Both the position numbers and the translations under genes were made by a program. From a virus, in IMG/VR virus record IMGVR_UViG_3300027969_003010, positions 1 through 64,000 of that record: a stretch of DNA of 64,000 nucleotides; one strand, given 5' to 3'. Within the stretch, counting starts at the first letter, position 1; each line of letters starts with the position of its first letter. The notes under the pieces are model-generated. The model was given only the letters and a program-made list of their open reading frames with translations, ran no database searches and was not told where the DNA came from. Below, piece by piece: positions 1 to 64,000 of this stretch.

Positions 1-2
1 AA

Positions 3-851
3 CTTATCGAAGTTAAACTCGACGGAGTTAGAGTGCTTACTATTGTACGTGCTGATGGTCGGGTGGATATGTTCAGTCGCAATGGTAAAGAACTTGTTAA
101 TTTTCCGCACATTGTAGAACAGATTAGCAATGTAGTTAAGACACACGGGTCTAGTAACAACATGGATGTTGTGCTAGATGGTGAGATTATGTCCAGTAGT
201 TTTCAAGACTTGATGAAGCAAGTACACCGCAAGGACAATGTAGAAGCAGGCGATGCTGTTCTTAATTTGTTTGACGTAATTCCGTTAGAAGAATTTGAAA
301 AAGGTATTTGGGACAAGTCGCAGACTACTCGTAGTGACATGGTCTACTACTGGCACAAAACATACAAAGACATGTTACCCAATGTAGCAGTTGTTGGACA
401 TGAGCTTGTTGATTTGGATACTCCAGAAGGTCAAACCCGTTATAAAGAAATCAATGCTAAGGCAATTGCCGGCGGATACGAAGGCATTATGCTTAAAGAT
501 CCAGACGCTGATTATGAATGTAAACGTAGTGTGGCTTGGCTTAAACTCAAACCATTTATTGAAGTATCATTAACTGTTACTGCTGTAGAAGAAGGTACAG
601 GTAAGAACATTGGCAAGCTCGGCGCATTGGTTTGTGAAGGTGTTGACGATGGCAAGGATATTCGTGTTAATGTAGGTAGTGGTTTAACAGACGAGCAACG
701 TGTTGTGTATTGGGACAATGCTGACAGTATTATTGGTGATATTGCCGAAGTCCGTGCAGATGCTATTACACAAAATCAAGATGGTACTTATAGTTTGCGT
801 TTTCCACGTTTTAAAGGTTTCCGTGGCTTTGTGCCAGGAGAGAAAATTTAA
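3..851 (+). CDS. ATP-dependent DNA ligase, 5' end outside window
   Basis: Seals nicks in DNA through a covalent lysyl-AMP intermediate. The reading frame is open to the window edge; the nucleotidyltransferase motif I reads EVKLDG, with the catalytic lysine codon at bases 15-17, so only the part upstream of the active site is missing. Further motifs of the family are visible: LDGEI (motif III), EGIMLKD (motif IV) and WLKLKP (motif V), followed by an OB-fold-like C-terminus ending in RFPRFKGFRG. The visible 282 codons fit the ligase core of T4 gp30/T7-type phage ligases. A GTG at 33 inside the frame is not a credible start because it lies after the active-site lysine. Next gene starts 9 bases downstream. 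Confidence 0.9.
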   Translation, partial: LIEVKLDGVRVLTIVRADGRVDMFSRNGKELVNFPHIVEQISNVVKTHGSSNNMDVVLDGEIMSSSFQDLMKQVHRKDNVEAGDAVLNLFDVIPLEEFEKGIWDKSQTTRSDMVYYWHKTYKDMLPNVAVVGHELVDLDTPEGQTRYKEINAKAIAGGYEGIMLKDPDADYECKRSVAWLKLKPFIEVSLTVTAVEEGTGKNIGKLGALVCEGVDDGKDIRVNVGSGLTDEQRVVYWDNADSIIGDIAEVRADAITQNQDGTYSLRFPRFKGFRGFVPGEKI

Positions 852-859
852 AGGAATTT

Positions 860-1225
860 ATGATGAATCCGTTTCGCGATCAAGAAAAATTTATGAAAGC
901 CTGCGACCAAACAGTCGGTGGTGAATTTAACAAAGATCAATTTAATTTGTATGTTAGTTTGATTGAAGAAGAAGCAAATGAGCTTGCTGATGCTATTCGA
1001 GCCCATGACCAGTTAGAAACGCTCGATGCGCTAGTTGACATTTTAGTTGTTACTATTGGTGCTATTCATAGCATGGGCAGTGATGCAGAAGGTGCTTGGA
1101 AAGAAGTTATGAAAACTAACTTTGCTAAGATCGATCATGAAACAGGTAAAGTGCGTAAGCGTGAAGACGGTAAGGTGTTAAAGCCGCTTGGATGGGTCGC
1201 TCCGGATCTTAAACCCTATGTCTAA
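860..1225 (+). CDS. MazG-like NTP pyrophosphohydrolase
   Basis: 121 residues, the size of a single all-alpha NTP-PPase (MazG/HisE/dUTPase-2) unit. The metal-binding pattern is visible as EEEANELADAI near residues 32-42 and ETLDALVDILVVT near 53-65, matching the ExxE...ExxD arrangement of this fold. Such enzymes hydrolyse nucleoside triphosphates to monophosphate and pyrophosphate; phages carry them for pool cleaning or to alter alarmone levels, but the substrate cannot be read from the sequence. Start is the first of two ATGs (ATGATG), with AAGGAA just upstream. It lies between ligase and a small membrane-type ORF. Confidence 0.75.
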   Translation: MMNPFRDQEKFMKACDQTVGGEFNKDQFNLYVSLIEEEANELADAIRAHDQLETLDALVDILVVTIGAIHSMGSDAEGAWKEVMKTNFAKIDHETGKVRKREDGKVLKPLGWVAPDLKPYV

Positions 1226-1228
1226 GTA

Positions 1229-1462
1229 ATGAGCCGTACACCCAAACTAGCTTGCATTGTAGCAATAATTACTGTTATACTTGCAATATATACAAAAATA
1301 CCTTCTGATGATGTAAGGTTTTTTTGCTCGCATGACAGGGTGTTTATCGAGTTTGAAGATAACGGGAAAGTTTGGGGAACCATGTGGATTGACTCCGACG
1401 GCAAACCACAAACATGCGATAGTAAACAAAAAGTCTTTACAAAAAGTAACGATATAATCTAA
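1229..1462 (+). CDS. small protein with N-terminal membrane segment
   Basis: 77 residues; not recognised. Residues 8-21 (ACIVAIITVILAIY) form a hydrophobic helix that could be a signal anchor or uncleaved signal peptide, followed by a polar domain with two cysteines (FFCSHD and PQTCDSK) that could pair in the periplasm. It begins 3 bases after the stop of the MazG-like gene and the following gene begins 9 bases after its stop, so it is probably translated with them. A membrane-anchored, periplasm-facing small phage protein is the most that can be said. Confidence 0.55.
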   Translation: MSRTPKLACIVAIITVILAIYTKIPSDDVRFFCSHDRVFIEFEDNGKVWGTMWIDSDGKPQTCDSKQKVFTKSNDII

Positions 1463-1471
1463 GGAATTAAA

Positions 1472-2311
1472 ATGAGAAGTCATTATTGGACATGCAGTAA
1501 GTTTGCAGATTGGGTTCGTGGCACTGCCAAGCTCAGCGCAGGTACGAGTGAAGAGTGGGACGACTGGACTACCGCCGCACAAATGAAACACAACTTTCGT
1601 TATTGGCTAGCGGAAGAAGGAATTGACTATGTTCAAAAATTTGTTTACTACATACCGGATAAATTAAATGATGTACGCTATTATATTAATAATCGCTGGG
1701 TTAGCCACAGCCATGCTCTTACCGCCCATCCTCGCGACATACAGCCGGGTAATTGGAGCGATGTTGGCAATCGCTTTCTTCCTTGTATGTTCAATGAGCT
1801 TGTGGACTTTGTGGAAATAGAACAAGCATGGCATCACTGCATGTGGAGTGACGACGCCAAAACAGAATATGAAGTGCCTTGGTGGCGTAGTGGTTGGCTA
1901 CGTTTGCGTACATGGCGTAATGCCAAAGCTGGCATGGAATATCTAAAGTGGGCAAGTGAACTTAAAGTGGACGAGAACATGGGGTCCAATCCTGATGAAA
2001 AAGGATACGGTGAGCCGACTTATCAGGCCAAGGCCGCTAAGGAAATTATTGAACTTTACACTTGGTGGACGGTTACCTATCGCAACCGTCCAGATCCTTA
2101 TGACGCAAGTGGCTGGAGTGCTTATTGTGATGCTATGCGAGTAAAGTATCCAGGCAGTTTCTTTTCCAGCTTAAACAGCAAGGATGCTGAAGATCGTAAA
2201 GCCAGCGACAAAGCACACAAACTGCTTACTAAGATTGAAAAGGCTTATGAAGCAGAAGACGAAGCTATGATGATTCGTCTTATCAAAATTAGACAAAGCC
2301 TTTGGACCTAA
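1472..2311 (+). CDS. conserved-type phage protein, function unknown
   Basis: 279 residues, rich in tryptophan and aromatic residues (for example MWSDD, PWWRSGWLRLRTW, YTWWTVTYRNRPDPYD). Mostly alpha-helical character, no signal peptide or membrane segment, no catalytic motif I can name. The start has AAGGAATT eight bases upstream. The C-terminus is charged and helical (KAHKLLTKIEKAYEAEDEAMMIRLIKIRQSLW is summarised here as a coiled segment near 245-279). The stop codon overlaps the ATG of the first radical SAM gene by one base (TAATG), which places it at the head of that operon. Function is not inferable. Confidence 0.75.
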   Translation: MRSHYWTCSKFADWVRGTAKLSAGTSEEWDDWTTAAQMKHNFRYWLAEEGIDYVQKFVYYIPDKLNDVRYYINNRWVSHSHALTAHPRDIQPGNWSDVGNRFLPCMFNELVDFVEIEQAWHHCMWSDDAKTEYEVPWWRSGWLRLRTWRNAKAGMEYLKWASELKVDENMGSNPDEKGYGEPTYQAKAAKEIIELYTWWTVTYRNRPDPYDASGWSAYCDAMRVKYPGSFFSSLNSKDAEDRKASDKAHKLLTKIEKAYEAEDEAMMIRLIKIRQSLWT

Positions 2312-3711
2312 TGAAGGGCGATGAAGTAACTAACATAAACGGCCGATTCGAATCAAAATACTTAAATGATTCTGAGTCGGTCTTTTCTGCCCTTAACGAA
2401 GTCAGCCCTAGCTTTTGTCTTGCCAAGTGGTACAATGTAAGCATACACATACCCACAGGCCGCACACACAGTTGTTATCATCCGCCTACACATCAGATTC
2501 CCTTAAAGGAAATTGCTATAGATGTGTCGGCACTACACAATACCCGGTATAAAAAGAATCAGCGTAAACTCATGCTCAAAGGTGAGCGGCCTATCGAGTG
2601 CGGATTTTGCTGGCAAATTGAAGATAGTGGCACACAGTTAAGCGACAGAGCTTATCGTAGCAAGGATGTGTATGAGCCAGGACTTATTGAAGAAGCACTG
2701 ACTATAGAGAACCCTAATCCACGCTATGTGGAGGTAAACTTTAATCAAGCCTGTAACTTGAAATGTAGTTACTGCTCTCCGCATCTAAGTACAGAGTGGA
2801 ACAAAGAAATAGACCGGCACGGTGCGTATCAATTAGCAGACGGCAAAACACATAACGACACACAATGGATGCGTAACCAAAATATGGTTCCTAACAACAG
2901 TTTAGACAATCCATACTTGCTAGCATTTTGGGAATGGTTGCCACAAATATATCCAACGCTACACACCTTCCGTATGACCGGTGGTGAGCCCTTGATGGAT
3001 AAGAATACATTCCGAATGTTTGATTATGTTAAAGAACACCCAAGTGAAAAGTTACATTTGAGCATTACATCAAACTGTTGCCCGCCTAAAGGGCAATGGG
3101 ACAAGTTCATGACCAGTTTGAAAGAGATTACAGACAATGATGCTATCAATCATTTTATGTTGTTCTGTAGTTTAGACTCTTGGGGCGCTCAAGCGGAGTA
3201 TATTCGTAACGGATTAGACTTTTGTACGCTATATACCAACGTAACTGACTATTTGAAGAACAGTAGCAAACACAGTCTTACATTTATTATCACATTCAAC
3301 GCCTTAAGCTATACAGGCTTTGTTAAGTATATTAAGAACATACATAAATTAAGACAAGAATACAATACAGATAGACAACTTGTTTGGTTTGATATTCCTA
3401 TGTTGAATGACCCTATGTGGTTGAATCCTAAACTGCTACCAGAGATGGTTACAGAGTTAGAACATGCTATGGAGTTTATGAAAGCAAATGAAGAAAGTGA
3501 ACACAATCGCTTTAAAGGATTTAAAGATTTTGAAATTAGCAAAGTGCAACGCTTAATTGATTGGGTTAAGAATGACAGCAAGTTTGACAGAGCCACAGCA
3601 ATGAAAAACTTTTACCTATTCTTTAGCCAGCACGATGAACGCAGGGGAACAAGTTTTTTAAATACATTCCCTGAACTAACAGACTTTTGGAACACTTGTG
3701 AAAAAACATAA
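2311..3711 (+). CDS. radical SAM protein with N-terminal twitch-like cluster domain (copy 1)
   Basis: Radical SAM enzymes cleave S-adenosylmethionine to start radical chemistry. Starting at the ATG that overlaps the upstream stop (466 residues), the SAM-cluster motif CNLKCSYC lies near residues 148-155 and the SAM-binding motif TGGEP near 226. Before the core sits a second cysteine set: FCLAKW (near 36), SCYHPP (near 55) and ECGFCW (near 97-100), the pattern of a twitch/SPASM-like auxiliary iron-sulfur site, here N-terminal. C-terminal signature FFSQHDERRGTSF recurs in copies 2-3. A TTG 9 bases upstream is a less likely start. First of four tandem paralogues; the product is unknown. Confidence 0.88.
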   Translation: MKGDEVTNINGRFESKYLNDSESVFSALNEVSPSFCLAKWYNVSIHIPTGRTHSCYHPPTHQIPLKEIAIDVSALHNTRYKKNQRKLMLKGERPIECGFCWQIEDSGTQLSDRAYRSKDVYEPGLIEEALTIENPNPRYVEVNFNQACNLKCSYCSPHLSTEWNKEIDRHGAYQLADGKTHNDTQWMRNQNMVPNNSLDNPYLLAFWEWLPQIYPTLHTFRMTGGEPLMDKNTFRMFDYVKEHPSEKLHLSITSNCCPPKGQWDKFMTSLKEITDNDAINHFMLFCSLDSWGAQAEYIRNGLDFCTLYTNVTDYLKNSSKHSLTFIITFNALSYTGFVKYIKNIHKLRQEYNTDRQLVWFDIPMLNDPMWLNPKLLPEMVTELEHAMEFMKANEESEHNRFKGFKDFEISKVQRLIDWVKNDSKFDRATAMKNFYLFFSQHDERRGTSFLNTFPELTDFWNTCEKT

Positions 3712-5047
3712 CGAAACAGATTTAGATTATAAAAAGCGTTTAATAGATCGTATTAGTCCTACATATTGTGGTGCCAAATGGTACAACGCTACAATCTGGC
3801 TTGGATCAGGCCGCACAACGTCTTGCCATCACCCACCTGCGCACCAAGCAGATGTACAAGTAATTAAATTTAATCCTAAAGCAATACATAATACTCCTCA
3901 GAAAAAAGAGGATAGACGTATGATGCTGGCTGGTGAACGACCTCCCGGTTGCGAATACTGCTGGAAGATTGAAGACATGGGTACTGACAAAGTAAGTGAC
4001 CGTGTTTACAAAACTATGACCTACGATGACGAATCTAATTTATTGGCCGCACAAACACCTGTAGATCAAGATGTAGATTTGCAAACTCTTGAGATAGCAT
4101 TTGACCGTACTTGTCAGTTTGCCTGTAGTTATTGTAATCCGGCGTTTAGTACTACGTGGGTTAAAGATATTAAGAAAAACGGACCTTATGAAAAGTTAAC
4201 TACAGACGGACGTGGACACTTTATTCATATTCATGAAAAAGATCAACTGTATGACTTTCACGAAACGAATCCATACGTTGAAGCGTTCTTTGCATGGTGG
4301 GAAACAGACTTGCATCGTACTCTTAAAGAGTTACGTATTACTGGTGGTGAGCCATTAATGAGCGGCCATACTTGGAAGTTGTTTGATTGGTTTAAATCTA
4401 ATCAAGGCAAAAGTTCTGCACAGTTGGCTATTAACAGTAACTTAGGTTTTGACCGTAGTGTAGTACAGCGTATGCTAGACAGCACAGAAGGTGTTAAGAT
4501 GATGCTGTACACTAGCAATGAAGCATTTGGCCCACAGGCTGAATACATTCGCGATGGGCTAGATTGGAATCAGTGGTTAGATAACGTTGAATTTTTATTA
4601 GATAGTAAGCGTATGCCAGTTGTGCTTATGTGTACCATAAATGCATTATGCTTAGATAGTCTGGATGTATTCTTAGACAAAATGATGACTTGGAAAGAAA
4701 AGTATGGACGTCATCAGCTTATGTTAAGTCTTAATATTCTAAGGTTTCCTAGTTTCCAAGGACCATTAGTATTGCCAGAAGAGTTACGTCAGCATTATAA
4801 ACAACGGCTGTCTGCTTGGTACGATAGAAATAAAGATAACCGTAATTTAAACGAGTTTGAAAAAAACAATGTCGAGCGTTTGTTAGATTATCTCGATATT
4901 GTTAAGACTCCGCACGGCGAAGGGTTTGTAAGAGAAAGTGCAGAAAAAGATTTTAAAAACTTTTATGAGCAATATGATGTACGTAGAGGCAAGAACTTTA
5001 GAACAACATTTAGTCCAACACTAGTTGAGTGGTATGAATCTATTTAA
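3698..5047 (+). CDS. radical SAM protein with N-terminal twitch-like cluster domain (copy 2)
   Basis: 449 residues from a GTG that overlaps the previous gene by 14 bases. Core cluster motif CQFACSYC at residues 139-146; TGGEPLM near 217. Auxiliary cysteines C24 (YCGAKWYN), C43 (SCHHPPAHQ), C85 and C88 (GCEYCW) are spaced as in copy 1. The conserved IHNTPQK and MLAGERPP blocks lie between. C-terminal signature FYEQYDVRRGKNFRTTF matches copies 1 and 3. The protein aligns end to end with its neighbours, so tandem duplication and divergence is the simplest history. No substrate-binding feature identifies the target; a peptide or carbohydrate substrate is possible. Confidence 0.88.
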   Translation: MKKHNETDLDYKKRLIDRISPTYCGAKWYNATIWLGSGRTTSCHHPPAHQADVQVIKFNPKAIHNTPQKKEDRRMMLAGERPPGCEYCWKIEDMGTDKVSDRVYKTMTYDDESNLLAAQTPVDQDVDLQTLEIAFDRTCQFACSYCNPAFSTTWVKDIKKNGPYEKLTTDGRGHFIHIHEKDQLYDFHETNPYVEAFFAWWETDLHRTLKELRITGGEPLMSGHTWKLFDWFKSNQGKSSAQLAINSNLGFDRSVVQRMLDSTEGVKMMLYTSNEAFGPQAEYIRDGLDWNQWLDNVEFLLDSKRMPVVLMCTINALCLDSLDVFLDKMMTWKEKYGRHQLMLSLNILRFPSFQGPLVLPEELRQHYKQRLSAWYDRNKDNRNLNEFEKNNVERLLDYLDIVKTPHGEGFVRESAEKDFKNFYEQYDVRRGKNFRTTFSPTLVEWYESI

Positions 5048-6359
5048 TTGGTTTAAGCCTACCGATCCTACTAAAAAGTACATATACTTTAAAGAAGAAA
5101 AAATGGATCCTATTAGTCCTTCGTACTGCGGAGCAAAGTGGTACGAAGGAACAATATGGTTGTATCAAGGATCTACTGCTAACTGTCATCATAACCCGTT
5201 TCATAAAATTACATTAGATCCTGCTAACCCTAGCAGTATATACAACACTCCTCAAAAAATAGAGGAACGTGCTAGTATGCTCAAAGGAGGTAAGCCCGAT
5301 GGATGTAGTTATTGTTGGGCTACGGAAAATGCTGGGCAGATTAGCGACAGGATTATTAAAACATCGGGTATTAATAAAAAACAAATAGCCAATAGAGCGT
5401 TATCTTCAATCCCTCAAATTTTAGAAATAGCATTTGAAAGGACTTGTAATCTTGCCTGTGCATATTGCGGGCCACATTTCAGTAGCAAATGGGCCACTGA
5501 TATTAAACGTAACGGACCGTATGTTGGATTGATATCTGATAGTAGATACACTACTGATTCAGGAAAAGATATTATAGATCCAAATAATAATCCATATGTA
5601 GATGCGTTCTTTGCTTGGTGGCCAGAGATAGAATCTGAACTACCTGTTTTAAAAATTACAGGCGGCGAACCTTTAATGAGTCCTAGTTTTTGGAAGTTTT
5701 TAGATTTACTTAATGTTACTAAAAAGTTTAAAGGGACATTAAAAATCAATACTAATCTGATAAACCATAAAGACGAAATTGAACGTCTTATAAACAAAAC
5801 TAAAGGTTTTAAAGTTCGTATGCATACTAGCATGGAAAGTAGTTTATCGCAATCTGAGTATGTTAGGGACGGGTTTGATAAGGACAACTGGTTATCTAAC
5901 GTAGAAAAGATTCTTTCAACTACCGACATGATTGTAATTATAAGTACTAGTATTAATAACCTTGCAGTATGGAGTTTTATTGACTACTTAAATTTAATAA
6001 CAGAGTTAAAGATCAAATACGGCAAAAAGCGTGTTATTACCAACTGTAACTTTGTACATTATCCTGTGTTCATGCGTGTACAAATGATACCGCAGGAACT
6101 GCGTCAGCCAATTGCCAACGAAGTATCTGTATGGTATGATGCTAATCGTAAACGACTCGATAGTACCGAGCAAGGATACATTGTTAGATTTATTAATACA
6201 TTGAATGATGCACCTTGTAGTTTAGAAAACACACATCATACTATGGAAGATGCGCATAAGGATTTAAAGAATTTTATTGCGCAGTATGATCAACGGAGAA
6301 ATAAAAATTTTAGAAAAGTCCTGGATCCAAGATTTGTGGCGTGGCATGACACAATCTAA
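5034..6359 (+). CDS. radical SAM protein with N-terminal twitch-like cluster domain (copy 3)
   Basis: 441 residues from an ATG 14 bases inside the previous gene; an in-frame TTG at 5025 is a weaker alternative. Auxiliary cysteines in YCGAKWYEG (C32), NCHHNPFHK and GCSYCW; core cluster CNLACAYC near residue 141; TGGEPLMS near 211. C-terminal FIAQYDQRRNKNFRKVL matches copies 1 and 2. It is closest in layout to copy 2. The N-terminus carries about 20 extra residues before the first cysteine. All expected iron-sulfur ligands are present, so it should be catalytically competent rather than a decayed duplicate. Confidence 0.87.
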   Translation: MNLFNWFKPTDPTKKYIYFKEEKMDPISPSYCGAKWYEGTIWLYQGSTANCHHNPFHKITLDPANPSSIYNTPQKIEERASMLKGGKPDGCSYCWATENAGQISDRIIKTSGINKKQIANRALSSIPQILEIAFERTCNLACAYCGPHFSSKWATDIKRNGPYVGLISDSRYTTDSGKDIIDPNNNPYVDAFFAWWPEIESELPVLKITGGEPLMSPSFWKFLDLLNVTKKFKGTLKINTNLINHKDEIERLINKTKGFKVRMHTSMESSLSQSEYVRDGFDKDNWLSNVEKILSTTDMIVIISTSINNLAVWSFIDYLNLITELKIKYGKKRVITNCNFVHYPVFMRVQMIPQELRQPIANEVSVWYDANRKRLDSTEQGYIVRFINTLNDAPCSLENTHHTMEDAHKDLKNFIAQYDQRRNKNFRKVLDPRFVAWHDTI

Positions 6360-7551
6360 TAATTGGTACTGTAAATTGCCCTGGACTGGATTTAGTAATG
6401 ATCCAGACGGGAAAGCACGGCCGTGTTGTCTATATAAAGATTATATTAAAGACGACGCTGGTAAAATTATGTATGTACAAACTAGTACAGTCAGAGAAAT
6501 ATTTACTAGCAACTACATGAAAAATCTACGTCAGGATTTTAGAGACGGAAAACAACCCGCGGCATGTAGTACTTGTATTATAGATGAACAGAATAATTAC
6601 ACTAGTAAACGTCAACGCTATAACGACCAGTACAATAAAGAAATGCCTGTTAATTTTGACAAAGAGCCAGAGTTTCCTGTTGAATATCAAATGATACTAA
6701 GCAATGCTTGTAACTTAAAGTGCCGTAGCTGTACACCAAGTCACAGTAGTTTGTGGCAAGCCGAGCATAAAGTTATATGGGGTAATACTGGATACAGTAT
6801 GCCTGAAGGCCAAAGTGGAGAGAACGACAGCGTACTATGGCATAAACGAGATGAGTGGTTGCCTAGCGTACAACGTTTAGAGATTGTAGGCGGCGAACCA
6901 TTTTACATTAATCGTTGGAAGTTGCTGTGGGAAGAACTAATTGCAAAGGGACTTAGTAAAAAAGTCAATATGGATATTAGTTCTAACGGAACAATCTATG
7001 CCGGTGAAGTCGTTGAGAAATTAGTTAATAATTTTAGAAGTATTGGGCTAGGTTTGAGTATAGATGGCATGGGTCCGTTATACGAATATTTGAGACATCC
7101 AGGCAAGTGGGACGAGGTAGAAACTAATATAAAACAGTACCACGAACTACGCAAACAACTGGACACTAAAAGTTTTAGAGTAAGTATTAGCCACACGATA
7201 GGCTGGCTTAATGCATGGGAGCTTCCTGAGTTCCATACTTATATTAAAACACAAGCGCCGCTATTTGTAATATGGAACAATATTATACATTACCCGCAAC
7301 ATATGGCCATTTATATGATTCCTGCAAGTTTAAAACAACGTATAGAAGCTAAGTGGAGAGCATATGATTGGGGCACATATACCAACGACATAGAAGGTAT
7401 CATAACTTATATGAATAGTCAACAACCTACTGATGTAGAAATACGCAAAGCATACGAAACATTTAAAACACACGATGCAGTACGTAATGAAAACTTGTTA
7501 GACGTTATACCGGCAGAAATTATAGACGAGATTAAACCCTACTATGAATAA
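6346..7551 (+). CDS. radical SAM protein with twitch-like domain (divergent copy 4)
   Basis: 401 residues from the ATG that overlaps the previous gene by 14 bases; a longer frame reaches 6277 but lies wholly within copy 3. Auxiliary cysteines: C9 (YCKLPW), C27-C28 (RPCCLY) and CSTC near 74; core cluster CNLKCRSC at 122-129; the SAM motif is VGGEPFY rather than TGGEPLM. This arrangement (FCxxPW, PCC, CxxC, then CxxxCxxC) is that of the widespread phage twitch-domain radical SAM family, whereas copies 1-3 form a separate subgroup with CHHPP in place of PCC. The C-terminal FKTHDAVRNENLLDVIP is a relic of the shared signature. Product unknown. Confidence 0.88.
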   Translation: MTQSNNWYCKLPWTGFSNDPDGKARPCCLYKDYIKDDAGKIMYVQTSTVREIFTSNYMKNLRQDFRDGKQPAACSTCIIDEQNNYTSKRQRYNDQYNKEMPVNFDKEPEFPVEYQMILSNACNLKCRSCTPSHSSLWQAEHKVIWGNTGYSMPEGQSGENDSVLWHKRDEWLPSVQRLEIVGGEPFYINRWKLLWEELIAKGLSKKVNMDISSNGTIYAGEVVEKLVNNFRSIGLGLSIDGMGPLYEYLRHPGKWDEVETNIKQYHELRKQLDTKSFRVSISHTIGWLNAWELPEFHTYIKTQAPLFVIWNNIIHYPQHMAIYMIPASLKQRIEAKWRAYDWGTYTNDIEGIITYMNSQQPTDVEIRKAYETFKTHDAVRNENLLDVIPAEIIDEIKPYYE

Positions 7552-8074
7552 GATTTGGATATTTGGTGATAGCTTTGCTTCAAGCAAACATAGTTACGCT
7601 TGGACGTCACTATTAGCTGACCGCGGTACAGTTATCAACCAAGCATCTAATGGCAGTAGTGAATACAGAATTTGGAAGAAGTATCACGCAAATAAACAAT
7701 TAATTACAGATAATGATATTGTAATTTTTTGTCATACTTCTCCAAGCAGAATATTTTTAAAAGATAATTCATCACTTCTGAGTCGCATGTTACCTAGCCA
7801 TCCGTTGTGCGATTTAATTGTTAATGATATATTTGCCAAACAAGAAAATCGTTTTATTAAGATCCTTAAGGAAATTTGGGACGATGAATACTTCCAAGAT
7901 ACGTTTGATATGCTAGTATCCAATTTAAAATCAGTTCCAAACAGTATACATTTAAATTTTTTTGAAGCAGGTGTATGCAATACTGCATGGAAAGATTTTC
8001 CTGGCGAGATAAACCATTTAAATATAACTGGCAATCAATTAGTATTTCAACATATAGTTAAACAATTACCATGA
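7544..8074 (+). CDS. SGNH/GDSL-type hydrolase
   Basis: 176 residues. Block I IFGDSFASS (residues 5-13) carries the nucleophile serine, block II/III is represented by the NQASNGSSEYRIW stretch near 33, and the C-terminal NHLNITGNQ supplies the histidine of the Dx(x)H block. These are the SGNH fold hallmarks; members deacylate lipids or deacetylate sugars and peptidoglycan. It starts 8 bases before the stop of the fourth radical SAM gene and ends overlapping the next by 4 bases (ATGA), so it is part of the same translational unit. No signal peptide, hence a cytoplasmic substrate such as a biosynthetic intermediate is likely. Confidence 0.75.
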   Translation: MNKIWIFGDSFASSKHSYAWTSLLADRGTVINQASNGSSEYRIWKKYHANKQLITDNDIVIFCHTSPSRIFLKDNSSLLSRMLPSHPLCDLIVNDIFAKQENRFIKILKEIWDDEYFQDTFDMLVSNLKSVPNSIHLNFFEAGVCNTAWKDFPGEINHLNITGNQLVFQHIVKQLP

Positions 8075-8790
8075 GAATAGTTGCATTTGGAAGCAGTCAT
8101 ACTACAGGATATAACTTAGATGACTTTAAAAATTTAACAGCTAATGCGGTAAGCAAGTACGCTTTCCCCCAAGTCGTTGCGGATATGTTTAAATGCGAGT
8201 GTTTAAATTTAGGCAAAAACGGTAACGGAATAGATCAGATATACACAGATGTATTTGGGTATCTAGGTCAGCATCAACCTACAGACTTTGTTATAATACA
8301 ATTACCATCTAATCCCACATGGTTTAAATTGATAACATCCGATGACGATTCAATTAGTATCATCAATCCAGATAGTTTAGACTTTAAAAATCGTAAATTT
8401 CAAAATGCCTTACAACAATATTACGGACTGCTAACTGGTAATAACCACTGGCACCGATTGTGGTATATAAATTTTTATAGTCTAATTAATTTATTACATT
8501 CAAGAAACATTAAATTTGTATGGTTCTTTGATTCATTTTGCGATCCGTGGGGTAGAATAGATTTGATGATTTCCAGACTTCCTAAAGATGTGCAACACGA
8601 AGTACACAATCTAAAAAATGCAAGTCCAGATCCTGCTACTACTCACATTGACAAATTATTTGCTGAGCATTTGTCTAAAAATATACCAAATAGTTTAAAA
8701 CCTTGCGGACATTATGATCAAACTGGACATCGTTTCTGGGCTGAAAATGTTTTAATACCATACATACAAGAGAGATTAACACATGACTAA
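8071..8790 (+). CDS. SGNH-like protein with GSS block I
   Basis: 239 residues. VAFGSSHTTGY (residues 4-14) occupies the SGNH block I position but the usual GDS is GSS; CLNLGKNGNGIDQIY near 45 resembles the block II/III oxyanion region, DFVIIQLPSN near 75 the central strand, and GHYDQTGHRFWAE near 213 the terminal D/H block. The GSS form is common in distant phage and bacterial members, so it may be active or a binding protein. It overlaps both neighbours (4 and 8 bases) and follows directly another SGNH-type gene, suggesting two related but distinct steps such as acyl transfer and removal. Confidence 0.65.
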   Translation: MRIVAFGSSHTTGYNLDDFKNLTANAVSKYAFPQVVADMFKCECLNLGKNGNGIDQIYTDVFGYLGQHQPTDFVIIQLPSNPTWFKLITSDDDSISIINPDSLDFKNRKFQNALQQYYGLLTGNNHWHRLWYINFYSLINLLHSRNIKFVWFFDSFCDPWGRIDLMISRLPKDVQHEVHNLKNASPDPATTHIDKLFAEHLSKNIPNSLKPCGHYDQTGHRFWAENVLIPYIQERLTHD

Positions 8791-10021
8791 AGTAGCAATG
8801 ATTGGCTTAGGTAAATTAGGTTTGCCGTGTGCTGAAGTTATGGCTAAGTTTTATGACGTTTCAGGCTACGATATAAATCTAGTTGACCCAACTATGACTG
8901 TAGCTATTAAACCTTCGATTGAGGCCGCAGTGGCTGATAGAGATTTTATCTTTGTAGCAGTACCAACACCGCACGATCCAATGTACGGAGGTAGTAAACC
9001 TATTGCAGGATTGCCAAGTAAAGATTTTGATTACAGTATTGTGCAGGAAGTATTAACTGAAATTAATAAACATGTTACACACGAACAGTTAGTAGTATTA
9101 ATCAGTACAGTATTGCCAGGTACAGTTCGCGCACATTTGCGTCCATGTATTACAAATGCACGATTCATTTACAATCCATACTTGATTGCCATGGGTAGCG
9201 TTAAATGGGACATGGTTAATCCAGAGTGTTTAATTGTTGGTACAGAAGATGGCAATTGGACTGACGATGCTATGGCTATTGTTAACTTCTACAAACCTAT
9301 GATGGAAAGAGATGACACAAGAGTTAACATTGGTACATGGGATGAAGCAGAAGCTATTAAAGTATTTTACAACACGTTTATCTCTGCTAAGATTGGTCTA
9401 GTAAATATGATTCAAGACGTTGCAGAAAAGAACGGCAACATAAATGTAGATGTAGTAACAGATGCTCTTAAAGCCGCAACACAGCGCATTACAGGCCCAC
9501 GTTACTTAACGGCAGGCATGGGCGATGCTGGTGCTTGCCATCCTCGAGATAACATTGCCTTGCGATTCCTTGCAGAACGTTTAGATTTAGGCTACGATTT
9601 GTTTGAAGCTATCATGCACAGTAGAGACCAGCAAGCAAAGAATATGGCTCTTAAACTTGTTAAACTTGCTAAGGAGCATAACTTACCAGTCGTTATACAC
9701 GGTCGTGCATACAAGCCGTATGTTGAGTATACAGTTGGTAGTTATAGCGAGCTAGTTGGACACTTTGTAGAAGAAGCAGGCATTAGTATACAATATGCAG
9801 ATCCTTTAACCGGAGATAAAGTCAAAGATGGAACGGTAGCTGTTATCTTAGTAGCTCACGATCCGGCAATAACTTATGCTGGAACAGGCGTAGAAATAAA
9901 AGATGATGCGTTCTATTTTGAATTTGGAGCAGGTAGTGTTGTATTAGACCCATGGCGAACTATAAATGATGTAGCTGGATGTACCGTTGTGCATTACGGT
10001 AATACAAGGATTAAATTATGA
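8783..10021 (+). CDS. nucleotide-sugar 6-dehydrogenase (UDP-Glc/GDP-Man family)
   Basis: 412 residues, usual length for UDP-glucose/GDP-mannose dehydrogenases, which oxidise an NDP-sugar to the uronic acid with two NAD+. The N-terminal Rossmann motif GLGKLGLPCAEVMA is at residues 8-21, FVAVPTPHD near 55, STVLPGT near 112, and the catalytic cysteine lies in GACHPRDNIAL near 252, corresponding to the family GGxCxPKDxxAL. The C-terminal half carries HGRAYKPYVEYTVGS, equivalent to the family GxxFKxxxxDxRxS segment. It provides a uronic acid precursor to the following tailoring genes. A second, truncated family member occurs at the end of the window. Confidence 0.88.
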   Translation: MTKVAMIGLGKLGLPCAEVMAKFYDVSGYDINLVDPTMTVAIKPSIEAAVADRDFIFVAVPTPHDPMYGGSKPIAGLPSKDFDYSIVQEVLTEINKHVTHEQLVVLISTVLPGTVRAHLRPCITNARFIYNPYLIAMGSVKWDMVNPECLIVGTEDGNWTDDAMAIVNFYKPMMERDDTRVNIGTWDEAEAIKVFYNTFISAKIGLVNMIQDVAEKNGNINVDVVTDALKAATQRITGPRYLTAGMGDAGACHPRDNIALRFLAERLDLGYDLFEAIMHSRDQQAKNMALKLVKLAKEHNLPVVIHGRAYKPYVEYTVGSYSELVGHFVEEAGISIQYADPLTGDKVKDGTVAVILVAHDPAITYAGTGVEIKDDAFYFEFGAGSVVLDPWRTINDVAGCTVVHYGNTRIKL

Positions 10022-10521
10022 AATGGTATACTGGCCGTATAGACCCATTCTGGGGAACTAAACATAGAGATCTAGAATATCGCCGTGGTAGATATAATAA
10101 TCTTAAAGATTTAGAAACATGGGAACAGCTAGGTCTTAAACTCAATGCGGCAGGCGGCGATGTATATGATATGAAAAATATTATGCCTGAATGGGCTAAT
10201 CCGTTTTTTACACTATTCAAAGGTATAAATGTTGGTATAAGTTTTTTTAGAATGAATACAGGCGATATACTTCCTACACATCAGGATACATACGAAGTAT
10301 ATCGTAAAGTTAACAACATTATTGACCCGTCAACAATTAACAGAGCCATAATATTTTTAGAAGATTGGCGACCCGGGCATATTTTTGAAATAGCAGGAAG
10401 TCCAATAACTAGTTGGAAGGCTGGAGATTATGTTGTGTGGAATTATGATGTTGCACACATGGCGGCAAATTTGGGAATACAACCAAGATACACCATGCAA
10501 ATAACTTTTACAAATGTTTGA
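10018..10521 (+). CDS. 2-oxoglutarate/Fe(II)-type oxygenase-like protein
   Basis: 167 residues. The double-stranded beta-helix metal triad pattern is visible: H88 and D90 in PTHQDTY, H147 in YDVAHMAANLG, with R157 in PRYTMQI ten residues later in the position of the 2-oxoglutarate carboxylate ligand. The intervening strands (RAIIFLEDWRPGHIFEI, ITSWKAGDYVVWNY) fit aspartyl/prolyl-hydroxylase-like phage proteins. Expected chemistry is oxidative hydroxylation of a sugar, nucleotide or peptide. ATGA overlap with the dehydrogenase upstream and an 8-base overlap with the aminotransferase downstream. Family assignment is by motif spacing only. Confidence 0.68.
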   Translation: MKWYTGRIDPFWGTKHRDLEYRRGRYNNLKDLETWEQLGLKLNAAGGDVYDMKNIMPEWANPFFTLFKGINVGISFFRMNTGDILPTHQDTYEVYRKVNNIIDPSTINRAIIFLEDWRPGHIFEIAGSPITSWKAGDYVVWNYDVAHMAANLGIQPRYTMQITFTNV

Positions 10522-11104
10522 TACAGTAACAAAATTTGAAAGCGCAATAGCAGAGTTCTACGGAGCTCCGTATGCTGTTGCCACTGACTGTTGTACCCAT
10601 GCTATTGAGCTATGCTTACGACTGACTAAACCATCCAATGTTGCCTGTCCAAAGAATACGTACCTAAGTGTTCCTATGACGTTTGCAAAATTAGGAATAG
10701 ATTGGCAATTCATAGATCTACAATGGCAAAATTATTATTATCTTACTAATACAAATATTATCGATGCCGCTGTATACTGGCAAGCTGGTGGATTTCAAAA
10801 AGGATACTTTAACTGTCTAAGTTTTCAATTTAAAAAACATTTAAATTTAGGTCGAGGCGGAATGATACTAACTGACGACAAAGAAGCCGCAATACAATTA
10901 AAAAAGATGAGCTACGACGGACGTACTCCTAGCATGCCGTGGATGGATCAAGATGTTGACACGCTGGGTTATCATTATTATATGACTCCCGAAACAGCCC
11001 AACTTGGGTTAGATAAATTAGAGCAAGCTAAAAATACACAGTCACGTAACTGGACTTATCAGGATTATCCAGACATTTCAACTATGAAGGTGTTCAATGT
11101 TTAG
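10514..11104 (+). CDS. short DegT/DnrJ/EryC1/StrS-type aminotransferase
   Basis: PLP-dependent transfer of an amino group, usually to a keto-sugar or cyclitol. Family landmarks are in order: GAPYAVATDCCTHAIEL (residues 17-33), the DAAxxWQAG segment near 84 equivalent to the EDAAHA aspartate that contacts PLP, and SFQFKKHLNLGRGGMILTDD with K108 at the Schiff-base lysine. YYMTPETAQLGLDKLEQ near 152 matches the conserved NYRMxxxxAAxGxxQL block. At 196 residues it ends right after this block, while typical members have about 370, so the C-terminal small domain is missing. No frameshift partner is seen; the next gene is a different family. Confidence 0.75.
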   Translation: MFDTVTKFESAIAEFYGAPYAVATDCCTHAIELCLRLTKPSNVACPKNTYLSVPMTFAKLGIDWQFIDLQWQNYYYLTNTNIIDAAVYWQAGGFQKGYFNCLSFQFKKHLNLGRGGMILTDDKEAAIQLKKMSYDGRTPSMPWMDQDVDTLGYHYYMTPETAQLGLDKLEQAKNTQSRNWTYQDYPDISTMKVFNV

Positions 11105-12065
11105 TAAGAATGAATGGGATCCACTTAAAAAAGTAATAGTAGGTGTTGCAGACTATGCAACAATACCTCCATTAGATATTAGTTTACGTACTGTTAATTA
11201 CGCAGATGTTAAAGACACAACTGTAATCAAATCAGGGCAATATCCAAAGCAGGTTATTGACGAAGCTAATGAAGACTTAGAAACACTTGCTAATTTTTTA
11301 AAAGGTTGTGGGGTAGAAGTTTTACGTCCTACGCCTGGGCCTGTGGAATACTACAACTATTGTCCTAGAGATACAACAATTGTTTATAAAGATAACGCTA
11401 TTGTTGCGCCCATGACTATTAAGGCTAGACGCAACGAATATCAGCATTATGCACAGCATTTAACGAACATTCATACAGTACCAAACTACCAAGGCGATGA
11501 CATTTATAATTTAGAATGTTTAGGAAATAAGGATACATTAGCATTACATAATACACATCCTAAATTTGATGCGGCAAATGTAATAAGGGCCAACGATGAT
11601 CTATTGTATCTTGTTTCAAATACCGGTAACAAGTTAGGCGCACAATATTTGCAAGAGCTGTTGAATGTCAAAGTACACACGTTAGAAAATGTATACAGTT
11701 ATATACATATTGACAGTACTATTGCATTTTTACGTGAAGGATTAATGTTATTAAATTCAAGTAGGATCAAAGACGTAAACGTATTGCCAGAGCCGTTTAG
11801 AAGTTGGGACTATATCATGTGCCCAGAACCTATTGATATTGGACATTACCCAGGGTACTGTAATGCTAGCACCTGGATAAATGTAAATTTACTAAGTGTA
11901 AATCCAAACTTAGTTATATTAGAAGAACATCAGCATAATTTAAGAATAGAATTAGAAAAGAAAAATATAGATTGTGCAATGCTACCCATGCGACATGCTC
12001 GTACATTGGGCGGATGTTTTCATTGTGTAACATTGGATCTGGTTAGAGATCATGCAAATCATTAA
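11097..12065 (+). CDS. amidinotransferase (glycine/inosamine amidinotransferase family)
   Basis: 322 residues. Family transfers an amidino group from arginine to an amine, forming a guanidino compound, through a cysteine adduct. The N-terminal EWDPLKKVIVG is typical; CPRDTTIV (near 108) gives the conserved PRD; HIDSTIAFL places H204 and D206 as catalytic pair; GGCFHCVTLD places the nucleophile at C310. These match arginine:glycine and StrB-type amidinotransferases. It overlaps the aminotransferase gene by 8 bases, the same functional pairing as in streptidine biosynthesis, so the aminated product upstream is the likely acceptor. An arginine deiminase-like activity is the main alternative. Confidence 0.82.
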   Translation: MFSKNEWDPLKKVIVGVADYATIPPLDISLRTVNYADVKDTTVIKSGQYPKQVIDEANEDLETLANFLKGCGVEVLRPTPGPVEYYNYCPRDTTIVYKDNAIVAPMTIKARRNEYQHYAQHLTNIHTVPNYQGDDIYNLECLGNKDTLALHNTHPKFDAANVIRANDDLLYLVSNTGNKLGAQYLQELLNVKVHTLENVYSYIHIDSTIAFLREGLMLLNSSRIKDVNVLPEPFRSWDYIMCPEPIDIGHYPGYCNASTWINVNLLSVNPNLVILEEHQHNLRIELEKKNIDCAMLPMRHARTLGGCFHCVTLDLVRDHANH

Positions 12066-13314
12066 TAAACTAAAAAATTTATTGCCTGGTCGTGTCCCGG
12101 CAAATGATTTTCAACGAGAATTATTATGGGGCAATCTTCCATTTATAGAAGATAATCATGCATACTTAAAATATGTAATGAAAAAATGTTTTTTTGCAAA
12201 ATTCAAATATCCTTATATATTGTATACCTTTCATAGTAGGATTCTAGAGTTAGAAGAATTTACATTAGATCAAAGGCAATTAGATGCATTAAAAAATCAA
12301 ACACTATACATTTTTTTGTACGAACCTATTTCATTTTTTGTAGATAAATTTAATAGAGGATTCTATAGCGAATTTACTAGTGATATAGATCTTAACATGT
12401 TAAAGTCATATGAGTTAGATAGTGTAGAAATTTTTGCAAAGAAATATAATTTAAACATAGTCGTCTGCACTTGCGAATACGAAATAGAATTGCTACAACC
12501 TCAATATAAACATTTTAAACTGGTGTGTTTTGATTCTTTTATAAGACGTGGACAACGACAGCGTCCTAATCCAATACAACACTTGTTTCCAAATTTATCT
12601 AAAATTAACAAAAAGTTTTGGTCAGGTAATTGGCGCTATACATTGCACAGACATATCATAATGTCGTATCTTACTAATTTCGAAGGTAATTACAGTTGGC
12701 ATTTTAATGCTAACCCTGATAATATAGAACATAACGAATGGTTCAATGTTAAAATAATTCCCCAACATCTTTACGAAAAATTAAAAATTGGATCAAACAA
12801 ATTACTAACTACTAATTATTCCATTGATCACGGAACCTTACAAGTTGAAGCTAACGAATTGAATCGAGCATACAAACCTGGAGACCATCCTCACACAGGT
12901 AATGACAACAAACTTTGGGAATCATACGATCAATCGTTCTGTGCTATTGTAACAGAAACTCGATTTGCCCAACCGTTTGCTAACTTTAGCGAAAAAACAC
13001 TTTTAGCAATTCGAGCCCAGATTCCATTTATTGTTGTTGCTCCGCCTAAAACTTTAGAGTACATTAAACAGTTTGGATTTAAAACGTTTGACAAATGGTG
13101 GGATGAAAGTTACGATCAGGAGCAGGATCACGCAAAAAGAATGATTAAGATTTTGAATTTGATTGAGCATATTAGTTCAAAACCCTTAGAGGAACTAATC
13201 AAAATTCGAAAAGAAATGAAGTATGTACTCAAACATAACTATAAAATCAACCAAAAAATACAATACAATACGACATATAAGTTGACAAACGGGTCCGATA
13301 GTGTTATACTATAG
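12052..13314 (+). CDS. possible glycosyltransferase-like phage protein
   Basis: 420 residues, no membrane segment. The C-terminal third contains SEKTLLAIRAQIPFIVVAPP (residues 313-332), followed by LEYIKQFGFKTFDKWWDESYD, a combination recurrent in phage proteins associated with sugar-modifying clusters and reminiscent of the nucleotide-sugar-binding half of GT-B enzymes (an EKT/acidic region followed by GF..F..WWDESYD). The N-terminal two thirds shows no motif I recognise. It overlaps the amidinotransferase gene by 14 bases and closes the operon. Attaching the finished sugar to an acceptor is a reasonable but unproven role. Confidence 0.5.
   Translation: MQIINKLKNLLPGRVPANDFQRELLWGNLPFIEDNHAYLKYVMKKCFFAKFKYPYILYTFHSRILELEEFTLDQRQLDALKNQTLYIFLYEPISFFVDKFNRGFYSEFTSDIDLNMLKSYELDSVEIFAKKYNLNIVVCTCEYEIELLQPQYKHFKLVCFDSFIRRGQRQRPNPIQHLFPNLSKINKKFWSGNWRYTLHRHIIMSYLTNFEGNYSWHFNANPDNIEHNEWFNVKIIPQHLYEKLKIGSNKLLTTNYSIDHGTLQVEANELNRAYKPGDHPHTGNDNKLWESYDQSFCAIVTETRFAQPFANFSEKTLLAIRAQIPFIVVAPPKTLEYIKQFGFKTFDKWWDESYDQEQDHAKRMIKILNLIEHISSKPLEELIKIRKEMKYVLKHNYKINQKIQYNTTYKLTNGSDSVIL
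13282..13310 (+). promoter_or_regulatory. sigma-70-type promoter for the 13341 gene
   Basis: Exact TTGACA at 13282-13287, 17-base spacer, TATACT at 13305-13310. It lies in the last codons of the possible glycosyltransferase gene and 30 bases before the next ATG, which has AGGAG upstream. This is an early-type host-polymerase promoter. Confidence 0.85.
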
Positions 13315-13340
13315 GCTAAGTTAAACAAACAGGAGCAGAA

Positions 13341-14546
13341 ATGGCTACTAAAGCACCAGTAAAAAAGTCACGCATTACTAAAAAACAAGTAACCGCACAT
13401 CGTACTCGTGCCGTTAAAGATCATAGCCCAGTTTGGGAAGGTTGCGAAACTTGGGACGCAGACACATTCCATCGTCATTTTAAACGCTCAATGGATTTCT
13501 ACCGGTTGGAAAGCGACATTAAAAGTTACAAACCTGCTGTTGCTAAATGGATGGAAACTGTTGGCTGTGCCAAGGCAGACATTACAGCATTTAAGAAAGT
13601 TAAAGATTCGCGTGTTGGTACCACAATGGGTGCTGTTGCCTGTTGTTTGAATCGCGGAATGACTCCGCTACGTGCTGATTTTAATCAAGGACGTGATACT
13701 GCGGCTTGGTTGCGAGCAGAGATTGTCAAAGTAATTGCGGCTGGTAAAGACGACATTGATGAAGTTGAAGCCAAAGCACTTGAGGCCGCAAAACCAGCAG
13801 TGTATACTCCTTCAATCCAAGAGCGTGTTCGCGATGCGGCATACCGTATGACTGAAGAAATTGAAAATGCTATCGAAAGTTTCCAAGCTGATGCTGAAAA
13901 CTTTGATCCAAAAGCATTTAAAATGTTGAATATGCTTAAAGCAGTTGAAGCGAAAGCCGCTCATGCTCGTATTATTAAAGAATTCTACAGTAAAGATTTA
14001 GCCGAGTTGGAAGAGCTTGCTAGCGGTAACGCAGATGAGCAATTGAAAGAAGGTTACAGCCATCGTAGCCGTAAACAAATTAAGAACTTAATTGCGTTCT
14101 ATCAAGAAATTATGGCGGCTTGTACTATGTTAGCACAAGAAGCTAAAGTTAATCGTGCGCCACGTGCTAAGAAAACAGTACCAGCAGAGAAGTTGGTTGC
14201 TAAACTCAAGTATAAAAAGACTGATGAGCCACTGAAACTTGTATCTATTAACCCAGCTGACATCATTGGCACTAGCGAACTGTGGATCTTTAACACTAAG
14301 ACACGTAAGTTGGGCAAGTATGTTGCCGCAGAGTTTAACGTATTGGGTGTAAAAGGCACTACAATTACAGGATTTAATGAGCATACTAGTGTACAAAAGA
14401 CTATTCGTAAGCCTGAAGAAAAGCTCAAAGAGTTCAAAGCCGCAGGTAAGGTACAGTTGCGTAAGTTCTTAGACGACATTAATGCTACAGACACTAAAAT
14501 GAACGGTCGCATTAACGAAGATACTATACTACTTAAAGTAGCATAA
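13341..14546 (+). CDS. abundant-type basic phage protein, function unknown
   Basis: 401 residues, lysine- and alanine-rich with a basic N-terminus (KAPVKKSRITKKQ) and a second basic hinge (RAPRAKKTVPAEK near 275). The middle is helical. It has its own strong sigma-70-like promoter, an AGGAG ribosome-binding site and its own terminator, the only monocistronic unit in this part, which suggests high early expression. The C-terminal third is beta-rich (ELWIFNTKTRKLGKYVAAEF, TITGFNEHTSVQKTIR). DNA or RNA binding is plausible from the charge, but no family is recognised. It is not the gp32 or UvsX family by any motif I can see. Confidence 0.7.
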   Translation: MATKAPVKKSRITKKQVTAHRTRAVKDHSPVWEGCETWDADTFHRHFKRSMDFYRLESDIKSYKPAVAKWMETVGCAKADITAFKKVKDSRVGTTMGAVACCLNRGMTPLRADFNQGRDTAAWLRAEIVKVIAAGKDDIDEVEAKALEAAKPAVYTPSIQERVRDAAYRMTEEIENAIESFQADAENFDPKAFKMLNMLKAVEAKAAHARIIKEFYSKDLAELEELASGNADEQLKEGYSHRSRKQIKNLIAFYQEIMAACTMLAQEAKVNRAPRAKKTVPAEKLVAKLKYKKTDEPLKLVSINPADIIGTSELWIFNTKTRKLGKYVAAEFNVLGVKGTTITGFNEHTSVQKTIRKPEEKLKEFKAAGKVQLRKFLDDINATDTKMNGRINEDTILLKVA

Positions 14547-14550
14547 TTAG

Positions 14551-14577
14551 AAGCCCAGTTAATCCTGGGCTTTCTTT
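14551..14577 (+). terminator. intrinsic terminator after the 13341 gene
   Basis: Eight-base-pair stem AAGCCCAG (14551-14558) / CTGGGCTT (14565-14572), six-base loop, then TCTTTT. It ends the early unit just before the late promoter at 14603. Confidence 0.85.
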
Positions 14578-14602
14578 TGGCTTTTATGTTTGTGTCTTTT
14601 AG

Positions 14603-14610
14603 TATAAATA
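14603..14610 (+). promoter_or_regulatory. T4-type late promoter
   Basis: TATAAATA exactly matches the T4 late consensus, 19 bases before a virion fibre gene with AAAGGA as ribosome-binding site. Confidence 0.8.
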
Positions 14611-14628
14611 TACAAAAGGACTGCATAC

Positions 14629-16119
14629 ATGAGCCAACTATTCACGATATTAGACGATAAAATTGTTATTAACAAGGCCCTACTACGTCATGTAGAAGGC
14701 CCTACTTCCCTTACTGGATCGCTAGAAATTATAGGCGGCGCTAGCATACAAGATAACTTGGTTGTAAAAGGCAAAATTTATGCTGATTCAATCGAAGTTA
14801 ATCAAATTATTAATAAAGGCGCAACCGGCGACGGCGCGGCTTTTAAAGCAGACGACGAAGCAAGTTTGAATGGCCAGGGTGTTACATGGAATGTAGGCGA
14901 AGAACAAAGCACACTCGTGTATCGTCCCGGGAACAGATTATATACTAACCTACATTTAGATTTAGAGCGCGATCGTGCTTACAAAATTGATAACATTGAA
15001 GTACTAACTGGCAACACATTAGGTAGCAGTATTAGCCGTTCAAGTTTGCGTCAATTAGGCCCATTAAACAATTTGATTGTTAATGGCAATGTTGAAATTG
15101 GACAGTTTGTTTACATCGATAGCGACACAGGTCGCGTTGGATTTGGCACAGAAAGTCCTAACGGTTCATTTAGTATTGTTGATAACGGTGCAGAATTTGT
15201 TATAGGAAGTCCAAATAGCGGAACCGTAAACGTAGGTACTTACAGCAACCACGATGTAGCAATTACTACAGATAATATTCCCCGTATTACAATTAAAACT
15301 GGTGGAGATATACACGTTGGAAATGTTACTAGTCGAGGTGCTAAGTTAGTTGTACACGGTACAATCCAAGCAGAGAATATTGTTACTGAAACAAAAATTG
15401 AAAGAACAGATAGCGTTAAATTCTTAGCAACAGACGGATCAGTATACGGCATTGGTCTACAATGGACAGGCTCAGGCAACATTAAACAATTGATTTTACG
15501 TCCAGATCCAAATAGAATATGGTCGAGCGAGCACATTGAACTTGCCCGTGGCCGTAGTTTGATGATTAACAACAATCCTATTATAGATGAAACTACTATA
15601 GGATCAACAGTAACCCAATCAAGTTTAACATCACTTGGTGATCTAGGAACACTAACAGTATTAGGCAATACATTATTATCAGGTTCTACATCTGCACAGT
15701 CTATAAATGCTAAAGAAATTAACTTTGGTGAAGGCAGTCAATTGGTGAAGGTTAACGATAGAGGTATTACCACTAGCTTGGGCTTTAACCTAACAGTTGG
15801 CGAACAGAACATCATTTATGCCGATAGCGGAAGCATCACAATTGGTTCTTCTGAAAATACTCGTAGACAAATTCGAGCATTTGGAACATTGAGCGTCAAC
15901 GTAAACAATCCAGATCCAGAATTACAGTTTGCAGTAGCTGGTAACATTGGCTTTGGTGGACGAAAATTCATTACAGGTACGAGTGCGCCTGAACAAGGCA
16001 ATTACAATGTTGGCGACATTTGCTGGAGCAATATTCCACAAATTGGTGGCAACGTTGGATGGATCTGCTGTAACGCAGGATCTCCAGGCATGTGGTTCAA
16101 ATTCGGAATGATAAGTTAA
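14629..16119 (+). CDS. tail-fibre-like virion protein
   Basis: 496 residues, beta-rich with repeated short strands and turns (for example SLTGSLEIIGGASIQDNLVVKG written here only in part: LEIIGGASIQDNLVVKG). Two internally related segments occur: one with GNTLGSSISRSSLRQLGPLNNLIVNGN is echoed by TIGSTVTQSSLTSLGDLGTL later, meaning a repeated collagen-free fibre module. The C-terminus GDICWSNIPQIGGNVGWICC then GSPGMWFKFGMI resembles the tip domain of phage fibres that ends in GWxC.TAGTPG.W..FG. Preceded by a late promoter. Adsorption or baseplate-associated role inferred. Confidence 0.75.
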   Translation: MSQLFTILDDKIVINKALLRHVEGPTSLTGSLEIIGGASIQDNLVVKGKIYADSIEVNQIINKGATGDGAAFKADDEASLNGQGVTWNVGEEQSTLVYRPGNRLYTNLHLDLERDRAYKIDNIEVLTGNTLGSSISRSSLRQLGPLNNLIVNGNVEIGQFVYIDSDTGRVGFGTESPNGSFSIVDNGAEFVIGSPNSGTVNVGTYSNHDVAITTDNIPRITIKTGGDIHVGNVTSRGAKLVVHGTIQAENIVTETKIERTDSVKFLATDGSVYGIGLQWTGSGNIKQLILRPDPNRIWSSEHIELARGRSLMINNNPIIDETTIGSTVTQSSLTSLGDLGTLTVLGNTLLSGSTSAQSINAKEINFGEGSQLVKVNDRGITTSLGFNLTVGEQNIIYADSGSITIGSSENTRRQIRAFGTLSVNVNNPDPELQFAVAGNIGFGGRKFITGTSAPEQGNYNVGDICWSNIPQIGGNVGWICCNAGSPGMWFKFGMIS

Positions 16120-16128
16120 CCAATACCA

Positions 16129-16156
16129 TTGACCTTTACGTATAAAAGCGTATAAT
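16129..16156 (+). promoter_or_regulatory. sigma-70-type promoter for the queD-uvdE unit
   Basis: TTGACC at 16129-16134, 16-base spacer, TATAAT at 16151-16156. About 70 bases of leader follow before queD, whose ribosome-binding site is AAGGAG. The leader contains GCGG...CCGC complementarity but no riboswitch class I recognise. Confidence 0.75.
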
Positions 16157-16229
16157 TACTATATGCGGACTAAGACGCTCATCCCGCAATATAAACTCTG
16201 CGTGTCATTGCTTATTCAAGGAGAATACA

Positions 16230-16712
16230 ATGGCAAAATTTTACTCAACAAAAACTTACGGTAACGACAGAGGCTTATCCTGCTGTTTTAGACAATGGCG
16301 TAGCACACACAGCCATTGCTCATTACTGCACGGATATTCAATTGGTATCAAACTCATATTTGAATGTGATACACTGGACGACAAAAACTGGTGTATGGAC
16401 TTTGGTGGACTTAAAGGATTTAAAGAGTGGGCAGATCATATGTTTGATCATACTTTGGTAGTTGCCCAAGATGATCCTCAACTAGAAATGTTCAAGCAAA
16501 TGGCTAGTTTAGGTTTGCAGGATCAAAGCGGAGTGTGTGATTTACGCATTGTACCTGCTGTAGGCTGTGAAATGTTTGCCAAACTTGCTTTTGACAAAAT
16601 GGCTGAACTATTGTCTGCGGGAAATATGACCTATCCAATCAATCCAACAGTTAGGATCAAATCAGTTGAAGTATTTGAACACGGAGCCAACTCGGCCATC
16701 TACGAAAGCTAA
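16230..16712 (+). CDS. queD: 6-pyruvoyltetrahydropterin synthase/QueD family protein
   Basis: 160 residues. Family members convert 7,8-dihydroneopterin triphosphate to 6-carboxy-tetrahydropterin on the way to preQ0 and queuosine/7-deazaguanine. THSHCSLLHGYS (residues 26-37) holds the cysteine and histidines; canonical enzymes have HGH for zinc and here it is HGY, so one ligand is altered. DFGGLKGF, FDHTLVVAQDD and VEVFEHGANSAIY are the other conserved blocks. A phage copy could feed tRNA queuosine or 7-deazaguanine DNA modification, but no other deazaguanine gene (QueC, QueE by clear identity, or DpdA) is recognised in the window; the radical SAM genes here are not QueE-like in length. Confidence 0.85.
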   Translation: MAKFYSTKTYGNDRGLSCCFRQWRSTHSHCSLLHGYSIGIKLIFECDTLDDKNWCMDFGGLKGFKEWADHMFDHTLVVAQDDPQLEMFKQMASLGLQDQSGVCDLRIVPAVGCEMFAKLAFDKMAELLSAGNMTYPINPTVRIKSVEVFEHGANSAIYES

Positions 16713-16863
16713 ACTTTGGCGCATTTGGGCTAAGGCTTTAGGAGAAAAATCAGGCAGTTCGGACGAGGAATCGGACCGAATTGCTTGCATTCGTACTGTA
16801 ATTGTGTTAATATATGTTATCACAAACTTTTTTATAATCGCAGGCGTCATAAGGCATTGGTAA
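16666..16863 (+). CDS. small membrane protein
   Basis: Up to 65 residues. A charged N-terminal half (KAKLWRIWAKALGEKSGSSD) is followed by one transmembrane helix, IRTVIVLIYVITNFFIIAG. The combination of a WRxWAKALGEK amphipathic stretch and this TM resembles small proteins of marine T4-like phages. No ATG is available: TTG at 16666 or 16675, both inside the end of queD, are the candidates, and GGATC lies before the first. Its stop overlaps the uvdE ATG by one base, supporting translation. Function unknown. Confidence 0.6.
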   Translation: MKYLNTEPTRPSTKAKLWRIWAKALGEKSGSSDEESDRIACIRTVIVLIYVITNFFIIAGVIRHW

Positions 16864-17891
16864 TGGGCAAAATAGGCTTCGCATGTAAATGGATCGACCA
16901 TCCTGATCAAGTAAACGGCATCAAGAAAGACGACGGTGCTAAACAATACAACACTGGTACAACTACCATAAGTTGGTTAAATAGACAGTCGAAAGACGTA
17001 GCAGAGCAAAAGCTCTGGGATCTAATGGTCCAAAATCTAGCGGCTACACAAAAACTTGTAGACCGTGTGGGAGAACTCAATGAAAATCTTAGGATGGTTC
17101 GCCTTAGTAGCGACATTCTTCCTGCTTATACCCAGCCTGATTGGAGTTATTTTTGGCGCCGCCCTGACGTTGTCAGCTATCTTGAGCGCAATTTTAGCCT
17201 TATTGGTCTTAGTGCTCGTACAAGCAATACCCGTCTTTCTATGCATCCTGGCCAGTTTGTTGTTCTTGCTAGTATTAACGAAGGTATTGTTGGGAGAAGT
17301 ATAGAAGAATTTGAATATCATGCTGACATGGCTCGTTACATGGGCTACGGCAAGAAATTCCAAGACTTTAAAATTAACGTACATATCAGTGGCAAACTAG
17401 GCCCTGATGGTATTCGTGAAGCTTATAAGAAATTAAGCAACGAAGCACGTAACTGTATTACAATTGAAAATGAAGAAAACTCATGGGGTCTAGATGACTG
17501 TTTATCTATTAGCGATATCGTTCCTATTGTGCTCGATATTCACCATCATTGGATTCGCGAAGGGGAATATATCCTTCCAACAGACAATCGTGTTAAGCGT
17601 GTCCTGGATAGTTGGCGTGGTCTGCGCCCTACTATGCATTATTCAGTTAGTCGTGAAGATTACCTTGTGGGCCATGACCAACTTATCGCACCTGTTCATG
17701 CCCAACTACTTCTAGATGGGTATAAGAAACAAAAGCTGAGGGCACACAGCGACTTTTATTGGAATCAAAAAACAAACGAATGGGCAATAACTTTTCTAAA
17801 CCAGTTCGACATAATGTGCGAAAGCAAGGGCAAAAACCTCGCCAGCATGGAACTGTACAATCAAGCCAAAAGCTATCTCGAGAACAACTAA
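16863..17891 (+). CDS. uvsE: UV damage endonuclease UvdE
   Basis: 342 residues from the ATG overlapping the upstream TAA; the frame extends further 5' but those codons lie in the preceding gene. UvdE nicks DNA 5' of cyclobutane dimers and 6-4 photoproducts. The TIM-barrel family markers are present: IGFACKW at the start, ARTSNTRLSMHPGQFVVL near 119, ENEENSW near 205, DIHHHW near 228, and HAHSDFYW-like RAHSDFYW near 304, supplying metal-binding His, Glu and Asp. It gives light-independent photoproduct repair, sensible for a phage of sunlit waters. Confidence 0.88.
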   Translation: MGKIGFACKWIDHPDQVNGIKKDDGAKQYNTGTTTISWLNRQSKDVAEQKLWDLMVQNLAATQKLVDRVGELNENLRMVRLSSDILPAYTQPDWSYFWRRPDVVSYLERNFSLIGLSARTSNTRLSMHPGQFVVLASINEGIVGRSIEEFEYHADMARYMGYGKKFQDFKINVHISGKLGPDGIREAYKKLSNEARNCITIENEENSWGLDDCLSISDIVPIVLDIHHHWIREGEYILPTDNRVKRVLDSWRGLRPTMHYSVSREDYLVGHDQLIAPVHAQLLLDGYKKQKLRAHSDFYWNQKTNEWAITFLNQFDIMCESKGKNLASMELYNQAKSYLENN

Positions 17892-18013
17892 TACATCGGT
17901 TGGAAACTCTTAGAGAAGAGCTAGAAGAAAATCCTAATTTGAATGAACAGCGTCAAGCTCGTATTCAAGAGGATATGGCTCGATACTCTGAGCAATTAAA
18001 ACGATTTGAATAA
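17780..18013 (+). CDS. small coiled-coil protein
   Basis: 77 residues from ATG 17780; an earlier GTG/ATG-like start at 17759 in frame is possible. The N-terminal 37 residues overlap uvdE in another frame and are basic (PVRHNVRKQGQKPRQHG); the part beyond uvdE is a charged heptad-like helix (LIHRLETLREELEENPN). The amino-acid pattern in the non-overlapping part looks like a real coiled coil, and the bidirectional terminator follows its stop at once. Function unknown. Confidence 0.5.
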   Translation: MGNNFSKPVRHNVRKQGQKPRQHGTVQSSQKLSREQLIHRLETLREELEENPNLNEQRQARIQEDMARYSEQLKRFE

Positions 18014-18040
18014 TAGGGCATTGCGCCCTATTATTATTTT
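18011..18040. terminator. bidirectional terminator between convergent genes
   Basis: Nine-base-pair stem TAATAGGGC (18011-18019) / GCGCCCTATTA (arm 18025-18033) with loop ATTGC, followed by TTATTTT on the + strand. It separates the uvdE unit from the minus-strand Lys/Ala-rich gene, whose stop codon lies in the 3' flank. Confidence 0.78.
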
Positions 18041-18240
18041 GCCGCTTTTGGAGTACGAGGCTTTTTAGCCGCCGGTGCTTTCTTAGCCGCTGGCTTTTTA
18101 GCTGGCGCCATTGATTCAACAACTGCCTCAACTGCTTTGTCAGAAACGGTGCTTACAACTGGTGCTTCTACTTTGTAAGGCACTTCTGCTACTACTTCCG
18201 CAGGTTTGCCTGTAAAAAACTCTTTAATTTGTTTGAACAT
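18034..18240 (-). CDS. small Lys/Ala/Pro-rich protein with basic tail
   Basis: 68 residues: an N-terminal amphipathic part (FKQIKEFFTGKP), a valine-rich middle, and a C-terminal tail of PAKK/APAAKK repeats resembling histone H1 or bacterial nucleoid-protein tails. Very strong ribosome-binding site AAGGAGG seven bases before ATG and an exact T4-type late promoter at 18263-18270 on the same strand indicate high late expression. Likely binds nucleic acid by charge; possibly packaged. No family recognised. Confidence 0.7.
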   Translation of the reverse strand: MFKQIKEFFTGKPAEVVAEVPYKVEAPVVSTVSDKAVEAVVESMAPAKKPAAKKAPAAKKPRTPKAAK

Positions 18241-18262
18241 TTTATGTTCCTCCTTAGTGATT

Positions 18263-18270
18263 TATTTATA
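18263..18270 (-). promoter_or_regulatory. T4-type late promoter, minus strand
   Basis: The + strand reads TATTTATA, giving TATAAATA on the minus strand 22 bases before the ATG of the Lys/Ala-rich gene. Confidence 0.75.
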
Positions 18271-18273
18271 CAG

Positions 18274-18561
18274 TTATAATTGGCTAATTGTTTTTAAACT
18301 ACTGGCCGGAATGTCCCACACTTTACGTGCTTCTACTCCTTTAGTTTGTGCAAACTTTTTAGGGTCGCAGTCTGCACATACGTGGTAAAAGTTGTTGTTT
18401 ATCCGTTTAGGATCCATTGATCCTTTATCTCGATATATTACTTCACTGCAACTATCACATTGTAATACTACTACTGTCTTTTTACGGGCATAGGTATGTG
18501 TTTTACCACGGCTACTTGAGCGTACATGGTGTGATTCTCTAAACTCGGTGCGTATGAACAT
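18274..18561 (-). CDS. zinc-ribbon-type small protein
   Basis: 95 residues. Two CxxC pairs, CDSCSEV near residue 35 and CADCDPK near 64, make a four-cysteine zinc knuckle/ribbon; the N-terminus is basic (RSSSRGKTHTYARKKT). Small phage proteins of this make-up are often linked to HNH or DNA-binding roles, but the HNH core itself is absent. Transcribed away from iscA on the opposite strand, 59 bases before it. A TATAAT lies at 18579-18584 on the minus strand without a good -35. Confidence 0.65.
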   Translation of the reverse strand: MFIRTEFRESHHVRSSSRGKTHTYARKKTVVVLQCDSCSEVIYRDKGSMDPKRINNNFYHVCADCDPKKFAQTKGVEARKVWDIPASSLKTISQL

Positions 18562-18594
18562 ATACTATTTACATTAAGATTATAAAATTCGTTT

Positions 18595-18602
18595 GATAAA
18601 TA
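18595..18602 (+). promoter_or_regulatory. T4-type late promoter
   Basis: GATAAATA 19 bases before the GTG start of the IscA-type gene; also in position to drive the giant fibre gene just downstream. Confidence 0.65.
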
Positions 18603-18620
18603 TTGTATCGAGGGCACACT

Positions 18621-18944
18621 GTGATTACAATTTCTGATTCAGCAAAAACAAAGATTAAAGATTTACTGTACGAAGAAGGTAATCCTAACTTGGCATTACG
18701 CACTTTTGTACAAGGCGGGGGCTGTAGCGGATTTAGCTATGGATTTACCTTTGACGAAATTACAAACGAAGACGATTTTGAAATACCCTTAGACGAATTT
18801 AAAGTACTTGTAGACAGTATGAGTATGACATATCTGCAAGGTGCAGAAATAGATTACAAAGAAGAACTCATGGGCAGTTCTTTTACAATTAAAAACCCAA
18901 ATGCAAGTACTACTTGCGGATGCGGTTCTAGCTTCGGAGTTTAA
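18621..18944 (+). CDS. A-type iron-sulfur carrier (IscA/ErpA/HesB family)
   Basis: 107 residues from GTG 18621; a TTG at 18603 in frame is discounted because it overlaps the promoter and family proteins begin with [11 protein letters not shown] as here. The three conserved cysteines are present: [11 protein letters not shown] near residue 35 and TCGCGSSFG at the C-terminus. Such proteins deliver [2Fe-2S]/[4Fe-4S] clusters to apo-enzymes. In this genome an obvious clientele is the four radical SAM enzymes, each with two cluster sites, although the gene sits in the late virion block. Stop is 5 bases before the giant gene. Confidence 0.88.
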
Positions 18945-18949
18945 TAAAC

Positions 18950-21900
18950 ATGGCACGTCAAGAAATAGACATTGGTATACAAGGTAATGACGGAACAGGC
19001 GATAGTATTCGTGACTCGTTCCGTAAGGTTAATGATAACTTTGCTGAGATTTATGCAGTTTTTGGATCTGGAGGTACAATTCCATTTACAGCATTAAGTG
19101 ATGCGCCAAGCTCTTATACTGCTAATCAAATATTCATTACAAACAGTTCTGGTACAGGAATTCTTGCTAAGACACTTGCACGTCGTGGTGGAGTAACTTT
19201 TGACGAATCTGTAGCCGGTGTATTAACTATTGTTGGTACTCAAAGTAACTTGGCCGCAGACCCAGCGCCACGTTTAAACGGGCCGCTAAACGTTAATAAT
19301 CTAGCTATTGGTAACATTCCTGATCCAAGCGACACACTAGTTGCATCATTTAATTCAACCTATTCAAGCCTTGGTATTACTACTACTATTGATAAACTTG
19401 CAATTAGCAAAGGATATGCCGATACCCACTACGTGGGCAAGGGTGACGGCAACGTTGTAGTAGGTGCGTTAAAATTACGTGACGAGCCACTAACTCCTGA
19501 ATTAACAGATTCAGCTTATGATGCAACATTGAGCAGTAACTACCTAAGTAACGAAGCATTGCCACGTAAATCAGTTGTTTATCGCGGTGGTGATACCATG
19601 CTAGGTAAACTTACACTAAGCGATCACCCTGCTCCGGTAGCAGGATTTGGTACACCTAACAGTGCTGATGATAAACAGGCCGCTACAAAATTTTATGTTG
19701 ATAACGAAGTATTTGTCAGCTCAACAAACTTGTATGTTCGTACAGACGGCGATGATACACAATTAAAAACACCTCCTGGCCGTGAAGGTCGCAACTGGGC
19801 ACACGCCTATAAGACCATTGGAGCGGCCGCTTTACAAGCTGAAACTTTACAAAATCTTGCAAATTTAGAACCTGGACCTTATCGTCAGAAAATTGCATAT
19901 ACTATTAGCCCTAATACGTTTAATTCTACTATTTCTACAGTAACTCGATCTGGTGGAAATACTGGTATTGCTGGGTATGAAGATGCGGCTTTTTTGCTTG
20001 GTGCTAACAAAGCATTTATTCAATCGGAAACTATTGCTTACATTAACAACAAATATGTTAACATATTCACATATGACCAAGCAAAGTGTCAGCGCGATGT
20101 ACAAATTATTTTAAATGCTGTTGCTACTGACCTTGTTATTAGCTCCAACTTTAATAGTTTGCAAGCCGCTACTTCTTACTTTGAAAGTCAAGCGGCAAGT
20201 GTTATAAACAGTCAATTAGTTCAAACTATTGACGGTATTAACTATGCTAGAGATCAAGTGCTGGCCTTTGCATATAATTCATCAGGACTTACTACATATC
20301 TTAACACTGTAATCGATGCATTAAACTATGATATGACTTTGAATTCTAACTATCAAAGTACTGTTGCCGCTCGATATTTTCCTTATGCAAACACTGGGTT
20401 AAGTGTTACTGAAATAGTAGGAGCATTTGGACAGCTTAAATTAGAACTAGCTAATATTGCTAAGAATAACGGACTTACTGTTGATTTAGCAGTAACTCGA
20501 TTTAATAATTTACTAAACAGTATGATTATTATAGTCCAAGGCGGAATTGAACCAACTATTAATATGTCAGCAACTAGTGTATCTAGTACTGCTAAACAAA
20601 GTGCTAGAACACTATTATTAAACAATATTGCATTTGTACAAGCTGAAATTATTGCATGGTTAGCCGCAAACTATCCTAAACTTGCATATAGTCAAACTAC
20701 TTGTAAGCGCGATGTTAAGTATATTATAGAGGCGGTGGCATACGATCAACTATATGGAGGAAATAGTCGTACTGTCTATGCTGGACAACGTTATTGGGCT
20801 AATGCTGTAAGACAAATTGCCTATAGTGAATTAGCCGCTACTAAGGGTGCCTATGGATATTTAAAAACATTATTACAAGCAGTCATCAGTAATAATAGTC
20901 CATCGCAAGTCTATCAAAATAGTGTTATTCAGTATCAAAATCAAACCTACACTGGTGGCAGTGGGCAGATTGCAACTGTTTCTAATTTAATATCATTAAT
21001 AGCAGGAACAACTATTGCTACAGCATCGACAAACTCTAGTACTGGAATTTCCACTACTAGTACGTCTAACCTTACTGTTGGAATGCCTGTCATTATTGAT
21101 AACTCTACTCCAATCACAGTTACCGGATTCCAAACTAAATCAGGTTCAGGTCCATACTTAGTAACCTTGATAATACCAACACAATTAACTGCTCCAATAG
21201 CTGGTACATCGTTTACTGTTAGTGGTAATGTAACTACTGGTTATAACGGCATAGTTACAGTTTTCAGTGCTACAACAACTTCTATAACATTAAGTTATTC
21301 AGCTAATCCAGGTTCATGGGGCGGCGGCACAACTATTATTACTCCATATTTTGGAGGTCTTATTGCTGGCGGAACTTACTACGTTATAGAAATTACAAAT
21401 GCTACTCAATTTAAATTAAGTACAAGTCTTGGCGGTACCGCGGCAACATTAACTAATGCATTAGTTTATACAAATATAACATGGAATGGATTACTAACTG
21501 CTAATACTCCTCCTGCAATTACTCCTCCAACTTATTCTGCTGGTGCAAGTCCATTGCCAACAGTGTACACTAATGTGAATAATAATAAAGGAACTGCAAC
21601 TACTGGTCCAATTTTTAATGTAATTACATTTGTTAATAACACATATCCATACATTAACAATGCTCCTGCAATTGCACAACTTACAACTTTATTTAAATTT
21701 GTTACTGATACGCTTTCTGGTGGTTTATCAAATAGAGAACTGGTATCGTTAACTAAGCCAACTTCTACATCTACATCGGCATTTAGTGCTAGTAAATTAC
21801 TTTTAGCTAACCGTGAATTTATTGCGGCGGAAACATTAGGGTGGATTAAACAGAATTATAATTCGTTAACTTATGTTGCTACCGATGGACAAATACAATG

Positions 21901-24900
21901 GGAAAAGGATTTAGAAACTTTTGTAGAAGCAGTGGCCTACGATTTAACTTACACAGGATTAAGCGGATCAACTACCGCTGGTAATCAATTCTGGACTAGT
22001 GCAATAGTAAACGGATCTGTAGTTTATACCAGCACAATCGATCCTATTGAAAGTACAGCTAAAATAGCCAGTATTAACTATGCTCGAGATATGGCCCAGA
22101 ATATTATTGGTAATGATCCTCCAAACAACTTATATCAAAGTCTATTACCAAAAGTTGCTACTTTTTCAACTAAGACTGGAACAGCTCCGTGTTTAGTTAC
22201 ATTAGATATTCCTGCAAGAGTGATTCCAATTCAAGTAGGAGCAACTATTACTGTTACTGGAAACTCAAATGTTTCTTACAATGGAAATTGGGCAGTAACA
22301 GCAAGCACAGGTACTACTGTAACATTATCCTATGCCGGTGATCCAGGAGTGTGGAGTATTGCGACCACAACCTATTTCAATATTGGACAAACTACTAGCG
22401 GAACATATATAGACGGTGCAAGTAGTGTGACCTCAATGAACGAAAAGTGGGATAGATTATATAGTGTTGTTAATACAAACCCGCCAAATTTAGTTACAAC
22501 AGGCCCTGATTTTGCAAACAGTTCGTATGCTAGTACTGGTTATGTTGCTGTACGAAATGTAATTGTATCTAATTCGCTTACCGTTGCTCAAGCAACTACC
22601 ACGTATTTGAACAACAAATTCAAAGGCGGTTTTAGTTATAACGAAGCAACCTGCCGTCGTGACGTTGGTTATATTGTCGATGCTATGATTATTGATTTAT
22701 TAACTGCTGGAACATATCAAAGTATCAATGCAGGTAAAAGCTATTATAGAAATGCCAGTGCTAAATCTGTGGCCATTGGCACACAAAATACAGAAACTAT
22801 TGACGGTATTATATATGCTAGAACTCTAGCATTACAAGTATTAAATCAAACTACAGCTAGTCGTTATCAACTGTTGGTTACTCAAACACCAACTAACGGC
22901 AGTAAAAATGCAAATCGAGGATATAGTGCAACAGCTACATATTCAAGTGCTTCAAGTACTACATTGACTGTATCAGGAATTAGTGGAACTATTAAAGTTG
23001 GTATGACTGTTACTGGTACAGGTTTTATTTCTGGACAAGTTATTACCGCAGTTAATGGAACAACTCTTACAATAAGTAGCGCGGCCGATAGTACACCAAG
23101 CGGTACACTGACATTTACGCTTACTGCTATTACAACTTTTACCAATAACTATAATACAATGTTAAGCATTGTACAAAACGGTATTGGTGTTGCACCAACA
23201 CCTGATTTTGGGTCAGGAATTTATACCATTACATTTAGCAATGGTGGCAACGGGTATGTTGACCAATGTCCACCCGGCGACTTTAATATCCTTCCAGGTA
23301 AGATTCTAGCAGGAGTGTCAAGCAAAGCTACTGCTAATATTTTAAGTTATACTCCTGGTGGATCTGGCCCTAATGACACTATTACTTGTCAGCTGTTAAC
23401 TCCTGGATTCTTTGATGATATTAATCATGAAGAATTAGAATATGCTGAAAGTGTCGGCGCAAATCAAATTGTTATTTTTGTTGAGGCTGGAGTTTATCAA
23501 GAAGACTATCCAATTCGTTTATCGCCTGCGGTGTCAATTAAGGGTGACGAATTCCGTAGAACTATTGTTCGACCTAATGATCGTATCAGTCAAAGCCCGT
23601 GGCGCAAACTGTTCTTCTACCGAGATTCAGTTATTGATGGATTACAAATTGGACCTATTGATACTGGTACTGATTATGTTCCAACTACAACCATTGTTGG
23701 ATTTGTAAGCACTACTAGCGTTGGCGGTGGTTTATATAATGTACTCTTTAATATTCCAACACAAACATATTTGCCAAACACAAGTTTAACTTATACAATT
23801 GCAGGAAATGCTACCTTACCGTTTAACGGAACATTTACATGTGTTGCAAGTACATTGTCAACTATTACACTTCGTTATCCTAATGATCCAGGAACATTTA
23901 GTACTACAAATGCTACTACAATTAGCCCATTAGTTACAGCCACAATTAGTGGAACTGTTGGTAAAATTATTATTACTTTAAGTAGCAATAGTCAAGCAAG
24001 CGTAAACTGGTTAGGATATGTATTCCAATCTGATGTATTAGATTCTAATGGCAAACCTGGTTTAGCGGTTGTTGACAGTGTGTCCGGCAACTTTATGAAC
24101 TGTACCGTAATGTATCCGTTTACTCAAACGGCTGTTGCAACTACTAACTCACTTGGCGGCTCATTTATTGTAGGCGAAACAATTACGCAATCGGGCGGTG
24201 GAACTACTGCTACAGGTGTAGTAATTTCTTCAACTTCAACCAGTATAACATATAAAGTTACTTCTGGAATTATGTCCAACGTTAATGGTGCAATTACTGG
24301 TAATACAAGTAGTGCAAGTGCTAGTGTAAGTTCAATTACATTTGGTGTTCTTGCTCCAACTAGCTGGCACTTATATACAACTAAAAATTATGGACGTCAT
24401 TACTTAACAGACCCGTTAGATATTAACAGTACTCCTAAAAACAATAAAGATATCGACGTGTTCCTATGCGGCGACGGTGTGCGTGTTAACAATATTACTG
24501 GGCAAGGCCACGGCGGCTTTATGATGGTGCTTGATCCAGAAAATCAAATTAAATCTAAGTCACCGTACGGCCAAGTAGCTACCAGCTTCTCACGTAGCCA
24601 AAACAAACAGGTGTTTGCTGGCGGACAATTTGTTGACGGATTTGCTGGACGACTATTTGGCCAAATCACTGTAGCAAGTGCAGACGGATACACACTAACT
24701 GTTACCGGTGGAATTAATAGTGGTTTAGATGTACGTGCCCCACAAACCCCATGTGCTTTCTTTGTACGCGGTGGACGATATCAAGTCAACACAGTAAGCA
24801 ATTATGCCCAAACATTTGACGTTAACGGAAACGTTATTGGCGGTAGCATTACATTGAATCTTGGTGCGGCCACGCCGTGGCTAGGTGGTACTGGCCAAAA

Positions 24901-27900
24901 TATTAATATTGAAATGGCTGGTAACAAATCCATGCTTGCCAATGACTTTGCACAGATTAATGATTTAGGTTATTCAATACTTGCAACCAACGGTGGTATT
25001 ACTGAACAAGTTTCAACATTTACTTACTATTCATGGACAGCATTCTGGGCATTGAATGGTGGACAAATTCGTTCTGTTGGTTCATCATCAGCGCACGGAC
25101 AGTATGCGTTACGTGCTACTGGTTATGATGTAACTGAAAAACCAGATAGTGTAACACTTGCACAAAACTTAATGCAAACTGCACGTATCTTTAACCCAAC
25201 TAACTTGCCAGGCAGTATCACTCCTAACGCATTCTACGGAAAAATGAACACAACTAGTGTTAGTGTTTATATCTACGGTTACGATTATTTTCCAACACAG
25301 ATTAGTGAATTAGAAATTGATCATACATTAGCAGGTAAAGGCCTTGTACGTTATCAAATTAACAGCGTAAGTCATACAGGCGTTTACGTACCAACAGGAA
25401 GTGTTGGTAGTAATTTTTATTATGTAACTGCTACATTTGCATCTGGTAGTACAAGCAGTACCACTATGACAGTTAGTTCTACAACTGGTATTAAGGCTGG
25501 GATGTCTGTTACTGGTACTGGATTTACTCAAGGTCAAAAAATTGCTCTTGTTAGTTTAGATGGAATTACTTTAACATTAACTGGTGCTCCGGATTCTACT
25601 CCAAGCGGAACATTAACTTTCAGTGACACTATAACAGTTAGTGGATCAGTATTAGGTGGAACTTCTAGTACATTCAGTGCCAACAGTACTATATCACTAA
25701 ATTATCTTTCAAGTGTAGGAACACTGGCCGCTATTAAAACAAGTCCGGCGTTGTTAATACAAGGATACTTGAGCAAAACTGGTACTGGGCCATATTTGGT
25801 AACATTCCAAATTCCAACACAATTAAGTGCGCCTACACCAAGTGCTGGTTATGTAGTTAGTGGTAATGCTAATACAAACTATAACGGTTCATTCACTGTC
25901 CAATCAAGTTCAGTAAGTACTATTACAATTAGTTATGCAAGCGATCCAGGAACATTTAGTACTACAAATTACACTGTTATTATGCCGCCGGCAACAACAG
26001 CCGCAACATTCTTAAGAAAGACAGGATCGGGCGCAAACTGGTATGTTACTTTTGTAATCAGTGCAGTAACTACTCTTCCACTAGTAGGAGGACAATTTAC
26101 TATTGCTGGTAATACAACTACAGCGTATAACGGTACATTTGTTTGCGTTGGTAGCACATTAACCAGTATAACATTACGTTATACATCAGACCCGGGTTCA
26201 AGCGGCGGAAGTGCAACTACATACAATTTCAACGGTTGTACTATCAGTGGCCCTAATGTTCCATTTGGCGCTACCGCTTTGGCAACAACTAGTGGCAATA
26301 CAATTATTTTAAGTGCTAACGCAACTGCATCAGGGTCAGGATTAACATTTAGTTCTAATGCAGGTAACGATTTAACTGCTTATGTTACTGGAACAACTAA
26401 TACCGCAGTATCTACATTTACCTATAAAGGTATTCCAGTTGCAGGCGGTAGTGCTACATATACCAATTTGTATCAAACTTCAAGTAGTGCTATTGGAGTT
26501 TATGCAAACTTTAATATTAACATAACTCCAAACTTTGGAGGCGGCACAATTGGTACCATTGCAGGATCAGGAACTTCTGGTGCACCATGGACTGCTACTA
26601 TTACAGGTATGACTTCTACTTCTGGTATGTTGGTAGGTAACACATTAAGTGCTACTGCCGGTACCGGTACGTTATACGGAGGTACTCCAACTACTATTGT
26701 TATTACAAGTATTGTATCAAGCACAAGCATTACCTATGCTGTAGTTGGAGGTACAACTCCTACTGCTGGTACAGTTACATCTATTATATCTGCCAGTGCG
26801 TTTACTAGTGCAACAATTGGCGGACAAAACGTTCTGTTACTAACACTAAGTACCAGTGGTTCAGGTGGTGTAAGTAGTACAGGTCTTGCGTCTCCGTTAT
26901 ATGATGGCCAACTTGTACAACTACGTGTTTTACAAAACTTTAAGTTTTACGAAATTGATAACGTTAACCCAACTCGTCCAAGTACTGCGGTACAATTTAC
27001 TGACAACTTAGGTAGCATCTATCGTGTTTTAACATATAACTTAACAGAAGCTACAAATGAAATATTGCCGGCTAATCAGGCTATTCTAAGTACTGACCAG
27101 TCTTTTGCATATTATCTATTCCAAGCAGATACTGCTAACGTTACTAAGACCGATCCAATTGATGGCGGTGCAAAGACCATGGGTGCTACACCAGGGGATA
27201 CACGAATTGCGGTTACCGTATTTGGACCACAGGCAAGTATTGACCAAGTTAATAAAGGAACTTATGCATTTGCGTTTGGCGGTAAAGTACATCAAATTGT
27301 AAATTACACACCGCCAGTAACAACAACTATTATTACAGGTTATAACCCAACAGGTAGTTCTGGAACTACACTTGTAGTTGGAGGAACATTTACAGGCACA
27401 ATAACTAGCGGTTCTGCATCAATAACTAGCGTGGCTAGTTTTACTGGGCTAGTAGTTGGTGAAAGTATTAGAGGATTTGGTATTCCAGCTGGTACTACTA
27501 TTATTAGTATTAATACTGGAACAAGTAGCATTAGTTTAAGTTCAGCAGGTGTTGCTAGTAGTTCTGCTACATTCTTATACGGTGGTGCCGGCAACCTTGT
27601 TACTGGTATGACTGTCAGTGGTAATGGATTTATTAATGCACAACAGATATTAACTATTAATCCTAATACTATTGCATCTTTTGCTATTGCTGATTCCGTG
27701 GGTACTATTACTGTTACTAGCGGAACTTACATAGTAGGTGAGGCAATTACAATTAGCGGAACATTTGGTGGTGCTGGTACACTAGTAGTTGGTGGTACAA
27801 CATATGGTGCATCCAACACTGCTAATATGACTGCGGGAGTTATTTTCTACATTGGTAAAGTAAACAGTGGAACAAGTATTCAATTGTCTAGCACATACGC

Positions 27901-30900
27901 TAACGCAATTGCTGGTACTCCAACATTTATTACAAGTACTACTGGAACCCCAACTGGATTAACTTATTCAAGAATCAGCAATAACGTTGTGTTAAGTATA
28001 GCTCCAACCAGTACACCAAGTGGTAGTTTAACATTTACCAAAGCAACAATTCCTTATATTACATTAGGTGATATCAAATATAGCATTACAAGTACAAGTG
28101 CAACACCTATTACAGTTACTAGACCAATAAGCAGAGGTCAAGTGGCGGTTACATATCAACCAACAGGTAGCGTTACAGGTAACACTGTAAGTGGAAGTCC
28201 TAATATTCTTGGCGTATCTAGCTTAACTAATATTGTTGCTGGTTCAAGTATTCAGGGTGCAGGTATACCTAGTCAGTATGTTGTAACTGCTGTTAGTACA
28301 ACAAGTCCAAGCACTATTAATCTAGTTGATGGAAGCGATGTAGTAGTTGGTAATACAATTACGTTTGATCCAAGTCAACCAAGTTTTGGTGGAATTCCAG
28401 TTAAAGGTGGATTAAACAGTTCAACAACTTATACAACTGTCACTGGTACCAGTGTTACTAGTGCGGCAACATATACGGCTGTAGTAACCAAATCTAGTAG
28501 CGGTAAAGGTACTGGTGCAAAATTTACTGTTGTAAAAACTGGCTCTGGCACTTCATACAACGGTGCAGTTACAATTACACTAGTTTCGCAAGGTGCGAAC
28601 TATGCATTAACCGATACTATTACAATTAGTGGAGCAGTGTTAGGTGGTGGTGATAGTACTAACGACATGACATTTACGTTGGCTACTGCTGTTAACCAAG
28701 CGGCTTATTATGTTGTCAGTAAATCAACTAACGCAATAACTATTGCAACAACATTAGGCGGCTCTGCATTAACAAACATTACTACTGTAGCGGCAACAAG
28801 CACCATTGCTAGTTTTGCATTTGCTGATACTGTTGGTACTGCTACTGTTACAAGTGGAACATACACAATAGGTCAAGCTATTACTTTAACAGGAACTCCA
28901 ACTGCTGGCGGCATTACTACTCCAGCGTATGTTACTGGAACAACTTATTATGTTGGTAAAGTAACTAGTGGAACTAGTATTCAACTTACTAGCTCATGGG
29001 TTAAAGCAACTCTTGCTATTCCAGTATTTGATTTATCAACTACTATTGGCACATTAACTCCAGGTGTAACTGCTACATTAACACAACCGTCTATTAATGG
29101 ACGTACAGATAATTTGGTTATAAGCACAAGTAGTACAACAACATTTACAGCTACTCCTGATAATTCCAGTACTACTTTGACATCGGTTAGTAGTTTTGCT
29201 AACTTAGTAGTAGGTGCTACCATTACTGGAACTAATATTGTTGCTGGTACAATCATTACAGCATTGAATGTTGCTGGAAGTACTATTACAATGAGTTCTG
29301 CCGCTAGCGGTGCGCCCGGCCCAGTTCTTATTACATGTTCAACAAACACTATTGTAACTAGTGCAAATTCAACAGCTACCGCAACAGATCAATTTATCAC
29401 TTATAACAATTTAAGTACAACAATTAAAATTTTTACAAACGAAAGAAGTCAGTTTATTGTTGCAGGAATGACTATATTTGGTAGCGGATTTACTAGCGGA
29501 CAAACTGTTACTTCAGCAACAGTAAGTACAGCCGGCGATAATGCTACTGTTCTTGTTATTAGTGCGCAACCTGATAGTACACCATTTGGAACATTAGGAT
29601 TTACAACTTTAACTAGTAACAGCGGCCCTTGGTACACAACATTACAAATACCAACTCAAAGTGTTGCTCCTGTAGTTGATACATTCTATTCTGTAACAGG
29701 CAACGGTAATAGTGGTTATAATCAATTTGTACAATGCGTAGGTAGTTCAACTACTAGCATTACTTTAGCATACAGTACTGATCCAGAAACTGTAACTATA
29801 ACTACATATAACCCAACTGGTTCTAGCGGCACAACAATGAAAGTTGCAAGTACTACTGGTATCAACATTGGAGATTTAATACGTGGTGGTGGCACTGGTG
29901 GTTTCTTCTTAGGCCAAACTGTTACTGCAATTGTTGACGGTGTTACATTAACTATTAGTGCTCCTCCAAGTGGAACACCTAATGGTAACTTGACATTTAA
30001 TGATCCGTTCTTAGTGGCCGCACCAACTACTATTACTCCAATTATTACTGGTATTAGTCGTGCAATGAGTACTGTAACATCAACTCCGTTACGTGCTGGT
30101 TACTTGCAAGGAACAGCCGCACAGATTACTACACGTATTAGTACTTGCCGTTGTTCAGCACATGACTTGTTGGACATTGGTACTGGTGGTTACAATACTA
30201 CTAACTACCCATATCAAATTTATGGTAACCCTTATCAAAAGGCAGATCAAACTAAAGAAGTGTTAGAAGAAACAGTTGGTCGTGTGTTCTATGTGACCAC
30301 TGACCAAAACGGTATCTTCCGTGTAGGTCGATTCTTTACAGTTGACCAAGGTACTGGTACAGTTACATTCTCCGCATCCATTGCGTTGAGTAACTTGGAC
30401 GGTTTAGGATTCAAGCGTGGTGTTACAGTTAGTGAATTCTCAACAGACAGTTCAATGACAAACAATGCATCAGATACTGTGCCAACACAATCTGCGGTAC
30501 GTGGATACATTGACAACAGACTAGGTGTACAACACTCAGGTGCTACAACTCCAGCTACATCGTTGATTGGTTCAGGATATATGAACCTAAGCGGACAGTT
30601 ACCAATGAAAGGTAACCTGTCAATGGGCGGATTTACTATTGGTAGTGTAGGAACTCCAATCTTAAATACCGATGCAACAACTAAAATTTATGTTGACAAC
30701 GTTGTTAACTCTCGAGATAGTTTGTACAAGTTAAAAGATACTGCGGCAAATATGCAGTTAAATTTTGCCAATGCACAACTCCCCGTATGGAGTTTTGCAA
30801 CTACAAATAACAATTCAACAGCTGGTGCATGGACTAATGCAGGATTTGATATTTCCAGTGATGTTACTATTTCCTATGACGGTGCTATACTATTAAGTAC

Positions 30901-32782
30901 TATTCAAGGTGCAGTGACAGCCGCCACTTACGCTAGCGGTGGTACAGCAACTAGTGGTTCATTTACTGGGGTAATCAGTGGCAATGTATTAACTGTTTCT
31001 GGAAGTCCAGGCGTTACAATAGTTAAAGGAATGGTGTTAACTGGTGGATCGGTAGTTGCTGGTACTTATATTGTTGACACTGGTTTAACTACTACATCAG
31101 TTAATGGTACAGGTAACGTTGGTACATATCTAGTTAATATTAATCAAACAGCCACTTGTACTGGTGGTACTGTTAATCTATTAACATTAAACAGTTCAAC
31201 AGGTATTGTTACTGGAATGGTTATTAGCGGAACTGGTTATACATCTAGTCAATATGTAACTGGTATTACCAATACAACTGTTGTTACTACAAGCTCTGCT
31301 TACGACACAACACCGAGTGGTACACTAACATTCACACGTAATGGCGCAGTTAATAACGGCAAGGTAAGTTCAACGGCCGCTATTGCTCAAAGCAAATTAG
31401 CAATGACGTTGGCAACTGCTACAATTTCAGCTGTTCCAACACTAGTCAATGTTAACGCAGGAAGTTTTGTTGTAGGCAAACGTTATAGAATCTTAAGTCC
31501 AGGTAATACTAACTGGGCAACTCCAGGAACAGCTAACTGGGTAGGTGCTAATGCGGCTACTGCTGGAACAATATTCCAAGCAGTATCGGCTGGCGCAGGC
31601 ACTGGCACTGCTACAGATATGGATGCGTTGCAAGCCGCAACTGGTGTAAGTCAATACGATAGTAGTCAATTTACTATAACTGACGGTTGGGTAACATTAA
31701 AAACATCAACTAGCACAAGTGACGGTATTCCTAATACCAAGTTGCAATGGGTTGCGGCAAATAGTTTGTTGGCAAATACTTCTGGGGTAAACGGTGCATT
31801 AGCGGTTACAACTTCTACAGCGTTGGTGTACAACGGTGACGGTGTTCGTAATGCCGATATTGCAAGTAACGGAAATACCACAACTATTCCAACATCCAGT
31901 GTAAACGCACAAGCTACTACAACAGGCGCTGTTATTAGAACAGCGGCTAAAACATATGGTTGTATTGGTATTACTGCAACTGGAGCAATATATAGTTTAG
32001 TTCAAACTGATGTTGGTGGTAACATTGATGTTAAGGGTATTAAAATAAATTCACTACCAAGCAGTGGAAATATTATACAAGTTCCAAGTACAACTTTAGA
32101 ATTTTACACACCGGGTAATATTAAGTTTTTAACTTCAGCAGGAAACTCAACTGCTACTAATACATTCTTTGGTACCAGTGATTTCAGTAGTAGCGGAGCA
32201 GTGCTTAAGAGTGTATCACTAAGTGCAGGCGCGGCAGGCACTGATGGTTACATAACCGGAGCATGGCATTTAAATGCTAGTAGTTCGTTTGACACTTCAT
32301 TAGGAGTGTTAAAATCAACTGTGATAACAACTGGTGCTGACAATTCTAACGGAACAATACAAGGTATTTGGACACTGGTGGGTGCAAGTAAGTTACAAGC
32401 TACATACGCCGACTTAGCAGAATATTACGAAGGTGATCAAGAATACGAACCAGGAACTGTTCTAGTATTTGGTGGCGAGAAAGAAGTTACTACTACTGAT
32501 GCAATGAACGATACACGTTCAGCAGGTGTTGTAACAACTAATCCAGCATACGTAATGAACGATGGACAAACTGGCATACGTGTTTGTTTAGCACTTGCAG
32601 GTCGTGTTCCATGTAAGGTAGTAGGTCGTGTTAAAAAAGGCGACATGCTAACAACATCAAGTACACCGGGATATGCTGTTAAAGCTACTGATCCAAAATT
32701 AGGTAGCATTATTGGTAAAGCCCTAGAAGATAAAGACAACGGCGAAGCTGGAATTATCCAAGTTGCTGTAGGGAGAGTATAA
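18950..32782 (+). CDS. giant modular tail-fibre/adhesin-like virion protein
   Basis: 4610 residues, over a fifth of the window and uninterrupted. Begins MARQEIDIGIQGNDGTGDSI, an N-terminal attachment motif shared with the next fibre genes. Then come four alpha-helical repeats carrying a C(K/R)RDV core (about 20005-22760), six copies of a beta module ending YNGxF...SITLxY..DPG, several TPSGTLTF modules, a pectate-lyase-like beta-helix with GVYQEDYPIRL near 23490 and HGGFMMVLDPENQ near 24510, and a C-terminal DLAEYYEGDQEYEPGTVL domain ending in GEAGIIQVAVGRV, like peptidase-G2/chaperone-type tips of cyanophage fibres. No signal peptide. Threonine, serine and glycine dominate. Host adhesion inferred. 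Confidence 0.85.
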   Translation: MARQEIDIGIQGNDGTGDSIRDSFRKVNDNFAEIYAVFGSGGTIPFTALSDAPSSYTANQIFITNSSGTGILAKTLARRGGVTFDESVAGVLTIVGTQSNLAADPAPRLNGPLNVNNLAIGNIPDPSDTLVASFNSTYSSLGITTTIDKLAISKGYADTHYVGKGDGNVVVGALKLRDEPLTPELTDSAYDATLSSNYLSNEALPRKSVVYRGGDTMLGKLTLSDHPAPVAGFGTPNSADDKQAATKFYVDNEVFVSSTNLYVRTDGDDTQLKTPPGREGRNWAHAYKTIGAAALQAETLQNLANLEPGPYRQKIAYTISPNTFNSTISTVTRSGGNTGIAGYEDAAFLLGANKAFIQSETIAYINNKYVNIFTYDQAKCQRDVQIILNAVATDLVISSNFNSLQAATSYFESQAASVINSQLVQTIDGINYARDQVLAFAYNSSGLTTYLNTVIDALNYDMTLNSNYQSTVAARYFPYANTGLSVTEIVGAFGQLKLELANIAKNNGLTVDLAVTRFNNLLNSMIIIVQGGIEPTINMSATSVSSTAKQSARTLLLNNIAFVQAEIIAWLAANYPKLAYSQTTCKRDVKYIIEAVAYDQLYGGNSRTVYAGQRYWANAVRQIAYSELAATKGAYGYLKTLLQAVISNNSPSQVYQNSVIQYQNQTYTGGSGQIATVSNLISLIAGTTIATASTNSSTGISTTSTSNLTVGMPVIIDNSTPITVTGFQTKSGSGPYLVTLIIPTQLTAPIAGTSFTVSGNVTTGYNGIVTVFSATTTSITLSYSANPGSWGGGTTIITPYFGGLIAGGTYYVIEITNATQFKLSTSLGGTAATLTNALVYTNITWNGLLTANTPPAITPPTYSAGASPLPTVYTNVNNNKGTATTGPIFNVITFVNNTYPYINNAPAIAQLTTLFKFVTDTLSGGLSNRELVSLTKPTSTSTSAFSASKLLLANREFIAAETLGWIKQNYNSLTYVATDGQIQWEKDLETFVEAVAYDLTYTGLSGSTTAGNQFWTSAIVNGSVVYTSTIDPIESTAKIASINYARDMAQNIIGNDPPNNLYQSLLPKVATFSTKTGTAPCLVTLDIPARVIPIQVGATITVTGNSNVSYNGNWAVTASTGTTVTLSYAGDPGVWSIATTTYFNIGQTTSGTYIDGASSVTSMNEKWDRLYSVVNTNPPNLVTTGPDFANSSYASTGYVAVRNVIVSNSLTVAQATTTYLNNKFKGGFSYNEATCRRDVGYIVDAMIIDLLTAGTYQSINAGKSYYRNASAKSVAIGTQNTETIDGIIYARTLALQVLNQTTASRYQLLVTQTPTNGSKNANRGYSATATYSSASSTTLTVSGISGTIKVGMTVTGTGFISGQVITAVNGTTLTISSAADSTPSGTLTFTLTAITTFTNNYNTMLSIVQNGIGVAPTPDFGSGIYTITFSNGGNGYVDQCPPGDFNILPGKILAGVSSKATANILSYTPGGSGPNDTITCQLLTPGFFDDINHEELEYAESVGANQIVIFVEAGVYQEDYPIRLSPAVSIKGDEFRRTIVRPNDRISQSPWRKLFFYRDSVIDGLQIGPIDTGTDYVPTTTIVGFVSTTSVGGGLYNVLFNIPTQTYLPNTSLTYTIAGNATLPFNGTFTCVASTLSTITLRYPNDPGTFSTTNATTISPLVTATISGTVGKIIITLSSNSQASVNWLGYVFQSDVLDSNGKPGLAVVDSVSGNFMNCTVMYPFTQTAVATTNSLGGSFIVGETITQSGGGTTATGVVISSTSTSITYKVTSGIMSNVNGAITGNTSSASASVSSITFGVLAPTSWHLYTTKNYGRHYLTDPLDINSTPKNNKDIDVFLCGDGVRVNNITGQGHGGFMMVLDPENQIKSKSPYGQVATSFSRSQNKQVFAGGQFVDGFAGRLFGQITVASADGYTLTVTGGINSGLDVRAPQTPCAFFVRGGRYQVNTVSNYAQTFDVNGNVIGGSITLNLGAATPWLGGTGQNINIEMAGNKSMLANDFAQINDLGYSILATNGGITEQVSTFTYYSWTAFWALNGGQIRSVGSSSAHGQYALRATGYDVTEKPDSVTLAQNLMQTARIFNPTNLPGSITPNAFYGKMNTTSVSVYIYGYDYFPTQISELEIDHTLAGKGLVRYQINSVSHTGVYVPTGSVGSNFYYVTATFASGSTSSTTMTVSSTTGIKAGMSVTGTGFTQGQKIALVSLDGITLTLTGAPDSTPSGTLTFSDTITVSGSVLGGTSSTFSANSTISLNYLSSVGTLAAIKTSPALLIQGYLSKTGTGPYLVTFQIPTQLSAPTPSAGYVVSGNANTNYNGSFTVQSSSVSTITISYASDPGTFSTTNYTVIMPPATTAATFLRKTGSGANWYVTFVISAVTTLPLVGGQFTIAGNTTTAYNGTFVCVGSTLTSITLRYTSDPGSSGGSATTYNFNGCTISGPNVPFGATALATTSGNTIILSANATASGSGLTFSSNAGNDLTAYVTGTTNTAVSTFTYKGIPVAGGSATYTNLYQTSSSAIGVYANFNINITPNFGGGTIGTIAGSGTSGAPWTATITGMTSTSGMLVGNTLSATAGTGTLYGGTPTTIVITSIVSSTSITYAVVGGTTPTAGTVTSIISASAFTSATIGGQNVLLLTLSTSGSGGVSSTGLASPLYDGQLVQLRVLQNFKFYEIDNVNPTRPSTAVQFTDNLGSIYRVLTYNLTEATNEILPANQAILSTDQSFAYYLFQADTANVTKTDPIDGGAKTMGATPGDTRIAVTVFGPQASIDQVNKGTYAFAFGGKVHQIVNYTPPVTTTIITGYNPTGSSGTTLVVGGTFTGTITSGSASITSVASFTGLVVGESIRGFGIPAGTTIISINTGTSSISLSSAGVASSSATFLYGGAGNLVTGMTVSGNGFINAQQILTINPNTIASFAIADSVGTITVTSGTYIVGEAITISGTFGGAGTLVVGGTTYGASNTANMTAGVIFYIGKVNSGTSIQLSSTYANAIAGTPTFITSTTGTPTGLTYSRISNNVVLSIAPTSTPSGSLTFTKATIPYITLGDIKYSITSTSATPITVTRPISRGQVAVTYQPTGSVTGNTVSGSPNILGVSSLTNIVAGSSIQGAGIPSQYVVTAVSTTSPSTINLVDGSDVVVGNTITFDPSQPSFGGIPVKGGLNSSTTYTTVTGTSVTSAATYTAVVTKSSSGKGTGAKFTVVKTGSGTSYNGAVTITLVSQGANYALTDTITISGAVLGGGDSTNDMTFTLATAVNQAAYYVVSKSTNAITIATTLGGSALTNITTVAATSTIASFAFADTVGTATVTSGTYTIGQAITLTGTPTAGGITTPAYVTGTTYYVGKVTSGTSIQLTSSWVKATLAIPVFDLSTTIGTLTPGVTATLTQPSINGRTDNLVISTSSTTTFTATPDNSSTTLTSVSSFANLVVGATITGTNIVAGTIITALNVAGSTITMSSAASGAPGPVLITCSTNTIVTSANSTATATDQFITYNNLSTTIKIFTNERSQFIVAGMTIFGSGFTSGQTVTSATVSTAGDNATVLVISAQPDSTPFGTLGFTTLTSNSGPWYTTLQIPTQSVAPVVDTFYSVTGNGNSGYNQFVQCVGSSTTSITLAYSTDPETVTITTYNPTGSSGTTMKVASTTGINIGDLIRGGGTGGFFLGQTVTAIVDGVTLTISAPPSGTPNGNLTFNDPFLVAAPTTITPIITGISRAMSTVTSTPLRAGYLQGTAAQITTRISTCRCSAHDLLDIGTGGYNTTNYPYQIYGNPYQKADQTKEVLEETVGRVFYVTTDQNGIFRVGRFFTVDQGTGTVTFSASIALSNLDGLGFKRGVTVSEFSTDSSMTNNASDTVPTQSAVRGYIDNRLGVQHSGATTPATSLIGSGYMNLSGQLPMKGNLSMGGFTIGSVGTPILNTDATTKIYVDNVVNSRDSLYKLKDTAANMQLNFANAQLPVWSFATTNNNSTAGAWTNAGFDISSDVTISYDGAILLSTIQGAVTAATYASGGTATSGSFTGVISGNVLTVSGSPGVTIVKGMVLTGGSVVAGTYIVDTGLTTTSVNGTGNVGTYLVNINQTATCTGGTVNLLTLNSSTGIVTGMVISGTGYTSSQYVTGITNTTVVTTSSAYDTTPSGTLTFTRNGAVNNGKVSSTAAIAQSKLAMTLATATISAVPTLVNVNAGSFVVGKRYRILSPGNTNWATPGTANWVGANAATAGTIFQAVSAGAGTGTATDMDALQAATGVSQYDSSQFTITDGWVTLKTSTSTSDGIPNTKLQWVAANSLLANTSGVNGALAVTTSTALVYNGDGVRNADIASNGNTTTIPTSSVNAQATTTGAVIRTAAKTYGCIGITATGAIYSLVQTDVGGNIDVKGIKINSLPSSGNIIQVPSTTLEFYTPGNIKFLTSAGNSTATNTFFGTSDFSSSGAVLKSVSLSAGAAGTDGYITGAWHLNASSSFDTSLGVLKSTVITTGADNSNGTIQGIWTLVGASKLQATYADLAEYYEGDQEYEPGTVLVFGGEKEVTTTDAMNDTRSAGVVTTNPAYVMNDGQTGIRVCLALAGRVPCKVVGRVKKGDMLTTSSTPGYAVKATDPKLGSIIGKALEDKDNGEAGIIQVAVGRV
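20005..22760 (+). repeat. four alpha-helical C(K/R)RDV repeats in the giant gene
   Basis: Degenerate protein repeats of roughly 55-65 residues at about 20005-20170, 20600-20800, 21795-21990 and 22590-22760. Shared core: FI.(A/S)E.(I/L).(W/Y)...NY....Y....C.RDV..I..AV..D(L/Q), followed by AG..Y(F/W). The third copy lacks the cysteine (WEKDLETFVEAVAYD). Confidence 0.7.
21128..29810 (+). repeat. six copies of a beta-sandwich-like YNG...DPG module
   Basis: Copies at about 21128-21345, 22165-22380, 23700-23930, 25765-25985, 26010-26225 and 29615-29810, about 70 residues each. Pattern: (K)TG(S/T)GPYLVT..IPTQ...P.....(Y/F)TV.GN....YNG.F....S....SITL.Y..DPG. A seventh copy lies in the separate gene at 33340. 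Nucleotide sequences have diverged but the protein pattern is clear. Confidence 0.75.
22945..31340 (+). repeat. dispersed GMxVxGxGF...TPSGTLTF modules
   Basis: Copies at about 22945-23125, 25445-25625, 29410-29600, 29810-29995 and 31180-31340, with partial or divergent ones near 27350-27575 and 27930-28045. Pattern: T..V....GI..GM.V.G.GF..GQ.I........T(L/I)......D(S/T)TPSGTLTF. A related segment sits in the gene at 36821 (VSITGAGIQVGTTI). Confidence 0.65.
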
Positions 32783-33309
32783 TGGCTAAACAAGTAATTA
32801 ACACTGGCACTGCGGCAAATGCCAAAAACGGTGATCCGTTGCGCACGGCTTTTACAAAAGTAAATGCAAACTTCGATGAACTGTACACAGCTATGAATGC
32901 CGATGTGCAAATCCCAACACAGACTGGCAATGGTGGAAAGTTTTTAACTACTAGTGGTACTGTACTAAGTTGGTCAGACCCTTCCTTACAATCAAAAGCT
33001 GTTAGAAATGTTGGCTCAGTGGCCGCGGCTGGAACTGTTACTTTAGATTACAGTACAGATTCCGTTGTACGTGCTACAGCAACAGGGTCTACTATAACGA
33101 TTGCCCACTCTAATATAACGTCAGGTAAGGTAGTAGAATTAATACTATCAAATACTAGTGGTGCGGCTTGTACAGTGACAGTAGGAGTTGCAGGAACAAA
33201 TACTATTAATAACAGTACAACCTATGCCATTGGTAATAATACTACACATATTTTTACAGGTAGAAGCTTTGGAACAACAACCACTGACGTTTACGTTACA
33301 GTAGTCTAA
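32782..33309 (+). CDS. small fibre-like virion protein
   Basis: 175 residues; ATG overlaps the stop of the giant gene by one base (TAATG). The N-terminus MAKQVINTGTAANAKNGDPL then RTAFTKVNANFDELY repeats the start motif of the giant protein and of the next gene. The remainder is beta-rich and ends in a TTTDVYVTVV strand, similar to a small trimeric fibre or fibre tip. With its neighbours it forms a set of fibre components sharing one docking motif, which implies a common virion attachment site or assembly partner. Confidence 0.72.
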   Translation: MAKQVINTGTAANAKNGDPLRTAFTKVNANFDELYTAMNADVQIPTQTGNGGKFLTTSGTVLSWSDPSLQSKAVRNVGSVAAAGTVTLDYSTDSVVRATATGSTITIAHSNITSGKVVELILSNTSGAACTVTVGVAGTNTINNSTTYAIGNNTTHIFTGRSFGTTTTDVYVTVV

Positions 33310-33312
33310 TAC

Positions 33313-33320
33313 GGTAAATA
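33313..33320 (+). promoter_or_regulatory. late-promoter-like motif (weak)
   Basis: GGTAAATA, one substitution from GATAAATA, 19 bases before the ATG of the 33340 gene in a 30-base gap. Confidence 0.4.
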
Positions 33321-33339
33321 TACTAAAGAGAGCGCAAAC

Positions 33340-34128
33340 ATGCCAATTCAAACGATTAATATAGGAAATTACGCAAACGACGGGTCGGGTGATGACTTGC
33401 GTACAGCATTTAGAAAAGTTAACGAAAACTTTAGTTTGCTTGGAACTGATATTCCAATCTCCCAAGCATCGAACTTAGGTATTAATACTATTGTTGTTAA
33501 TCGTTTTTTAACTAAAACAGGCACAGGCCCGTTTTTAGTTACACTAATTATTAGCCAACAAAGTGTTATACCAACAGCGAATCAGTACTTCTATCTAACT
33601 GGCAACACTAATACATTATATAACGGACACTGGTTCTGCACTGCTAGTTCTTCAACGCAAATTACATTGCGTTATCCTACCGATCCTGGTGTTTATGGAA
33701 CTGCTGACGGTACAACTATTAGTGCTACTGTTGGTATTTTTAAAGATAAAAACGACACCACAGCAGAATTCAAAAGTATAACCAGTAGTGACAACAGTAT
33801 TAACATTGTTCCTGGCACAAACATCATTGACTTAAAAAGCGGTGCCGGAGTTATAAATGATCCAGCTCCTGTATTAGGTGGCGATTTAAACATCAACGGT
33901 CACAGATTAATTGATGCAGTTGGCACAGGTGATGTGCAAACAACAGTGTATGGTATTAATGTCAAAGTGTTAGATGCAATGTTTGCCATGTTAATGCAAA
34001 CAAACAGTTTTAATGTTGATATGGGTATTATTGTAGGAAATTATAATACTATAGATTTAGACATGGGATATACTTCAGCCGGGTTAGGGCCAATAGTTAA
34101 TAATAATTTAGACTTTGGCACTTTTTAA
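33340..34128 (+). CDS. fibre-like virion protein with one YNG/DPG module
   Basis: 262 residues. N-terminus QTINIGNYANDGSGDDL then RTAFRKVNENFSLLG is the same docking motif as in the giant protein. Residues about 55-128 are a further copy of the giant protein's YNG...DPG module (TKTGTGPFLVTL ... TLYNGHWF ... ITLRYPTDPG). The C-terminus is a Gly/Asn-poor beta region ending in NNNLDFGTF. The shared module shows that segments move or duplicate between fibre genes. Ribosome-binding site AAAGAGAG. Confidence 0.72.
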   Translation: MPIQTINIGNYANDGSGDDLRTAFRKVNENFSLLGTDIPISQASNLGINTIVVNRFLTKTGTGPFLVTLIISQQSVIPTANQYFYLTGNTNTLYNGHWFCTASSSTQITLRYPTDPGVYGTADGTTISATVGIFKDKNDTTAEFKSITSSDNSINIVPGTNIIDLKSGAGVINDPAPVLGGDLNINGHRLIDAVGTGDVQTTVYGINVKVLDAMFAMLMQTNSFNVDMGIIVGNYNTIDLDMGYTSAGLGPIVNNNLDFGTF

Positions 34129-34153
34129 TTGTCTGGTAGACAGGAAATAAAAG

Positions 34154-36781
34154 ATGCTTAATATTTGGACACAATCTTCCGGATACACATTCCCTGGGGT
34201 CTCTGGACTCACTGGTAACCTTGCCCTTGACGTTGCAAAAACTACATTTGACGGTAGATCAACAACGTTTGACGCTGGGACTTTCCAAGAACGAGTGATT
34301 GTTAACATACCATTACCTACCACAGGTAGTTTAACAGGAATTACTTTTAAAATAATTTCAGGTAGTTTGCCGCCAGGTTTACGAATTGAAGGTGCATTTA
34401 TTGTTGGCAATCCTTATAATGTTGCTAGAACTACAACTTATACATTCTGTATACGTGCCCAACAAAACAACACAGTTGCTGACAGAACATTTAATATAAT
34501 TGTTAACGGCGGACAACTACCTGCTTTTGTTACTCCCAGCGGATTACTGCCTGTTGGGTTGCACGGACAAAAATATACGCTAGGTAAATCTCCTGTTGAT
34601 TATCAACTAAGTGCAGTTGATCCCGATGGTTTAGAAATTACATATTTTATAAATTCCGAGGATGGCAAACTACCGCCAGGTGTAACGCTGTCTCCTTCTG
34701 GAAAACTCTCAGGCATTGTTAATCCTGTAGAAACACTGGACGTGAGAAAAACAGGTGACGGTACTTTTGATAACACATTTTATGATACATCATTTTATGA
34801 CTTTGGCCTAAGAAGCACTAGCGGGTATGACAGTTTTATTTTTGATACTGTAAATTTTGATTACAGTATACCAACTAAAACACCAAAAAGTTTAAATCAA
34901 ACTTATGAATTTCTTGTTAGTGCATCGACAGGAAGTGTAACTGTTAAACGTAAATTTTCTATTTTTGTTATTGGGGAAGAAAGTTTTAAGGCAGACTACA
35001 CACAGATTACCGATGACAGCGAATTATTTACAGCAGACGTAACTTTCTTAAAAGAACCTATATGGTTAACCAACGGAAATCTTGGTGTATGCAGGGCGGA
35101 TAACTATGTAACATTTGCGTTAGAATGTATAAACATTGTTGACGATTTTCCTATTGTGTTTACTATCGATAATACAAATAACTTGCCGCCAGGCATGACT
35201 TTTAATCCAGTTAACTCAACTGTATATCTTGCTGGTCGTATTCCTTTCCAACCGTCTATTGCAAAAACATATACATTTACTGTTACTGCAAGTAGAGTAG
35301 GCGAAGATGTACAACCCTCAGTTTCAATAAAAACATTTACATTGCGTGTTCTTGGAAATATCGATAACGATATTTTCTGGGACAGTGCTTATAACATTGG
35401 AAACATTCCTGCAAATTTTATTTCTGATTTGCAAGTAGTAGCTCGTTGTAGTTCAGATTCTAATTTAATTTATACTAAAACTTCAGGTACTTTGCCGCCT
35501 GGGTTATTATTAGCAAGTGATGGGGAAATAACTGGTAAAGTTAATCAATTTGGTACTGCAAACATTATTAGAATTACAACAATAGATAACGGTGATTTTA
35601 CATTGGATCAAAAAGGAACATCCTTGTGGCCAAAGCCCACAGTTCCTGCATGGTGGCAACTTCCTGGAAACGTTGGTTATACGTGGCAAGCGGTAGCTGG
35701 ATTAACTGGCGATATCCCAATTAAAGTAAACACCACTATAGATAGCTCGCACCAGTATGATATAATTGGCATACGCGGATTAATACTGTTTGATTCTCAG
35801 AATACTAATTTTAGTATCGACGGCGGAACTACAACTTTTGATAGAAATTATAAATTTACAGTATCAGTCAAAGATCAGTTTGGACTAACTGCTAGTACTA
35901 AAGATTTCTTAATAACAGTTACAACTCCAAATCAAAAGTTATACAGTAACATTAGAACACAACCATTACTAGAGCAAAGTAGAAGAGCAATTTGGACAAA
36001 GTTTATTACAAATACGGATATATTTACAACATCGAGTATATTCCGTCCAAGCGATCCAAACTTTGGAGTTAGTAAAGATTTATCCATGCTAGTATATGCT
36101 GGCATAGAAACAAGCAGTGCGGCCGAGTTTTTAGGAGCAATGGGTTTAAATAATAAACGCAAACGTTTTAAATTTGGAAATCTGCAAAAAGCAAGTGCCA
36201 TTAAAAACGGTGAAGTAATGTACGAAGTAATTTACTTGGAAATTATTGACCCGTCAGAATCAAATGGTGTTGCTCCGGGTAAATTTATAACAAATAATGT
36301 CCGAGATCAATTTAAATTAACCGGAGACATAAGCGGAGAAATTTGGGCAAGCCCTGCAACCGCAGAAGGTATTACTAAAATGCAACTTGCAGAAGCTTGG
36401 TTAGATCGTCCTATAAATGATGTAACAATTGACAGCACTGGATACAACATTTCTGACAGCTCAACAAATAAACACTATATAAACAGTATTTCAAATTGGC
36501 GCAAAAACTTATCAGAAGTTGGTGATACTGAACAAAACTATTTGCCCTTATGGATGCGTAGTGTTCAACCCGGACAAAAACAACAATTAGGTTTTAAACT
36601 AGCAGTTCCGCTATGTTATTGCAAACCCGGAACTGCTGATGATATTATGATTAATATCAAATATAGCAATTTTGACTTTAAATTGCTGGATTATACCTCA
36701 GATCGCTACATCATAGATGCGATTACCGGATATTCTAGCGATAAATATCTAGTGTTTAAAAATCACAGTAGCATAGTGTAA
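34154..36781 (+). CDS. virion protein with repeated Ig-like (He_PIG-type) domains
   Basis: 875 residues. At least four domains carry the LPPG(L/V/M)xxxxxG signature of putative Ig folds: GSLPPGLRIEGAFIVG near 72, GKLPPGVTLSPSGKLSG near 172, NNLPPGMTFNPVN near 343 and GTLPPGLLLASDGEITG near 447, each followed by a YTFTVTA-type strand. The last third is a distinct domain (YSNIRTQPLLEQSRRAIWTKF onwards) with a PLWMRSVQPGQK segment typical of large structural proteins of T4-like marine phages. Preceded by GGAAATAAAAG. Probably a fibre, whisker or baseplate component. Confidence 0.72.
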   Translation: MLNIWTQSSGYTFPGVSGLTGNLALDVAKTTFDGRSTTFDAGTFQERVIVNIPLPTTGSLTGITFKIISGSLPPGLRIEGAFIVGNPYNVARTTTYTFCIRAQQNNTVADRTFNIIVNGGQLPAFVTPSGLLPVGLHGQKYTLGKSPVDYQLSAVDPDGLEITYFINSEDGKLPPGVTLSPSGKLSGIVNPVETLDVRKTGDGTFDNTFYDTSFYDFGLRSTSGYDSFIFDTVNFDYSIPTKTPKSLNQTYEFLVSASTGSVTVKRKFSIFVIGEESFKADYTQITDDSELFTADVTFLKEPIWLTNGNLGVCRADNYVTFALECINIVDDFPIVFTIDNTNNLPPGMTFNPVNSTVYLAGRIPFQPSIAKTYTFTVTASRVGEDVQPSVSIKTFTLRVLGNIDNDIFWDSAYNIGNIPANFISDLQVVARCSSDSNLIYTKTSGTLPPGLLLASDGEITGKVNQFGTANIIRITTIDNGDFTLDQKGTSLWPKPTVPAWWQLPGNVGYTWQAVAGLTGDIPIKVNTTIDSSHQYDIIGIRGLILFDSQNTNFSIDGGTTTFDRNYKFTVSVKDQFGLTASTKDFLITVTTPNQKLYSNIRTQPLLEQSRRAIWTKFITNTDIFTTSSIFRPSDPNFGVSKDLSMLVYAGIETSSAAEFLGAMGLNNKRKRFKFGNLQKASAIKNGEVMYEVIYLEIIDPSESNGVAPGKFITNNVRDQFKLTGDISGEIWASPATAEGITKMQLAEAWLDRPINDVTIDSTGYNISDSSTNKHYINSISNWRKNLSEVGDTEQNYLPLWMRSVQPGQKQQLGFKLAVPLCYCKPGTADDIMINIKYSNFDFKLLDYTSDRYIIDAITGYSSDKYLVFKNHSSIV

Positions 36782-36786
36782 CGAAC

Positions 36787-36794
36787 GATAAATA
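36787..36794 (+). promoter_or_regulatory. T4-type late promoter
   Basis: GATAAATA, preceded by AC, 26 bases before the next ATG. Another GATAAATA at 36740-36747 lies within the end of the preceding gene and may be coding coincidence. Confidence 0.65.
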
Positions 36795-36820
36795 CACAGT
36801 AAAATATATAGGATGATAGT

Positions 36821-38119
36821 ATGCCAAACCCAACCGCAAGTTTAATCAACTTTGGCTCAGTAGATGCCACATACCCTGTTGCAGGGCAGGACAATAATAG
36901 CCAAGGTTTTAGAGATAACTTTGGTGTTATTAAAACAGGACTAGGTCAAGCTAGTACTGAACTTACCGCACTTCAAAATAATGCGGCTTTTAAGAACTCA
37001 GCTAATGATTTCGGCCAAAACGTTCTTTCAAACGCTGTTTATAAAACTTTTTACGGTGTTGCAAAAAGTTTAGGAACTGCCGTTACTAATACAGATATTA
37101 GTTTAACTGACGGACCTTTGCAATATATTACGCTAGGTGCGAATAATACATTAACATTTAAAAATTGGCCTACAACAGGCAAATATGCGGCTGTGCGTTT
37201 GATGATTCAAGGCGACCAGACTGCTGTTCGCGTTCCTACTTTTTCAACAGAAAATGCAGGTACCATTCGTTACGACACGGCATTTCCAACATTACCTGGA
37301 ACTACTACTAAAGGAATTACAGTTGGTGGTGAAAGTTTAGCAACTGCTACTGTTAGTAATCCGGGCTCAGGTTATACGCAGGCCGCTACCGTTGTATTTT
37401 CACAAGGCGGACTACAAAATGGTGGTACACAAGCAACTGGTACTGTTACCTACACTTGTATAACTGCGCTAATTACTGGCGCTGGATATTCAGGTAACGG
37501 ATACAAATTAAACGATCAAATTGTTGTCAATGCAAGTTCTGGTATTATTTTAACAGTTAGTTCATTAAATCAAACATTTAAGGCTAACACAACTAATACT
37601 GGTACAACCTTAAACGGTATAACTGATTTTAGAAACATTGCGGCTGGTGTAAGTATTACTGGTGCAGGTATCCAGGTTGGAACTACTATTAATTCATTTA
37701 GTGTATCGTTAGGCACTATTGAAATTTCATTGCCTGCTCAAGCAACTGCATCAGACGTTACTATTACTTACAGTGATGGCACGTTAACTGGCCCAATTGG
37801 TGGTTTAACAGTTGCAAGTGGCGGAACTTTACCGTTGCCATTAGGAACAGGATCTTATTCAACAAGTCCATTATTTGGTATAGGTAACGGTGCCCGTGTT
37901 GTTATGACGTTTGGTGTTGGTGCTATCAATATTACTAGTTTTGGTGACGGTTACACAACATCTCCTACAGTATCATTCAATCCAACTGGCGGCGGATCAA
38001 ACACAGTTATTGCTACTGCTATTACAGCACTAACAGCTGACAATCCAAAAGTAGTTGAAGCATGGACTATAGACGGCGGTTCTAACGTATATCTTCGTTA
38101 CATTGGCGAATATAATTAA
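36821..38119 (+). CDS. fibre-like virion protein
   Basis: 432 residues. N-terminus has a variant docking motif (DATYPVAGQDNNSQGFRDNF, then GVIKTGL), corresponding to the NDGTGDxxRxxFxKVNxNF motif of the other fibres. The middle is beta-rich with two GYxxxPTVxFxxxG-type turns (ATVSNPGSGYTQAATVVFSQ near 180; ITSFGDGYTTSPTVSFNPTG near 368) and one segment like the giant protein's GMxVxGxG module. C-terminus GGSNVYLRYIGEYN. Own late promoter. Its stop overlaps the next ATG by one base. Confidence 0.7.
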   Translation: MPNPTASLINFGSVDATYPVAGQDNNSQGFRDNFGVIKTGLGQASTELTALQNNAAFKNSANDFGQNVLSNAVYKTFYGVAKSLGTAVTNTDISLTDGPLQYITLGANNTLTFKNWPTTGKYAAVRLMIQGDQTAVRVPTFSTENAGTIRYDTAFPTLPGTTTKGITVGGESLATATVSNPGSGYTQAATVVFSQGGLQNGGTQATGTVTYTCITALITGAGYSGNGYKLNDQIVVNASSGIILTVSSLNQTFKANTTNTGTTLNGITDFRNIAAGVSITGAGIQVGTTINSFSVSLGTIEISLPAQATASDVTITYSDGTLTGPIGGLTVASGGTLPLPLGTGSYSTSPLFGIGNGARVVMTFGVGAINITSFGDGYTTSPTVSFNPTGGGSNTVIATAITALTADNPKVVEAWTIDGGSNVYLRYIGEYN

Positions 38120-38343
38120 TGCATCCACTTGTTAGTGATTTATCTGGATTAAAAGATCAAGAGATACACAGTAAGATTAATGATCTTACTAAAAAGTATT
38201 TCATGACTCGTAATCCAGATCTTCAAAGACAAATGGCGGCTGTATTAGACGATTTACGTATTGAGTTAAGCGAACGTAATCGTAAGTTAATTGAGCAACA
38301 AATGAAAGATAAAAACCTTGACAATTTAATCAAGCTCAGTTAA
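38119..38343 (+). CDS. small helical phage protein
   Basis: 74 residues, predominantly charged helix (SGLKDQEIHSKINDLTKKY; RRK-type repeats; IELSERNRKLIEQQMKDK). Overlaps the upstream stop by one base (TAATG). Length and sequence style match small conserved proteins near fibre genes in T4-like aquatic phages, but I cannot name it. A coiled-coil or assembly-related role is possible. Confidence 0.65.
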   Translation: MHPLVSDLSGLKDQEIHSKINDLTKKYFMTRNPDLQRQMAAVLDDLRIELSERNRKLIEQQMKDKNLDNLIKLS

Positions 38344-38353
38344 AATATAGGCT

Positions 38354-38863
38354 ATGCGCCTAGACAAATATTCAAATCCAGTTTTTAATGAAATAGACAT
38401 TTTTGATGCCTTATATCAAGGTTATCAATTTGATGTGCATGATACCATGCTTATCGAACGTACTGATGCTATCAAACAACTAGAAACTGAAATTGGTTTC
38501 AAATTCCTTGAACCTTACGAAACTCATTTTGAAATAAGAGATTACGATGCGGCTTGCCAAAGTAATTGGAATATGCCCGAGGAGTATAAAACCTTGGATA
38601 TCGAAGAGTGGATTTGGACGCAAACACCGCCATGGGATCCACAACATACTAGAGTAACAGAAGAACTGGCGGCTTTTAAAGAACGTAATATGCTCAATTT
38701 GTTACGTTGGTTAAAATACTTCGTAGATACCATGAGAACAAATAATGTAGTATGGGGAGTAGGCCGAGGGTCTAGCGTTGCTAGTTACATATTGTATTTG
38801 ATAGGTGTCCATAAAATTGACAGCATTAAATATAATTTAGACTGGCAGGAATTCTTAAGATAA
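38354..38863 (+). CDS. DnaE (Pol III alpha)-like palm fragment
   Basis: 169 residues. The C-terminal segment VWGVGRGSSVASYILYLIGV followed by HKIDSIKYNLDWQEFLR resembles the bacterial replicative polymerase alpha-subunit block GPGRGSAAGSLVAY...ITDIDPLKYxLLFERFLN, in the palm. The catalytic aspartates that follow in DnaE are beyond the end, so it cannot polymerise alone. The N-terminal part has no clear PHP histidines. Such stand-alone fragments are found in phages without a family C polymerase; possible roles are host replisome interference or a distinct nucleotide-binding function. Located between small conserved genes; starts 10 bases after the previous stop. Confidence 0.6.
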   Translation: MRLDKYSNPVFNEIDIFDALYQGYQFDVHDTMLIERTDAIKQLETEIGFKFLEPYETHFEIRDYDAACQSNWNMPEEYKTLDIEEWIWTQTPPWDPQHTRVTEELAAFKERNMLNLLRWLKYFVDTMRTNNVVWGVGRGSSVASYILYLIGVHKIDSIKYNLDWQEFLR

Positions 38864-38889
38864 GTAATAACATAATCCAGGAGATTAAA

Positions 38890-39111
38890 ATGGGAATGAA
38901 AGAACAACCAAAAAAAATTTATCGCACTATGCAAGGTAAAGAAGTTGACATGGGTAAATTAGTTAACCAAAATGAAATGACTATTGCTGTGGGCAATATG
39001 CGTGTTAATGCCCGCGGTGATAAAATTGGAGCAGGCGGCAAAATTGTTAAAACTCGCGAAGAACTATTAGCAGAGCGCCAGCAATCTAACGATCCATCGG
39101 GCGGTGTATGA
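38890..39111 (+). CDS. small conserved-type phage protein
   Basis: 73 residues starting MGMKEQPKKIYRTMQGKEVD, with the glycine-rich MRVNARGDKIGAGGKIVKTRE. This layout (short basic start, NEMTIAVGNMRVNARGDxLGxGG) is recurrent next to co-chaperonin genes in T4-like aquatic phages; function not known to me. Ribosome-binding site CAGGAG. ATGA overlap with the next gene indicates coupled translation with the GroES-like protein. Confidence 0.65.
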   Translation: MGMKEQPKKIYRTMQGKEVDMGKLVNQNEMTIAVGNMRVNARGDKIGAGGKIVKTREELLAERQQSNDPSGGV

Positions 39112-39536
39112 GTTTAGCAATTAAATCAGGTTTATCTACTAGAATAAAAGGCAAACTTATTCCAATCCGTGATAATGTATTAATCACAGATATGAACTTT
39201 GATGCTAGAATATCCAAAGGCGGCATTGTATTACCAAGCGATGACGGCAAAAGTGAAGGTGTCAGACACCGCTGGGGTCGTGTTTGGGCAATTGGGCCAG
39301 AACAAAAAGACGTAGCAGTAGGTGAATGGATTCTTCTTGAACACGGAAGATGGACACGTGGTGTTATCATCGAAGAAGAAGATGGTACTGAAATCACTAT
39401 TAGACGTGCGGATATCAAAGCCATTTTAGCGGTAAGTGACGCAATGCCTTCCGAAGATACATTTGGTGTGCATGGACAAGTTACACATCAAACATTTGAT
39501 CCAAGCACATTTAGTCGTCCTAGCTTCGAACAATAA
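39108..39536 (+). CDS. GroES-like co-chaperonin (gp31 type)
   Basis: 142 residues. The GroES beta-barrel is readable: KLIPIRDNVLITDM at residues 16-29, a mobile-loop-like stretch ISKGGIVLPSDDGKSEG near 36-52, GRVWAIGPEQKDVAVGEWIL near 57-76, and the C-terminal IRRADIKAIL. It would cap host GroEL for folding of the capsid protein, as T4 gp31 does. Longer than bacterial GroES (about 97), with a C-terminal extension of some 25 residues (GVHGQVTHQTFDPSTFSRPS). The loop IVLP fits the GroEL-binding IVL motif. Confidence 0.85.
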   Translation: MSLAIKSGLSTRIKGKLIPIRDNVLITDMNFDARISKGGIVLPSDDGKSEGVRHRWGRVWAIGPEQKDVAVGEWILLEHGRWTRGVIIEEEDGTEITIRRADIKAILAVSDAMPSEDTFGVHGQVTHQTFDPSTFSRPSFEQ

Positions 39537-39554
39537 AATATTTCTTTTGAGCAA

Positions 39555-39579
39555 CAGGGCTATTGACTAGCCCTGTTTT
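39555..39579 (+). terminator. intrinsic terminator with promoter element in its loop
   Basis: Eight-base-pair stem CAGGGCTA (39555-39562) / TAGCCCTG (39568-39575), loop TTGAC, then TTTT. The loop plus next base forms a -35 hexamer for the following promoter. Confidence 0.85.
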
Positions 39580-39591
39580 CACCTGTATACT
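39563..39591 (+). promoter_or_regulatory. sigma-70-type promoter overlapping the terminator
   Basis: TTGACT at 39563-39568 (loop of the terminator), 17-base spacer, TATACT at 39586-39591. It is placed for the small membrane protein, clamp loader and dCMP deaminase run. Confidence 0.72.
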
Positions 39592-39612
39592 TGATATAAA
39601 TGGAGAAGTCTT

Positions 39613-39753
39613 ATGTTTATATTTAATATACTACTAACAGCAATCGCTGTATATTTCGCCATACAAGAATACAATAATGCTAGAATTGGCTGGGCTATGT
39701 TCTGGGCGGCATTAGTAGGCTGGGACATTCACACATTAATTTATACTCTATAA
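39613..39753 (+). CDS. 46-residue membrane protein
   Basis: A short reading frame with TGGAGA eight bases before its ATG. It encodes an N-terminal helix (IFNILLTAIAVYFAIQEY) and a second hydrophobic stretch (WAMFWAALVGWDIHTLIYTL), so probably two membrane passes. It lies just after a promoter and 9 bases before the next small membrane gene with AAGGAA between them. Function unknown. Confidence 0.6.
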   Translation: MFIFNILLTAIAVYFAIQEYNNARIGWAMFWAALVGWDIHTLIYTL

Positions 39754-39762
39754 GGAAATAAT

Positions 39763-39999
39763 ATGAGCACACATCAGGAAGCTGTAAACGATATTAAAAA
39801 GGCAAAAAATGTAATTGACCACATTCCAGAAACATCTACACAACACTATCCAGATGCAAAAAAGCATCTTTATATTAGTCTTGTAAAAAGCATTATCCGC
39901 ATTGGAGCAGGTGGTTGTTTAATTCAAGGCAATTTGTTGTTTGCCGGCGGCTTGTTAATTTTTGCTGAAATACTTGGCATTGTCGAGGAACTGGTATGA
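39763..39999 (+). CDS. small membrane-associated protein
   Basis: 78 residues. A polar N-terminal half (MSTHQEAVNDIKKAKNVIDH) is followed by hydrophobic segments IIRIGAGGCLIQGNLLFAGG and LIFAEILGIVEEL, suggesting a hairpin in the membrane. AAGGAA ribosome-binding site; ATGA overlap with the next gene. Function unknown. Confidence 0.6.
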   Translation: MSTHQEAVNDIKKAKNVIDHIPETSTQHYPDAKKHLYISLVKSIIRIGAGGCLIQGNLLFAGGLLIFAEILGIVEELV

Positions 40000-40220
40000 T
40001 AACAGACGACCAACTTGGCGAATTATATTCCAAAAACTTAGCATTTGTAGATTCACTATGCGGCGAGTATGGTGCTATGGAAGTGGCCGCTATTATGATG
40101 ACCCAAGCATTGACCATTTATAAATCAGCAATGTCTGAGCAAGACTATAATAATATGGTTGATAGTATCTCAGCAAGTAGAGACAAAGTTAAAACATTTG
40201 AAAGGCCGGTAATACAATGA
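39996..40220 (+). CDS. small helical protein upstream of clamp loader
   Basis: 74 residues, helical, no membrane segment: MITDDQLGELYSKNLAFVDS, then a hydrophobic helix AMEVAAIMMTQALTIYKSAM. ATGA overlaps link it to the genes on both sides, including the clamp loader. Position recalls small gp62-like or regulatory genes near clamp loaders in T4-like phages, but it is far smaller than gp62 (about 187) and shows no clear similarity. Function unknown. Confidence 0.6.
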   Translation: MITDDQLGELYSKNLAFVDSLCGEYGAMEVAAIMMTQALTIYKSAMSEQDYNNMVDSISASRDKVKTFERPVIQ

Positions 40221-41131
40221 TTGAATTATGGGTAGAAAAATATCGGCCAAGTACTATAGACGGATACGTCTGGCGTGATGGCGGGCAAAAACGCCAAGTA
40301 GAAAGTTGGATTAAAGACAAGTCAATTCCACACTTGTTGTTAAGCGGACCGCCAGGTATTGGCAAAACAACAATGGCTAAGATGTTGGTTAACGAAATTG
40401 GCATTGAAGATGCTGATGTACTAGAAGTTAACGCAAGTCGTGAAACTGGCATTGATTTTATTCGTAACAAAATTGTTCCGTTTATCAGTAGTATTGCATG
40501 GGGTCCATTTAAGGTTGTGTTACTAGACGAAGCAGATCGTCTAAGTCCACAAGCACAGGACTCGCTTAAAGGTATTGTTGAAGAGTACAGTAGCTTTGCT
40601 CGTTTTATTCTTACTTGTAATAATCCTAACATGGTTGTGCCAGCATTGCACAGTCGTTGCCAACAATTTCACTTTACTAAATTAGATCAAACAGAATTTA
40701 CAGCTCGTTCAGCAACAATATTAGTAGAAGAAAATGTAGAGTTTGATCTTGAAACTTTGGATTTGTATGTGAGTGCTACCTATCCAGATTTGCGTAAATG
40801 CATTAATATGCTACAGCAAAATACAAGCGAAGGTGCATTACACGCTCCTCACAAGGAAGATGCAAACAGTTTAGATTACAAGTTTGAAATGGTCGAATTG
40901 TTTAAAGCAGGCAAAATTGATGTAGCACGTAAACTATTATGCGGCAAAGTAAGACCTGAAGAAATGAGTGATATTTTCCGTTGGTTGTATGATAACGTGG
41001 AATTATTTGGCGACGAACAAAAACAATTTAAAGCAGTTCATATTATCAAACAAGGTATGATTGATCACACACTTGTAATGGATCCGGAAATTAACCTTGC
41101 ATCGGTGCTGGTTAGACTTACTAACATATGA
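40217..41131 (+). CDS. sliding-clamp loader ATPase subunit (gp44/RFC-small type)
   Basis: 304 residues, near T4 gp44 (319). Walker A GPPGIGKTT near 46-54, Walker B VVLLDEADR near 98-106, sensor 1 CNNPN near 136, and the RFC arginine-finger motif SRC near 146. Begins LWVEKYRPSTIDGYV, the RFC box II. It loads the trimeric clamp at primer ends for the family B polymerase at 61041. The start overlaps the preceding gene by 4 bases and its stop overlaps the deaminase ATG by 4. The partner small subunit (gp62) and clamp (gp45) are not in the window. Confidence 0.92.
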   Translation: MIELWVEKYRPSTIDGYVWRDGGQKRQVESWIKDKSIPHLLLSGPPGIGKTTMAKMLVNEIGIEDADVLEVNASRETGIDFIRNKIVPFISSIAWGPFKVVLLDEADRLSPQAQDSLKGIVEEYSSFARFILTCNNPNMVVPALHSRCQQFHFTKLDQTEFTARSATILVEENVEFDLETLDLYVSATYPDLRKCINMLQQNTSEGALHAPHKEDANSLDYKFEMVELFKAGKIDVARKLLCGKVRPEEMSDIFRWLYDNVELFGDEQKQFKAVHIIKQGMIDHTLVMDPEINLASVLVRLTNI

Positions 41132-41616
41132 AAGAAAAGTTTGTAAATGCCTATATGGATGTGGCCGAACGCTTTGCTGAATTAAGCTCGGCACGTAGAC
41201 TTCATGTAGGTGCTATTGTGGTTAAGGATGATAGAATAATATCTATCGGCTACAATGGTATGCCAGCAGGTTGGGACAACAATTGCGAGAATACCGAATA
41301 CGTTGGCAGTGACGAACAAATCCCTTCTCCAGATGAGATGAAACGATTGGGATTCACTGGTACTGACCAGGGGTGGTATCGTTTAAAAACTAAACCAGAG
41401 GTACTTCATGCTGAAACCAATGCAATTGCCAAGTTGGCTAAATCTAACGAATCTGGTATGGGTGCTACTATGTTTATTACCCATGCTCCATGTTTGGACT
41501 GTGCCAAACTTATCTACCAAAGTGGTATTGGCAGTGTTCTATATAGGAACTCTTATAGGGATACTAGTGGTGTCACGTTTCTTGAAAAGTCGGGTATTCA
41601 AGTAACGCAGATATAA
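41128..41616 (+). CDS. dCMP deaminase
   Basis: 162 residues. Zinc-dependent conversion of dCMP to dUMP for dTTP supply. VLHAETNAI (H, E) near 94-102 and APCLDCAKL near 115-123 give the HxE...PCxxC site; HVGAIVVKDDRIISIGYNGMP near 25-45 is the family's N-terminal block, and the GYNGMP motif is shared with dCTP-regulated enzymes. The CENTEYVGSD insert with a cysteine between these blocks fits phage enzymes with an extra zinc site. Four-base overlap with the clamp loader. Confidence 0.9.
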   Translation: MKEKFVNAYMDVAERFAELSSARRLHVGAIVVKDDRIISIGYNGMPAGWDNNCENTEYVGSDEQIPSPDEMKRLGFTGTDQGWYRLKTKPEVLHAETNAIAKLAKSNESGMGATMFITHAPCLDCAKLIYQSGIGSVLYRNSYRDTSGVTFLEKSGIQVTQI

Positions 41617-41618
41617 AA

Positions 41619-41646
41619 ATAGGGGCAACAACGCCCCTATCCTTTT
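41619..41646. terminator. bidirectional terminator between deaminase and phoH
   Basis: Stem ATAGGGGC (41619-41626) / GCCCCTAT (41633-41640), loop AACAAC, CCTTTT on the + side and a T-run (TTTT) on the minus side. It serves convergent transcripts. Confidence 0.82.
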
Positions 41647-41655
41647 GACGTTGGT

Positions 41656-42372
41656 TTAATCACCGTACAGCGATAACACCTCCTTGACTGCATTGTGACG
41701 TTCAATATCTTTGTGGTCAAATTGCACAATGTCAATATGTTTTAGTGTTTTGCTGGTCAACAAGCCGCAAAAGTTCACTAATCCATTATCATTGACACGA
41801 TCTGCTTGCGCCAAATCTCCTGTCACTACCATTTTAGACCCTTCTCCCAATCGGGTCAGTAGCATTTTCATTTGATTAGTTGTCGCATTTTGCATTTCAT
41901 CTGCAATAATATAGGCATTCTTGAATGTGCGTCCACGCATGTATGCTAGCGGACTTATTTCTATCACTCCTTCTTCTAACATCTTAGCGATGTCTTTAGT
42001 TTGATAATATTCGCCCAAGACGTCAAATATAGGTCTTGTCCAAGGTGCCATTTTTTCATTTAGCGTACCTGGTAAAAAGCCTAAGTCTTCATCTACGGAC
42101 ACGGCGGGTCTTGTAACAATGATCTTATCAACTAAACCTTCCTGAAACTGCTTGATACCATTCTGCACGGCTAGCATGGTTTTACCCGTGCCGGCTGGGC
42201 CAATAGCCAAGACGATACTTTTGGTTTCATCCTGTAACTTTTGTAGATATGTTTGCTGGTTGGGGCTTCGCGCATACAGACTTACTTTCTGCTTTTTCTG
42301 CGGAAGATATGGTTGAAAATCTAACACGTTAACTTCTGACGTAAAACGTTTTTTCACTCTATTCTTACTCAT
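41656..42372 (-). CDS. phoH: PhoH-family P-loop ATPase
   Basis: 238 residues. Walker A GPAGTGKTMLA near 58-68, the PhoH block VTRPAVSVDEDLGFLPG near 86-102, Walker B YIIADEMQNAT near 155, and TGDLAQAD near 182. PhoH proteins are widespread in marine phages; they are putative RNA-associated ATPases related to the N-terminal half of SF1 helicases, with no settled role. It is one of three minus-strand genes here. The ATG has AGGAG 10 bases upstream and a structured leader described separately. Confidence 0.9.
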   Translation of the reverse strand: MSKNRVKKRFTSEVNVLDFQPYLPQKKQKVSLYARSPNQQTYLQKLQDETKSIVLAIGPAGTGKTMLAVQNGIKQFQEGLVDKIIVTRPAVSVDEDLGFLPGTLNEKMAPWTRPIFDVLGEYYQTKDIAKMLEEGVIEISPLAYMRGRTFKNAYIIADEMQNATTNQMKMLLTRLGEGSKMVVTGDLAQADRVNDNGLVNFCGLLTSKTLKHIDIVQFDHKDIERHNAVKEVLSLYGD

Positions 42373-42382
42373 TGTTTAATGT

Positions 42383-42446
42383 CTCCTACATTGGGGATGT
42401 AAGAACGACTGTAGTGACCGCCCGATGACTACCGTTCGTCCTACAT
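42383..42446 (-). promoter_or_regulatory. possible switch-like structured leader of phoH
   Basis: On the minus strand, TACAT (42397-42401) can pair with an upstream ATGTA (42442-42446), closing a hairpin with inner stems GAACG/CGTTC (42433-42437 with 42403-42407) and GTAGT/ACTAC (42428-42432 with 42411-42415). Alternatively it pairs with ATGTA at 42387-42391 around a CCCCA loop, directly against the ribosome-binding site (42383-42386). The two pairings exclude one another. Function is inferred from pairing only. Confidence 0.4.
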
Positions 42447-42499
42447 AGTATTTACAGAATACACAGAATAATAAAGTAATACGTTATGATTTCGAACCA

Positions 42500-42507
42500 G
42501 CTAAATA
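42500..42507 (+). promoter_or_regulatory. late-promoter-like motif (weak)
   Basis: GCTAAATA 28 bases before the ATG of the 42535 gene, in the divergent 162-base gap with phoH. It differs from xATAAATA at one conserved position. Confidence 0.35.
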
Positions 42508-42534
42508 AGTATAGAAGCTTCTAGGACAAAAATA

Positions 42535-43137
42535 ATGCATGATATCATAGATGTTATTACAAACATACAAGAATTATACGAAAACAATAGTAGTCTAGCC
42601 GCACTTAAAGACTTTGAGCGTGTGCTGGATGAGATGGATATGTACGTATATAAAAACTGGCTCGACGGCGAATTAGCGTACGGCCCTAAAGTAGAGCGTC
42701 ACTGGGTCACTGCTGGCTTTATGTGGCCTCGAGATAAAATGCCAGACCCTATGGCCGCAAAGCGTTTGATGGAAATCGGTTGTAAAATTGGCTATCAAAA
42801 AACTCATTTGATGGAAGCTCGAGAAATTAAAAAACCAGACGATATTCGTCCTGGTACAAAGAAAGGCAAGATGGACCGTAAACCAATTTGGATGGTCGAA
42901 ATCACTATGCCTAGAAAACTAGTATCTGACATTTACAAAGGCTATATGAACAGAATGCGCGAAGAGTTAGGCAATGAAGGTATGCAAACTCAACCACCAA
43001 CTCCGTTAGATACTAATGCGGCAATGCAAACAAATACTGCACCGACTGCTCCTATGACTGGCGGTATGCCAGGCGGGCAACCAGGCGGCGTACCTGGAAC
43101 TCCACCGGCAGGCGCTGGTGCACCGATGGTAGCATAA
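42535..43137 (+). CDS. virion-associated phage protein, Gly/Pro-rich tail
   Basis: 200 residues. A folded N-terminal part (DFERVLDEMDMYVYKNWLDGELAYG, given here in part, and HWVTAGFMWPRDKMPDP) precedes a low-complexity tail rich in Pro, Gly, Ala and Met (GGMPGGQPGGVPGTPPAG). This is a recurrent protein of T4-like aquatic phages placed before lysis or head genes; the family name is not known to me. Possibly a minor structural protein. Late-promoter-like motif upstream; next gene begins 1 base after the stop. Confidence 0.65.
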   Translation: MHDIIDVITNIQELYENNSSLAALKDFERVLDEMDMYVYKNWLDGELAYGPKVERHWVTAGFMWPRDKMPDPMAAKRLMEIGCKIGYQKTHLMEAREIKKPDDIRPGTKKGKMDRKPIWMVEITMPRKLVSDIYKGYMNRMREELGNEGMQTQPPTPLDTNAAMQTNTAPTAPMTGGMPGGQPGGVPGTPPAGAGAPMVA

Positions 43138-43138
43138 T

Positions 43139-43882
43139 ATGATTATTAGCGAAGCACTTAGAGCCAAAGATCTTAGAAAACTTGTCAAAAATATTTTTGA
43201 AATAGACAATTATAAGAGTAAAATTGGAGACGACAGAGATACTGTAGTTTTAACATTTACAGTAGATACTAAAGATCCTGCGGACGATTTAGAAAACTTT
43301 TTAGAAATGGGTTATGACTTTATCTTAGATTCAGAAGCAACTACTGGAGAACTTGATGATGGGAAGTATCGGGTATTTGTAGAGATTGAACGTAGTCGTC
43401 ATGTCTCAGAGCAAATAGTTGAAATATTAGACGGCGTCAGTAAACTGACTGGAATTGATAATTTTAGATTTCGTTACCATAAAGAATTTAAAAGCCAAGA
43501 AGCAACTAAAGAAAATTTAGAAAAAGCAATACCTGCTGATGGTGATGCTTACGATATTGCAATCCAAAACGAAGGGCTTAATAATTTTAGTAAATTCTTT
43601 TCTAATAGTTATGTTGACGATATCACATTGTTAAGCGAAACAATTACACTAAAACGTATTCACAAAGATCCTATTACTTTGAAAATTGTTGATTTCGGAT
43701 CTAAACAAGAAATGCATGAGCAAACAAAAGGCCCAATTATGCTAGAAGGTAACGGCATGGCTGAAACTATCTATCTAACAAAATATATTGGCAATTATAA
43801 TATAAACAAAGTTGGTTCGAAGTTTATATTAGAAAAAGAAGGTTATGCTTTAATATTGGAGAAAGCACATGGCGGATTTTAA
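43139..43882 (+). CDS. phage protein, possibly head-associated
   Basis: 247 residues, mixed alpha/beta, no membrane segment. N-terminus IISEALRAKDLRKLVKNIF has the short hydrophobic/acidic look of the capsid-targeting-like starts found in the 51648-55404 operon, though less convincingly. The centre contains DTKDPADDLENFLEMGYDF and the C-terminus KVGSKFILEKEGYALILEKA. No catalytic motif is evident. It overlaps the endolysin gene by 14 bases. Function unknown. Confidence 0.6.
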   Translation: MIISEALRAKDLRKLVKNIFEIDNYKSKIGDDRDTVVLTFTVDTKDPADDLENFLEMGYDFILDSEATTGELDDGKYRVFVEIERSRHVSEQIVEILDGVSKLTGIDNFRFRYHKEFKSQEATKENLEKAIPADGDAYDIAIQNEGLNNFSKFFSNSYVDDITLLSETITLKRIHKDPITLKIVDFGSKQEMHEQTKGPIMLEGNGMAETIYLTKYIGNYNINKVGSKFILEKEGYALILEKAHGGF

Positions 43883-44498
43883 ATTTAATTTTACAAAGGA
43901 CAAGTTGAAAGCTATCATTGGTAATAACCCTTATCTTGATGACTGGTATGAATCTTTATGTCAAATACTTCCCGATTATGATATTGACACAGTACCACGT
44001 GTTGCGGCATTCTTGGCGCAGACAGCACACGAAAGTGGTAACTATCGTGCAATTAAAGAAAACTTAAATTACAAAGCAGAAAGTCTTTGTAAAGTGTGGC
44101 CAAGATATTTTCCAGATATGGCCACTGCCAAGTCTTATGAAAAACAACCAGAACGTATTGCCAACCGTGCATACGGAAATCGTATGGGTAATGGCCCAGA
44201 AGAAAGCGGTGATGGTTGGAAATATGCAGGTAAAGGTCTTATCCAACTAACTGGCAAAGACAACTACACACGTTACGCACAAAGTTTAGAGATTAGCGTA
44301 GAAGAAGCTAGCGAACATTTGACAACATTTGAAGGTTGTGTACAAAGTGCGGCTTGGTTCTGGGAAGCCAACAATTTGAATCAGTGGGCAGACAGCGCCG
44401 ATATACTAACAATGACCAAACGTATTAACGGTGGCACTATTGGTTTAGAAGATCGTATCAAGCATTACAATCATGCAATGCATGTATTAGAAGGCTAA
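43869..44498 (+). CDS. endolysin, chitinase-like GH19 family
   Basis: 209 residues. Glycoside hydrolase family 19 lysozyme-like fold: AAFLAQTAHESGNYRAIKEN near residues 44-63 contains the catalytic glutamate (HES), then ANRAYGNRMGNG near 98, GWKYAGKGLIQLTGKDNY near 117, and the terminal TKRINGGTIGLEDRIKHY near 180. Cleaves peptidoglycan at the end of infection. No signal peptide or SAR segment, so it needs a holin, and a candidate lies at 46466. Followed at 3 bases by the i-spanin-like gene. Confidence 0.88.
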   Translation: MADFKFNFTKDKLKAIIGNNPYLDDWYESLCQILPDYDIDTVPRVAAFLAQTAHESGNYRAIKENLNYKAESLCKVWPRYFPDMATAKSYEKQPERIANRAYGNRMGNGPEESGDGWKYAGKGLIQLTGKDNYTRYAQSLEISVEEASEHLTTFEGCVQSAAWFWEANNLNQWADSADILTMTKRINGGTIGLEDRIKHYNHAMHVLEG

Positions 44499-44501
44499 AT
44501 C

Positions 44502-44954
44502 ATGGAACAGTTTCAGTGGATGTTTAGCATTATACCAGATGCAATATTGAACTGGGTATACTGGGGCATCATTGCTGTGGGGTTGACTGGTGTTGTGGCT
44601 GGATGGTTAGGCCAATGGATTCCAGTATACGGAAAATATACTGGAATATTAAAACCAATTGGTATTGCTGTTCTTGTGCTAGGTGTATGGTTGCGCGGTG
44701 GCTACGATACTGAATTAGCATGGCGTGCCAAGGTAGCAGAAGCTGAAGCAAAAGTAGTGGCCGCTGAAGCTAAGTCTAAAGAAACCAATACTGTTATACA
44801 AACACAGTATAGAGACAAAGTAAAAACTGTCAAAGAAATACAGATAGTTGTACAAGAACGTATTGTTAAAGAAGCCGCAAAAATGGACGCAGAGTGCAAA
44901 GTTGATCCAGAAGCTATTAGTATTTTAAATCAAGCCGCAGGAGGTAAGAAATGA
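44502..44954 (+). CDS. i-spanin-like (Rz-type) membrane protein
   Basis: 150 residues. Two hydrophobic segments at the N-terminus (AILNWVYWGIIAVGLTGVVAGW and GIAVLVLGVWL with the longer run near 50-66), then a coiled-coil periplasmic domain full of Ala, Glu and Lys (KVAEAEAKVVAAEAKSKETN). Inner-membrane anchor plus coiled coil is the i-spanin architecture; two rather than one TM is unusual. It overlaps the following lipoprotein gene by 4 bases, exactly the spacing of many Rz/Rz1 pairs. Confidence 0.7.
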   Translation: MEQFQWMFSIIPDAILNWVYWGIIAVGLTGVVAGWLGQWIPVYGKYTGILKPIGIAVLVLGVWLRGGYDTELAWRAKVAEAEAKVVAAEAKSKETNTVIQTQYRDKVKTVKEIQIVVQERIVKEAAKMDAECKVDPEAISILNQAAGGKK

Positions 44955-45217
44955 AATATATTATCATTGCACTAATCCTATGTTTAACTGGTTGCGCTAG
45001 TACTGTTCCAGTAACTATGAATTTTCCACAAGTTCCTGAAGAGTTAAAAACAGCTTGTCCAGACTTAAAAACTATCCCCGAAGGCACTACTAAACTAAGC
45101 GAAGTTGTTAGTAGCGTTAGTGAAAACTACGGACAGTATCAAGAGTGTAAAATTAAGATAGATGCGTGGACACAGTGGTACAATAGTCAAAAGAAGATAT
45201 TTGAAAGTATTAAGTAA
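44951..45217 (+). CDS. o-spanin-like (Rz1-type) lipoprotein
   Basis: 88 residues. Signal sequence MKYIIIALILCLTGCAS with lipobox LTGC, lipidated cysteine at residue 15. Mature part has VPEELKTACPDLKTIPEG and ends in IDAWTQWYNSQKKIFESIK, the form of phage outer-membrane lipoproteins with a helical C-terminus. With the preceding coiled-coil protein it would span the periplasm and fuse membranes at lysis. No proline-rich stretch as in lambda Rz1, so an unusual o-spanin; alternative is a different phage lipoprotein. Confidence 0.72.
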   Translation: MKYIIIALILCLTGCASTVPVTMNFPQVPEELKTACPDLKTIPEGTTKLSEVVSSVSENYGQYQECKIKIDAWTQWYNSQKKIFESIK

Positions 45218-45218
45218 C

Positions 45219-45794
45219 ATGGGTACTAGGCCGTATACTAAATTAAATGATATCAAATTAGATATTACTTTGGATAGTATTGTAGTAGAAATTGGTAGTG
45301 AAAATGGCGAAGGAAGTTCTTTATGGTTATACAATTGGGCTAAAGAGCGTAATTTAGAATTTTATTCTATAGATGTAGAACACAGTAAAAGAGAAACAGA
45401 TTATCCAGACATAAATTGGATAGTTACAAATTCTGGAAGCGACTGGTGTAAGAATATTTTACCTAGTTTAAATAAAAAAATTAAAGTGTTATATCTAGAT
45501 AATTTTGATTGGATTTCAGATTCGAATAAATCAGAATCGTTTATTCAAAAACAAATTGAAGATTATGCTAAACGCGGTGTTATGATGAATAATCAAAATT
45601 GCCAAGACGAGCACCGATTACAAGTAGAATATTGTTTGCCATTTTTAGATGAACAATCAGTTGTAATTATGGATGACACATATTATGCCAACGATACTCA
45701 ATTGGTTGGTAAATGTGCTACAGCGATTCCAGTATTACAACTACACGGATTTCAAATGTCTGGCACAGAATATGCCATTAGAGGATACAAATGA
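45219..45794 (+). CDS. class I SAM-dependent methyltransferase-like protein
   Basis: 191 residues from the ATG one base after the lipoprotein stop; the frame opens earlier but only within that gene. SAM-binding motif I is IVVEIGSENGEGSSLWLY near 21-38; a following strand with acidic end FYSIDVEHS near 50; VLYLDNFDW near 92; VVIMDDTYYAND near 147. The order matches the Methyltransf_24-type fold used on sugars or small molecules. It is inserted between lipoprotein genes in the lysis region, which is unexpected. Target unknown. Confidence 0.65.
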   Translation: MGTRPYTKLNDIKLDITLDSIVVEIGSENGEGSSLWLYNWAKERNLEFYSIDVEHSKRETDYPDINWIVTNSGSDWCKNILPSLNKKIKVLYLDNFDWISDSNKSESFIQKQIEDYAKRGVMMNNQNCQDEHRLQVEYCLPFLDEQSVVIMDDTYYANDTQLVGKCATAIPVLQLHGFQMSGTEYAIRGYK

Positions 45795-46192
45795 AAAAAT
45801 TATTAGTAATTTTAGCAGTATGGGGATTGTCGGGTTGTGCATTGATTGATGCATATATGATGGCCAGATTTGACAACAACGAATACATGTTGATCAATCG
45901 TGTACGCACACAGGCAAACTTAGGCGCGGCCAAGTGCGGGAAACCCGAAGTGGTTGAAGAAGTAGATAGCATATGGCGTACCACTATAGAGTTAAAAAAT
46001 TACACACAGTCAATTCCACGCAATGAGGAAGCAACTAAAATGAGCGCAGAACTAGCGGAAATTGTTAAAGGGTTAAGTGATCGTTACAAAGGCACTGAAC
46101 CAGTTAGCTTGATGTATTGTACTACAAAATTTAGCAGTATTGAGCGTAATGCTGTTACTATTCAAAACGTTATAGGGAAGAAACCAAGATGA
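45791..46192 (+). CDS. phage lipoprotein
   Basis: 133 residues. MKKLLVILAVWGLSGCAL has a lipobox LSGC, lipidated Cys at 16. The mature part is alpha-helical with two further cysteines (AAKCGKPEVVEEVDSIWRTT and SLMYCTTKFSS). It overlaps the methyltransferase-like gene by 4 bases and the next gene by 4. Could be a second o-spanin candidate or a superinfection-exclusion lipoprotein; the sequence does not decide. Confidence 0.65.
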   Translation: MKKLLVILAVWGLSGCALIDAYMMARFDNNEYMLINRVRTQANLGAAKCGKPEVVEEVDSIWRTTIELKNYTQSIPRNEEATKMSAELAEIVKGLSDRYKGTEPVSLMYCTTKFSSIERNAVTIQNVIGKKPR

Positions 46193-46437
46193 GTGTGGAA
46201 CAACAATTAGAAGCCTTGTTTAATACAGGCGACCCAAGTTTACAAGATCTAGCTACTCGTGCTAACGATTTAAAAAAAGCCTTAGAATCTGGACAAATTA
46301 GCAAAGGCGAGTTTATGGAAATGCTACAAGATTTAGCCCATGAAAAGAATATCAACGAATCAGCACACGATTTACAAGTAAAAATAGCAGTTAATGCGGC
46401 TTTAGAGGCACTGGTTAATGTAGCAAGTATGTACTAA
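46189..46437 (+). CDS. small helical phage protein
   Basis: 82 residues. Pattern LATRANDLKKALESGQISKGEFMEML (given as LKKALESGQISKGEFMEML) then a helical C-terminus KIAVNAALEALVNVASM. Proteins with this LExGxIxxxEFxELLxDL pattern occur in head/lysis regions of several phages; function not known. ATGA overlap with the lipoprotein gene. Confidence 0.6.
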   Translation: MSVEQQLEALFNTGDPSLQDLATRANDLKKALESGQISKGEFMEMLQDLAHEKNINESAHDLQVKIAVNAALEALVNVASMY

Positions 46438-46440
46438 ATA
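46433..46440 (+). promoter_or_regulatory. late-promoter-like motif (weak)
   Basis: ACTAAATA at the end of the preceding gene, 26 bases before the holin-like gene, which has AAAGGAG as ribosome-binding site. Confidence 0.35.
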
Positions 46441-46465
46441 TATTATAAAGACAAAGGAGCGAACT

Positions 46466-46936
46466 ATGTCAGAAGTAACGAGCGAATCAAAGAAAGAAGA
46501 TTGGATGAATTCAAAATGGCGTCCAATGATGGGTTGGATGTATATGGTTGTCTGTATGATGGACATGGTTATATTTCCAATCTTATGGAGTCTATTGCAG
46601 ACATTTACCCATACACAAATTACTCAATGGAATCCACTAACACTACAAGGTGCTGGCTTATTCCATATTGCTATGGGAGCAGTCCTTGGTATTGCGGCAT
46701 TTGGTCGTACACAAGAAAAATTAGGCGGAGCAAACAATGGCGGAGCACAAGTACCAACACCTGCGCCTACATTTAGTCCTGCACCAGCGGCACCTGCGCC
46801 TAGTTTTAGTAGCGCACCATTTGTTGCTCCAGCAAGTACAAGTTTTGCACCAGCACCAAGTTGGGGTACAACACCAGTAGCAACAACAGCAAGCGGTAAG
46901 AAGATTGTGCCAGACGCTGATCAGCCAGCAATTTAA
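46466..46936 (+). CDS. holin-like membrane protein (3-TM holin family)
   Basis: 156 residues. WRPMMGWMYMVVCMMDMVIF then PILWSLLQTF forms the first membrane segments, LQGAGLFHIAMGAVLGIAAFG the next, as in the 3-TM holin family where WRPxxGW opens the first helix. A long Pro/Ala/Ser-rich tail (VPTPAPTFSPAPAAPAP) follows in the cytoplasm or periplasm. It would release the GH19 endolysin encoded at 43869. Strong AAAGGAG ribosome-binding site. Confidence 0.75.
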   Translation: MSEVTSESKKEDWMNSKWRPMMGWMYMVVCMMDMVIFPILWSLLQTFTHTQITQWNPLTLQGAGLFHIAMGAVLGIAAFGRTQEKLGGANNGGAQVPTPAPTFSPAPAAPAPSFSSAPFVAPASTSFAPAPSWGTTPVATTASGKKIVPDADQPAI

Positions 46937-46948
46937 TAGGAGAATAAC

Positions 46949-47071
46949 ATGTTAGATACATTATTATGGATAGCAGTAGGCGCATTTGTAGGTTGGAATT
47001 TTCCACAGCCGTTTTGGGCAAAGATTATTCAAGAAAAAATTCAAACCATGTTAGCTAAGAAAGGAGTATAA
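46949..47071 (+). CDS. 40-residue membrane protein
   Basis: Short frame with TAGGAG before its ATG, encoding TLLWIAVGAFVGWNFPQPFW as one membrane helix and a basic tail (IIQEKIQTMLAKKG). It lies between the holin-like gene and the small secreted protein; AAGGAG at its end serves the next gene. A small holin accessory is possible but unproven. Confidence 0.6.
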   Translation: MLDTLLWIAVGAFVGWNFPQPFWAKIIQEKIQTMLAKKGV

Positions 47072-47072
47072 T

Positions 47073-47288
47073 ATGAAATTAATTTTAGCATTAGTAGCAA
47101 GTTTAGCATTAGTTGGTACAGCGTATGCTGGCGGTGAAATGAAAGAAGTTTGTACACCAAAAGTAGACAAAGCAGGCAAGCCAGTAAATGATAAAAAGAC
47201 TGGAAAGCAAGCTCAAGATTGTAAAAAAATCAAAGTACACAAGAAAGTAGAAGGCGAAAAAGTTCCAGAACCTGCCAAGAAAAAGTAA
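47073..47288 (+). CDS. small secreted lysine-rich protein
   Basis: 71 residues. Clear signal peptide MKLILALVASLALVGTAYA with a signal peptidase I site after AYA near residue 19. Mature part is 52 residues, Lys/Pro-rich (KVDKAGKPVNDKKTGK, PEPAKKK) with two cysteines (KEVCTPK, AQDCKK). Likely periplasmic. Function unknown; no terminator follows before the dnaJ promoter. Confidence 0.68.
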   Translation: MKLILALVASLALVGTAYAGGEMKEVCTPKVDKAGKPVNDKKTGKQAQDCKKIKVHKKVEGEKVPEPAKKK

Positions 47289-47297
47289 TCAAAAACT

Positions 47298-47326
47298 TGA
47301 CAGGTCTCCTTTAAGATAGTATAATT
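47298..47326 (+). promoter_or_regulatory. sigma-70-type promoter for dnaJ-def-clpA
   Basis: Exact TTGACA (47298-47303), 17-base spacer, exact TATAAT (47321-47326). ACAGGTC at 47301-47307 overlaps the -35 and is repeated inverted as GACCTGT at 47342-47348, a possible operator dyad. Confidence 0.88.
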
Positions 47327-47358
47327 ACTATTATTAACTGGGACCTGTTATTACGACT

Positions 47359-48204
47359 ATGACTGATTATTACCAAACACTAGGAGTTAGCGAGCAAGCT
47401 AGCTCAGAAGAAATTAAGCGAGCATATAGAAGCTTGGCCAATAAACATCATCCTGACAAGGGCGGTGACCAAGCTATGTTCAAAAATATAAGCGTTGCCA
47501 ACGATGTATTAAGCGACCCACAAAAACGTGCGGAGTACGATCAGCAACGTCGATTCCCACAAGGACAGCAATTTCATTTCCATACTGGAAATAATCCATT
47601 TGGAGATATTTTTGGCGGAGCAAGTCCATTTGGAGATATTTTTGGCGCAATGCATAGACAACAAGCACGTCGAAATAGAGATTTGAATATACAATGTCAA
47701 GTTACTTTATTAGACAGTTATCTTGGCAAACAACTAGAAGCACAATATCAATTACCTAGTGGTCGTACACAAACTGTTGTTATCAACGTACCTGCTGGAA
47801 TATCACACGGTGAAACTATCCGTTATCAAGGGCTGGGAGACGACAGCGTACAAGGTGCGCAACGTGGTGATCTTAATGTAACTATTATTGTTATGGGAGA
47901 TCCAAACTTTGAACGTAGAGGAAATGATTTATATACTACCGTGGAACTTACACCTATCGAATCTTTAATTGGTTGCAGAAAATCTGTTAGAACAATTAGT
48001 GGTCAACACATTGATATAGACATACGCCCTGGGGTAGACACTGGAGTTGAGTTTGCTAGTGCTGGACAAGGTTTTGTAGATATACAGCGACATGTCAAAG
48101 GAAGGTTTGTAACAGTTGTTAAGATTAGATCTAAACCAATAACCGATCCAGAATTAGTAGCAAGACTGAGACAATTAGATGCTGAAATTACACAAAGAGG
48201 ATGA
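47359..48204 (+). CDS. DnaJ/CbpA-type J-domain chaperone
   Basis: 281 residues. J domain residues 1-65 with the HPD motif at 31-33 (HHPDKGG), a Gly/Phe linker holding a duplicated SPFGDIFG-type unit (a perfect 23-base direct repeat at 47595-47617 and 47625-47647), and two C-terminal beta substrate-binding domains (LNIQCQVTLLDSYLGK onward; GDLNVTIIVMGDPNFERRGNDLY). No CxxCxGxG zinc finger, so class B, like CbpA. It would recruit host DnaK. It heads an early-type operon with deformylase and ClpA-like genes; overlap of 26 bases with the next. Confidence 0.9.
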   Translation: MTDYYQTLGVSEQASSEEIKRAYRSLANKHHPDKGGDQAMFKNISVANDVLSDPQKRAEYDQQRRFPQGQQFHFHTGNNPFGDIFGGASPFGDIFGAMHRQQARRNRDLNIQCQVTLLDSYLGKQLEAQYQLPSGRTQTVVINVPAGISHGETIRYQGLGDDSVQGAQRGDLNVTIIVMGDPNFERRGNDLYTTVELTPIESLIGCRKSVRTISGQHIDIDIRPGVDTGVEFASAGQGFVDIQRHVKGRFVTVVKIRSKPITDPELVARLRQLDAEITQRG

Positions 48205-48667
48205 TCCAATTCTTAAGCAACCAGCAGAACAATGGGACTTTGAGAACCATGTTAATGCGGCTGTTATAGAACGTGAGATGCTAGATCTGATGAAAGCTAG
48301 CAATGCTATTGGCCTGGCTGGAAATCAAGTTGGTTTGTTGCGCAAGGTGTTTGTTATGCGTACTACAGACGGACGTGAGTTTGGATGTTTTAATCCATGG
48401 ATCATGTTTGGCGATAACGACAAGATAGAAGGCGAGGAAGGTTGTTTAAGTTTTCCAAATCTCTGGCTTAAAGTCGCACGACACAATAAAATTACTGCCA
48501 GCTATCTTGACAATACAGGCAAACCGTGTATAATAGAATTAGAGGGCATTGATGCAAGATGCTTCCAACATGAACTGGATCATTTAAATGGGGTAACATT
48601 TACAGAATATGTAAGTGATTTAAAATTAAAGATGGCACGGAAAAAACAAAGGAAATTAAATGGTTGA
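48179..48667 (+). CDS. def: peptide deformylase
   Basis: 162 residues. Removes the formyl group from nascent N-terminal methionine. Motif 1 is GLAGNQVG near 45-52 (canonical GLAAPQVG), motif 2 EGCLSF with metal-binding C89, motif 3 HELDHLNG with H131, E132, H135. Start ATG lies within the end of dnaJ. Marine phages carry such genes, thought to support processing of rapidly turned-over or phage proteins. Longer C-terminal helix than some phage deformylases. Overlaps clpA-like gene by 8 bases. Confidence 0.9.
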   Translation: MLKLHKEDDPILKQPAEQWDFENHVNAAVIEREMLDLMKASNAIGLAGNQVGLLRKVFVMRTTDGREFGCFNPWIMFGDNDKIEGEEGCLSFPNLWLKVARHNKITASYLDNTGKPCIIELEGIDARCFQHELDHLNGVTFTEYVSDLKLKMARKKQRKLNG

Positions 48668-50945
48668 ACCAAGCGACAATCTACAAGCGGTTTTTGAAAA
48701 AGCTATTGAAACAGCTAAAAATCTTAACCACGAATATTTAACTATCGAACACTTGTTGTTTGCTATGTTGTGCGAAGAATCCTTTGCAAATGCTATTCAG
48801 GGATACGGAAGTGATCCAGAATATATTAAAAAGAATCTTGAACATTATCTAAAAAATAAATGTGACGAAATTACTGCTGGCGGGCCAGTAGCAAAACCAA
48901 AGAAAACTCAAGTAGTTGAACGTGTTCTTAATAAGGCATTTACACAAGTCTTATTCAACGGACGTCAACGTATTGAGAGTACAGATGTATTTCTAGCTAT
49001 GATGAGCGAGAAACGTAGCTGGGCGCACTTTTATATTCAGCAAGCTGAAATTGATAAAGAAAAATTCGCCGATTTCATTAATAATAACTTAGAAGGCGAA
49101 GCTGAAGAAGAGATGGAACAAGGTGACATTCAAGGTAACAAGGCGCTAAAAGCGTTTACAACAAATCTAAACGATAGTGTTAAGAAAAATAAAATTGATC
49201 CAGTTATTGGAAGGATTGATGAATTAGAAAATATTGCGCTAGCCATGGGCCGTCGAAGTAAAAATAATGTGATCCTTGTTGGTGACCCAGGTGTAGGTAA
49301 GACTGCTATTGCAGAAGGACTTGCTTATAACATTGTTAAAGGTGCTGTTCCAGATTTCCTTAAAGAGTATCAAGTATATAATTTGGACATCAGTGCTATG
49401 CTTGCTGGTAGTAAGTACCGCGGCGACTTTGAAGAACGCTTTAAGCTAGTACTCAAAGGATTGGCTAAGAAAGGCAAGACTATCTTGTTTATCGATGAAG
49501 CACACATGATTAGCGGTGCGGGCAGTGCAAGTAACTCAGCTAACGACTTGAGCAACATGATGAAGCCTGCACTAAGCAAAGGCACTATCAAAGTTGTAGC
49601 AAGTACTACATGGGAAGAGTATCGTAAGCACTTTGAAAAGGATCGTGCATTGATGCGCCGTTTCCAACGTATTACTGTTGACGAGCCAACACAAGAAGTT
49701 ACTATGCAGATTCTTAAAGGTATTAAAAAATACTACGAAGAACATCATAAAGTTAAAATTAAAGACGAAGCATTACAGGAAGCTATCAAATTGTCTGTCA
49801 AGTATCAAGCAGATAAGAAATTACCAGATAAGGCAATTGACTTAATTGACGTTGCATGTTCACGGTTTAATCTAAAAATGCCTGATAGCGAACGTATTGT
49901 TAACAGTGAAGGCATACGGTTTGAACTTGCTAAGATGGTTAAAATTCCAGAAGAAGTTGTTGCCGAACAAGAAAGCGAAGGACTTGTTAATTTACAAGAT
50001 CACCTGTCAAAAGAAGTATACGGTCAAGATACAGCCTTACAAGAAGTTGTGGACAAGATTGTTGTTGCACAAGCTGGATTGAAATCAGAGAACAAACCCA
50101 TTGGATCATTTGTATTCATGGGCCCAACTGGTACAGGTAAAACTGAAACTGCTAAGGCACTTGCTAAACACATGGGCACTAAACTGTTGCGTTTTGACAT
50201 GTCAGAGTATCAAGAAAAACATAGCATCTCTAAGCTGATTGGTAGTCCTCCGGGTTATGTTGGCTTTGAAGAAAATGCTGGCTTGTTGATTACACAAATT
50301 CAAGAAAACCCTAATGCTGTTCTACTGTTTGATGAAGTTGAAAAATCACATCCAGACGTAAGCACGATATTGTTACAAATGATGGATAACGGTTTTATTA
50401 CTGGTTCAAATGGTAAACAAGCTGACTGTCGTCAACTTATCCTTATCCTAACAACAAACGCTGGCGCACAGTCTGCTGAAAAGAACGCAATTGGCTTTGG
50501 TGCACAGGAAAAAGACTATAGCGATGCAGATTTGAAGAAATTCTTAACACCGGAGTTCCGAAATCGTTTAGATGGTATTATTACATTCAAGAAACTTGGC
50601 AAACCAGTTATGGTTAAGATTGTCAACAAGTTCATCGACGAAATGCGTGAGCAGGTTAAAACCAAAGGCATCCGTATTAAAATTAATAACGAAGCAATTG
50701 ATTGGTTAATTGAAAAAGGCTTCGATGCTAAGATGGGTGCTCGTCCGTTACAACGCACCATTGACAAGGAAATTAAACGTGACCTTGCTCGTATGATATT
50801 GTTTGGCGAACTCAAGAACGGCGGATGGTTACATATTAGTGTAGAAGAGGATAAAATTTTGCTTACAGCAAAAATTAAAACTCCAAAACTACCGCTAGTT
50901 GTAACTGAAGCTGAGACGGTTACTATAACAGAAAATGAAGTATAA
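48660..50945 (+). CDS. ClpA-like AAA+ unfoldase
   Basis: 761 residues, the length of ClpA (758). N-domain with NHEYLTIEHLLFAMLCEESF near 18-37; first AAA+ Walker A GDPGVGKT near 208, Walker B TILFIDEAHM near 277; second Walker A GPTGTGKT near 488, Walker B VLLFDEVEKSH near 555, and the IGF tripeptide (NAIGFGAQE near 610) in the ClpP-docking loop position, followed by TPEFRNRLDGIITF as in ClpA. No middle coiled coil, so not ClpB. No phage ClpP is seen; it would have to use the host peptidase. Early-type operon with DnaJ and deformylase. Confidence 0.92.
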   Translation: MVEPSDNLQAVFEKAIETAKNLNHEYLTIEHLLFAMLCEESFANAIQGYGSDPEYIKKNLEHYLKNKCDEITAGGPVAKPKKTQVVERVLNKAFTQVLFNGRQRIESTDVFLAMMSEKRSWAHFYIQQAEIDKEKFADFINNNLEGEAEEEMEQGDIQGNKALKAFTTNLNDSVKKNKIDPVIGRIDELENIALAMGRRSKNNVILVGDPGVGKTAIAEGLAYNIVKGAVPDFLKEYQVYNLDISAMLAGSKYRGDFEERFKLVLKGLAKKGKTILFIDEAHMISGAGSASNSANDLSNMMKPALSKGTIKVVASTTWEEYRKHFEKDRALMRRFQRITVDEPTQEVTMQILKGIKKYYEEHHKVKIKDEALQEAIKLSVKYQADKKLPDKAIDLIDVACSRFNLKMPDSERIVNSEGIRFELAKMVKIPEEVVAEQESEGLVNLQDHLSKEVYGQDTALQEVVDKIVVAQAGLKSENKPIGSFVFMGPTGTGKTETAKALAKHMGTKLLRFDMSEYQEKHSISKLIGSPPGYVGFEENAGLLITQIQENPNAVLLFDEVEKSHPDVSTILLQMMDNGFITGSNGKQADCRQLILILTTNAGAQSAEKNAIGFGAQEKDYSDADLKKFLTPEFRNRLDGIITFKKLGKPVMVKIVNKFIDEMREQVKTKGIRIKINNEAIDWLIEKGFDAKMGARPLQRTIDKEIKRDLARMILFGELKNGGWLHISVEEDKILLTAKIKTPKLPLVVTEAETVTITENEV

Positions 50946-51573
50946 AGAGACACGTAGTTTATTTTTAAGAAAATACCAGTACAAAATAGCACTGGTATGT
51001 TCAAGTGCAACTCTGTTCAGGGGAGGCGATATTGATAATGTCGTTATGGAATTGGCAAAAATTGATGTTAAGCACCCTGAACATTTTTCCTATTGGGCCA
51101 GTCGAATTAAATCTACCGAAGACTTAGAATACGTGAGATCGTTGTGTCAGGATTTAAAAAAGATTACAGACTACGAGTTACGTGTAGAACAGCCCATTAT
51201 CAACATTTACACTAACGATATTAAATCAGTTAAGTTATTTGAAAAGAAATACCCTGATACTATTAAGTTTATCAGTAAACCAGCAGAAAATAGTGTATTA
51301 ACTAGCGATACTATCATCATGAATAAGATGAATTTTGATTATCGCATTACCATGGGCGCAACTAAACAAGAATACAGTACATTTGTGGAATGGGCTGAAA
51401 ATAATGCTAAAATCAAGCTAACTAAAAGCTGTACACGAGATTTGAACCGTAACAAAAGTTGGGGAGGTACACACTTCTATGTAACGGGCGATAACAACTT
51501 ACTCATGACTAAGATGCATTTAGGCGGTACTATAAGCAAGGTACAGCGTATTATACACCAGGCCGAAGTATAA
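50935..51573 (+). CDS. conserved-type phage protein, function unknown
   Basis: 212 residues, mixed alpha/beta, no membrane segment. Begins MKYKETRSLFLRKYQYKIAL 11 bases inside the clpA-like gene; C-terminus contains KSWGGTHFYVTGDNNLLMTK and MHLGGTISKVQRIIH, a GGT...HFYV...LGG combination seen in uncharacterised proteins of T4-like aquatic phages. The charged THFYV/RNKS region could bind nucleic acid, but that is a guess. The terminator at 51601 closes the operon. Confidence 0.65.
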   Translation: MKYKETRSLFLRKYQYKIALVCSSATLFRGGDIDNVVMELAKIDVKHPEHFSYWASRIKSTEDLEYVRSLCQDLKKITDYELRVEQPIINIYTNDIKSVKLFEKKYPDTIKFISKPAENSVLTSDTIIMNKMNFDYRITMGATKQEYSTFVEWAENNAKIKLTKSCTRDLNRNKSWGGTHFYVTGDNNLLMTKMHLGGTISKVQRIIHQAEV

Positions 51574-51592
51574 AAGACATTTTGTGTATTAC

Positions 51593-51600
51593 GATAAATA
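51593..51600 (+). promoter_or_regulatory. T4-type late promoter abutting a terminator
   Basis: GATAAATA ends directly before the terminator stem; initiation 6-8 bases on would fall inside the 5' arm, so transcripts from it would lack an intact hairpin. Confidence 0.65.
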
Positions 51601-51630
51601 CTCTAACTGCCCCAGTTAGGGTATTTTTTT
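51601..51630 (+). terminator. intrinsic terminator
   Basis: Stem CTCTAACTG (51601-51609) / CAGTTAGGG (51613-51621, one T-G pair), loop CCC, then TATTTTTTT. Ends the chaperone operon. Confidence 0.85.
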
Positions 51631-51647
51631 GATAAACGGGCCAAAAT

Positions 51648-52022
51648 ATGCGTATAAATGAACTTTGCGAAAGCGTTGACTTAGAATTAGGTAAAGAAGC
51701 CAAGGACCCAAATGATCCACACGGATTAGGGTTTGATTTAAAGGACGACTTAATATTCTTTATGCATCACGATGATGATGCATATCGCCGTCATACGTTT
51801 CCAGCTATATTAAAAATTAAAGACCAATTAGATGCTGGTAAAAAACCAGATTACAAGTTATTTGACAAAGCTGTTAAAGAAGCATACAATAAGTATTGTA
51901 CTAAATTTCAAATAAGAGAACTACCTTACGAATTAGAACAAGGCATGTTAGATGAAATGTGCCAACATATCTATGAAGAGGAATGTGGAAAAATTAAAGA
52001 CGGGCATTACAAGGATCAATAA
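51648..52022 (+). CDS. head-operon protein with targeting-like N-terminus
   Basis: 124 residues. N-terminus MRINELCESVDLELG fits the M(K/R)xxEhhxE form seen in several neighbours. The body is acidic and helical with DPNDPHGLGFDLKDDLIFFM, HHDDDAYRRHTFPA and a C-terminal MLDEMCQHIYEEECG. No enzyme motif. First gene of the late operon, 1 base-free contact (TAAGTG) with the next gene's GTG. Possibly an internal head or assembly protein. Confidence 0.62.
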   Translation: MRINELCESVDLELGKEAKDPNDPHGLGFDLKDDLIFFMHHDDDAYRRHTFPAILKIKDQLDAGKKPDYKLFDKAVKEAYNKYCTKFQIRELPYELEQGMLDEMCQHIYEEECGKIKDGHYKDQ

Positions 52023-53237
52023 GTGTTACTCAGAGAATTATTTGTTCGAGAAGTTGCTGAGGAAAAGGCGCCAGTACAACTAGGGCGGCCATTCAACCAT
52101 CCCGAACACTGGGTGATCTTTCACGGTGTAAGCGGCGTCCTTGAAGCACTACAACATTTTGACGAAATCAAAGCAGAGCCCAAACAGTTACGATTCAAGT
52201 GGGATGGCAATCCTCAGATCTATTGGGGCAGAGAACAAGCGGGCGGCCCATTAATTTTAGCAGGACATAATGGTTGGGGCAAAGGTGGTCGCAACACTGG
52301 CACCACAATGGATGATTTTACTAGTCCAGAAGCTGTTAAGAATTTTATTCTTAACAAAAGCGGGGAAGGTGCAAAGGGACAAGAGATAACTCCTGAGCGC
52401 AAACGTTTTGCAGAAGAGTTTGCAAGTTTATATCCTACATTTGACGCGGCCACTCCTAAAGACTTTGTAGGGTTTATATATGCAGATGCTATTTTTATGC
52501 CTGCTACTAAACCTAAAGTGGATGAAAGTGGTGTATACAACATGCATCCTAACCCGCATAGTGCTACCGGGTATCATGTTAGCAAAGACAGTGAGTTAGG
52601 TAAACGTATAGCAGGTGCAAAACTTATGATTGCGGCTCACGGCACATTTGATACATTTGGAGCCCCGGATGCTGAACAAAAACCTAAAGATGACTTTAGT
52701 GATTTTAACGGAACACCCGGATTAATTGTATTAGATCCAATTTATAACGGCACTGCACCGTCTAATGCAAAAAGTGGTGAAGAACTTATTGCTAAGAAAG
52801 ATGTGGTATCAAAACAAACATGGTTAGAACAGAATGGTCAAAAAATTGATCAATTTGTTGGCAGTGTTTCCCGTACAGACAAGAATGGAATTTTTTATCC
52901 ATTCTTGAATCAAAAAAATGCGGCTGGTACATTTGAACAAATTAACTCAAAGGTGTTTTTTGATTGGATGGCAGAACCTCAAGCAAATGGTAAACCTCGT
53001 GTGTCGTTACCCAAGCAACAAGTAATATATCAACTAGAACAACAAACTGGTGCTTTGGACGAAGTATTTCATGCTATGAAAGTTATTAGAGATATTAAAC
53101 ACGACATATACAAAATAACAAACGATACACACGATGCTGATGTTTGGGCCACAAACAGCGAAGGTTTTGTTCGCTATGCTCAACCGCATCACAAACATGG
53201 TAATATGAAAATTGTTGCACCAGGGTGGAAAAATTGA
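52023..53237 (+). CDS. phage protein with ligase-like KWDG motif
   Basis: 404 residues from GTG directly after the upstream stop. N-terminus MLLRELFVREVAEEK is targeting-peptide-like. RFKWDGNPQIYWGR near 58-71 has the KxDG signature of covalent nucleotidyltransferases (ligases, capping enzymes), followed by a glycine-rich GHNGWGKGGRNTGT and, later, FVGFIYADAIF and GLIVLDPIYNG that could be strands of the same fold. I believe this is a family widespread in T4-like marine phages without assigned function. C-terminus AQPHHKHGNMKIVAPGWKN. Whether the lysine is adenylated is untested. Confidence 0.6.
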   Translation: MLLRELFVREVAEEKAPVQLGRPFNHPEHWVIFHGVSGVLEALQHFDEIKAEPKQLRFKWDGNPQIYWGREQAGGPLILAGHNGWGKGGRNTGTTMDDFTSPEAVKNFILNKSGEGAKGQEITPERKRFAEEFASLYPTFDAATPKDFVGFIYADAIFMPATKPKVDESGVYNMHPNPHSATGYHVSKDSELGKRIAGAKLMIAAHGTFDTFGAPDAEQKPKDDFSDFNGTPGLIVLDPIYNGTAPSNAKSGEELIAKKDVVSKQTWLEQNGQKIDQFVGSVSRTDKNGIFYPFLNQKNAAGTFEQINSKVFFDWMAEPQANGKPRVSLPKQQVIYQLEQQTGALDEVFHAMKVIRDIKHDIYKITNDTHDADVWATNSEGFVRYAQPHHKHGNMKIVAPGWKN

Positions 53238-54562
53238 AAGCATATCACTTAACAGAATCTGAACAAGATCAAGCGGCTATTATATTTGGTCGATTTAATC
53301 CTCCGCACTTTGGTCACAGAGCCGCGTGGGATATTGCGGCTGAATTTCCTATTTGGTACGTTGGCACAAATCAAAGTACACAGGGTCCTAAAGATCCCCT
53401 TCCATTTGATATCAAAATGGAAGCTATGAAAACGTTTATGCCTGAATTAGAAGATCACTTAGTAGCAGAACAAAGTTGGTTTACTCTAGCATCGATGGTT
53501 TATAAACAACATGGTGCTGTTACATTGCACATTGTTACAGATGCAAATGATGCAAAAATATTTGTACCTGCACTACAAAAACAAAACGGTTTGGAAGGCC
53601 CGCACGGATTTTACAAATTTAACGATATCGTTTGGGCTGAAGCAAAAAGACAAAGCGAAGCAAGCAAGGTTAGACAAGCAGTTAAAGACAATAATCCACA
53701 AGACTTTGAAACATATTCAGGAGTATCTGCTAATACAGAAGTAGCAGGACATCCTTATTTCACCTTAGTAAGACATTTTATGATGCCTTACATGCAAGCT
53801 GAAATAGATAAAGAAAAGCAAAAAGCCGAAAGAGAAAGACTTAAAGCTGAAAAAGAACAACAAAAAGCAGAGAAGGCCGCTTTGAAACAACAAAAAGCAA
53901 AAGGTCCAGCGCAAGAGTTAGCAGAGTCACAGCGTATGAGTGCGCAAGTTAAATTACAACGTGCATGGGAACGCGAGCAAGCTAAATCAACTGCTAGTCG
54001 CCAACGTGCTGACCAAGCTAAAGCTGAGTTTGAAAAAGAATGGAAAACCAAGCAAGAAAAAGAAAAACAAAGTGTGGCAGAAGTAAAACAACGTTTAGAC
54101 CCTAAGTGCTGGAAAGGCAAACACAAAGAAGGTACTAAGATCAAAGGCGGCATCAGAGTTAATAACTGTGTGCCTAATGAAGGACGAATACGTATTGGTC
54201 AGGCGCTAGAACAAATTTACGAAGCTAAAGCTCGTGAATCATTAAAGAAATTTGAACAAGATGCAATCCCAGGCATGACTGTATATGACTCTTTAAATAA
54301 TAGTGATTCGTATGCTTCTTATAGATTCGGAGTAGCACTAGCACCGAGCCCAGAGTTCACTGACATGTCTAAGAAAAGTGCTCTAGCAAATTCTTTTGCT
54401 ATGATTGATTACACTGATGCAGATGCACAAATTCGCAAAGGCGCTGAAAAAACAATGGGTGTTAAATCAAGTTCCAGTACTTCGGCCAAATCCAAAGAGC
54501 TAGAAGATACCAACAAACTAAGCCCAGTTGCCGCAACTAAACGTAATAAATACGGTATATGA
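53234..54562 (+). CDS. nucleotidyltransferase-domain head-operon protein
   Basis: 442 residues from TTG 53234 overlapping the upstream TGA (GTG 53225 is the alternative). N-terminus KAYHLTESEQ is targeting-like. Cytidylyltransferase-fold motif IIFGRFNPPHFGHRAAW near 15-31 carries the HxGH site (HFGH). Residues about 190-285 are a long Lys/Glu/Ala/Gln coiled coil. HKEGTKIKGGIRVNNCVP near 300 is a short conserved block. The C-terminus (YASYRFGVALA ... AEKTMGVK ... LSPVAATKRNKYGI) is a module repeated in the gene at 54842. It could be an injected enzyme analogous in logic, not sequence, to T4 Alt. Confidence 0.7.
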   Translation: MKAYHLTESEQDQAAIIFGRFNPPHFGHRAAWDIAAEFPIWYVGTNQSTQGPKDPLPFDIKMEAMKTFMPELEDHLVAEQSWFTLASMVYKQHGAVTLHIVTDANDAKIFVPALQKQNGLEGPHGFYKFNDIVWAEAKRQSEASKVRQAVKDNNPQDFETYSGVSANTEVAGHPYFTLVRHFMMPYMQAEIDKEKQKAERERLKAEKEQQKAEKAALKQQKAKGPAQELAESQRMSAQVKLQRAWEREQAKSTASRQRADQAKAEFEKEWKTKQEKEKQSVAEVKQRLDPKCWKGKHKEGTKIKGGIRVNNCVPNEGRIRIGQALEQIYEAKARESLKKFEQDAIPGMTVYDSLNNSDSYASYRFGVALAPSPEFTDMSKKSALANSFAMIDYTDADAQIRKGAEKTMGVKSSSSTSAKSKELEDTNKLSPVAATKRNKYGI

Positions 54563-54852
54563 AACAATACAGAATTACAAGCCAGGATTTAAATCAAGAT
54601 AGTCCAGATGACTGCTATCTTGCGCCAGACGATCCTGTACAAGAATTAAAAATACTATCAGGTATGGGCGGACTGGGTGGCAATGCTAGACTGCACGAGT
54701 ATCGTGCAAGCCAAGGAAGCAATATCAGCGTTACCGGCAACGAAAACGGACGCATACAGCGAGAAAAAAACATACAACCAGGAACTCCAGAATGGTTTAA
54801 ACTATGGTTCGGTTTACCGTACATGACTGGAGAAAAGAAAAATGAGAGCTAA
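54559..54852 (+). CDS. small head-operon protein
   Basis: 97 residues. ATGA overlap with the nucleotidyltransferase gene. Contains PDDCYLAPDDPVQELKIL, LGGNARLHEYRASQG and GTPEWFKLWFGLPYMTG, the last a common C-terminal pattern (PGTPEWFxLWFxxPYLTG) of small proteins in T4-like aquatic phages. No membrane segment or enzyme motif. Function unknown; position suggests a virion or assembly role. Confidence 0.62.
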   Translation: MKQYRITSQDLNQDSPDDCYLAPDDPVQELKILSGMGGLGGNARLHEYRASQGSNISVTGNENGRIQREKNIQPGTPEWFKLWFGLPYMTGEKKNES

Positions 54853-55192
54853 AGAATTTTTAAAAGAAACCAATAAAACAGGACAAGTACGTAACGGTTT
54901 GAAACAAAGCGGCCCTTATGCCAAACGCTACGACGAGCTGGATACATTTTACGATATGTATCGTTTAGGTATTGCTTTAGCAAACGACAAAGCACCTAGT
55001 CGTGGTGTGGTGTCAAATAGCCCAACAGTTTGGGTTCGTAATGATGAAGAAGCTGAAATGCTGACAAATGCAGAACGTACCATGGGAATTAAAGGAACTG
55101 TAGTAGTGCCGCAAGGCGACAGTGACGAATACCCTGATACTAACGATACAAGTCCCGTAGCAAGTATCAAGCGCAATAGGTACGGTGTATAA
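54842..55192 (+). CDS. small head-operon protein with targeting-like start
   Basis: 116 residues. N-terminus MRAKEFLKETNKTGQ resembles the T4 capsid-targeting peptide (MKTYQEFIAEA). The rest repeats the C-terminal module of the nucleotidyltransferase protein: YDMYRLGIALAND near 38, AERTMGIKGTVV near 79 and TSPVASIKRNRYGV at the end. So the module exists both fused and free. Overlaps its neighbours by 11 and 1 bases. Confidence 0.65.
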   Translation: MRAKEFLKETNKTGQVRNGLKQSGPYAKRYDELDTFYDMYRLGIALANDKAPSRGVVSNSPTVWVRNDEEAEMLTNAERTMGIKGTVVVPQGDSDEYPDTNDTSPVASIKRNRYGV

Positions 55193-55404
55193 TGCGAGCT
55201 AAAGAATTTATTAGCGAAACTGCTAGTGCAGGTGCTACTAGCTCAGGAAGCATAGCGACCGTAGTAAATCCCAACATTGCAGGTGGTGTAAACAACGCCA
55301 AACCACCTAAAATTATGCAGAAAAAGCATAAAAACGGCACTGCCGTTAATGCCTTAGATATGATGGGAGTCAGCCTATTTGGCGGCGAAACCATTAAAAG
55401 ATAA
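55192..55404 (+). CDS. small head-operon protein with targeting-like start
   Basis: 70 residues. MRAKEFISETASAGATSSG duplicates the first six residues of the preceding protein (MRAKEF) and has ISE|T as a possible prohead-protease site. The body is basic, Gly/Asn/Lys-rich (NAKPPKIMQKKHKNGTAVNA) and unstructured in appearance, ending MGVSLFGGETIKR. TAATG overlap with the previous gene. Likely an internal head protein. Confidence 0.6.
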   Translation: MRAKEFISETASAGATSSGSIATVVNPNIAGGVNNAKPPKIMQKKHKNGTAVNALDMMGVSLFGGETIKR

Positions 55405-55407
55405 ATA
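55400..55407 (+). promoter_or_regulatory. T4-type late promoter
   Basis: GATAAATA overlapping the stop of the preceding gene and 23 bases before the next ATG. Confidence 0.65.
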
Positions 55408-55430
55408 TTACAAGTTAACGGAGTCCTCAA

Positions 55431-56486
55431 ATGGCCAAACAAGATCTATATAAAACAGCTCAACAAAGTACTAAACTTTTCAAATTAATCCAAGATGAAA
55501 ATCTATTAGAAAGTTGGGTTAAAAACAAAATTATCAGTGCCGCAGAAGATATTTCTACGGTATATCAGTATTTGAACTACGAAAAACAGTTCAAAGAATA
55601 CAGTCAAATGATTGCTGAAAGTACAAACCTAAGCGAGGGCAAACGTGCTTTGTTAACTAGCAAACTTGCAGAAGCTAAAGAAAAAGTTAAAGAGCTTAAG
55701 AAAAAAGCCGCCAAAGAAAAGTCCGAAAAAATGGACGAAGATAAAGACGAAATGAAAGTTGGCGATACAAAGAAAACACGCACAGGTGAATTGACAAAGA
55801 CTAGCACAGGTGTTGTACATAAGAACACTAGCTACCATGATGACGGTGATGAAATTGCTTCAAACGCTAAATCAGGTAAAGGTGTTAAGAGCCATGCTAA
55901 AGCGCAGTCAGCCGCTGAGAAGAAAGAACAAGCTCCAAAATTAAAACAAAGTCCTAAGAGTGCTAAGACATGGGGCATGAAAGACAACGAGAAATTTGAC
56001 AACCGTGATAAAGAAGTTGATGAAGGTTCATACTTAGGTAAGAAATTAACTGCTGAAGCTAAGATGTGCCCAATTTGCAAGAAAGATCCTTGCAAGTGCG
56101 GTAAAGGTAATACTAAAAAGAAAACTGTTAAAGAAGCTGACTTAGGTAAGCACAACAACGGTAAGACAACTGGATTCAAAGCAGTTGCTAAAGCCGCTGG
56201 TGGTGGTGAGAAAGGTAAAAAAATTGCTGGCGCACAACTAGCTAAAATGAAAGCATCTGGTAAAATTAAAGAAGCTATTGCTCGTGCTAAAGATGTATTA
56301 GAAGGCAAAGGCAAGAAAGGCGACGGTAACTTAGCTAATAATGCTAAACCTTACGACAAAGTAACACGCGGTGATGTTATCGCTGGACGTCTTGGTAAAG
56401 ACGAAAAAGGCGGCAAGAAAGAAGTTGTTAAGGAATCTACAGAGCTAGATCGCATGAAAACTATCATGCATCGTTTAAACGGATAA
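55431..56486 (+). CDS. Lys-rich virion-type protein with CxxC/CxC metal knuckle
   Basis: 351 residues. Helical N-terminus (KTAQQSTKLFKLIQDENLLES) resembles the first segment of head/neck-associated proteins; a long basic low-complexity middle (KVKELKKKAAKEKSEKMDED) follows. MCPICKKDPCKCGKG near 212-226 could bind a metal. C-terminus ESTELDRMKTIMHRLNG is a short helical tag of a kind found at the ends of several structural proteins of such phages. Several (L/V/I)xE sites (AESTN, KEATE-like KEAD) could be prohead-protease targets. Probably a head-interior or scaffold-related protein. Confidence 0.6.
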   Translation: MAKQDLYKTAQQSTKLFKLIQDENLLESWVKNKIISAAEDISTVYQYLNYEKQFKEYSQMIAESTNLSEGKRALLTSKLAEAKEKVKELKKKAAKEKSEKMDEDKDEMKVGDTKKTRTGELTKTSTGVVHKNTSYHDDGDEIASNAKSGKGVKSHAKAQSAAEKKEQAPKLKQSPKSAKTWGMKDNEKFDNRDKEVDEGSYLGKKLTAEAKMCPICKKDPCKCGKGNTKKKTVKEADLGKHNNGKTTGFKAVAKAAGGGEKGKKIAGAQLAKMKASGKIKEAIARAKDVLEGKGKKGDGNLANNAKPYDKVTRGDVIAGRLGKDEKGGKKEVVKESTELDRMKTIMHRLNG

Positions 56487-56490
56487 TACT

Positions 56491-57324
56491 ATGGACATGA
56501 AGAAAATTCTTCAGGCCTTAGATAGTACCGCAAGTAAACCAGTAGAAGGGTCTGACAACATGAAGCAATTTCTGTCCATAGTGACAGAAGGTGCCAATCC
56601 GCATAAAGTTACATTGCCTGTTCAAATGGCCATGCAACATTATGCGGAGCCAGTTGTTGCTCAGCCAAAAACAATTAAAGAAGTTAAAAAGACAGCAATG
56701 TCCAGCATGTTGTATCAATACTATACAAATGCAGAACATCGATTAGCCGAAGAAGATAACACCAAAAAAGAAATTATTAGTGAACAAGCTAGACGTATTG
56801 CAGATCGTATTCTTAAAAGAAAAGAAGAGAAACCCGTGGCGGAATCATTCAATCCCGAATATGATGACGAAGCTGGTATGGCTCAGGGCAGTTTGCATAC
56901 ATTGAAGCGAGCAGTAGACGGGTTAATGAACACCATTGAAGATAAAGAAAATCTTCCAGAATGGTGTCAAGAAAAAATTTCCCTAGCTGAAGATTATCTT
57001 GTTACTGTTTGGGATTATTTACAAAGCGAAGAAGCACAAGGTATGCAGGAAGGTCGACGTAATTACGATGACAACCGCACAGGTTTTGGTCGGCGCGAAC
57101 GTGAAGATGACGAGTATCATGTTCCAGATCCTGTAGACAATCGAATAGCATATAAAGTTATTGCCACTGTAACTACACAAGATGGCGGTGAAGAAAAGAA
57201 AGGTGTCACAGTAAAAACTACCGGCGGTCCAAAACATGCTGAAACAGTTGCTACAAAACATTTAGAAAATGCTGGTTTACAAGTAACTGGCATTGTTAGT
57301 GTACACGATACGGGCCCGGTGTAA
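56491..57324 (+). CDS. virion-type protein with conserved EYDDEAGMA domain
   Basis: 277 residues. A domain at about 122-180 reads EYDDEAGMAQGSLHTLKRAV followed by DKENLPEWCQEKISLAEDYL and VTVWDYLQ, a recurrent module in T4-like aquatic phage structural proteins. The first 40 residues (DMKKILQALDSTASKPVEGS, then FLSIVTEGANP) contain VTE|G as a candidate maturation site. C-terminal 55 residues form a ferredoxin-like beta-alpha domain (YKVIATVTTQDGGEEKKGVT). Four bases after the previous stop. Function unknown. Confidence 0.62.
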   Translation: MDMKKILQALDSTASKPVEGSDNMKQFLSIVTEGANPHKVTLPVQMAMQHYAEPVVAQPKTIKEVKKTAMSSMLYQYYTNAEHRLAEEDNTKKEIISEQARRIADRILKRKEEKPVAESFNPEYDDEAGMAQGSLHTLKRAVDGLMNTIEDKENLPEWCQEKISLAEDYLVTVWDYLQSEEAQGMQEGRRNYDDNRTGFGRREREDDEYHVPDPVDNRIAYKVIATVTTQDGGEEKKGVTVKTTGGPKHAETVATKHLENAGLQVTGIVSVHDTGPV

Positions 57325-57327
57325 AAT

Positions 57328-57774
57328 ATGGATGAATTAGTCAAAGCAATGAAGATAGCGTTTGCTAGTGAGAATGTCTACTATGTTAAGGCATCATCAT
57401 TCCATTGGAATATAGAAGGACACAATTTTCCTCAATATCATACTTTACTAGATACCATCTATACGGAAGTATACAATGCACGTGACGGGTTTGCTGAAAA
57501 TATTCGTAAACTAGGTTCATACGCACTTGGTAGCAATAGTTCATATATCAAATACAGCGCAATACAAGAAAGTAATGAAGTACCAGAGCCACAAGCTATG
57601 CTTGCCGAACTACTAGCAGATAGTGAAAAAATTGCTAATTTTTTAAAAATTGTATTCGATCTTGCAGAGCAAAACGGCGAGCACGGGCTAAGTAATTTTA
57701 TAGCTGATCGACAAGATGCACATAAAAAACATGCATGGATGTTGCGTAGTACATTAAAGACAACAGGAATATAA
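57328..57774 (+). CDS. Dps-family ferritin-like protein
   Basis: 148 residues, the size of bacterial Dps (mini-ferritin, 12-mer). Helix A-B block ENVYYVKASSFHWNIEGHNF then PQYHTLLDTIYTEVYNARDG and FAENIRKLGSY is the Dps signature. All five intersubunit ferroxidase ligands known from Listeria Dps (H31, H43, D47, D58, E62) are found with identical spacing: H26, H38, D42, D53, E57. No Lys-rich DNA-binding tail at either end. It lies three bases after one virion-type gene and four before another, so it is expressed late, perhaps packaged or protecting DNA during packaging from oxidative damage. Confidence 0.88.
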   Translation: MDELVKAMKIAFASENVYYVKASSFHWNIEGHNFPQYHTLLDTIYTEVYNARDGFAENIRKLGSYALGSNSSYIKYSAIQESNEVPEPQAMLAELLADSEKIANFLKIVFDLAEQNGEHGLSNFIADRQDAHKKHAWMLRSTLKTTGI

Positions 57775-57778
57775 TATT

Positions 57779-60622
57779 ATGGATTTAAGAACACTTCTTA
57801 ATAAGCTAGACAAGCTAGATAGTCATCAGGTGTTGATGGAAAGCAATACTATTCGTGAAGAAATACTTTCAGCAGAATTGCAATTGTTAAAAGAAGCATA
57901 CTCTGCGTTAATGGAACGAGCTCTTAAGAGAGAACTTGATGCATTACGTAATGTTAAAGATGTAGAACTACGCAAAAGCAAGTTAGCCGCACTAGCATCA
58001 AAGAACGGTTACCCTGGAATATTTGATCCAGTTACTGGTAAGTGGGTCGATAACGAAGGAAATTTTGCTTGGTTTGGGCCTTATCAAGCAGAAGTTGAAA
58101 AGATGATGGACGATGGGCTTGTTCCTCCTGAAGCACAAACTAGTGCATTCTGGGGATTAATGGGCAAAGATAAAGCTGAAGCAATAAAAATAAGTACTGC
58201 AAATGCCAGTAGATTTGAAATGATTGACGGTGCAGACGAAATTATAGATAAAGCAAATCAAAGTAAGCCAGCAATGGATGAATCTTTTGCCAAAGGATCG
58301 TTAGCACGAGCATTAACAGAAGATTTTGGTTATTCATCTAACTATCTCATAGAAGCTATTAGTACTACTGAGCATTTAAAATTAAAAGCATACATTGAAA
58401 AACTTAATAATCCTGAATATAAAGACGATGGTGAAGTTCAAAAAGTAATTTTTAAATATCAAGAATATGTAAAATATCGCGATTTACTAATTGCTAAGAT
58501 TAAAGAAGCATTAGCACGATTCACAGCTAAAAAGGCGCCGGCGCCAAAAGCGGCTGAAGCTGGGGCAAGCACGTTTAGTACTAATCCACTGGATTATAAA
58601 GGGGATGCCGCAACCACAGTTAACTATGGTGCATTTGGAGAACCTAAACTTAATGAATCTCGCGGTGCGCTAAAAGAAGAATTCTACATTGTTCCCCATA
58701 AAGATAATACATCAAGCGTTGTGCATTTTTATTTAGACGAAAGTGGCAATGTAGTTGGATACGTTGTTACTGAAGATATCGAGGCATTAGGGCGTGGCGC
58801 ATTAGATGGTTTAACGTTTGGATGGGGCGATAATGCTGTTGCAGGGATTATTTCCATGTACAAAGGCACTCCTTACGGTGCAGAACTAATTAAACAAATT
58901 AAAGCATCCGAAGAAGCAAAATCTCGTGCGCCAGTTTGGTATTACGGTGGAATGATTGCTGGTGGTGCTGGCTGGGGTGGAACCAGTTTAGCCGGCAACT
59001 TGGCGGCCGCTGGCGTAAACGTGGCTAGTGATTTTGTTAGAACTCCTGTAAATGATAAAATTAAACAACAGTATAAAGATGATCAAGCAAAAAAACTTAA
59101 AAAAGTTCAAGGAACTGTTGGTGCAGAACCAACAGGTGTGCCTGATGCTAACACTGTTAATGCTGTAAAAACAAAGGCCGCACCAGTTACAGCAAAAGTT
59201 AATACACCAGCACCTACAGGTGAAATGGGAGAAGTCTTTACAGCGTTTGGTGCTAAAGACATGAATGGTCTTTTTGTTAAATTAAAAAGCCAAGGTGTGA
59301 AAACTATTGACCAATTAGGTGATGCTATTGGAAAAGCTCTAAAGATCGAACCAATGACTGTGGTAAAGCCAGGCGGTGCACCTGTTGCAGAATCAATAAC
59401 TTATTCTAGCATGAGCGAAAGCGAGCGCATGGCTTATTTGCGTAATCGTCTAAGCAACATAGAACAGACTGAACAGTTAGATGAAGCTATTCCTGGATTG
59501 GGTTGGCTATTTGGCAAAATACTTGGTACCGGTGGAACGGCCGTTATTAAAGGGTTAGCAGGAATTGAAAAAGTTTTTGGTAAAGGCGTTAAAGAAATAG
59601 CACTACCTGGTGCAGGCGCGGCTAAACAAATTTGGAGATTAGAAACTACTGGAGTAAACGCTGGTAAATGGTCCGCTGTTGTAACTAGAAACCGTGTTCG
59701 TACTAGAGTATTTAAAACTGCTGACGAAATAGCCGATGATCTAAAGAATGCATTACACAGTGGGTTTGTACCAAAAGCTAGACCAGGTCAACCTACATTA
59801 CCTGCGGCTCCTCCATCCGGATGGATAAATCCTGGATCACAAGTTGCAAGTGCTGAATTAAATGGTGTGAAATACATAAAAGATGCAGACGGTAAGTGGT
59901 ACATGAAAAATTCCTCTACAGGAGTCCACGTACCAGTAGTTGACAGAGCTGTGTTACAATCATTAGAGCAGGGTGCTATAAGAACAGGTATGCTAGGTCA
60001 ATTAGCCGCAAAATATCCAAGACTTGCGGCTGGATTTAAAGGTGTTGGTTCAATACTTAAATTTGGTTGGAATAACAAGTGGTGGATTGCGTTGGCCGCT
60101 ATTATTGCGGCTGGATATTGGGCATGGTCAAACAGACCAGAAGAACCACCTGTGCCACCTGAACTACCACCGGGAGCTGATGCAGAAGCAGAACCAGGCG
60201 GATTACCTCTTGCACCAGGTGGGTTAGAAGGTGGAATACCACCAAACGCAGACGGCACATGTAAAGACGGCTATACTCTTGATCCTGTTAAAAAACTATG
60301 TATGCCTGGAATACCACCAAACGCAGACGGCACATGTAAAGACGGCTATACTCTTGATCCTGTTAAAAAACTATGTATGCCTGATAAGAAAAATAACAAG
60401 GAACCTGGTGAGCAAGATGGTAAAAAAGTATCTCCGGAAGTGCAACAATCAGCTGACAATCTTCGAAAATTGTTGCAACAATTAAAAGACATGTATCCAG
60501 CAGATAAAGAAACTAGAGACATTGAGGCTGAAGTTGAGGATGCATTGAAAGGTATTCCTGTTAGATCAAGTGCGCAAGAAGTCAATCCAACATCTACACC
60601 AAATAATCGCTATAATTTCTAA
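57779..60622 (+). CDS. large virion-type protein with membrane helix and Cys repeats
   Basis: 947 residues. N-terminus DLRTLLNKLDKLDSHQVLME then SNTIREEIL resembles the preceding gene's start. Residues 318-420 hold a glycine-rich, partly hydrophobic region (ALGRGALDGLTFGWGDNAVAG; MIAGGAGWGG). A membrane helix WWIALAAIIAAGYWAW lies near 769-784, then a Pro/Glu segment and two identical 25-residue Cys repeats (GIPPNADGTCKDGYTLDP, then VKKLCMP). Helical C-terminus. A pilot/ejection or injected membrane protein is an idea supported by the late operon and the membrane segments, not by a known family. Confidence 0.65.
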   Translation: MDLRTLLNKLDKLDSHQVLMESNTIREEILSAELQLLKEAYSALMERALKRELDALRNVKDVELRKSKLAALASKNGYPGIFDPVTGKWVDNEGNFAWFGPYQAEVEKMMDDGLVPPEAQTSAFWGLMGKDKAEAIKISTANASRFEMIDGADEIIDKANQSKPAMDESFAKGSLARALTEDFGYSSNYLIEAISTTEHLKLKAYIEKLNNPEYKDDGEVQKVIFKYQEYVKYRDLLIAKIKEALARFTAKKAPAPKAAEAGASTFSTNPLDYKGDAATTVNYGAFGEPKLNESRGALKEEFYIVPHKDNTSSVVHFYLDESGNVVGYVVTEDIEALGRGALDGLTFGWGDNAVAGIISMYKGTPYGAELIKQIKASEEAKSRAPVWYYGGMIAGGAGWGGTSLAGNLAAAGVNVASDFVRTPVNDKIKQQYKDDQAKKLKKVQGTVGAEPTGVPDANTVNAVKTKAAPVTAKVNTPAPTGEMGEVFTAFGAKDMNGLFVKLKSQGVKTIDQLGDAIGKALKIEPMTVVKPGGAPVAESITYSSMSESERMAYLRNRLSNIEQTEQLDEAIPGLGWLFGKILGTGGTAVIKGLAGIEKVFGKGVKEIALPGAGAAKQIWRLETTGVNAGKWSAVVTRNRVRTRVFKTADEIADDLKNALHSGFVPKARPGQPTLPAAPPSGWINPGSQVASAELNGVKYIKDADGKWYMKNSSTGVHVPVVDRAVLQSLEQGAIRTGMLGQLAAKYPRLAAGFKGVGSILKFGWNNKWWIALAAIIAAGYWAWSNRPEEPPVPPELPPGADAEAEPGGLPLAPGGLEGGIPPNADGTCKDGYTLDPVKKLCMPGIPPNADGTCKDGYTLDPVKKLCMPDKKNNKEPGEQDGKKVSPEVQQSADNLRKLLQQLKDMYPADKETRDIEAEVEDALKGIPVRSSAQEVNPTSTPNNRYNF
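60233..60382 (+). repeat. perfect 75-base tandem duplication
   Basis: Units 60233-60307 and 60308-60382 are identical base for base on reading, in frame, 25 codons each with two cysteines. Absence of synonymous change implies a recent duplication or ongoing slippage/recombination. Confidence 0.9.
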
Positions 60623-60629
60623 TTAAATG

Positions 60630-60655
60630 GCAATCTTTTTCGTCTAAAAGATTGC
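60630..60655 (+). terminator. hairpin after the late operon, overlapping a promoter
   Basis: Ten-base-pair stem GCAATCTTTT (60630-60639) / AAAAGATTGC (60646-60655), loop TCGTCT, followed only by TATTGTT, so termination may be weak. The right arm shares bases with the following -35. Confidence 0.6.
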
Positions 60656-60680
60656 TATTGTTAGATAACTAGTATATAAT
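60652..60680 (+). promoter_or_regulatory. sigma-70-type promoter for dsbA-like and polymerase genes
   Basis: TTGCTA (60652-60657), 17-base spacer, exact TATAAT (60675-60680). AAGGAG precedes the ATG 24 bases further on. Confidence 0.7.
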
Positions 60681-60704
60681 TAGGCTATAGTTAAGGAGAC
60701 TTAC

Positions 60705-60962
60705 ATGTCAGGACGTTCATACGGTGCAGAAGAAAAGGCAAAATTGGAAAGATTAATCAGTGAAGGCAGTACAGTACTACGCGAAATTGAAGATTTATCA
60801 GAAGGCTTAAAAGAAACAGTTAAGGCAGTAGCAGAAGAACTAAATGTAAAACCCAGCGTTATTAATCGTGCAATTAAAATTGCACATAAAGGCGATTGGA
60901 CTAGTCACAATGAAGATTGGGCAGAGATTGAAGCTATTTTAGATATTACAAAACGTATCTAA
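60705..60962 (+). CDS. dsbA: DsbA-like double-stranded DNA-binding protein
   Basis: 85 residues, close to T4 DsbA (89). Helical throughout: LISEGSTVLREIEDLSEGLK, then VAEELNVKPSVINRAIKIAH, a helix-turn-helix-like stretch matching the C-terminal part of T4 DsbA (AKDELGVDGKMFNRLLALYHK), then AEIEAILDIT. In T4 it binds DNA near late promoters and assists late transcription. It has its own early-type promoter and precedes the polymerase gene by 78 bases. Confidence 0.72.
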   Translation: MSGRSYGAEEKAKLERLISEGSTVLREIEDLSEGLKETVKAVAEELNVKPSVINRAIKIAHKGDWTSHNEDWAEIEAILDITKRI

Positions 60963-60983
60963 TAAGTATATAACGAAAGGCAG

Positions 60984-61035
60984 GCGGGCCATAATCCGCA
61001 TATAGGTATTTGCAAGCCGTAAATTGCATATGGAG
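60984..61035 (+). promoter_or_regulatory. putative translational operator of the DNA polymerase gene
   Basis: Five-base-pair stem TGCAA (61011-61015) / TTGCA (61024-61028) with an 8-base loop GCCGTAAA, ending three bases before the GGAG ribosome-binding site (61032-61035) and 12 before ATG. A second hairpin GCGG (60984-60987) / CCGC (60996-60999), also with an 8-base loop, lies upstream. T4 and RB69 gp43 repress their own mRNA at a 5-bp, 8-base-loop hairpin in the same position. Confidence 0.5.
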
Positions 61036-61040
61036 AATAA

Positions 61041-63710
61041 ATGAGCTATGTAGACGCATGGTTTGACCGTAATAACGATGTTATTAAAGTTGTCGAACGC
61101 AACAAAAAAGGTGAAAGGGAATTCAGAGACATTCCTGTACGCCACACATTTTACTATAAAGACGCCCGTGGGAAGTATCTTTCAATTTACGGTGACGCTC
61201 TAAGCAAAGTTGTAGTTAAGAGTACTAAAGAACTACGCAAAGAACAAGCAATCAATTCAGGTAAACAATTATTTGAATCTGATATTAATCCAATATTTGT
61301 CACATTAAGCGAAAATTATCTTAATGCGGACGCTCCAAAACTAAACGTAGCGTTTTTCGATATTGAAGTGGACTTTGATCCAGAAAGAGGCTATAGCACA
61401 CCAGACGATGCGTTCATGCCTATTACTGCTATCGCTGTTCACTTACAATGGATGGAAACTATGGTTTGTCTAGCAGTTCCTCCTAAGACACTAACTATGG
61501 AAGAAGCTACCGCTATGGTTGAAGAGTTTCCAAATACTATGCTGTTTAAAACAGAAGCAGAAATGTTGGATGTATTTTTAGATTTGATTAAAGAAGCAGA
61601 CATATTAACTGGTTGGAATTCAGAAGGTTATGATATTCCTTATACTGTCAACCGCGTTACTAAGGTACTGAGTAAGGACGATACTAGACGGTTCTGTTTG
61701 TTTGATCAATATCCTAAACGCAGAGAATATGAAAAGTTTGGGCGGCAATCAGTTACATATGATCTAGTGGGTCGTGTACACCTGGACAGTCTTGAACTGT
61801 ATCGTAAGTACACTTATGAAGAACGCCATAGTTATCGATTGGATGCTATTGCAGAATATGAGTTGGGCGAACGTAAAACACAATACGAAGGCACACTGGA
61901 TCAACTTTATAATCATGATTTTAAAAAGTTCATTGAATATAACAGACAAGACTGTGCGCTTCTTGATCGCCTAGACAAGAAGCTTAAATTCCTTGACCTT
62001 GCTAACACACTGGCACATGAAAATACTGTGCTACTGCAAACTACTATGGGTGCCGTGGCTGTAACTGAGCAGGCTATTATTAACGAAGCACATAGACGTA
62101 ATATGCAAGTACCTAATCGTACTAAAATGGACGACCGTGAAGAAAATACTGCGGCGGCTGGTGCGTATGTTGCATATCCTAAAGAAGGCATTCACGACTG
62201 GATTGGTTCATTAGACATTAACAGTCTATATCCTAGTGCCATTCGTGCGCTTAACATGGGCCCAGAAACTATTATTGGTCAGTTACGTCAGACAATGACA
62301 CAAGAGTATATCGATAATAAGATGGCAAAAGGTTCTAGTTTTGCGGCAAGCTGGGAAGGTATCTTTGGATCACTAGAATATACTGCTGTGATGAATCAAG
62401 AGATTGGCACAGACATTACTATCGACTGGGAGAATGGCCAGACTGATGTTATTAGTGCGGCCGAAGTTTATAAGTTAATATTTGACAGTCATCAGCCCTG
62501 GGTACTAAGTGCTAACGGTACTATCTTTACTTACGAAAAGGAAGGTATTATTCCCGGCTTGTTAAAGCGTTGGTATGCTGAACGTAAAGAGATGCAGGCC
62601 AAACTCAAAGACTGTATTAAGACTGGCAACAAAATTGAAGAAGAGTATTGGGACAAACGACAGTTGGTCAAGAAGATTAATCTAAACAGTTTGTATGGTG
62701 CTATTTTGAATCCTGGTTGTAGATTCTTTGACAAACGTATCGGACAGTCAACTACACTAACAGGTCGTCAGATTGTTAAACACATGGCGGCCAAAGTAAA
62801 TGAAATTGTTGCCGGAGACTATGACTATCGCGGTAAAGCTATTATCTATGGCGATACAGACTCATGTTATTTTTCAGCATATAAGACATTACAACAAGAT
62901 ATTGATGCTGGTAATATTGAATGGACTAAAGAAAATGTGATTGCACTATATGATAATATTGGCGAGGAAGTTAATACAACCTTTCCGCAGTTTATGTTGG
63001 ATACATTTCACGTGCCAAAGACCCGTGGTGAAGTTATTAAAGCGGGTCGTGAGATTGTAGGTAGTAAGAGTTTGTTTATTACTAAAAAGCGTTATGCCGT
63101 GCTGTACTATGACAAAGAAGGCAAACGGGCAGACGTAGATGGTAAACCTGGTAAGATCAAGGCCATGGGCTTGGATTTGAAGCGTAGTGATACGCCGGAA
63201 TTTATTCAGAACTTTTTAAGTGATGTACTTGAAAAGGTCTTAACAGGAGCCACCGAAACTGATGTATTGGCACACATAAGCGAATTTAGATTGAGATTTA
63301 AGAGTCGGCCGGGTTGGGAAAAAGGTAGTCCAAAACGTGCTAACAAAGTTACTGAATATCAAGCTAAAGAAGCAAAAGCTGGTAAGGCTAATATGCCAGG
63401 GCATGTCCGTGCTAGTATTAATTGGAATACATTGAAGCGTATGTTTGGCGACAAGTATAGCATGAATATCACAGACGGACAAAAAGTAATTGTTTGCAAA
63501 CTAAAACAAAATCCTATGGGCTTTACATCGGTAGCATATCCTGTAGATGAGTTACGTTTGCCACAATGGTTTAAGGACATGCCGTTTGATCATGAAGAAA
63601 TGGAACAGACTATTATTGATAACAAATTAGATAACCTAATCGGAGTATTGAAATGGGACGTTCGCAGTACTGAAGAAAAGAACACTTTTAATTCACTATT
63701 TGAGTTTTAA
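61041..63710 (+). CDS. family B DNA polymerase (gp43 type)
   Basis: 889 residues, near T4 gp43 (898). 3'-5' exonuclease motif I FFDIEVDFDP near 105-114; exo motif with GWNSEGYDIPY near 190; exo III-like YNRQDCALLD near 300. Polymerase motif A SLDINSLYPSAIR near 390-402, motif B KKINLNSLYGAILNPG near 545-560, motif C IIYGDTDSCYFS near 601-612. C-terminus VRSTEEKNTFNSLFEF ends in a short acidic/aromatic tail like the clamp-binding peptide of gp43 (NSLFEF). Replicative enzyme of the phage, paired with the clamp loader at 40217. Confidence 0.95.
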   Translation: MSYVDAWFDRNNDVIKVVERNKKGEREFRDIPVRHTFYYKDARGKYLSIYGDALSKVVVKSTKELRKEQAINSGKQLFESDINPIFVTLSENYLNADAPKLNVAFFDIEVDFDPERGYSTPDDAFMPITAIAVHLQWMETMVCLAVPPKTLTMEEATAMVEEFPNTMLFKTEAEMLDVFLDLIKEADILTGWNSEGYDIPYTVNRVTKVLSKDDTRRFCLFDQYPKRREYEKFGRQSVTYDLVGRVHLDSLELYRKYTYEERHSYRLDAIAEYELGERKTQYEGTLDQLYNHDFKKFIEYNRQDCALLDRLDKKLKFLDLANTLAHENTVLLQTTMGAVAVTEQAIINEAHRRNMQVPNRTKMDDREENTAAAGAYVAYPKEGIHDWIGSLDINSLYPSAIRALNMGPETIIGQLRQTMTQEYIDNKMAKGSSFAASWEGIFGSLEYTAVMNQEIGTDITIDWENGQTDVISAAEVYKLIFDSHQPWVLSANGTIFTYEKEGIIPGLLKRWYAERKEMQAKLKDCIKTGNKIEEEYWDKRQLVKKINLNSLYGAILNPGCRFFDKRIGQSTTLTGRQIVKHMAAKVNEIVAGDYDYRGKAIIYGDTDSCYFSAYKTLQQDIDAGNIEWTKENVIALYDNIGEEVNTTFPQFMLDTFHVPKTRGEVIKAGREIVGSKSLFITKKRYAVLYYDKEGKRADVDGKPGKIKAMGLDLKRSDTPEFIQNFLSDVLEKVLTGATETDVLAHISEFRLRFKSRPGWEKGSPKRANKVTEYQAKEAKAGKANMPGHVRASINWNTLKRMFGDKYSMNITDGQKVIVCKLKQNPMGFTSVAYPVDELRLPQWFKDMPFDHEEMEQTIIDNKLDNLIGVLKWDVRSTEEKNTFNSLFEF

Positions 63711-63711
63711 T

Positions 63712-64000
63712 ATGAAAATTATAATTGCAGGGTACGGATTTGTTGGTAAGGCAGTGGCTAGTGTGTTACAAACTAAACACGAACTGGTCATTGTTGATCC
63801 AAAATATAACGATAATAAAATTACAGACCATATAGATGCAGATGGCATTATCATTTGTGTGTCTACTCCTACTACTGAAAATGGCATTTGCGATGTAAAC
63901 AATATTGCCAATGTAATAGATCACGTTCCATTTTTTATGCCTGTAATGATCAAGAGTACATTAACTCCTCCTAATGTACAAGGATTTAAAGAAATATACG
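63712..64000 (+). CDS. nucleotide-sugar dehydrogenase, 3' end outside window
   Basis: About 96 codons visible from ATG, one base after the polymerase stop. N-terminal Rossmann motif IIIAGYGFVGKAVASVL, then HELVIVDPKY, an acidic-strand DGIIICVSTPTTENGICDV (the VPTP-type block of UDP-glucose/GDP-mannose dehydrogenases) and VMIKSTLTPP (the STVLPGT block). Distinct in sequence from the complete member at 8783, so not a recent duplicate. Outside the sugar operon, directly downstream of the polymerase. Confidence 0.8.
   Translation, partial: MKIIIAGYGFVGKAVASVLQTKHELVIVDPKYNDNKITDHIDADGIIICVSTPTTENGICDVNNIANVIDHVPFFMPVMIKSTLTPPNVQGFKEIY

Follow-up and report, generated by a model that had tools for sequence, protein, structure and literature searches.

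What would an uncultured tailed phage make with a run of eleven overlapping genes encoding four radical SAM enzymes, two SGNH-like proteins, a sugar dehydrogenase, an oxygenase, an aminotransferase, an amidinotransferase and a putative glycosyltransferase, and where would the product be placed? The run lies at positions 2311-13314 (+ strand) of the window, that is, the whole 64,000-nucleotide stretch analyzed here (IMG/VR virus record IMGVR_UViG_3300027969_003010, positions 1 to 64,000). The initial annotation considered an unusual glycan or small molecule destined for the virion, the host envelope or DNA; a coupled glycan operon proved to be the best supported of these, while DNA as a target found no support. 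With somewhat better than even confidence, we read the run as a translationally coupled glycan operon of the phage, for synthesis and attachment of a guanidino sugar.

The eleven open reading frames (ORFs) carry no internal stop in the sequence check, and stop-to-start overlaps of 1 to 14 nt occur at all 11 operon junctions, counting that with the upstream gene (in order, from the junction of 1472-2311 with 2311: 1, 14, 14, 14, 8, 4, 8, 4, 8, 8, and 14 nt), which confirms the gapless arrangement described previously. Among the other consecutive + strand junctions of the window, 10 of 37 overlap, and the next gene 3' of the operon, at 13341, is separated from it by a gap. Because the stop of the upstream gene (1472..2311, +) shares 1 nt with the start of the operon, this gene is coupled as well, for a total of 12 genes; it has no assigned function, matched no Pfam or PHROG family, and has BLAST homologs in 8 loci, the window copy counted. 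At the DNA level, nothing in the phage collection matched.

The operon opens with four radical SAM enzymes bearing an N-terminal twitch domain, rS1 (2311..3711, +, ATG start), rS2 (3698..5047, +, GTG start), rS3 (5034..6359, +, with ATG 5034 preferred over TTG 5025) and rS4 (6346..7551, +, with ATG 6346 preferred over TTG 6277). All of them have CxxxCxxC and GGEP motifs and match NF033640 (1.5e-91, 1.1e-86, 5e-75, and 6.5e-88, respectively) at 253 to 308 bits, above the curated cut-off of 170 bits, so that the radical SAM assignment holds for 4/4. Residues C24, C43, C85, C88, C139, C143, and C146 (rS2 numbering), which correspond to the CxxxCxxC motif and the N-terminal auxiliary-cluster cysteines, are invariant in 40 sequences, and the N-terminal domain matches the twitch domain of BtrN by profile (9e-6). 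NF033640 is a family without an assigned reaction, and its further profile matches include peptide-modifying enzymes. A weak and implausible Pfam match of rS3 to PHA-1 was discarded. Outside the operon, an A-type Fe-S cluster carrier (18603..18944, +; PF01521, 9.5e-20) could serve these enzymes.

The two SGNH-like proteins, read earlier as hydrolases, do have motifs of this kind, namely, GDS at residue 8 and an NHLNITG block in SG1 (7544..8074, +) and GSS and GHYDQTGH in SG2 (8071..8790, +), but both miss the family cut-offs: SG1 matched no family, PF13472 included, and SG2 reached 18.2 bits against PF13472 (0.0037), below the 32.9-bit cut-off. BLAST homologs of both are absent from the related loci described below (for SG1, from the loci retrieved with OX or GT as bait), and by profile comparison SG2 weakly resembles SGNH-like families present in relatives. 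Acyl transfer or de-acylation is a possible role for SG1.

The following gene, UDH (8783..10021, +), encodes an NDP-sugar 6-dehydrogenase, as first read: PF03721 (6e-15) and PF00984 (4e-16) are both above cut-off, phrog_9148 matches at 3e-88, and GxGxxG, Lys193, the catalytic Cys in GACHPRD, and KVFYNTF are in place; against the NDP-sugar dehydrogenase subfamily TIGR03026, it scores 143.4 bits, below the 189.8 cut-off. A weak, implausible match to Amidohydro_1 (Pfam) was set aside. OX (10018..10521, +) is a small Fe/2OG oxygenase resembling Asp/Arg hydroxylases. Its earlier assignment as a 2OG-type oxygenase falls short of the gathering score of the Asp/Arg beta-hydroxylase family PF05118 (0.0011; 19.3 bits, for a threshold of 22.6) but stands on the HxD...H facial triad and the Arg for 2OG that it retains: across 27 sequences, H88, D90, and H147 never vary and R157 hardly does.

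The predicted StrS-type aminotransferase was confirmed above the Pfam cut-off (PF01041, 1.8e-21; 77.2 bits, cut-off 19.8), though at half size: this DegT/StrS sugar aminotransferase, AT (10514..11104, +), has 196 aa against ~360 to 390 for full-length DegT/DnrJ/EryC1/StrS proteins, and its best stretch ends at position 244 of the 360 in the profile. The PLP lysine K108 and D84 are invariant in 73 homologs. The predicted model (pLDDT 96.5) has GDP-perosamine synthase as its top fold match (1.1e-10), which is also the best sequence match, with fold-match TM values of 0.65 to 0.77 by query and 0.34 to 0.41 by target. Since AT lacks the C-terminal portion that known sugar aminotransferases have, its activity is not certain.

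AMT (11097..12065, +) bears out the earlier call of an amidinotransferase and is of the StrB type. StrB is its nearest relative among solved structures (1bwd, 2e-59), its profile matches StrB at 4.7e-84 versus 4.7e-57 for glycine amidinotransferase, ~89 bits apart, and the active-site residues D92, D158, H204, and C310, aligned to 1bwd and 1jdw, are present in 40/40 sequences. StrB is the inosamine-phosphate amidinotransferase, which acts on scyllo-inosamine phosphate. The terminal gene, GT (12052..13314, +), probably encodes a GT-B-type glycosyltransferase, as was considered possible at the outset; it matched no sequence family, and its model (pTM 0.86) has weak GT-B fold matches (EarP, 7.6e-4; MurG, 2.3e-3; TM 0.2 to 0.3). 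The protein gave no match by tblastn against the phage collection, and a weak, implausible Ferritin (Pfam) match was discarded. In 12 relatives, GT and UDH matches fall on a single ORF.

Separate bait searches of IMG/VR with AMT, OX, and GT retrieved relatives from environmental phages, in which the genes are strongly linked rather than scattered. Active sites are intact as well, so that neither of the two outcomes named beforehand as refuting the interpretation was observed. AT is present in 78/80 loci found with AMT, AT and/or AMT in 78/79 found with OX, and AT or AMT in 58/79 found with GT, the loci sharing ancestry, so that these counts are not independent events. The conserved core is UDH-OX-AT-AMT-GT, and the radical SAM genes are frequent companions. 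Part of this core recurs in window order, as OX-AT-AMT-GT in 11 loci and as UDH-OX-AMT in 30, but conservation does not extend to all eleven genes as a block. In these 30 loci the half-size aminotransferase (mini-AT) was not found, and the amidino acceptor therefore need not derive from AT. Relatives lie among several glycosyltransferases, and a cultivated isolate, Synechococcus phage S-SCSM2R, carries AT (55%), OX (28%), and AMT (64%) amid glycosyltransferases.

Mini-ATs also occur in cellular genomes, mostly 53 to 60% identical to AT. In bacterial genomes they adjoin a GDP-mannose 4,6-dehydratase (GMD), in a cassette of WbuC cupin, methyltransferase, mini-AT, and GMD, and the mini-AT/GMD pair of a Marinimicrobia genome lies inside an apparent polysaccharide locus. 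Distant AMT homologs exist in 3 of 11 mini-AT-bearing genomes, and no locus has both GMD and AMT within 10 kb of a mini-AT. A GDP-perosamine route was rejected for the phage operon: 0/80 AMT-bait loci have a GMD-signature gene, none was found in the window's record, from which GMD is absent, and the generic SDR genes in 21 of 25 larger records do not match strongly enough for a confident GMD call. A radical SAM gene of some kind is present in 69/77 AMT-type versus 3/25 GMD-type mini-AT loci (Fisher 8e-13, on non-independent loci), a skew consistent with a radical SAM enzyme replacing the dehydratase as ketone source.

From this gene content we infer a substrate, a reaction order, a product, and an acceptor. 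UDH would oxidize an NDP-hexose to a uronic acid, and at least one twitch radical SAM enzyme would make a sugar ketone by dehydrogenation or dehydration, as in the case of BtrN. The half-size aminotransferase would convert the ketone to an amine, to which AMT would shift the amidino group of arginine, resulting in a cationic guanidino sugar. Hydroxylation by OX and acylation or de-acylation by the SGNH proteins may follow, before the GT-B-type protein moves the sugar onto its acceptor, most likely the host O-antigen or another envelope glycan, alternatively the virion fibers. Modification of the envelope would change the receptor or the charge during infection. More tentatively, and with limited confidence, these phages may own a streptidine-like sugar pathway that displays a cationic guanidino sugar on the infected-cell surface or the virion.

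A possible alternative, to which we give a rather low probability, is that two modules share the operon, with UDH-OX-AT-AMT-GT making a glycan and the radical SAM enzymes independently modifying a protein or peptide such as a tail fiber. NF033640 relatives do match the peptide-modifying SkfB, PapB, YhhB, and WgkB families, OX-AT-AMT-GT and UDH-OX-AMT occur independently, and radical SAM genes of the window types are rare in OX-bait loci (2 to 6 of 79). Yet the prevalence of radical SAM genes of some kind in AMT-type mini-AT loci, together with the translational coupling of all eleven genes here, argues against such a split. The product might instead be diffusible, a small molecule of the aminocyclitol or aminoglycoside-like kind, and not part of a polymer, given the parallel of the DegT aminotransferase, StrB-type amidinotransferase, and BtrN-like twitch radical SAM enzymes with streptidine and butirosin biosynthesis; this appears improbable with relatives amid several glycosyltransferases and cellular mini-ATs in sugar cassettes, one of them in an apparent polysaccharide locus, nor did a cyclitol synthase come to notice.

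We consider it very improbable that AMT and its companions serve auxiliary amino-acid metabolism (glycine amidinotransferase, creatine/arginine), as KEGG-based annotation would have it; a survey lists a viral amidinotransferase as K00613, in glycine and arginine metabolism (PMC8226683), whereas the profile scores favor StrB, on which ground AMT as a creatine or arginine gene was rejected, and its constant neighbors are sugar enzymes. Hypermodification of phage DNA is hardly credible. Known DNA-modification pathways include radical SAM, aminotransferase, and glycosyltransferase genes, types that the operon shares, and a QueD-like gene lies at 16230, but the AMT and AT relatives are linked to glycan genes. 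In a search that detected its positive controls, the 70.9-kb record, itself a fragment, held no thymidylate synthase/hydroxymethylase, QueC, or TGT/DpdA family gene, which leaves a DNA target unsupported.

If the guanidino-sugar reading is correct, the glycan chemistry of phages would come to include cationic guanidino sugars, whose guanidino group is familiar mainly from aminoglycoside antibiotics; the literature searched describes no phage glycan modification of this kind. Such a sugar might affect receptor binding, superinfection exclusion, and sensitivity to cationic peptides, and a very small DegT aminotransferase would also be gained. Viral auxiliary gene catalogues may then need correcting, similar genes having been filed singly under amino-acid, porphyrin, and amino-sugar metabolism (PMC8226683). 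The presence of AT, OX, and AMT in the cultivated S-SCSM2R makes the idea testable now.

Among known systems, the streptidine branch of streptomycin biosynthesis shares the ketone-to-amine-to-guanidine logic and pairs a DegT/StrS-class aminotransferase, the class of AT, with StrB, the nearest relative of AMT; the window genes differ in being phage genes, with a half-size aminotransferase and UDH, OX, GT, and radical SAM neighbors. Butirosin BtrN/BtrS likewise combines a twitch radical SAM enzyme with a DegT aminotransferase, both types being present in the operon. BtrN forms a ketone on an aminocyclitol by dehydrogenation; its twitch domain is C-terminal, whereas that of the window enzymes is N-terminal, and the operon has four tandem paralogs. 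GDP-perosamine synthase has the C-terminal part that AT lacks. In marine T4-like phages (pelagimyophages, HTVC008M, Bellamy), glycan/LPS islands with a proposed role in O-chain modification (PMC7029224) share a variable region of glycosyltransferases, UDP-glucose dehydrogenase, and radical SAM cassettes, and their UDH homologs are 47 to 60% identical to that of the window; in HTVC008M and Bellamy, carbamoyltransferase and NadE-like neighbors take the place of the AT-AMT-OX core. In Campylobacter phages CP220 and CPt10, five radical SAM genes and an amidinotransferase make up a swappable cassette, for which the authors of that study proposed a role in host metabolic fitness, not a glycan (PMC2853527). 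That amidinotransferase is a distant relative of AMT (~23%), and the remaining window genes were not seen in the cassette. The earlier statement that no described phage pathway of such a combination was known is therefore partly preceded by the Campylobacter cassette, while the core module and its half-size aminotransferase appear new to the literature.

All eleven ORFs of the operon (2311-13314, plus strand) are intact and, as the initial annotation had stated, follow one another without a gap, each stop overlapping the next start. From upstream to downstream, the junctions overlap by 1, 14, 14, 14, 8, 4, 8, 4, 8, 8, and 14 nt, the first of these (1 nt) joining the upstream gene at 1472-2311 to the operon; since this gene overlaps too, the coupled unit comprises twelve genes. 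Overlap occurs at 10 of 37 junctions in the rest of the window, which makes an unbroken run of overlaps a special feature of 2311-13314. The source record (70,855 bases, IMG/VR virus) carries phage genes for a T4-type gp9/10 baseplate protein, DNA polymerase, virion structural proteins, and a clamp loader nearest to that of the jumbo Pseudomonas phage PA5oct group (52%). The window also encodes a 6-pyruvoyl-tetrahydropterin synthase/QueD-like protein (16230-16712), with neither QueC nor TGT/DpdA found in the 70,855-base record, a UvdE-type UV endonuclease (16785-17891), and, between an Fe-S carrier and the gp9/10-like gene, a 4610-residue protein (18950-32782) without a Pfam match.

The predicted enzyme identities were borne out for the radical SAM proteins, the NDP-sugar dehydrogenase (UDH), the aminotransferase class, and the amidinotransferase (AMT). 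All four radical SAM proteins score far over the NF033640 cut-off and retain the CxxxCxxC motif and N-terminal auxiliary-cluster cysteines. In a profile built from 40 sequences of this kind, the core matches viperin, SkfB, and sulfatase-maturating enzymes, and the N-terminal part matches the twitch domain of BtrN (9e-6), which is C-terminal in BtrN itself. UDH has both UDP-glucose dehydrogenase domains and keeps the catalytic Cys and Lys. The DegT-class aminotransferase (AT) has only 196 residues, with lysine and aspartate invariant among 73 homologs; its confident model (pLDDT 96.5) has GDP-perosamine synthase as top predicted fold match. AMT is nearest to StrB (4.7e-84, versus 4.7e-57 for glycine amidinotransferase), and its four active-site residues are present in 40/40 sequences. 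The oxygenase (OX) scores under the PF05118 cut-off, but its HxD...H triad is invariant and its Arg nearly so. The two SGNH assignments come from motifs only, and the last gene, the possible glycosyltransferase (GT), received no sequence family, its model (pTM 0.86) giving weak fold matches to GT-B enzymes.

Conserved linkage was found for part of the operon. The AMT bait recovered 135 relatives, of which 80 were kept, and the half-size AT was present in 78 of these. With AT as bait (532 relatives, 79 loci kept), AMT occurred in 36 loci, a GDP-mannose 4,6-dehydratase (GMD) signature in 30, and both in none. AT or AMT accompanied OX in 78/79 new loci and GT in 58/79. Gene orders around OX were UDH-OX-AMT (30), OX-AT-AMT-GT (11), AT-AMT-OX-GT (4), and smaller patterns, and UDH and GT matches lay on a single ORF, an apparent fusion, in 12 relatives (L031, L034, L065, and others). 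As the loci have common ancestry and some contigs appear in more than one scan, these counts express linkage, not independent events. Together they define a core module, UDH-OX-AT-AMT-GT; the bait scans found the complete eleven-gene set in no other locus, and no SGNH homolog in OX- and GT-bait loci. The UDH-OX-AMT cassette without the half-size AT occurs in L225-L232 (e.g., L229:6764-9411 and L232:6752-9406; contigs of up to 343 kb), and in L229 an ATP-pyrophosphatase-like gene is followed by a second AMT-like gene. A B12-binding radical SAM protein (~746 aa), absent from the window's operon, is encoded immediately upstream of 41 AT copies (L065:7197-9437 and relatives).

Radical SAM genes occur in 69/77 AMT-type loci, which have no GMD, versus 3/25 GMD-type loci. 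This distribution and the BtrN-type twitch domain suggest a route in which radical SAM chemistry would yield a ketone, AT would convert it to an amine, and AMT would convert the amine to a guanidine. Against an AT-made amidino acceptor stand the 30 UDH-OX-AMT loci in which the half-size AT was not found. Among bacterial and archaeal genomes, the half-size AT was found in 16 loci, including a WbuC-like cupin-methyltransferase-AT-GMD cassette in Marinimicrobia and Prochlorococcus (L170:9041-11556 and L171:6053-8730), alphaproteobacteria, and Chitinophagaceae, which in one Marinimicrobia genome lies inside an apparent polysaccharide locus. This placement beside GMD in a sugar cassette supports a keto sugar as the likely substrate. 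In the AT tree, the phage ATs that accompany GMD cluster as a single group (92/97) among those that accompany AMT. A phage-type cluster (radical SAM, AT, SGNH, UDH, GT) also lies on two contigs assigned to a Neomarinimicrobiota MAG (L172, L184), possibly misbinned large phage. The operon is real, conserved, and of glycan type, with a probable guanidino-sugar core. The most likely acceptor would be a glycan of the host envelope, in line with the proposal made for the glycan islands of pelagimyophages (PMC7029224); the virion is a possible target, because a tail-fibre-like gene starting at 14629 follows the operon.

The combination had been thought undescribed in phages. In part it is not, since the Campylobacter phages CP220 and CPt10 carry a swappable cassette, interpreted as host fitness genes, in which an amidinotransferase gene accompanies five radical SAM genes (Timms et al. 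2010, PMC2853527). In a survey of Chlorobium viruses, glycine amidinotransferase, perosamine synthetase, and bchE appear as separate entries (PMC8226683). In the literature searched, which included few subscription journals, no description was found of either the AT-AMT-OX module or the half-size aminotransferase. The window's four radical SAM genes are followed further downstream, on the same plus strand, by an A-type Fe-S cluster carrier (18603-18944), a pattern reported from T4-like marine genomes, one of which combines such a carrier with 12 radical SAM genes (Nishimura et al. 2017, PMC5332604). The operon probably extends phage glycan islands with a guanidino-sugar core not previously described in the literature searched, a reading open to direct test in the isolated Synechococcus phage S-SCSM2R, which carries AT, OX, and AMT among glycosyltransferases.

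Follow-up and report, generated by a model that had tools for sequence, protein, structure and literature searches.

A half-length DegT-type protein (AT) and an L-arginine:amine amidinotransferase (AGAT) are, as far as their sequences tell, obligate partners that are inherited as a unit in dozens of aquatic phages, the pair being found in 76 viral loci (49 non-redundant). The two very probably act as consecutive enzymes of one pathway. On balance, we favor the view that the cassette to which they belong makes a guanidino sugar that is added to a phage-directed glycan, and we find it less likely that the product is streptidine or serves to neutralize DNA; the substrate and the glycan site are the parts of this view that we infer. 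The window, that is, the whole 64,000-nucleotide stretch of DNA analyzed here, belongs to a record of 70,855 bases, which is assigned to a T4-like myovirus fragment on the basis of a gp44-type clamp loader, a family B polymerase, and a gp9/10-type baseplate gene.

In the window, the pair is part of a packed gene run with successive overlaps of 4 to 14 bases. An SGNH-like gene (8071-8790) overlaps by 8 bases a UDP-glucose/GDP-mannose dehydrogenase relative (UGDH, 412 aa; 8783-10021; PF00984 3.9e-16, PF03721 5.8e-15, phrog_9148 3e-88). Four bases are shared with the next gene, a 2OG-Fe(II) oxygenase of the Asp/Asn beta-hydroxylase type (hydroxylase, 167 aa; 10018-10521; PF05118 E 0.0011, which is under the Pfam cut-off), and another eight with AT (196 aa; 10514-11104). 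AT and AGAT (322 aa; 11097-12065) overlap by 8 bases (11097-11104), and AGAT overlaps by 14 bases a predicted GT-B-fold glycosyltransferase (GT, 420 aa; 12052-13314), identified by its AF2 model (pLDDT 81.6) and structural matches. All genes from UGDH to GT, and the residues listed below, are on the + strand. A sequence-only reading had placed a StrS/DegT-type gene and an overlapping amidinotransferase gene with PRD, HID, and GGxFHC motifs at 10514-12065, and both the open reading frames with their 8-base overlap and the motifs (CPRD, HID, and GGCFHC) are present there. Upstream of the module, four radical SAM genes lie in tandem (2302-7551), and their N-terminal part is twitch/SPASM-like; NF033640 is matched by the fourth (6.5e-88), and relatives of these genes are near the module in many loci.

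AGAT carries the motifs CPRD, FDAAN, HID, and GGCFHC. The residues D92 (PRD motif, arginine binding; 11370-11372), D158 (FDAA motif, catalytic; 11568-11570), H204 and D206 (His204-Ile-Asp206, HID motif; 11706-11714), and C310 (GGCFHC motif, predicted nucleophile; 12024-12026) are invariant in the 76 phage sequences, as are R223 and S258. In the alignment, D92, D158, H204, D206, R223, S258, and C310 map to D170, D254, H303, D305, R322, S355, and C407 of GATM, and we take their roles to be those known from GATM and StrB. In a single-sequence search of the PDB, the best match, over the full length, is StrB1 (1bwd), the inosamine-phosphate amidinotransferase of streptomycin biosynthesis (E 2.1e-59, 204 bits), with HsvA and GATM near 1e-29 (105-109 bits) and no deiminase among the matches. 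A 20-sequence profile run against the whole PDB also has StrB1 first (8.4e-98; 331 bits vs 203 for GATM/HsvA), followed by GATM, HsvA, and SxtG, and its matches to E 1 hold no deiminase and nothing else meaningful beyond amidinotransferases. An arginine deiminase or DDAH is ruled out by scores under the cut-offs of PF02274 (10.4 bits, cut-off 22.8) and PF19420 (15.7, cut-off 23), and on this point the earlier assignment of the second enzyme held. AGAT has the catalytic and arginine-binding residues in common with StrB1, but it is about 25 residues shorter, keeps other gene partners, and belongs to a clade of the phages' own.

This clade, which comprises the phage sequences and one Kiritimatiellia MAG sequence (support 99/92), was obtained in a PMSF maximum likelihood tree, to which the long-branch warning applies. 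StrB1, an Actinomadura sequence, and a large bacterial clade are closer to the phage clade than GATM and HsvA, which split off at 100/98, whereas the grouping of StrB1 itself is weakly supported (95/58 and 93/54). The Campylobacter phage amidinotransferase in the tree is very divergent; its branch length carries no meaning, and its placement should be disregarded. With GATM and HsvA outside the phage clade, a glycine amidinotransferase role in the manner of creatine synthesis is ruled out. Together, score and tree put AGAT on the StrB side, closer to StrB1 than to GATM/HsvA, and we have little doubt that it is an arginine-dependent amidinotransferase, with a predicted active site that is complete.

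The assignment of AT to the StrS/DegT type stands with respect to family (PF01041, 77.2 bits with a cut-off of 19.8, E 1.8e-21, matched in two stretches) and to the PLP-binding lysine and aspartate, but not with respect to size, as the protein has about half the normal length (196 aa vs about 360-390 aa for a complete two-domain DegT chain). Profile positions of about 85-163 and 245-360 are shortened, such that every member of the family lacks ~45 residues in its large domain and almost all of its C-terminal domain. The form of 194-228 aa is constant throughout the relatives, which rules out a frameshift as its cause. A truncated pseudogene is likewise ruled out by the equal length in dozens of phages and by the AF2 model (pLDDT 94.5, pTM 0.91). 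By sequence, the short AT is a stable phage family. Lys108 (10835-10837), Asp84 (10763-10765), Ser103, Tyr50, and two glycines are invariant in the 76 relatives. Lys108 is the predicted Schiff-base lysine by alignment to 3bn1 and 3dr4, where it aligns with K186 of GDP-perosamine synthase (changed to alanine, K186A, in the 3dr4 chain), while Asp84 would bind the pyridine nitrogen of PLP, as the equivalent residue does in DegT enzymes.

The best structural matches of the AT model are the sugar aminotransferases WlaRG/WlaRF (Z 19.8, 2.4 Å, 187 residues), which is consistent with the proposal that the first enzyme is of the sugar type and not a non-sugar PLP protein. More generally, the model has the fold of DegT sugar aminotransferases (WlaRG, GDP-perosamine synthase, ArnB, and WbpE; Z 17-20 over 184-194 residues) and the PLP lysine, the aspartate, and the GxGG loop in common with them, although these enzymes are about 370 aa long. 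Other proteins, including Fic25, AHBA synthase, KabA, and NtdA, are within about 2 Z units of the best match; given this spread, the fold indicates a DegT sugar-type PLP protein and does not specify the substrate. The identity to StsC-type enzymes, represented in the comparison by an StsC-like Streptomyces homolog, is about 20-30% over parts. In the DegT family, the usual residue after the DAA motif is Gln; in AT, it is mostly Val. With the C-terminal domain gone and the large domain reduced, transaminase activity is not assured, and AT is best described, by sequence and model, as a compact DegT-fold PLP protein and a predicted aminotransferase. This raises the question of the minimum size of a DegT aminotransferase. 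The phages of loci L029-L037 have a more StrB-like amidinotransferase together with a short AT and a full-length DegT protein; the latter is 406 aa in L029 and resembles the Streptomyces enzyme.

How constant is the pair? Scans of IMG/VR gave 33 AGAT-seeded and 66 AT-seeded loci. These were chosen by sequence patterns of the window proteins, which biases the sample to relatives, and the partner gene played no part in the choice. When AGAT was the seed, 22 loci had a length of 15 kb or more; AT lies within the locus in 21 of them and elsewhere on the contig in the last (L015). Conversely, 34 of the 37 AT-seeded loci of at least 15 kb have AGAT, which was not seen in the fragments L071, L087, and L094; in a shorter AT-seeded locus (L084), AGAT is 11.5 kb further on. 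The 49 non-redundant pairs come in 14 arrangements, e.g., with a direct overlap, with the hydroxylase or five glycosyltransferases in between, or on opposite strands. The identities of AT and AGAT co-diverge over these 49 pairs (Mantel r=0.84, a value reached in none of 2000 permutations), where part of the correlation is due to shared phage ancestry. Co-occurrence and co-divergence rule out chance adjacency, and the match of AGAT to StrB1 and the recurrence of the pair show that the observation itself is not due to chance. A literature search found no report of it, and the viral amidinotransferases in the literature examined are single "glycine amidinotransferase" entries only. The predicted placement on the StrB side and the pairing argue against this label for the phage clade. 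As far as we found, the single enzymes are of known kinds, whereas their obligate partnership in viruses, with a DegT enzyme this small, has not been described.

The pair is also present in an isolate, the cyanophage S-SCSM2R (PQ898602, 231862-235529), where the run is AT, radical SAM, GT, hydroxylase, and amidinotransferase. The identities to the window proteins are 56% for AT, 27% for the hydroxylase, and 64% for the amidinotransferase. This phage lacks a close relative of the window's UGDH, and a canonical UGDH lies 32 kb away. In contrast, the amidinotransferase of the Campylobacter phages CP220 and CPt10, which is of the same family as AGAT (22-25% identity), sits among radical SAM genes, and the complete CPt10 genome holds no short AT.

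The partner genes point to a nucleotide sugar, as judged from the predicted UGDH relative and GT-B glycosyltransferase, which are often fused. Among the 55 long loci with both AT and AGAT, a hydroxylase domain is present in 45 and a UGDH domain in 30. The hydroxylase family keeps its HxD...H...R motif. Fusions of the hydroxylase with a GT, and of UGDH with a GT of like kind, occur in several relatives, and in L046, all three form a single chain of 968 aa. GT itself has no convincing Pfam match, and its profile has no sequence match in the PDB. The matches of its model are, among those listed, overwhelmingly GT-B glycosyltransferases, and they are led by T4 beta-glucosyltransferase (Z 11.9, 274 residues, 4.8 Å) with exostosin and others within about 1 unit. 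The modeled fold is GT-B, and the matches do not specify the kind of acceptor. In addition, a carbamoyltransferase family of the NodU/TobZ type is present in 49 loci (PF16861 1.7e-54 for the representative tested), and GT25-type glycosyltransferases are present in loci of the cyanophage type. In L040 (14835-19403) and 16 other loci, proteins of great length (1522 aa in L040, more than 2200 in L011) are encoded downstream of the carbamoyltransferase gene; they are rich in a repeated FDYSWxPDPxxPPYIYxWGNQW unit and match no Pfam or PHROG family.

The UGDH relative keeps the catalytic Cys252, Lys, Asn, and Asp256, with CHPRD and IKxFYN conserved among 38 aligned homologs. Where UDP-glucose dehydrogenases have NPEFLxEG, it has NPYLIAMG, and all 38 homologs lack the catalytic Glu (human E161). 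In the human E161Q mutant, a thiohemiacetal intermediate was captured (PMC3184952). One may speculate that the phage enzyme stops at the 6-aldehyde and thereby supplies AT. This idea is only speculation, because phages Bellamy and HTVC008M have a near-identical motif (NPYLIAQG in HTVC008M) and NadE-like genes adjoining UGDH, while neither AT nor AGAT is beside it there. No single gene that would form a keto sugar recurs in all loci. At 63700-69369 of the record (L185:1700-7368), outside the window, three genes lie close together that are candidates for the missing oxidation step: a second UGDH (261 aa) with the canonical motif YSPEFLRAG, one for a Gfo/Idh/MocA oxidoreductase, and one for a zinc alcohol dehydrogenase.

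Taken together, a StrB-side amidinotransferase beside a PLP protein of the sugar aminotransferase type suggests chemistry in which an amine is formed and then amidinated. In the model that we favor, UGDH or another oxidoreductase would oxidize a nucleotide-activated sugar, AT would turn the carbonyl into an amine, and AGAT would transfer the amidino group of arginine to that amine, with release of ornithine. A glycosyltransferase would then put the guanidino sugar on a phage-directed glycan, often with carbamoylation. We consider it likely that the acceptor is a sugar. The occurrence of UGDH near the pair in just 30 of 55 long loci, and also in phages where AT and AGAT are not adjacent to it, counts against this explanation. 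Its weakest step is the destination of the glycan. The likeliest bearer would be a virion protein, e.g., a tail fiber, where a side chain generated by the hydroxylase may be the attachment point; the host surface is the next candidate. A tail-fiber-like protein (14629-16119) and tail-fiber/baseplate genes (18950-33309) follow GT in the window, and in loci of the cyanophage type, upstream F7 genes have homologs that are annotated as tail fibers in isolates. The frequency of tail-fiber adjacency in T4-like phages speaks against the link, however, and we put a location on the virion at somewhat less than even. Virion glycosylation as such is known in mycobacteriophages, according to work cited in PMC12619734. 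Within the tail-gene region, an open reading frame of 4610 aa (18950-32782) has a sole match, C-terminal, to a tail-fiber PHROG.

Alternatively, the pair might make a guanidino amino acid or modify a side chain of a protein or peptide, e.g., with the help of the hydroxylase and of the nearby radical SAM enzymes. The bacterial relatives of AGAT lend some substance to this unlikely possibility. A search of bacterial genomes gave 68 loci, in none of which AT, UGDH, or the hydroxylase is present, and the nearest bacterial amidinotransferase clade adjoins NRPS and SbnA/SbnB equivalogs above cut-off (diaminopropionate genes). Hence, not every enzyme on the StrB side acts on a sugar or cyclitol, and the acceptor is unreadable from the AGAT clade alone. 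The four tandem radical SAM/twitch genes in the window fit this alternative as well, as does the location of the best bacterial relative between radical SAM genes. Against it, the DegT fold of AT matches sugar aminotransferases, the glycosyltransferase fusions tie the module to sugar transfer, and the recurrent gene families around the module have no NRPS-like member. That best relative, from a Kiritimatiellia MAG (L104:8916-15786), also has a heptosyltransferase-like gene and split transketolase genes around it. The StrB-side amidinotransferases beside NRPS and SbnA/SbnB-type genes (L105-L170) occur in marine Halieaceae and many other phyla and probably mark an uncharacterized pathway for a guanidino-amino-acid peptide.

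It had also been suggested that the pair resembles the streptidine pathway, where AT would aminate a keto-inositol and AGAT would amidinate the inosamine (phosphate) to a guanidino-cyclitol. The order of chemistry in this suggestion is supported; the pathway as such is not. StrB1 is the closest solved structure to AGAT, and a streptidine-type cluster on a plasmid of Streptomyces sp. NBC_00853 (L184) has a DegT aminotransferase gene followed by an amidinotransferase gene, as in the phage (38% identity between the amidinotransferases). However, only these two types in the cluster have homologs in the phage loci; its StrN-like kinase and GMC oxidoreductase have none. Inositol-phosphate synthase (PF01658) is absent from all 14 records searched, which are fragments except for S-SCSM2R. 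The Gfo/Idh/MocA oxidoreductase (67607-68491, outside the window), whose family includes inositol dehydrogenase, would fit a cyclitol, but PF01408 is matched in the phage's own contig only and in none of 13 relatives, and the conserved partners are UGDH and a glycosyltransferase. With the partner genes missing from the loci and records searched, streptidine proper is ruled out, and we regard any true cyclitol route as improbable.

Modification of phage DNA by a guanidino sugar or a guanidinylated 7-deazaguanine, which would include the proposed neutralization of DNA, finds little support and is very improbable: T4 beta-glucosyltransferase as the top match of GT and, in the record itself, a QueD-like gene (16230-16712) and a long open reading frame with a TGT-like GDSGGFQ motif (65684-67384) speak for it, whereas relatives of QueD and of the TGT-like frame are found in only 4 and 3, respectively, of the 19 records with the module (counting the own contig), both are missing from the complete S-SCSM2R genome (no PF01242 match), and the annotation of that genome names no hydroxymethylase, with no match to PF00303, a family that 7 of 24 records match at about 330-360 bits, presumably as ordinary thymidylate synthase. 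A 7-deazaguanine substrate is accordingly ruled out as unlinked to the module. The TGT-like frame (L185:3684-5387), outside the window, encodes 567 aa without a significant Pfam or PHROG match and is, we presume, a candidate DpdA; with the QueD-like gene, it makes a separate 7-deazaguanine DNA modification possible in this contig.

Most of what is known of guanidino sugars and cyclitols comes from a small number of antibiotics. Were phages to make such compounds as routine glycan parts, their particles would carry a fixed positive charge, which could alter how they adsorb, recognize receptors, and aggregate in seawater. The most specific form of the guanidino-sugar model, in which the virions of a widespread phage family are coated with cationic guanidino sugars made with a half-length DegT aminotransferase that lacks the C-terminal domain, is tentative and more doubtful than not; if true, it would be the first viral guanidino glycan system. 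The linkage of AT and AGAT is so faithful that it provides a clear genetic marker, and S-SCSM2R, an isolate with a cultured host (Synechococcus WH7803), makes the model testable. The same phage encodes a second, very divergent amidinotransferase (213353-214246 of PQ898602; L176:13353-14246) with about 22% identity to that of the window. Its gene directly adjoins KdsA/KdsB and 2OG-Fe oxygenase genes, perhaps as part of a guanidino-octulosonate route.

Follow-up and report, generated by a model that had tools for sequence, protein, structure and literature searches.

The window analysed here (64,000 nucleotides from a 70.9-kb contig of an uncultured T4-like phage) carries a block of six forward-strand genes at 51648-55404, on the upstream side of gp43 (DNA polymerase), and five of the six start with peptides of the type M[RKL]xx..[FLH][LIVCT]xE, here called tags (Table 1). 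An earlier note on this DNA gave coordinates and N-termini correctly for all five tagged genes and described the starts as one series; all five are real, but the untagged 97-aa gene lying between them had been left out. The (L/I)xE motif assigned to them is present as LCE, LTE, LKE, and ISE in four proteins; the 404-aa protein has VRE at residue 10, where orthologues have IRE or LKE, and LRE at residue 5. The TTG of the 442-aa gene overlaps the TGA of the gene upstream, with an alternative GTG at 53225 that adds three residues. The greedy gene caller used on the contig called an antisense ORF instead of the 70-aa gene. PHROG and Pfam profile searches with the 124-aa protein gave no match; most of its orthologues keep the N-terminus MRI[NKRTQ][ED]L[CLF]E. 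The CWKG module recurs in a looser form in S-SZBM1_139 and S-CREM2 gp160, virion proteins detected by mass spectrometry (MS) in the published excerpts cited below.

Table 1. Features of the tagged block and its neighbours (a slash marks the predicted cleavage position)
Feature	Coordinates	Strand	Basis
124-aa protein, family unassigned, ATG start, tag MRINELCES (LCE/S)	51648..52022	+	ORF translation
404-aa DUF6267 protein, GTG start, tag MLLRELFVRE, KWDG	52023..53237	+	PF19782 profile, motif alignment, model and fold search
442-aa protein, TTG start, tag MKAYHLTES (LTE/S)	53234..54562	+	phrog_395, PF01467, invariant motif
CWKG...NNCV module, residues 284-316 of 442-aa protein	54083..54181	+	Common to many otherwise unrelated phage proteins
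C-terminal module of 442-aa protein, ends SPVAATKRNKYGI	54284..54559	+	Homologous to residues 30-116 of 116-aa protein
97-aa conserved protein without tag (MKQYRITSQD)	54559..54852	+	ORF translation
116-aa protein, ATG start, tag MRAKEFLKE (LKE/T), C-terminal module ends SPVASIKRNRYGV	54842..55192	+	Sequence comparison
70-aa protein, ATG start, tag MRAKEFISE (ISE/T), then TASAGATSSGSIATV (copy of capsid junction and arm)	55192..55404	+	Junction comparison
277-aa neighbour, tag-like MKQFLSIVTE/G at internal Met24	56491..57324	+	ORF/regex scan
947-aa neighbour, starts MDLRTLLNKLD...VLMES	57779..60622	+	ORF/regex scan; no function assigned

The 442-aa protein is, on sequence grounds, a predicted HxGH nucleotidyltransferase of the NMNAT/cytidylyltransferase-like kind, with its HxGH cytidylyl/adenylyltransferase domain at approximately residues 15-185. 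It matched phrog_395 (1.1e-11) and PF01467 (19.6 bits, under the cut-off of 21), GRFNPPHxGH was invariant in 13/13 cytidylyltransferase sequences, and no PDB sequence match was found at 0.01. The 404-aa protein matched PF19782 (DUF6267; 1.3e-11, 44.9 bits, curated cut-off 27), and K59 W60 D61 G62, E380 G381 V383 (EGxV), and K396 were invariant in all 24 DUF6267 sequences. The 404-aa protein is the KWDG protein that had been reported for the block. We take KxDG with its lysine, EGxV, and the K396 lysine to be motifs I, IV, and V, respectively, of ligase/capping-type covalent nucleotidyltransferases. In a VIA fold search with a model of the 404-aa protein, all 50 among the matches listed were RNA, DNA, or tRNA ligases, but the best Z was 7.4 (root mean square deviation 4.0, 176 aligned), and Foldseek returned no match at E ≤ 0.001. 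The motifs and the model suggest that the KWDG protein is probably a ligase-type nucleotidyltransferase. A search of the phages collection, at the limit applied, gave no match for DUF6267, no paper on it was found in the open-licence literature, and PDB sequence searches with proteins A1 and A2 gave nothing useful. The invariance of these catalytic motifs speaks against the proteins being packaged as passive core or filler, with enzyme domains idle after entry. That reading, which we consider unlikely, has a precedent in T4 IPII and IPIII, described as dispensable and of unknown role in the published excerpts.

A loose regular expression, fitted to the five window tags, matched the first starts of 0/65 other predicted genes of the contig (1.63 expected from shuffling). 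A stricter form, applied to 80 gp43 loci of relatives, gave 36 matches among the 401 non-redundant genes on the upstream side of gp43 and none among the 393 on the downstream side (Fisher 9e-12; shuffle expectations, 1.40 and 1.11), counts in which kinship among genes leaves independence incomplete. Of the T4 coding sequences (CDS) tested, it picked out ipII and ipIII (MKTYQEFIAE) and left the 20 others unmatched, ipI being among those 20 and therefore missed. The tags do resemble the T4 targeting peptide, and homologues link this resemblance to virions. Taken loosely, five of the six genes show the T4-type layout, with hydrophobic residues at roughly positions 7 to 8 and E at roughly 9 to 10. 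Most of the five window tags differ from the T4 sequence, and the strict form matches two of the five. In the 223-kb relative G021, it matched four genes, none inside the tagged cluster, because LREL-type tags are used there; the strict form therefore undercounts.

The tags behave as modules. Comparison of N-termini across relatives, a check proposed in the earlier note, showed that tags are swapped or lost between orthologues; otherwise unrelated proteins carry the same tag, which is separable from them. DUF6267 orthologues start with MLLRELFxxE, MRAFEFLxEA, or MRLRELFEA; cytidylyltransferase orthologues start with MKAYHLTES, MKLRELFEA, or MNLVELFITE or are untagged, as in L096 and L113. The top-residue share by column was 0.75 in the tag (residues 1 to 10), 0.37 in the linker (11 to 20), and 0.70 at the domain start (21 to 40). 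In the 404-aa protein, the sole protein modelled, the tag is predicted to be disordered (pLDDT <50 at residues 1 to 4 and 6 to 14). An attempt to estimate the number of independent tagged families by single-linkage clustering of proteins encoded near gp43 was discarded: common modules chained unrelated proteins into a single component of 285.

Every tag sits at a gene start, as would be expected if a nucleotide-level constraint (ribosome binding or a late promoter) shaped the first codons. We find this scarcely credible, since synonymous differences exceeded nonsynonymous ones in MxLRELF codons 2 to 7 (971 versus 100), the MRAxEF set (149 versus 60), and the MRIxEL set (518 versus 355). The first of these ratios indicates that the peptide is what is conserved; codons of the 70-aa family were looser (371 synonymous versus 1,319 nonsynonymous).

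The earlier note had proposed a search for a gp21-type protease. Neither gp21 nor gp23 (capsid protein) was found in the contig itself, a 70.9-kb fragment, but the gp21 family was present in 6 of 12 gp43-related contigs. PF03420 was likewise not found in the contig, a result that is uninformative because the contig is a fragment and 14 control genomes also gave no match. Among the 16 related contigs searched, gp23 occurred in the six with gp21, three of which (G019, G021, and G023) also show the tagged cluster. The capsid proteins of all six have the junction YL[AMI]E/S, and the tags end at the same E. The 70-aa protein copies the capsid maturation junction and the arm that follows: it was the best match among the contig's 291 ORFs, scoring 64 or 57 versus shuffled maxima of 52 or 47 (300 shuffles) and 35 or 34 for the next-best ORF.

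Excerpts of published papers (PMC10665884, PMC9146016, PMC9602691, PMC5694885, PMC9026906, PMC3037559, PMC9503650, PMC7824862, and PMC9024508) provided the comparison facts. According to these, cyanophage virion-associated proteins include NMNAT/cytidylyltransferase, APH-like kinase, and SAM hydrolase, with contamination not excluded by the authors. The cytidylyl/adenylyltransferases in the virion MS lists are all tagged: S-CREM2 gp154 (MKNFSSFLTE), S-SZBM1_140 (MRFRQFIIE), and S-SCSM1_91 (MKSFLQFLKE); the S-SM1 virion contains the corresponding orthologue group T4-GC190. The tag expression likewise picks out three virion-listed S-CREM2 proteins, gp6 (SAM hydrolase), gp13, and gp14 (kinase). 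A fixed expression, set after several of these N-termini were known (those new to it were gp6, gp13, gp14, S-SCSM1_30, and the nonvirion gp32 and gp35), matched 7 of 130 virion versus 6 of 589 other CDS pooled over S-CREM2, S-SZBM1, and S-SCSM1 (p = 0.0036). Taken singly, S-CREM2 alone was significant (p = 0.020; S-SZBM1, 0.36; S-SCSM1, 0.31). Tagged S-SZBM1_191, S-SZBM1_192, and S-SCSM1_30 were absent from the virion MS lists in the excerpts. In four cyanophages, the KWDG homologue carries no tag, and that of S-SZBM1 was not among the 30 virion proteins listed as detected. In Methylophilales phage Melnitz, a cultured relative, the KWDG protein starts with MINFSKYITE and the cytidylyltransferase with MKKFSEIIEA. 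In S-CREM2 gp160 and S-SCSM1_97, both virion listed, the capsid-protein arm of the respective phage is copied. The S-SZBM1 capsid junction does not recur elsewhere in that phage (best score, 39; shuffled maximum, 58); junction mimicry is therefore not universal.

That the cluster adjoins gp43, apart from the head genes, would suit N-terminal peptides that act as degradation signals or target another partner (replication complex, membrane, or tail). The capsid-junction copy and the homologues listed in virions point to the head instead, and the tagged genes of S-CREM2 are scattered (gp6-gp14, gp136, and gp154), which makes such a role very improbable. We also regard it as improbable that the common N-termini are relics of duplication or gene-start recombination (a 5' cassette) with no targeting role. 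Neighbouring genes do have the CWKG module and an SPVAxxKRNxYG C-terminus in common, so the region recombines; a relic is nevertheless hard to reconcile with a tag kept while the linker drifts, silent codon variation, a tag end coinciding with the capsid-junction E, and tagged homologues in published virion lists.

We consider it likely that 51648-55404 is a cargo island of T4-like phages, with tags serving as capsid-targeting sequences cut by a gp21-type protease and enzymes injected into the host. The island would lie just upstream of gp43 in this T4-like group. The first 8 to 10 residues of a tagged protein would bind the prohead core, enclosing the protein; the protease would cut after the glutamate of (L/I)xE, so that the mature protein is released within the head, and the mature cargo would enter the next host with the DNA. 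The predicted cargo includes the HxGH nucleotidyltransferase and the KWDG protein, alongside the 70-aa protein with its junction and arm copy. For this phage, packaging, core binding, cleavage, release, injection, and the enzyme roles are inferred, and the earlier reading of the tagged proteins as packaged and injected enzymes is partly supported. A putative role in early repair or in NAD+/RNA counter-defence is plausible, and delivered enzymes would act on the host during the first minutes.

We would class the system as a variant of T4 capsid targeting in which what is new is the mimicry of the capsid junction. It resembles the gp21-cut targeting sequences of T4 IPII/IPIII (and Alt) in the M-K/R start, [IL]xE at residues 7 to 10 preceded by an aromatic or aliphatic residue, a tag common to unrelated proteins, and gp21 and gp23 homologues in relatives. 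It differs in having several tag types per cluster, based on LREL and MRAxEF, HxGH and KWDG enzymes as carriers, tags swapped between orthologues, and a protease not seen in the fragment. The S-CREM2, S-SZBM1, and S-SCSM1 virion cytidylyl/adenylyltransferases (T4-GC190 in S-SM1) have the same domain and the same kind of tag; the excerpts of those publications give no tag or mechanism, and no published link of capsid-targeting sequences to cyanophage virion enzymes was found in the open-licence literature. Further parallels in the excerpts are P1 DarB, whose N-terminal part directs an injected protein to the head (likened by description, not by sequence; approximately 30 residues, other phage family), and phiKZ/SPN3US head ejection proteins, whose propeptides are removed by a relative of gp21 that cleaves behind E. 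Two paralogues among the latter have identical N-termini; the propeptides mostly exceed 100 residues and use an AxE motif.

Cyanophage proteomics lists virion enzymes and cannot separate cargo from contamination; a readable tag would supply both a mechanism and a predictor. T4-style protein delivery would thereby widen to uncultured aquatic phages and to nucleotidyltransferases, a kinase, and a SAM hydrolase, with the capsid-junction copy tying tags to the head protease by sequence alone. Tentatively, and as a nearly even prospect, aquatic T4-like phages may use two head addresses: short swappable N-terminal tags, and capsid-junction/arm copies on small separate proteins such as the 70-aa family, S-CREM2 gp160, and S-SCSM1_97. 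If so, junction-copy proteins would dock or be cut precisely at the capsid arm site, and scanning for both signals would give a phage's injected proteome from sequence. The 947-aa neighbour downstream of the block is possibly a further internal protein.

The virus record of 70,855 bases is a T4-like phage fragment, on which clamp loader, PhoH and dCMP deaminase are encoded along with the gp43-type DNA polymerase. An earlier note had likened five N-terminal peptides to the T4 capsid-targeting tag (MKTYQEFIAE, cut by gp21 after the E of (L/I)xE), and these were present at the starts of five of six consecutive genes upstream of gp43. Two of the genes use non-ATG starts, and the TTG at 53234 overlaps the stop codon of the preceding gene; orthologues retain this start and overlap arrangement.

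Features of the contig (a slash marks the putative cut in a tag or tag-like site)
Position	Feature	Remarks
2302-7551	Radical-SAM-like proteins	Four in tandem
8783	UDP-glucose dehydrogenase-like gene	Follows the radical-SAM-like proteins
18950-32782	One open frame of 4610 aa	Probably a tail protein
47359-50945	DnaJ-like, peptide deformylase-like, ClpA/B-like ATPase genes	Conserved run directly upstream of cluster; named by eye from translations
51648-55404	Six-gene cluster	Plus strand; gaps almost nil
51648	124-aa protein	MRINELCES
52023	404-aa DUF6267/KWDG protein	MLLRELFVRE; GTG start
53234	442-aa cytidylyl/adenylyltransferase	MKAYHLTES; TTG start
54083-54181	CWKG module, ~33 residues	DPKCWKGKHKEGTKIKGGIRVNNCV
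54284-54559, 54929-55189	C-terminal module	End SPVAxxKRNxYG[IV]; also in many cluster genes of relatives
54559-54852	97-aa protein	Start without tag
54842	116-aa protein	MRAKEFLKE
55192	70-aa protein	MRAKEFISE
55431-56486	351-aa protein	C-terminal end KGDGNLANNAKPYDKVTRGDVIAGRLG
56491-57324	277-aa protein	MDMKKILQALD, then VTE/G
57328-57774	Dps/ferritin-like protein	Without tag, within cargo cluster; kept in relatives, position varies
57779-60622	947-aa protein	MDLRTLLNKLD, then LME/S
61041-63710	gp43-type DNA polymerase

A loose regular expression, written to fit the five window tags and applied to the predicted genes of the contig, matched none of the 65 others at the first start and two (the 277- and 947-aa neighbours) at a later start; shuffling predicted 1.63. 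The N-termini shared by these two neighbours are possibly a second N-terminal type. A stricter expression (^M[KRQN].{3,4}[FLIYM][ILVFMCT][^P]E) was set before any whole-genome count, when the window tags, the T4 peptide and some cyanophage N-termini were already known. As a T4 control, it matched ipII and ipIII and none of 20 other CDS tested around them, ipI among the 20. In the 80 top-ranking gp43 loci, out of 600 or more stretches, it matched 36/401 non-redundant plus-strand genes upstream of gp43 (1.40 predicted by shuffling) versus 0/393 downstream (1.11 predicted; Fisher 9e-12, which overstates independence because genes within one side are partly related).

The tag acts like a detachable part of its protein. 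Tags were swapped between orthologues of both enzyme families, and were lost from the cytidylyltransferases of loci L096 and L113, where the enzyme domain begins at the very start. Most DUF6267 proteins of relatives start with MLLRELFxxE, those of L016, L048, L065, L067 and L078 with MRAFEFLxEA, and those of L148 and L159 with MRLRELFEA; cytidylyltransferases start with MKAYHLTES, MKLRELFEA, MILRELFES, MNLRELFES or MNLVELFITE. The linker joining tag to domain differs in nearly every relative: across 24 sequences of the 404-aa protein, top-residue share was 0.75 at residues 1-10, 0.37 at 11-20 and 0.70 at 21-40. Its predicted structure (mean pLDDT, 86.2; pTM, 0.80) had pLDDT <50 at residues 1-4 and 6-14. 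MxLRELF codons carried 971 synonymous versus 100 non-synonymous differences (25 distinct sequences), a pattern that shows selection acting on the amino acids rather than on the nucleotides. This signal was weaker in other tag sets, and codon comparison did not show it for the 70-aa family, which has a variable tag.

Virion mass spectrometry is published for three cyanophages, S-CREM2 (PMC10665884), S-SZBM1 (PMC9146016) and S-SCSM1 (PMC9602691), and each virion list includes a cytidylyl/adenylyltransferase: gp154 (Table 3; MKNFSSFLTE/A), S-SZBM1_140 (MRFRQFIIE/A) and S-SCSM1_91 (MKSFLQFLKE/A), with N-termini taken from the records. All start codons of the three genomes were scanned and matches at annotated starts were counted. 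S-CREM2 gave five matches on its published list (gp6, a SAM hydrolase; gp13; gp14, an APH-like kinase; gp136; and gp154) and three outside it (gp32, gp35, gp175), S-SZBM1 gave 140 on the list and 191 and 192 outside, and S-SCSM1 gave 91, labelled virion, and 30, not so labelled. With virion sets of 52/219, 30/218 and 48/282 CDS, respectively (the 48 being labels counted here; the paper's figure is 45), pooled matches were 7/130 virion versus 6/589 other CDS (P = 0.0036; by phage, 0.020, 0.36 and 0.31), or 7/130 versus 3/589 when K/R/Q was demanded at residue 2, a post hoc choice. Looser tags occur in S-CREM2 virion proteins gp12 (LRFASFMAE/A, residues 17-25) and gp15 (MNFSEFNES); contamination was left open by the S-CREM2 authors (PMC10665884). 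The same paper states that a kinase of S-CRM01 was reported from virions; it starts MISFDQFLSE, and neighbours 127, 129 and 131 have tag-like starts. T4-GC190, the cytidylyltransferase group, was detected in S-SM1 virions (PMC3037559), and its P-SSM2 member starts MKSFSQFLTE/T.

Profile search of the contig, a fragment, found neither gp21 (PF03420) nor gp23 (PF07068). The gp21-type protease implied by the earlier note was found in 6/12 gp43-related contigs searched, and a gp23-type capsid protein, sought in 16 contigs, was found in the same six. The tagged cluster lies upstream of gp43 in three of these protease/capsid contigs (G019, G021, G023); in contig G024, no tag was seen in 4 kb of upstream sequence. 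All six capsid proteins carry TR[KR]YL[AMI]ES and then a GATSAGNVATLNRV arm, and by the T4 rule YLxE/S would be the capsid maturation site. The window 70-aa protein reads KEFISE/TASAGATSSGSIATV and was the top junction match of 291 ORFs of the contig, scoring 64 against the G021 capsid peptide (next best ORF, 35; maximum in 300 shuffles, 52) and 57 against the G019 peptide (next best ORF, 34; maximum in 300 shuffles, 47). The sole junction match outside the capsid gene in G021 was the 70-aa homologue in the cluster (58 versus a shuffled maximum of 51 of 200). S-CREM2 gp160 (95; shuffled maximum, 63) and S-SCSM1_97 (83; shuffled maximum, 57), each against its own capsid protein, are independent cases with different arms, both in the published virion sets; no copy of its own capsid junction was found in S-SZBM1. 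Larger proteins in five other contigs have TRYVLES/ASGGGTSAG-like starts.

Enrichment, swapping, virion homologues and the junction make capsid targeting the best explanation of the tags, as the earlier note had proposed; packaging, cleavage and injection are predicted for this phage. T4 capsid-targeting biology, and the view that T4 relatives load varied proteins by such tags, are known (PMC9026906, PMC5694885); what this analysis adds to the open-licence literature searched is the enzyme island, the swapped tags, their match with the virion lists of cyanophages and the copy of the capsid junction.

The 442-aa protein comprises an HxGH nucleotidyltransferase domain, a lysine/glutamate-rich stretch, a CWKG module and a C-terminal module shared with the 116-aa protein. 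The CWKG module occurs in 60 of 2284 distinct ORFs in loci, and 30/60 were strictly tagged versus 119/2224 others, an association that is supportive only because many loci were recruited via this module. Looser forms occur in S-SZBM1_139 and S-CREM2 gp160, both MS-detected according to the published lists. In the 404-aa DUF6267 protein, KWDG, EGxV and a distal lysine are invariant and fit ligase-type nucleotidyltransferase motifs I, IV and V; all 50 structural matches listed were RNA, DNA or tRNA ligases, with modest Z (best, 7.4). The KWDG and cytidylyltransferase genes are also immediate neighbours, or separated by a single gene, in S-SZBM1, S-RIM8, P-SSM3 and Melnitz; the KWDG homologue lacks a tag in the first three, cyanophages, and is tagged in Melnitz. 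Head-packaged NAD+ and RNA-repair enzymes are discussed as counter-defence in reviews (PMC9503650, PMC7824862), and by analogy we infer that the window enzymes may have such a role.

The ~33-residue CWKG module is strongly conserved in dozens of proteins that are otherwise unrelated to one another, encoded on phage contigs as long as 344 kb. It often comes immediately after a tag, and the cysteines in it suggest a small unit that is structural or binds metal. The C-terminal end of the 351-aa protein recurs near the N-terminus of S-RIM8 SXDG_00169, which adjoins the S-RIM8 cytidylyltransferase, and appears to be another mobile module of the cluster neighbourhood.
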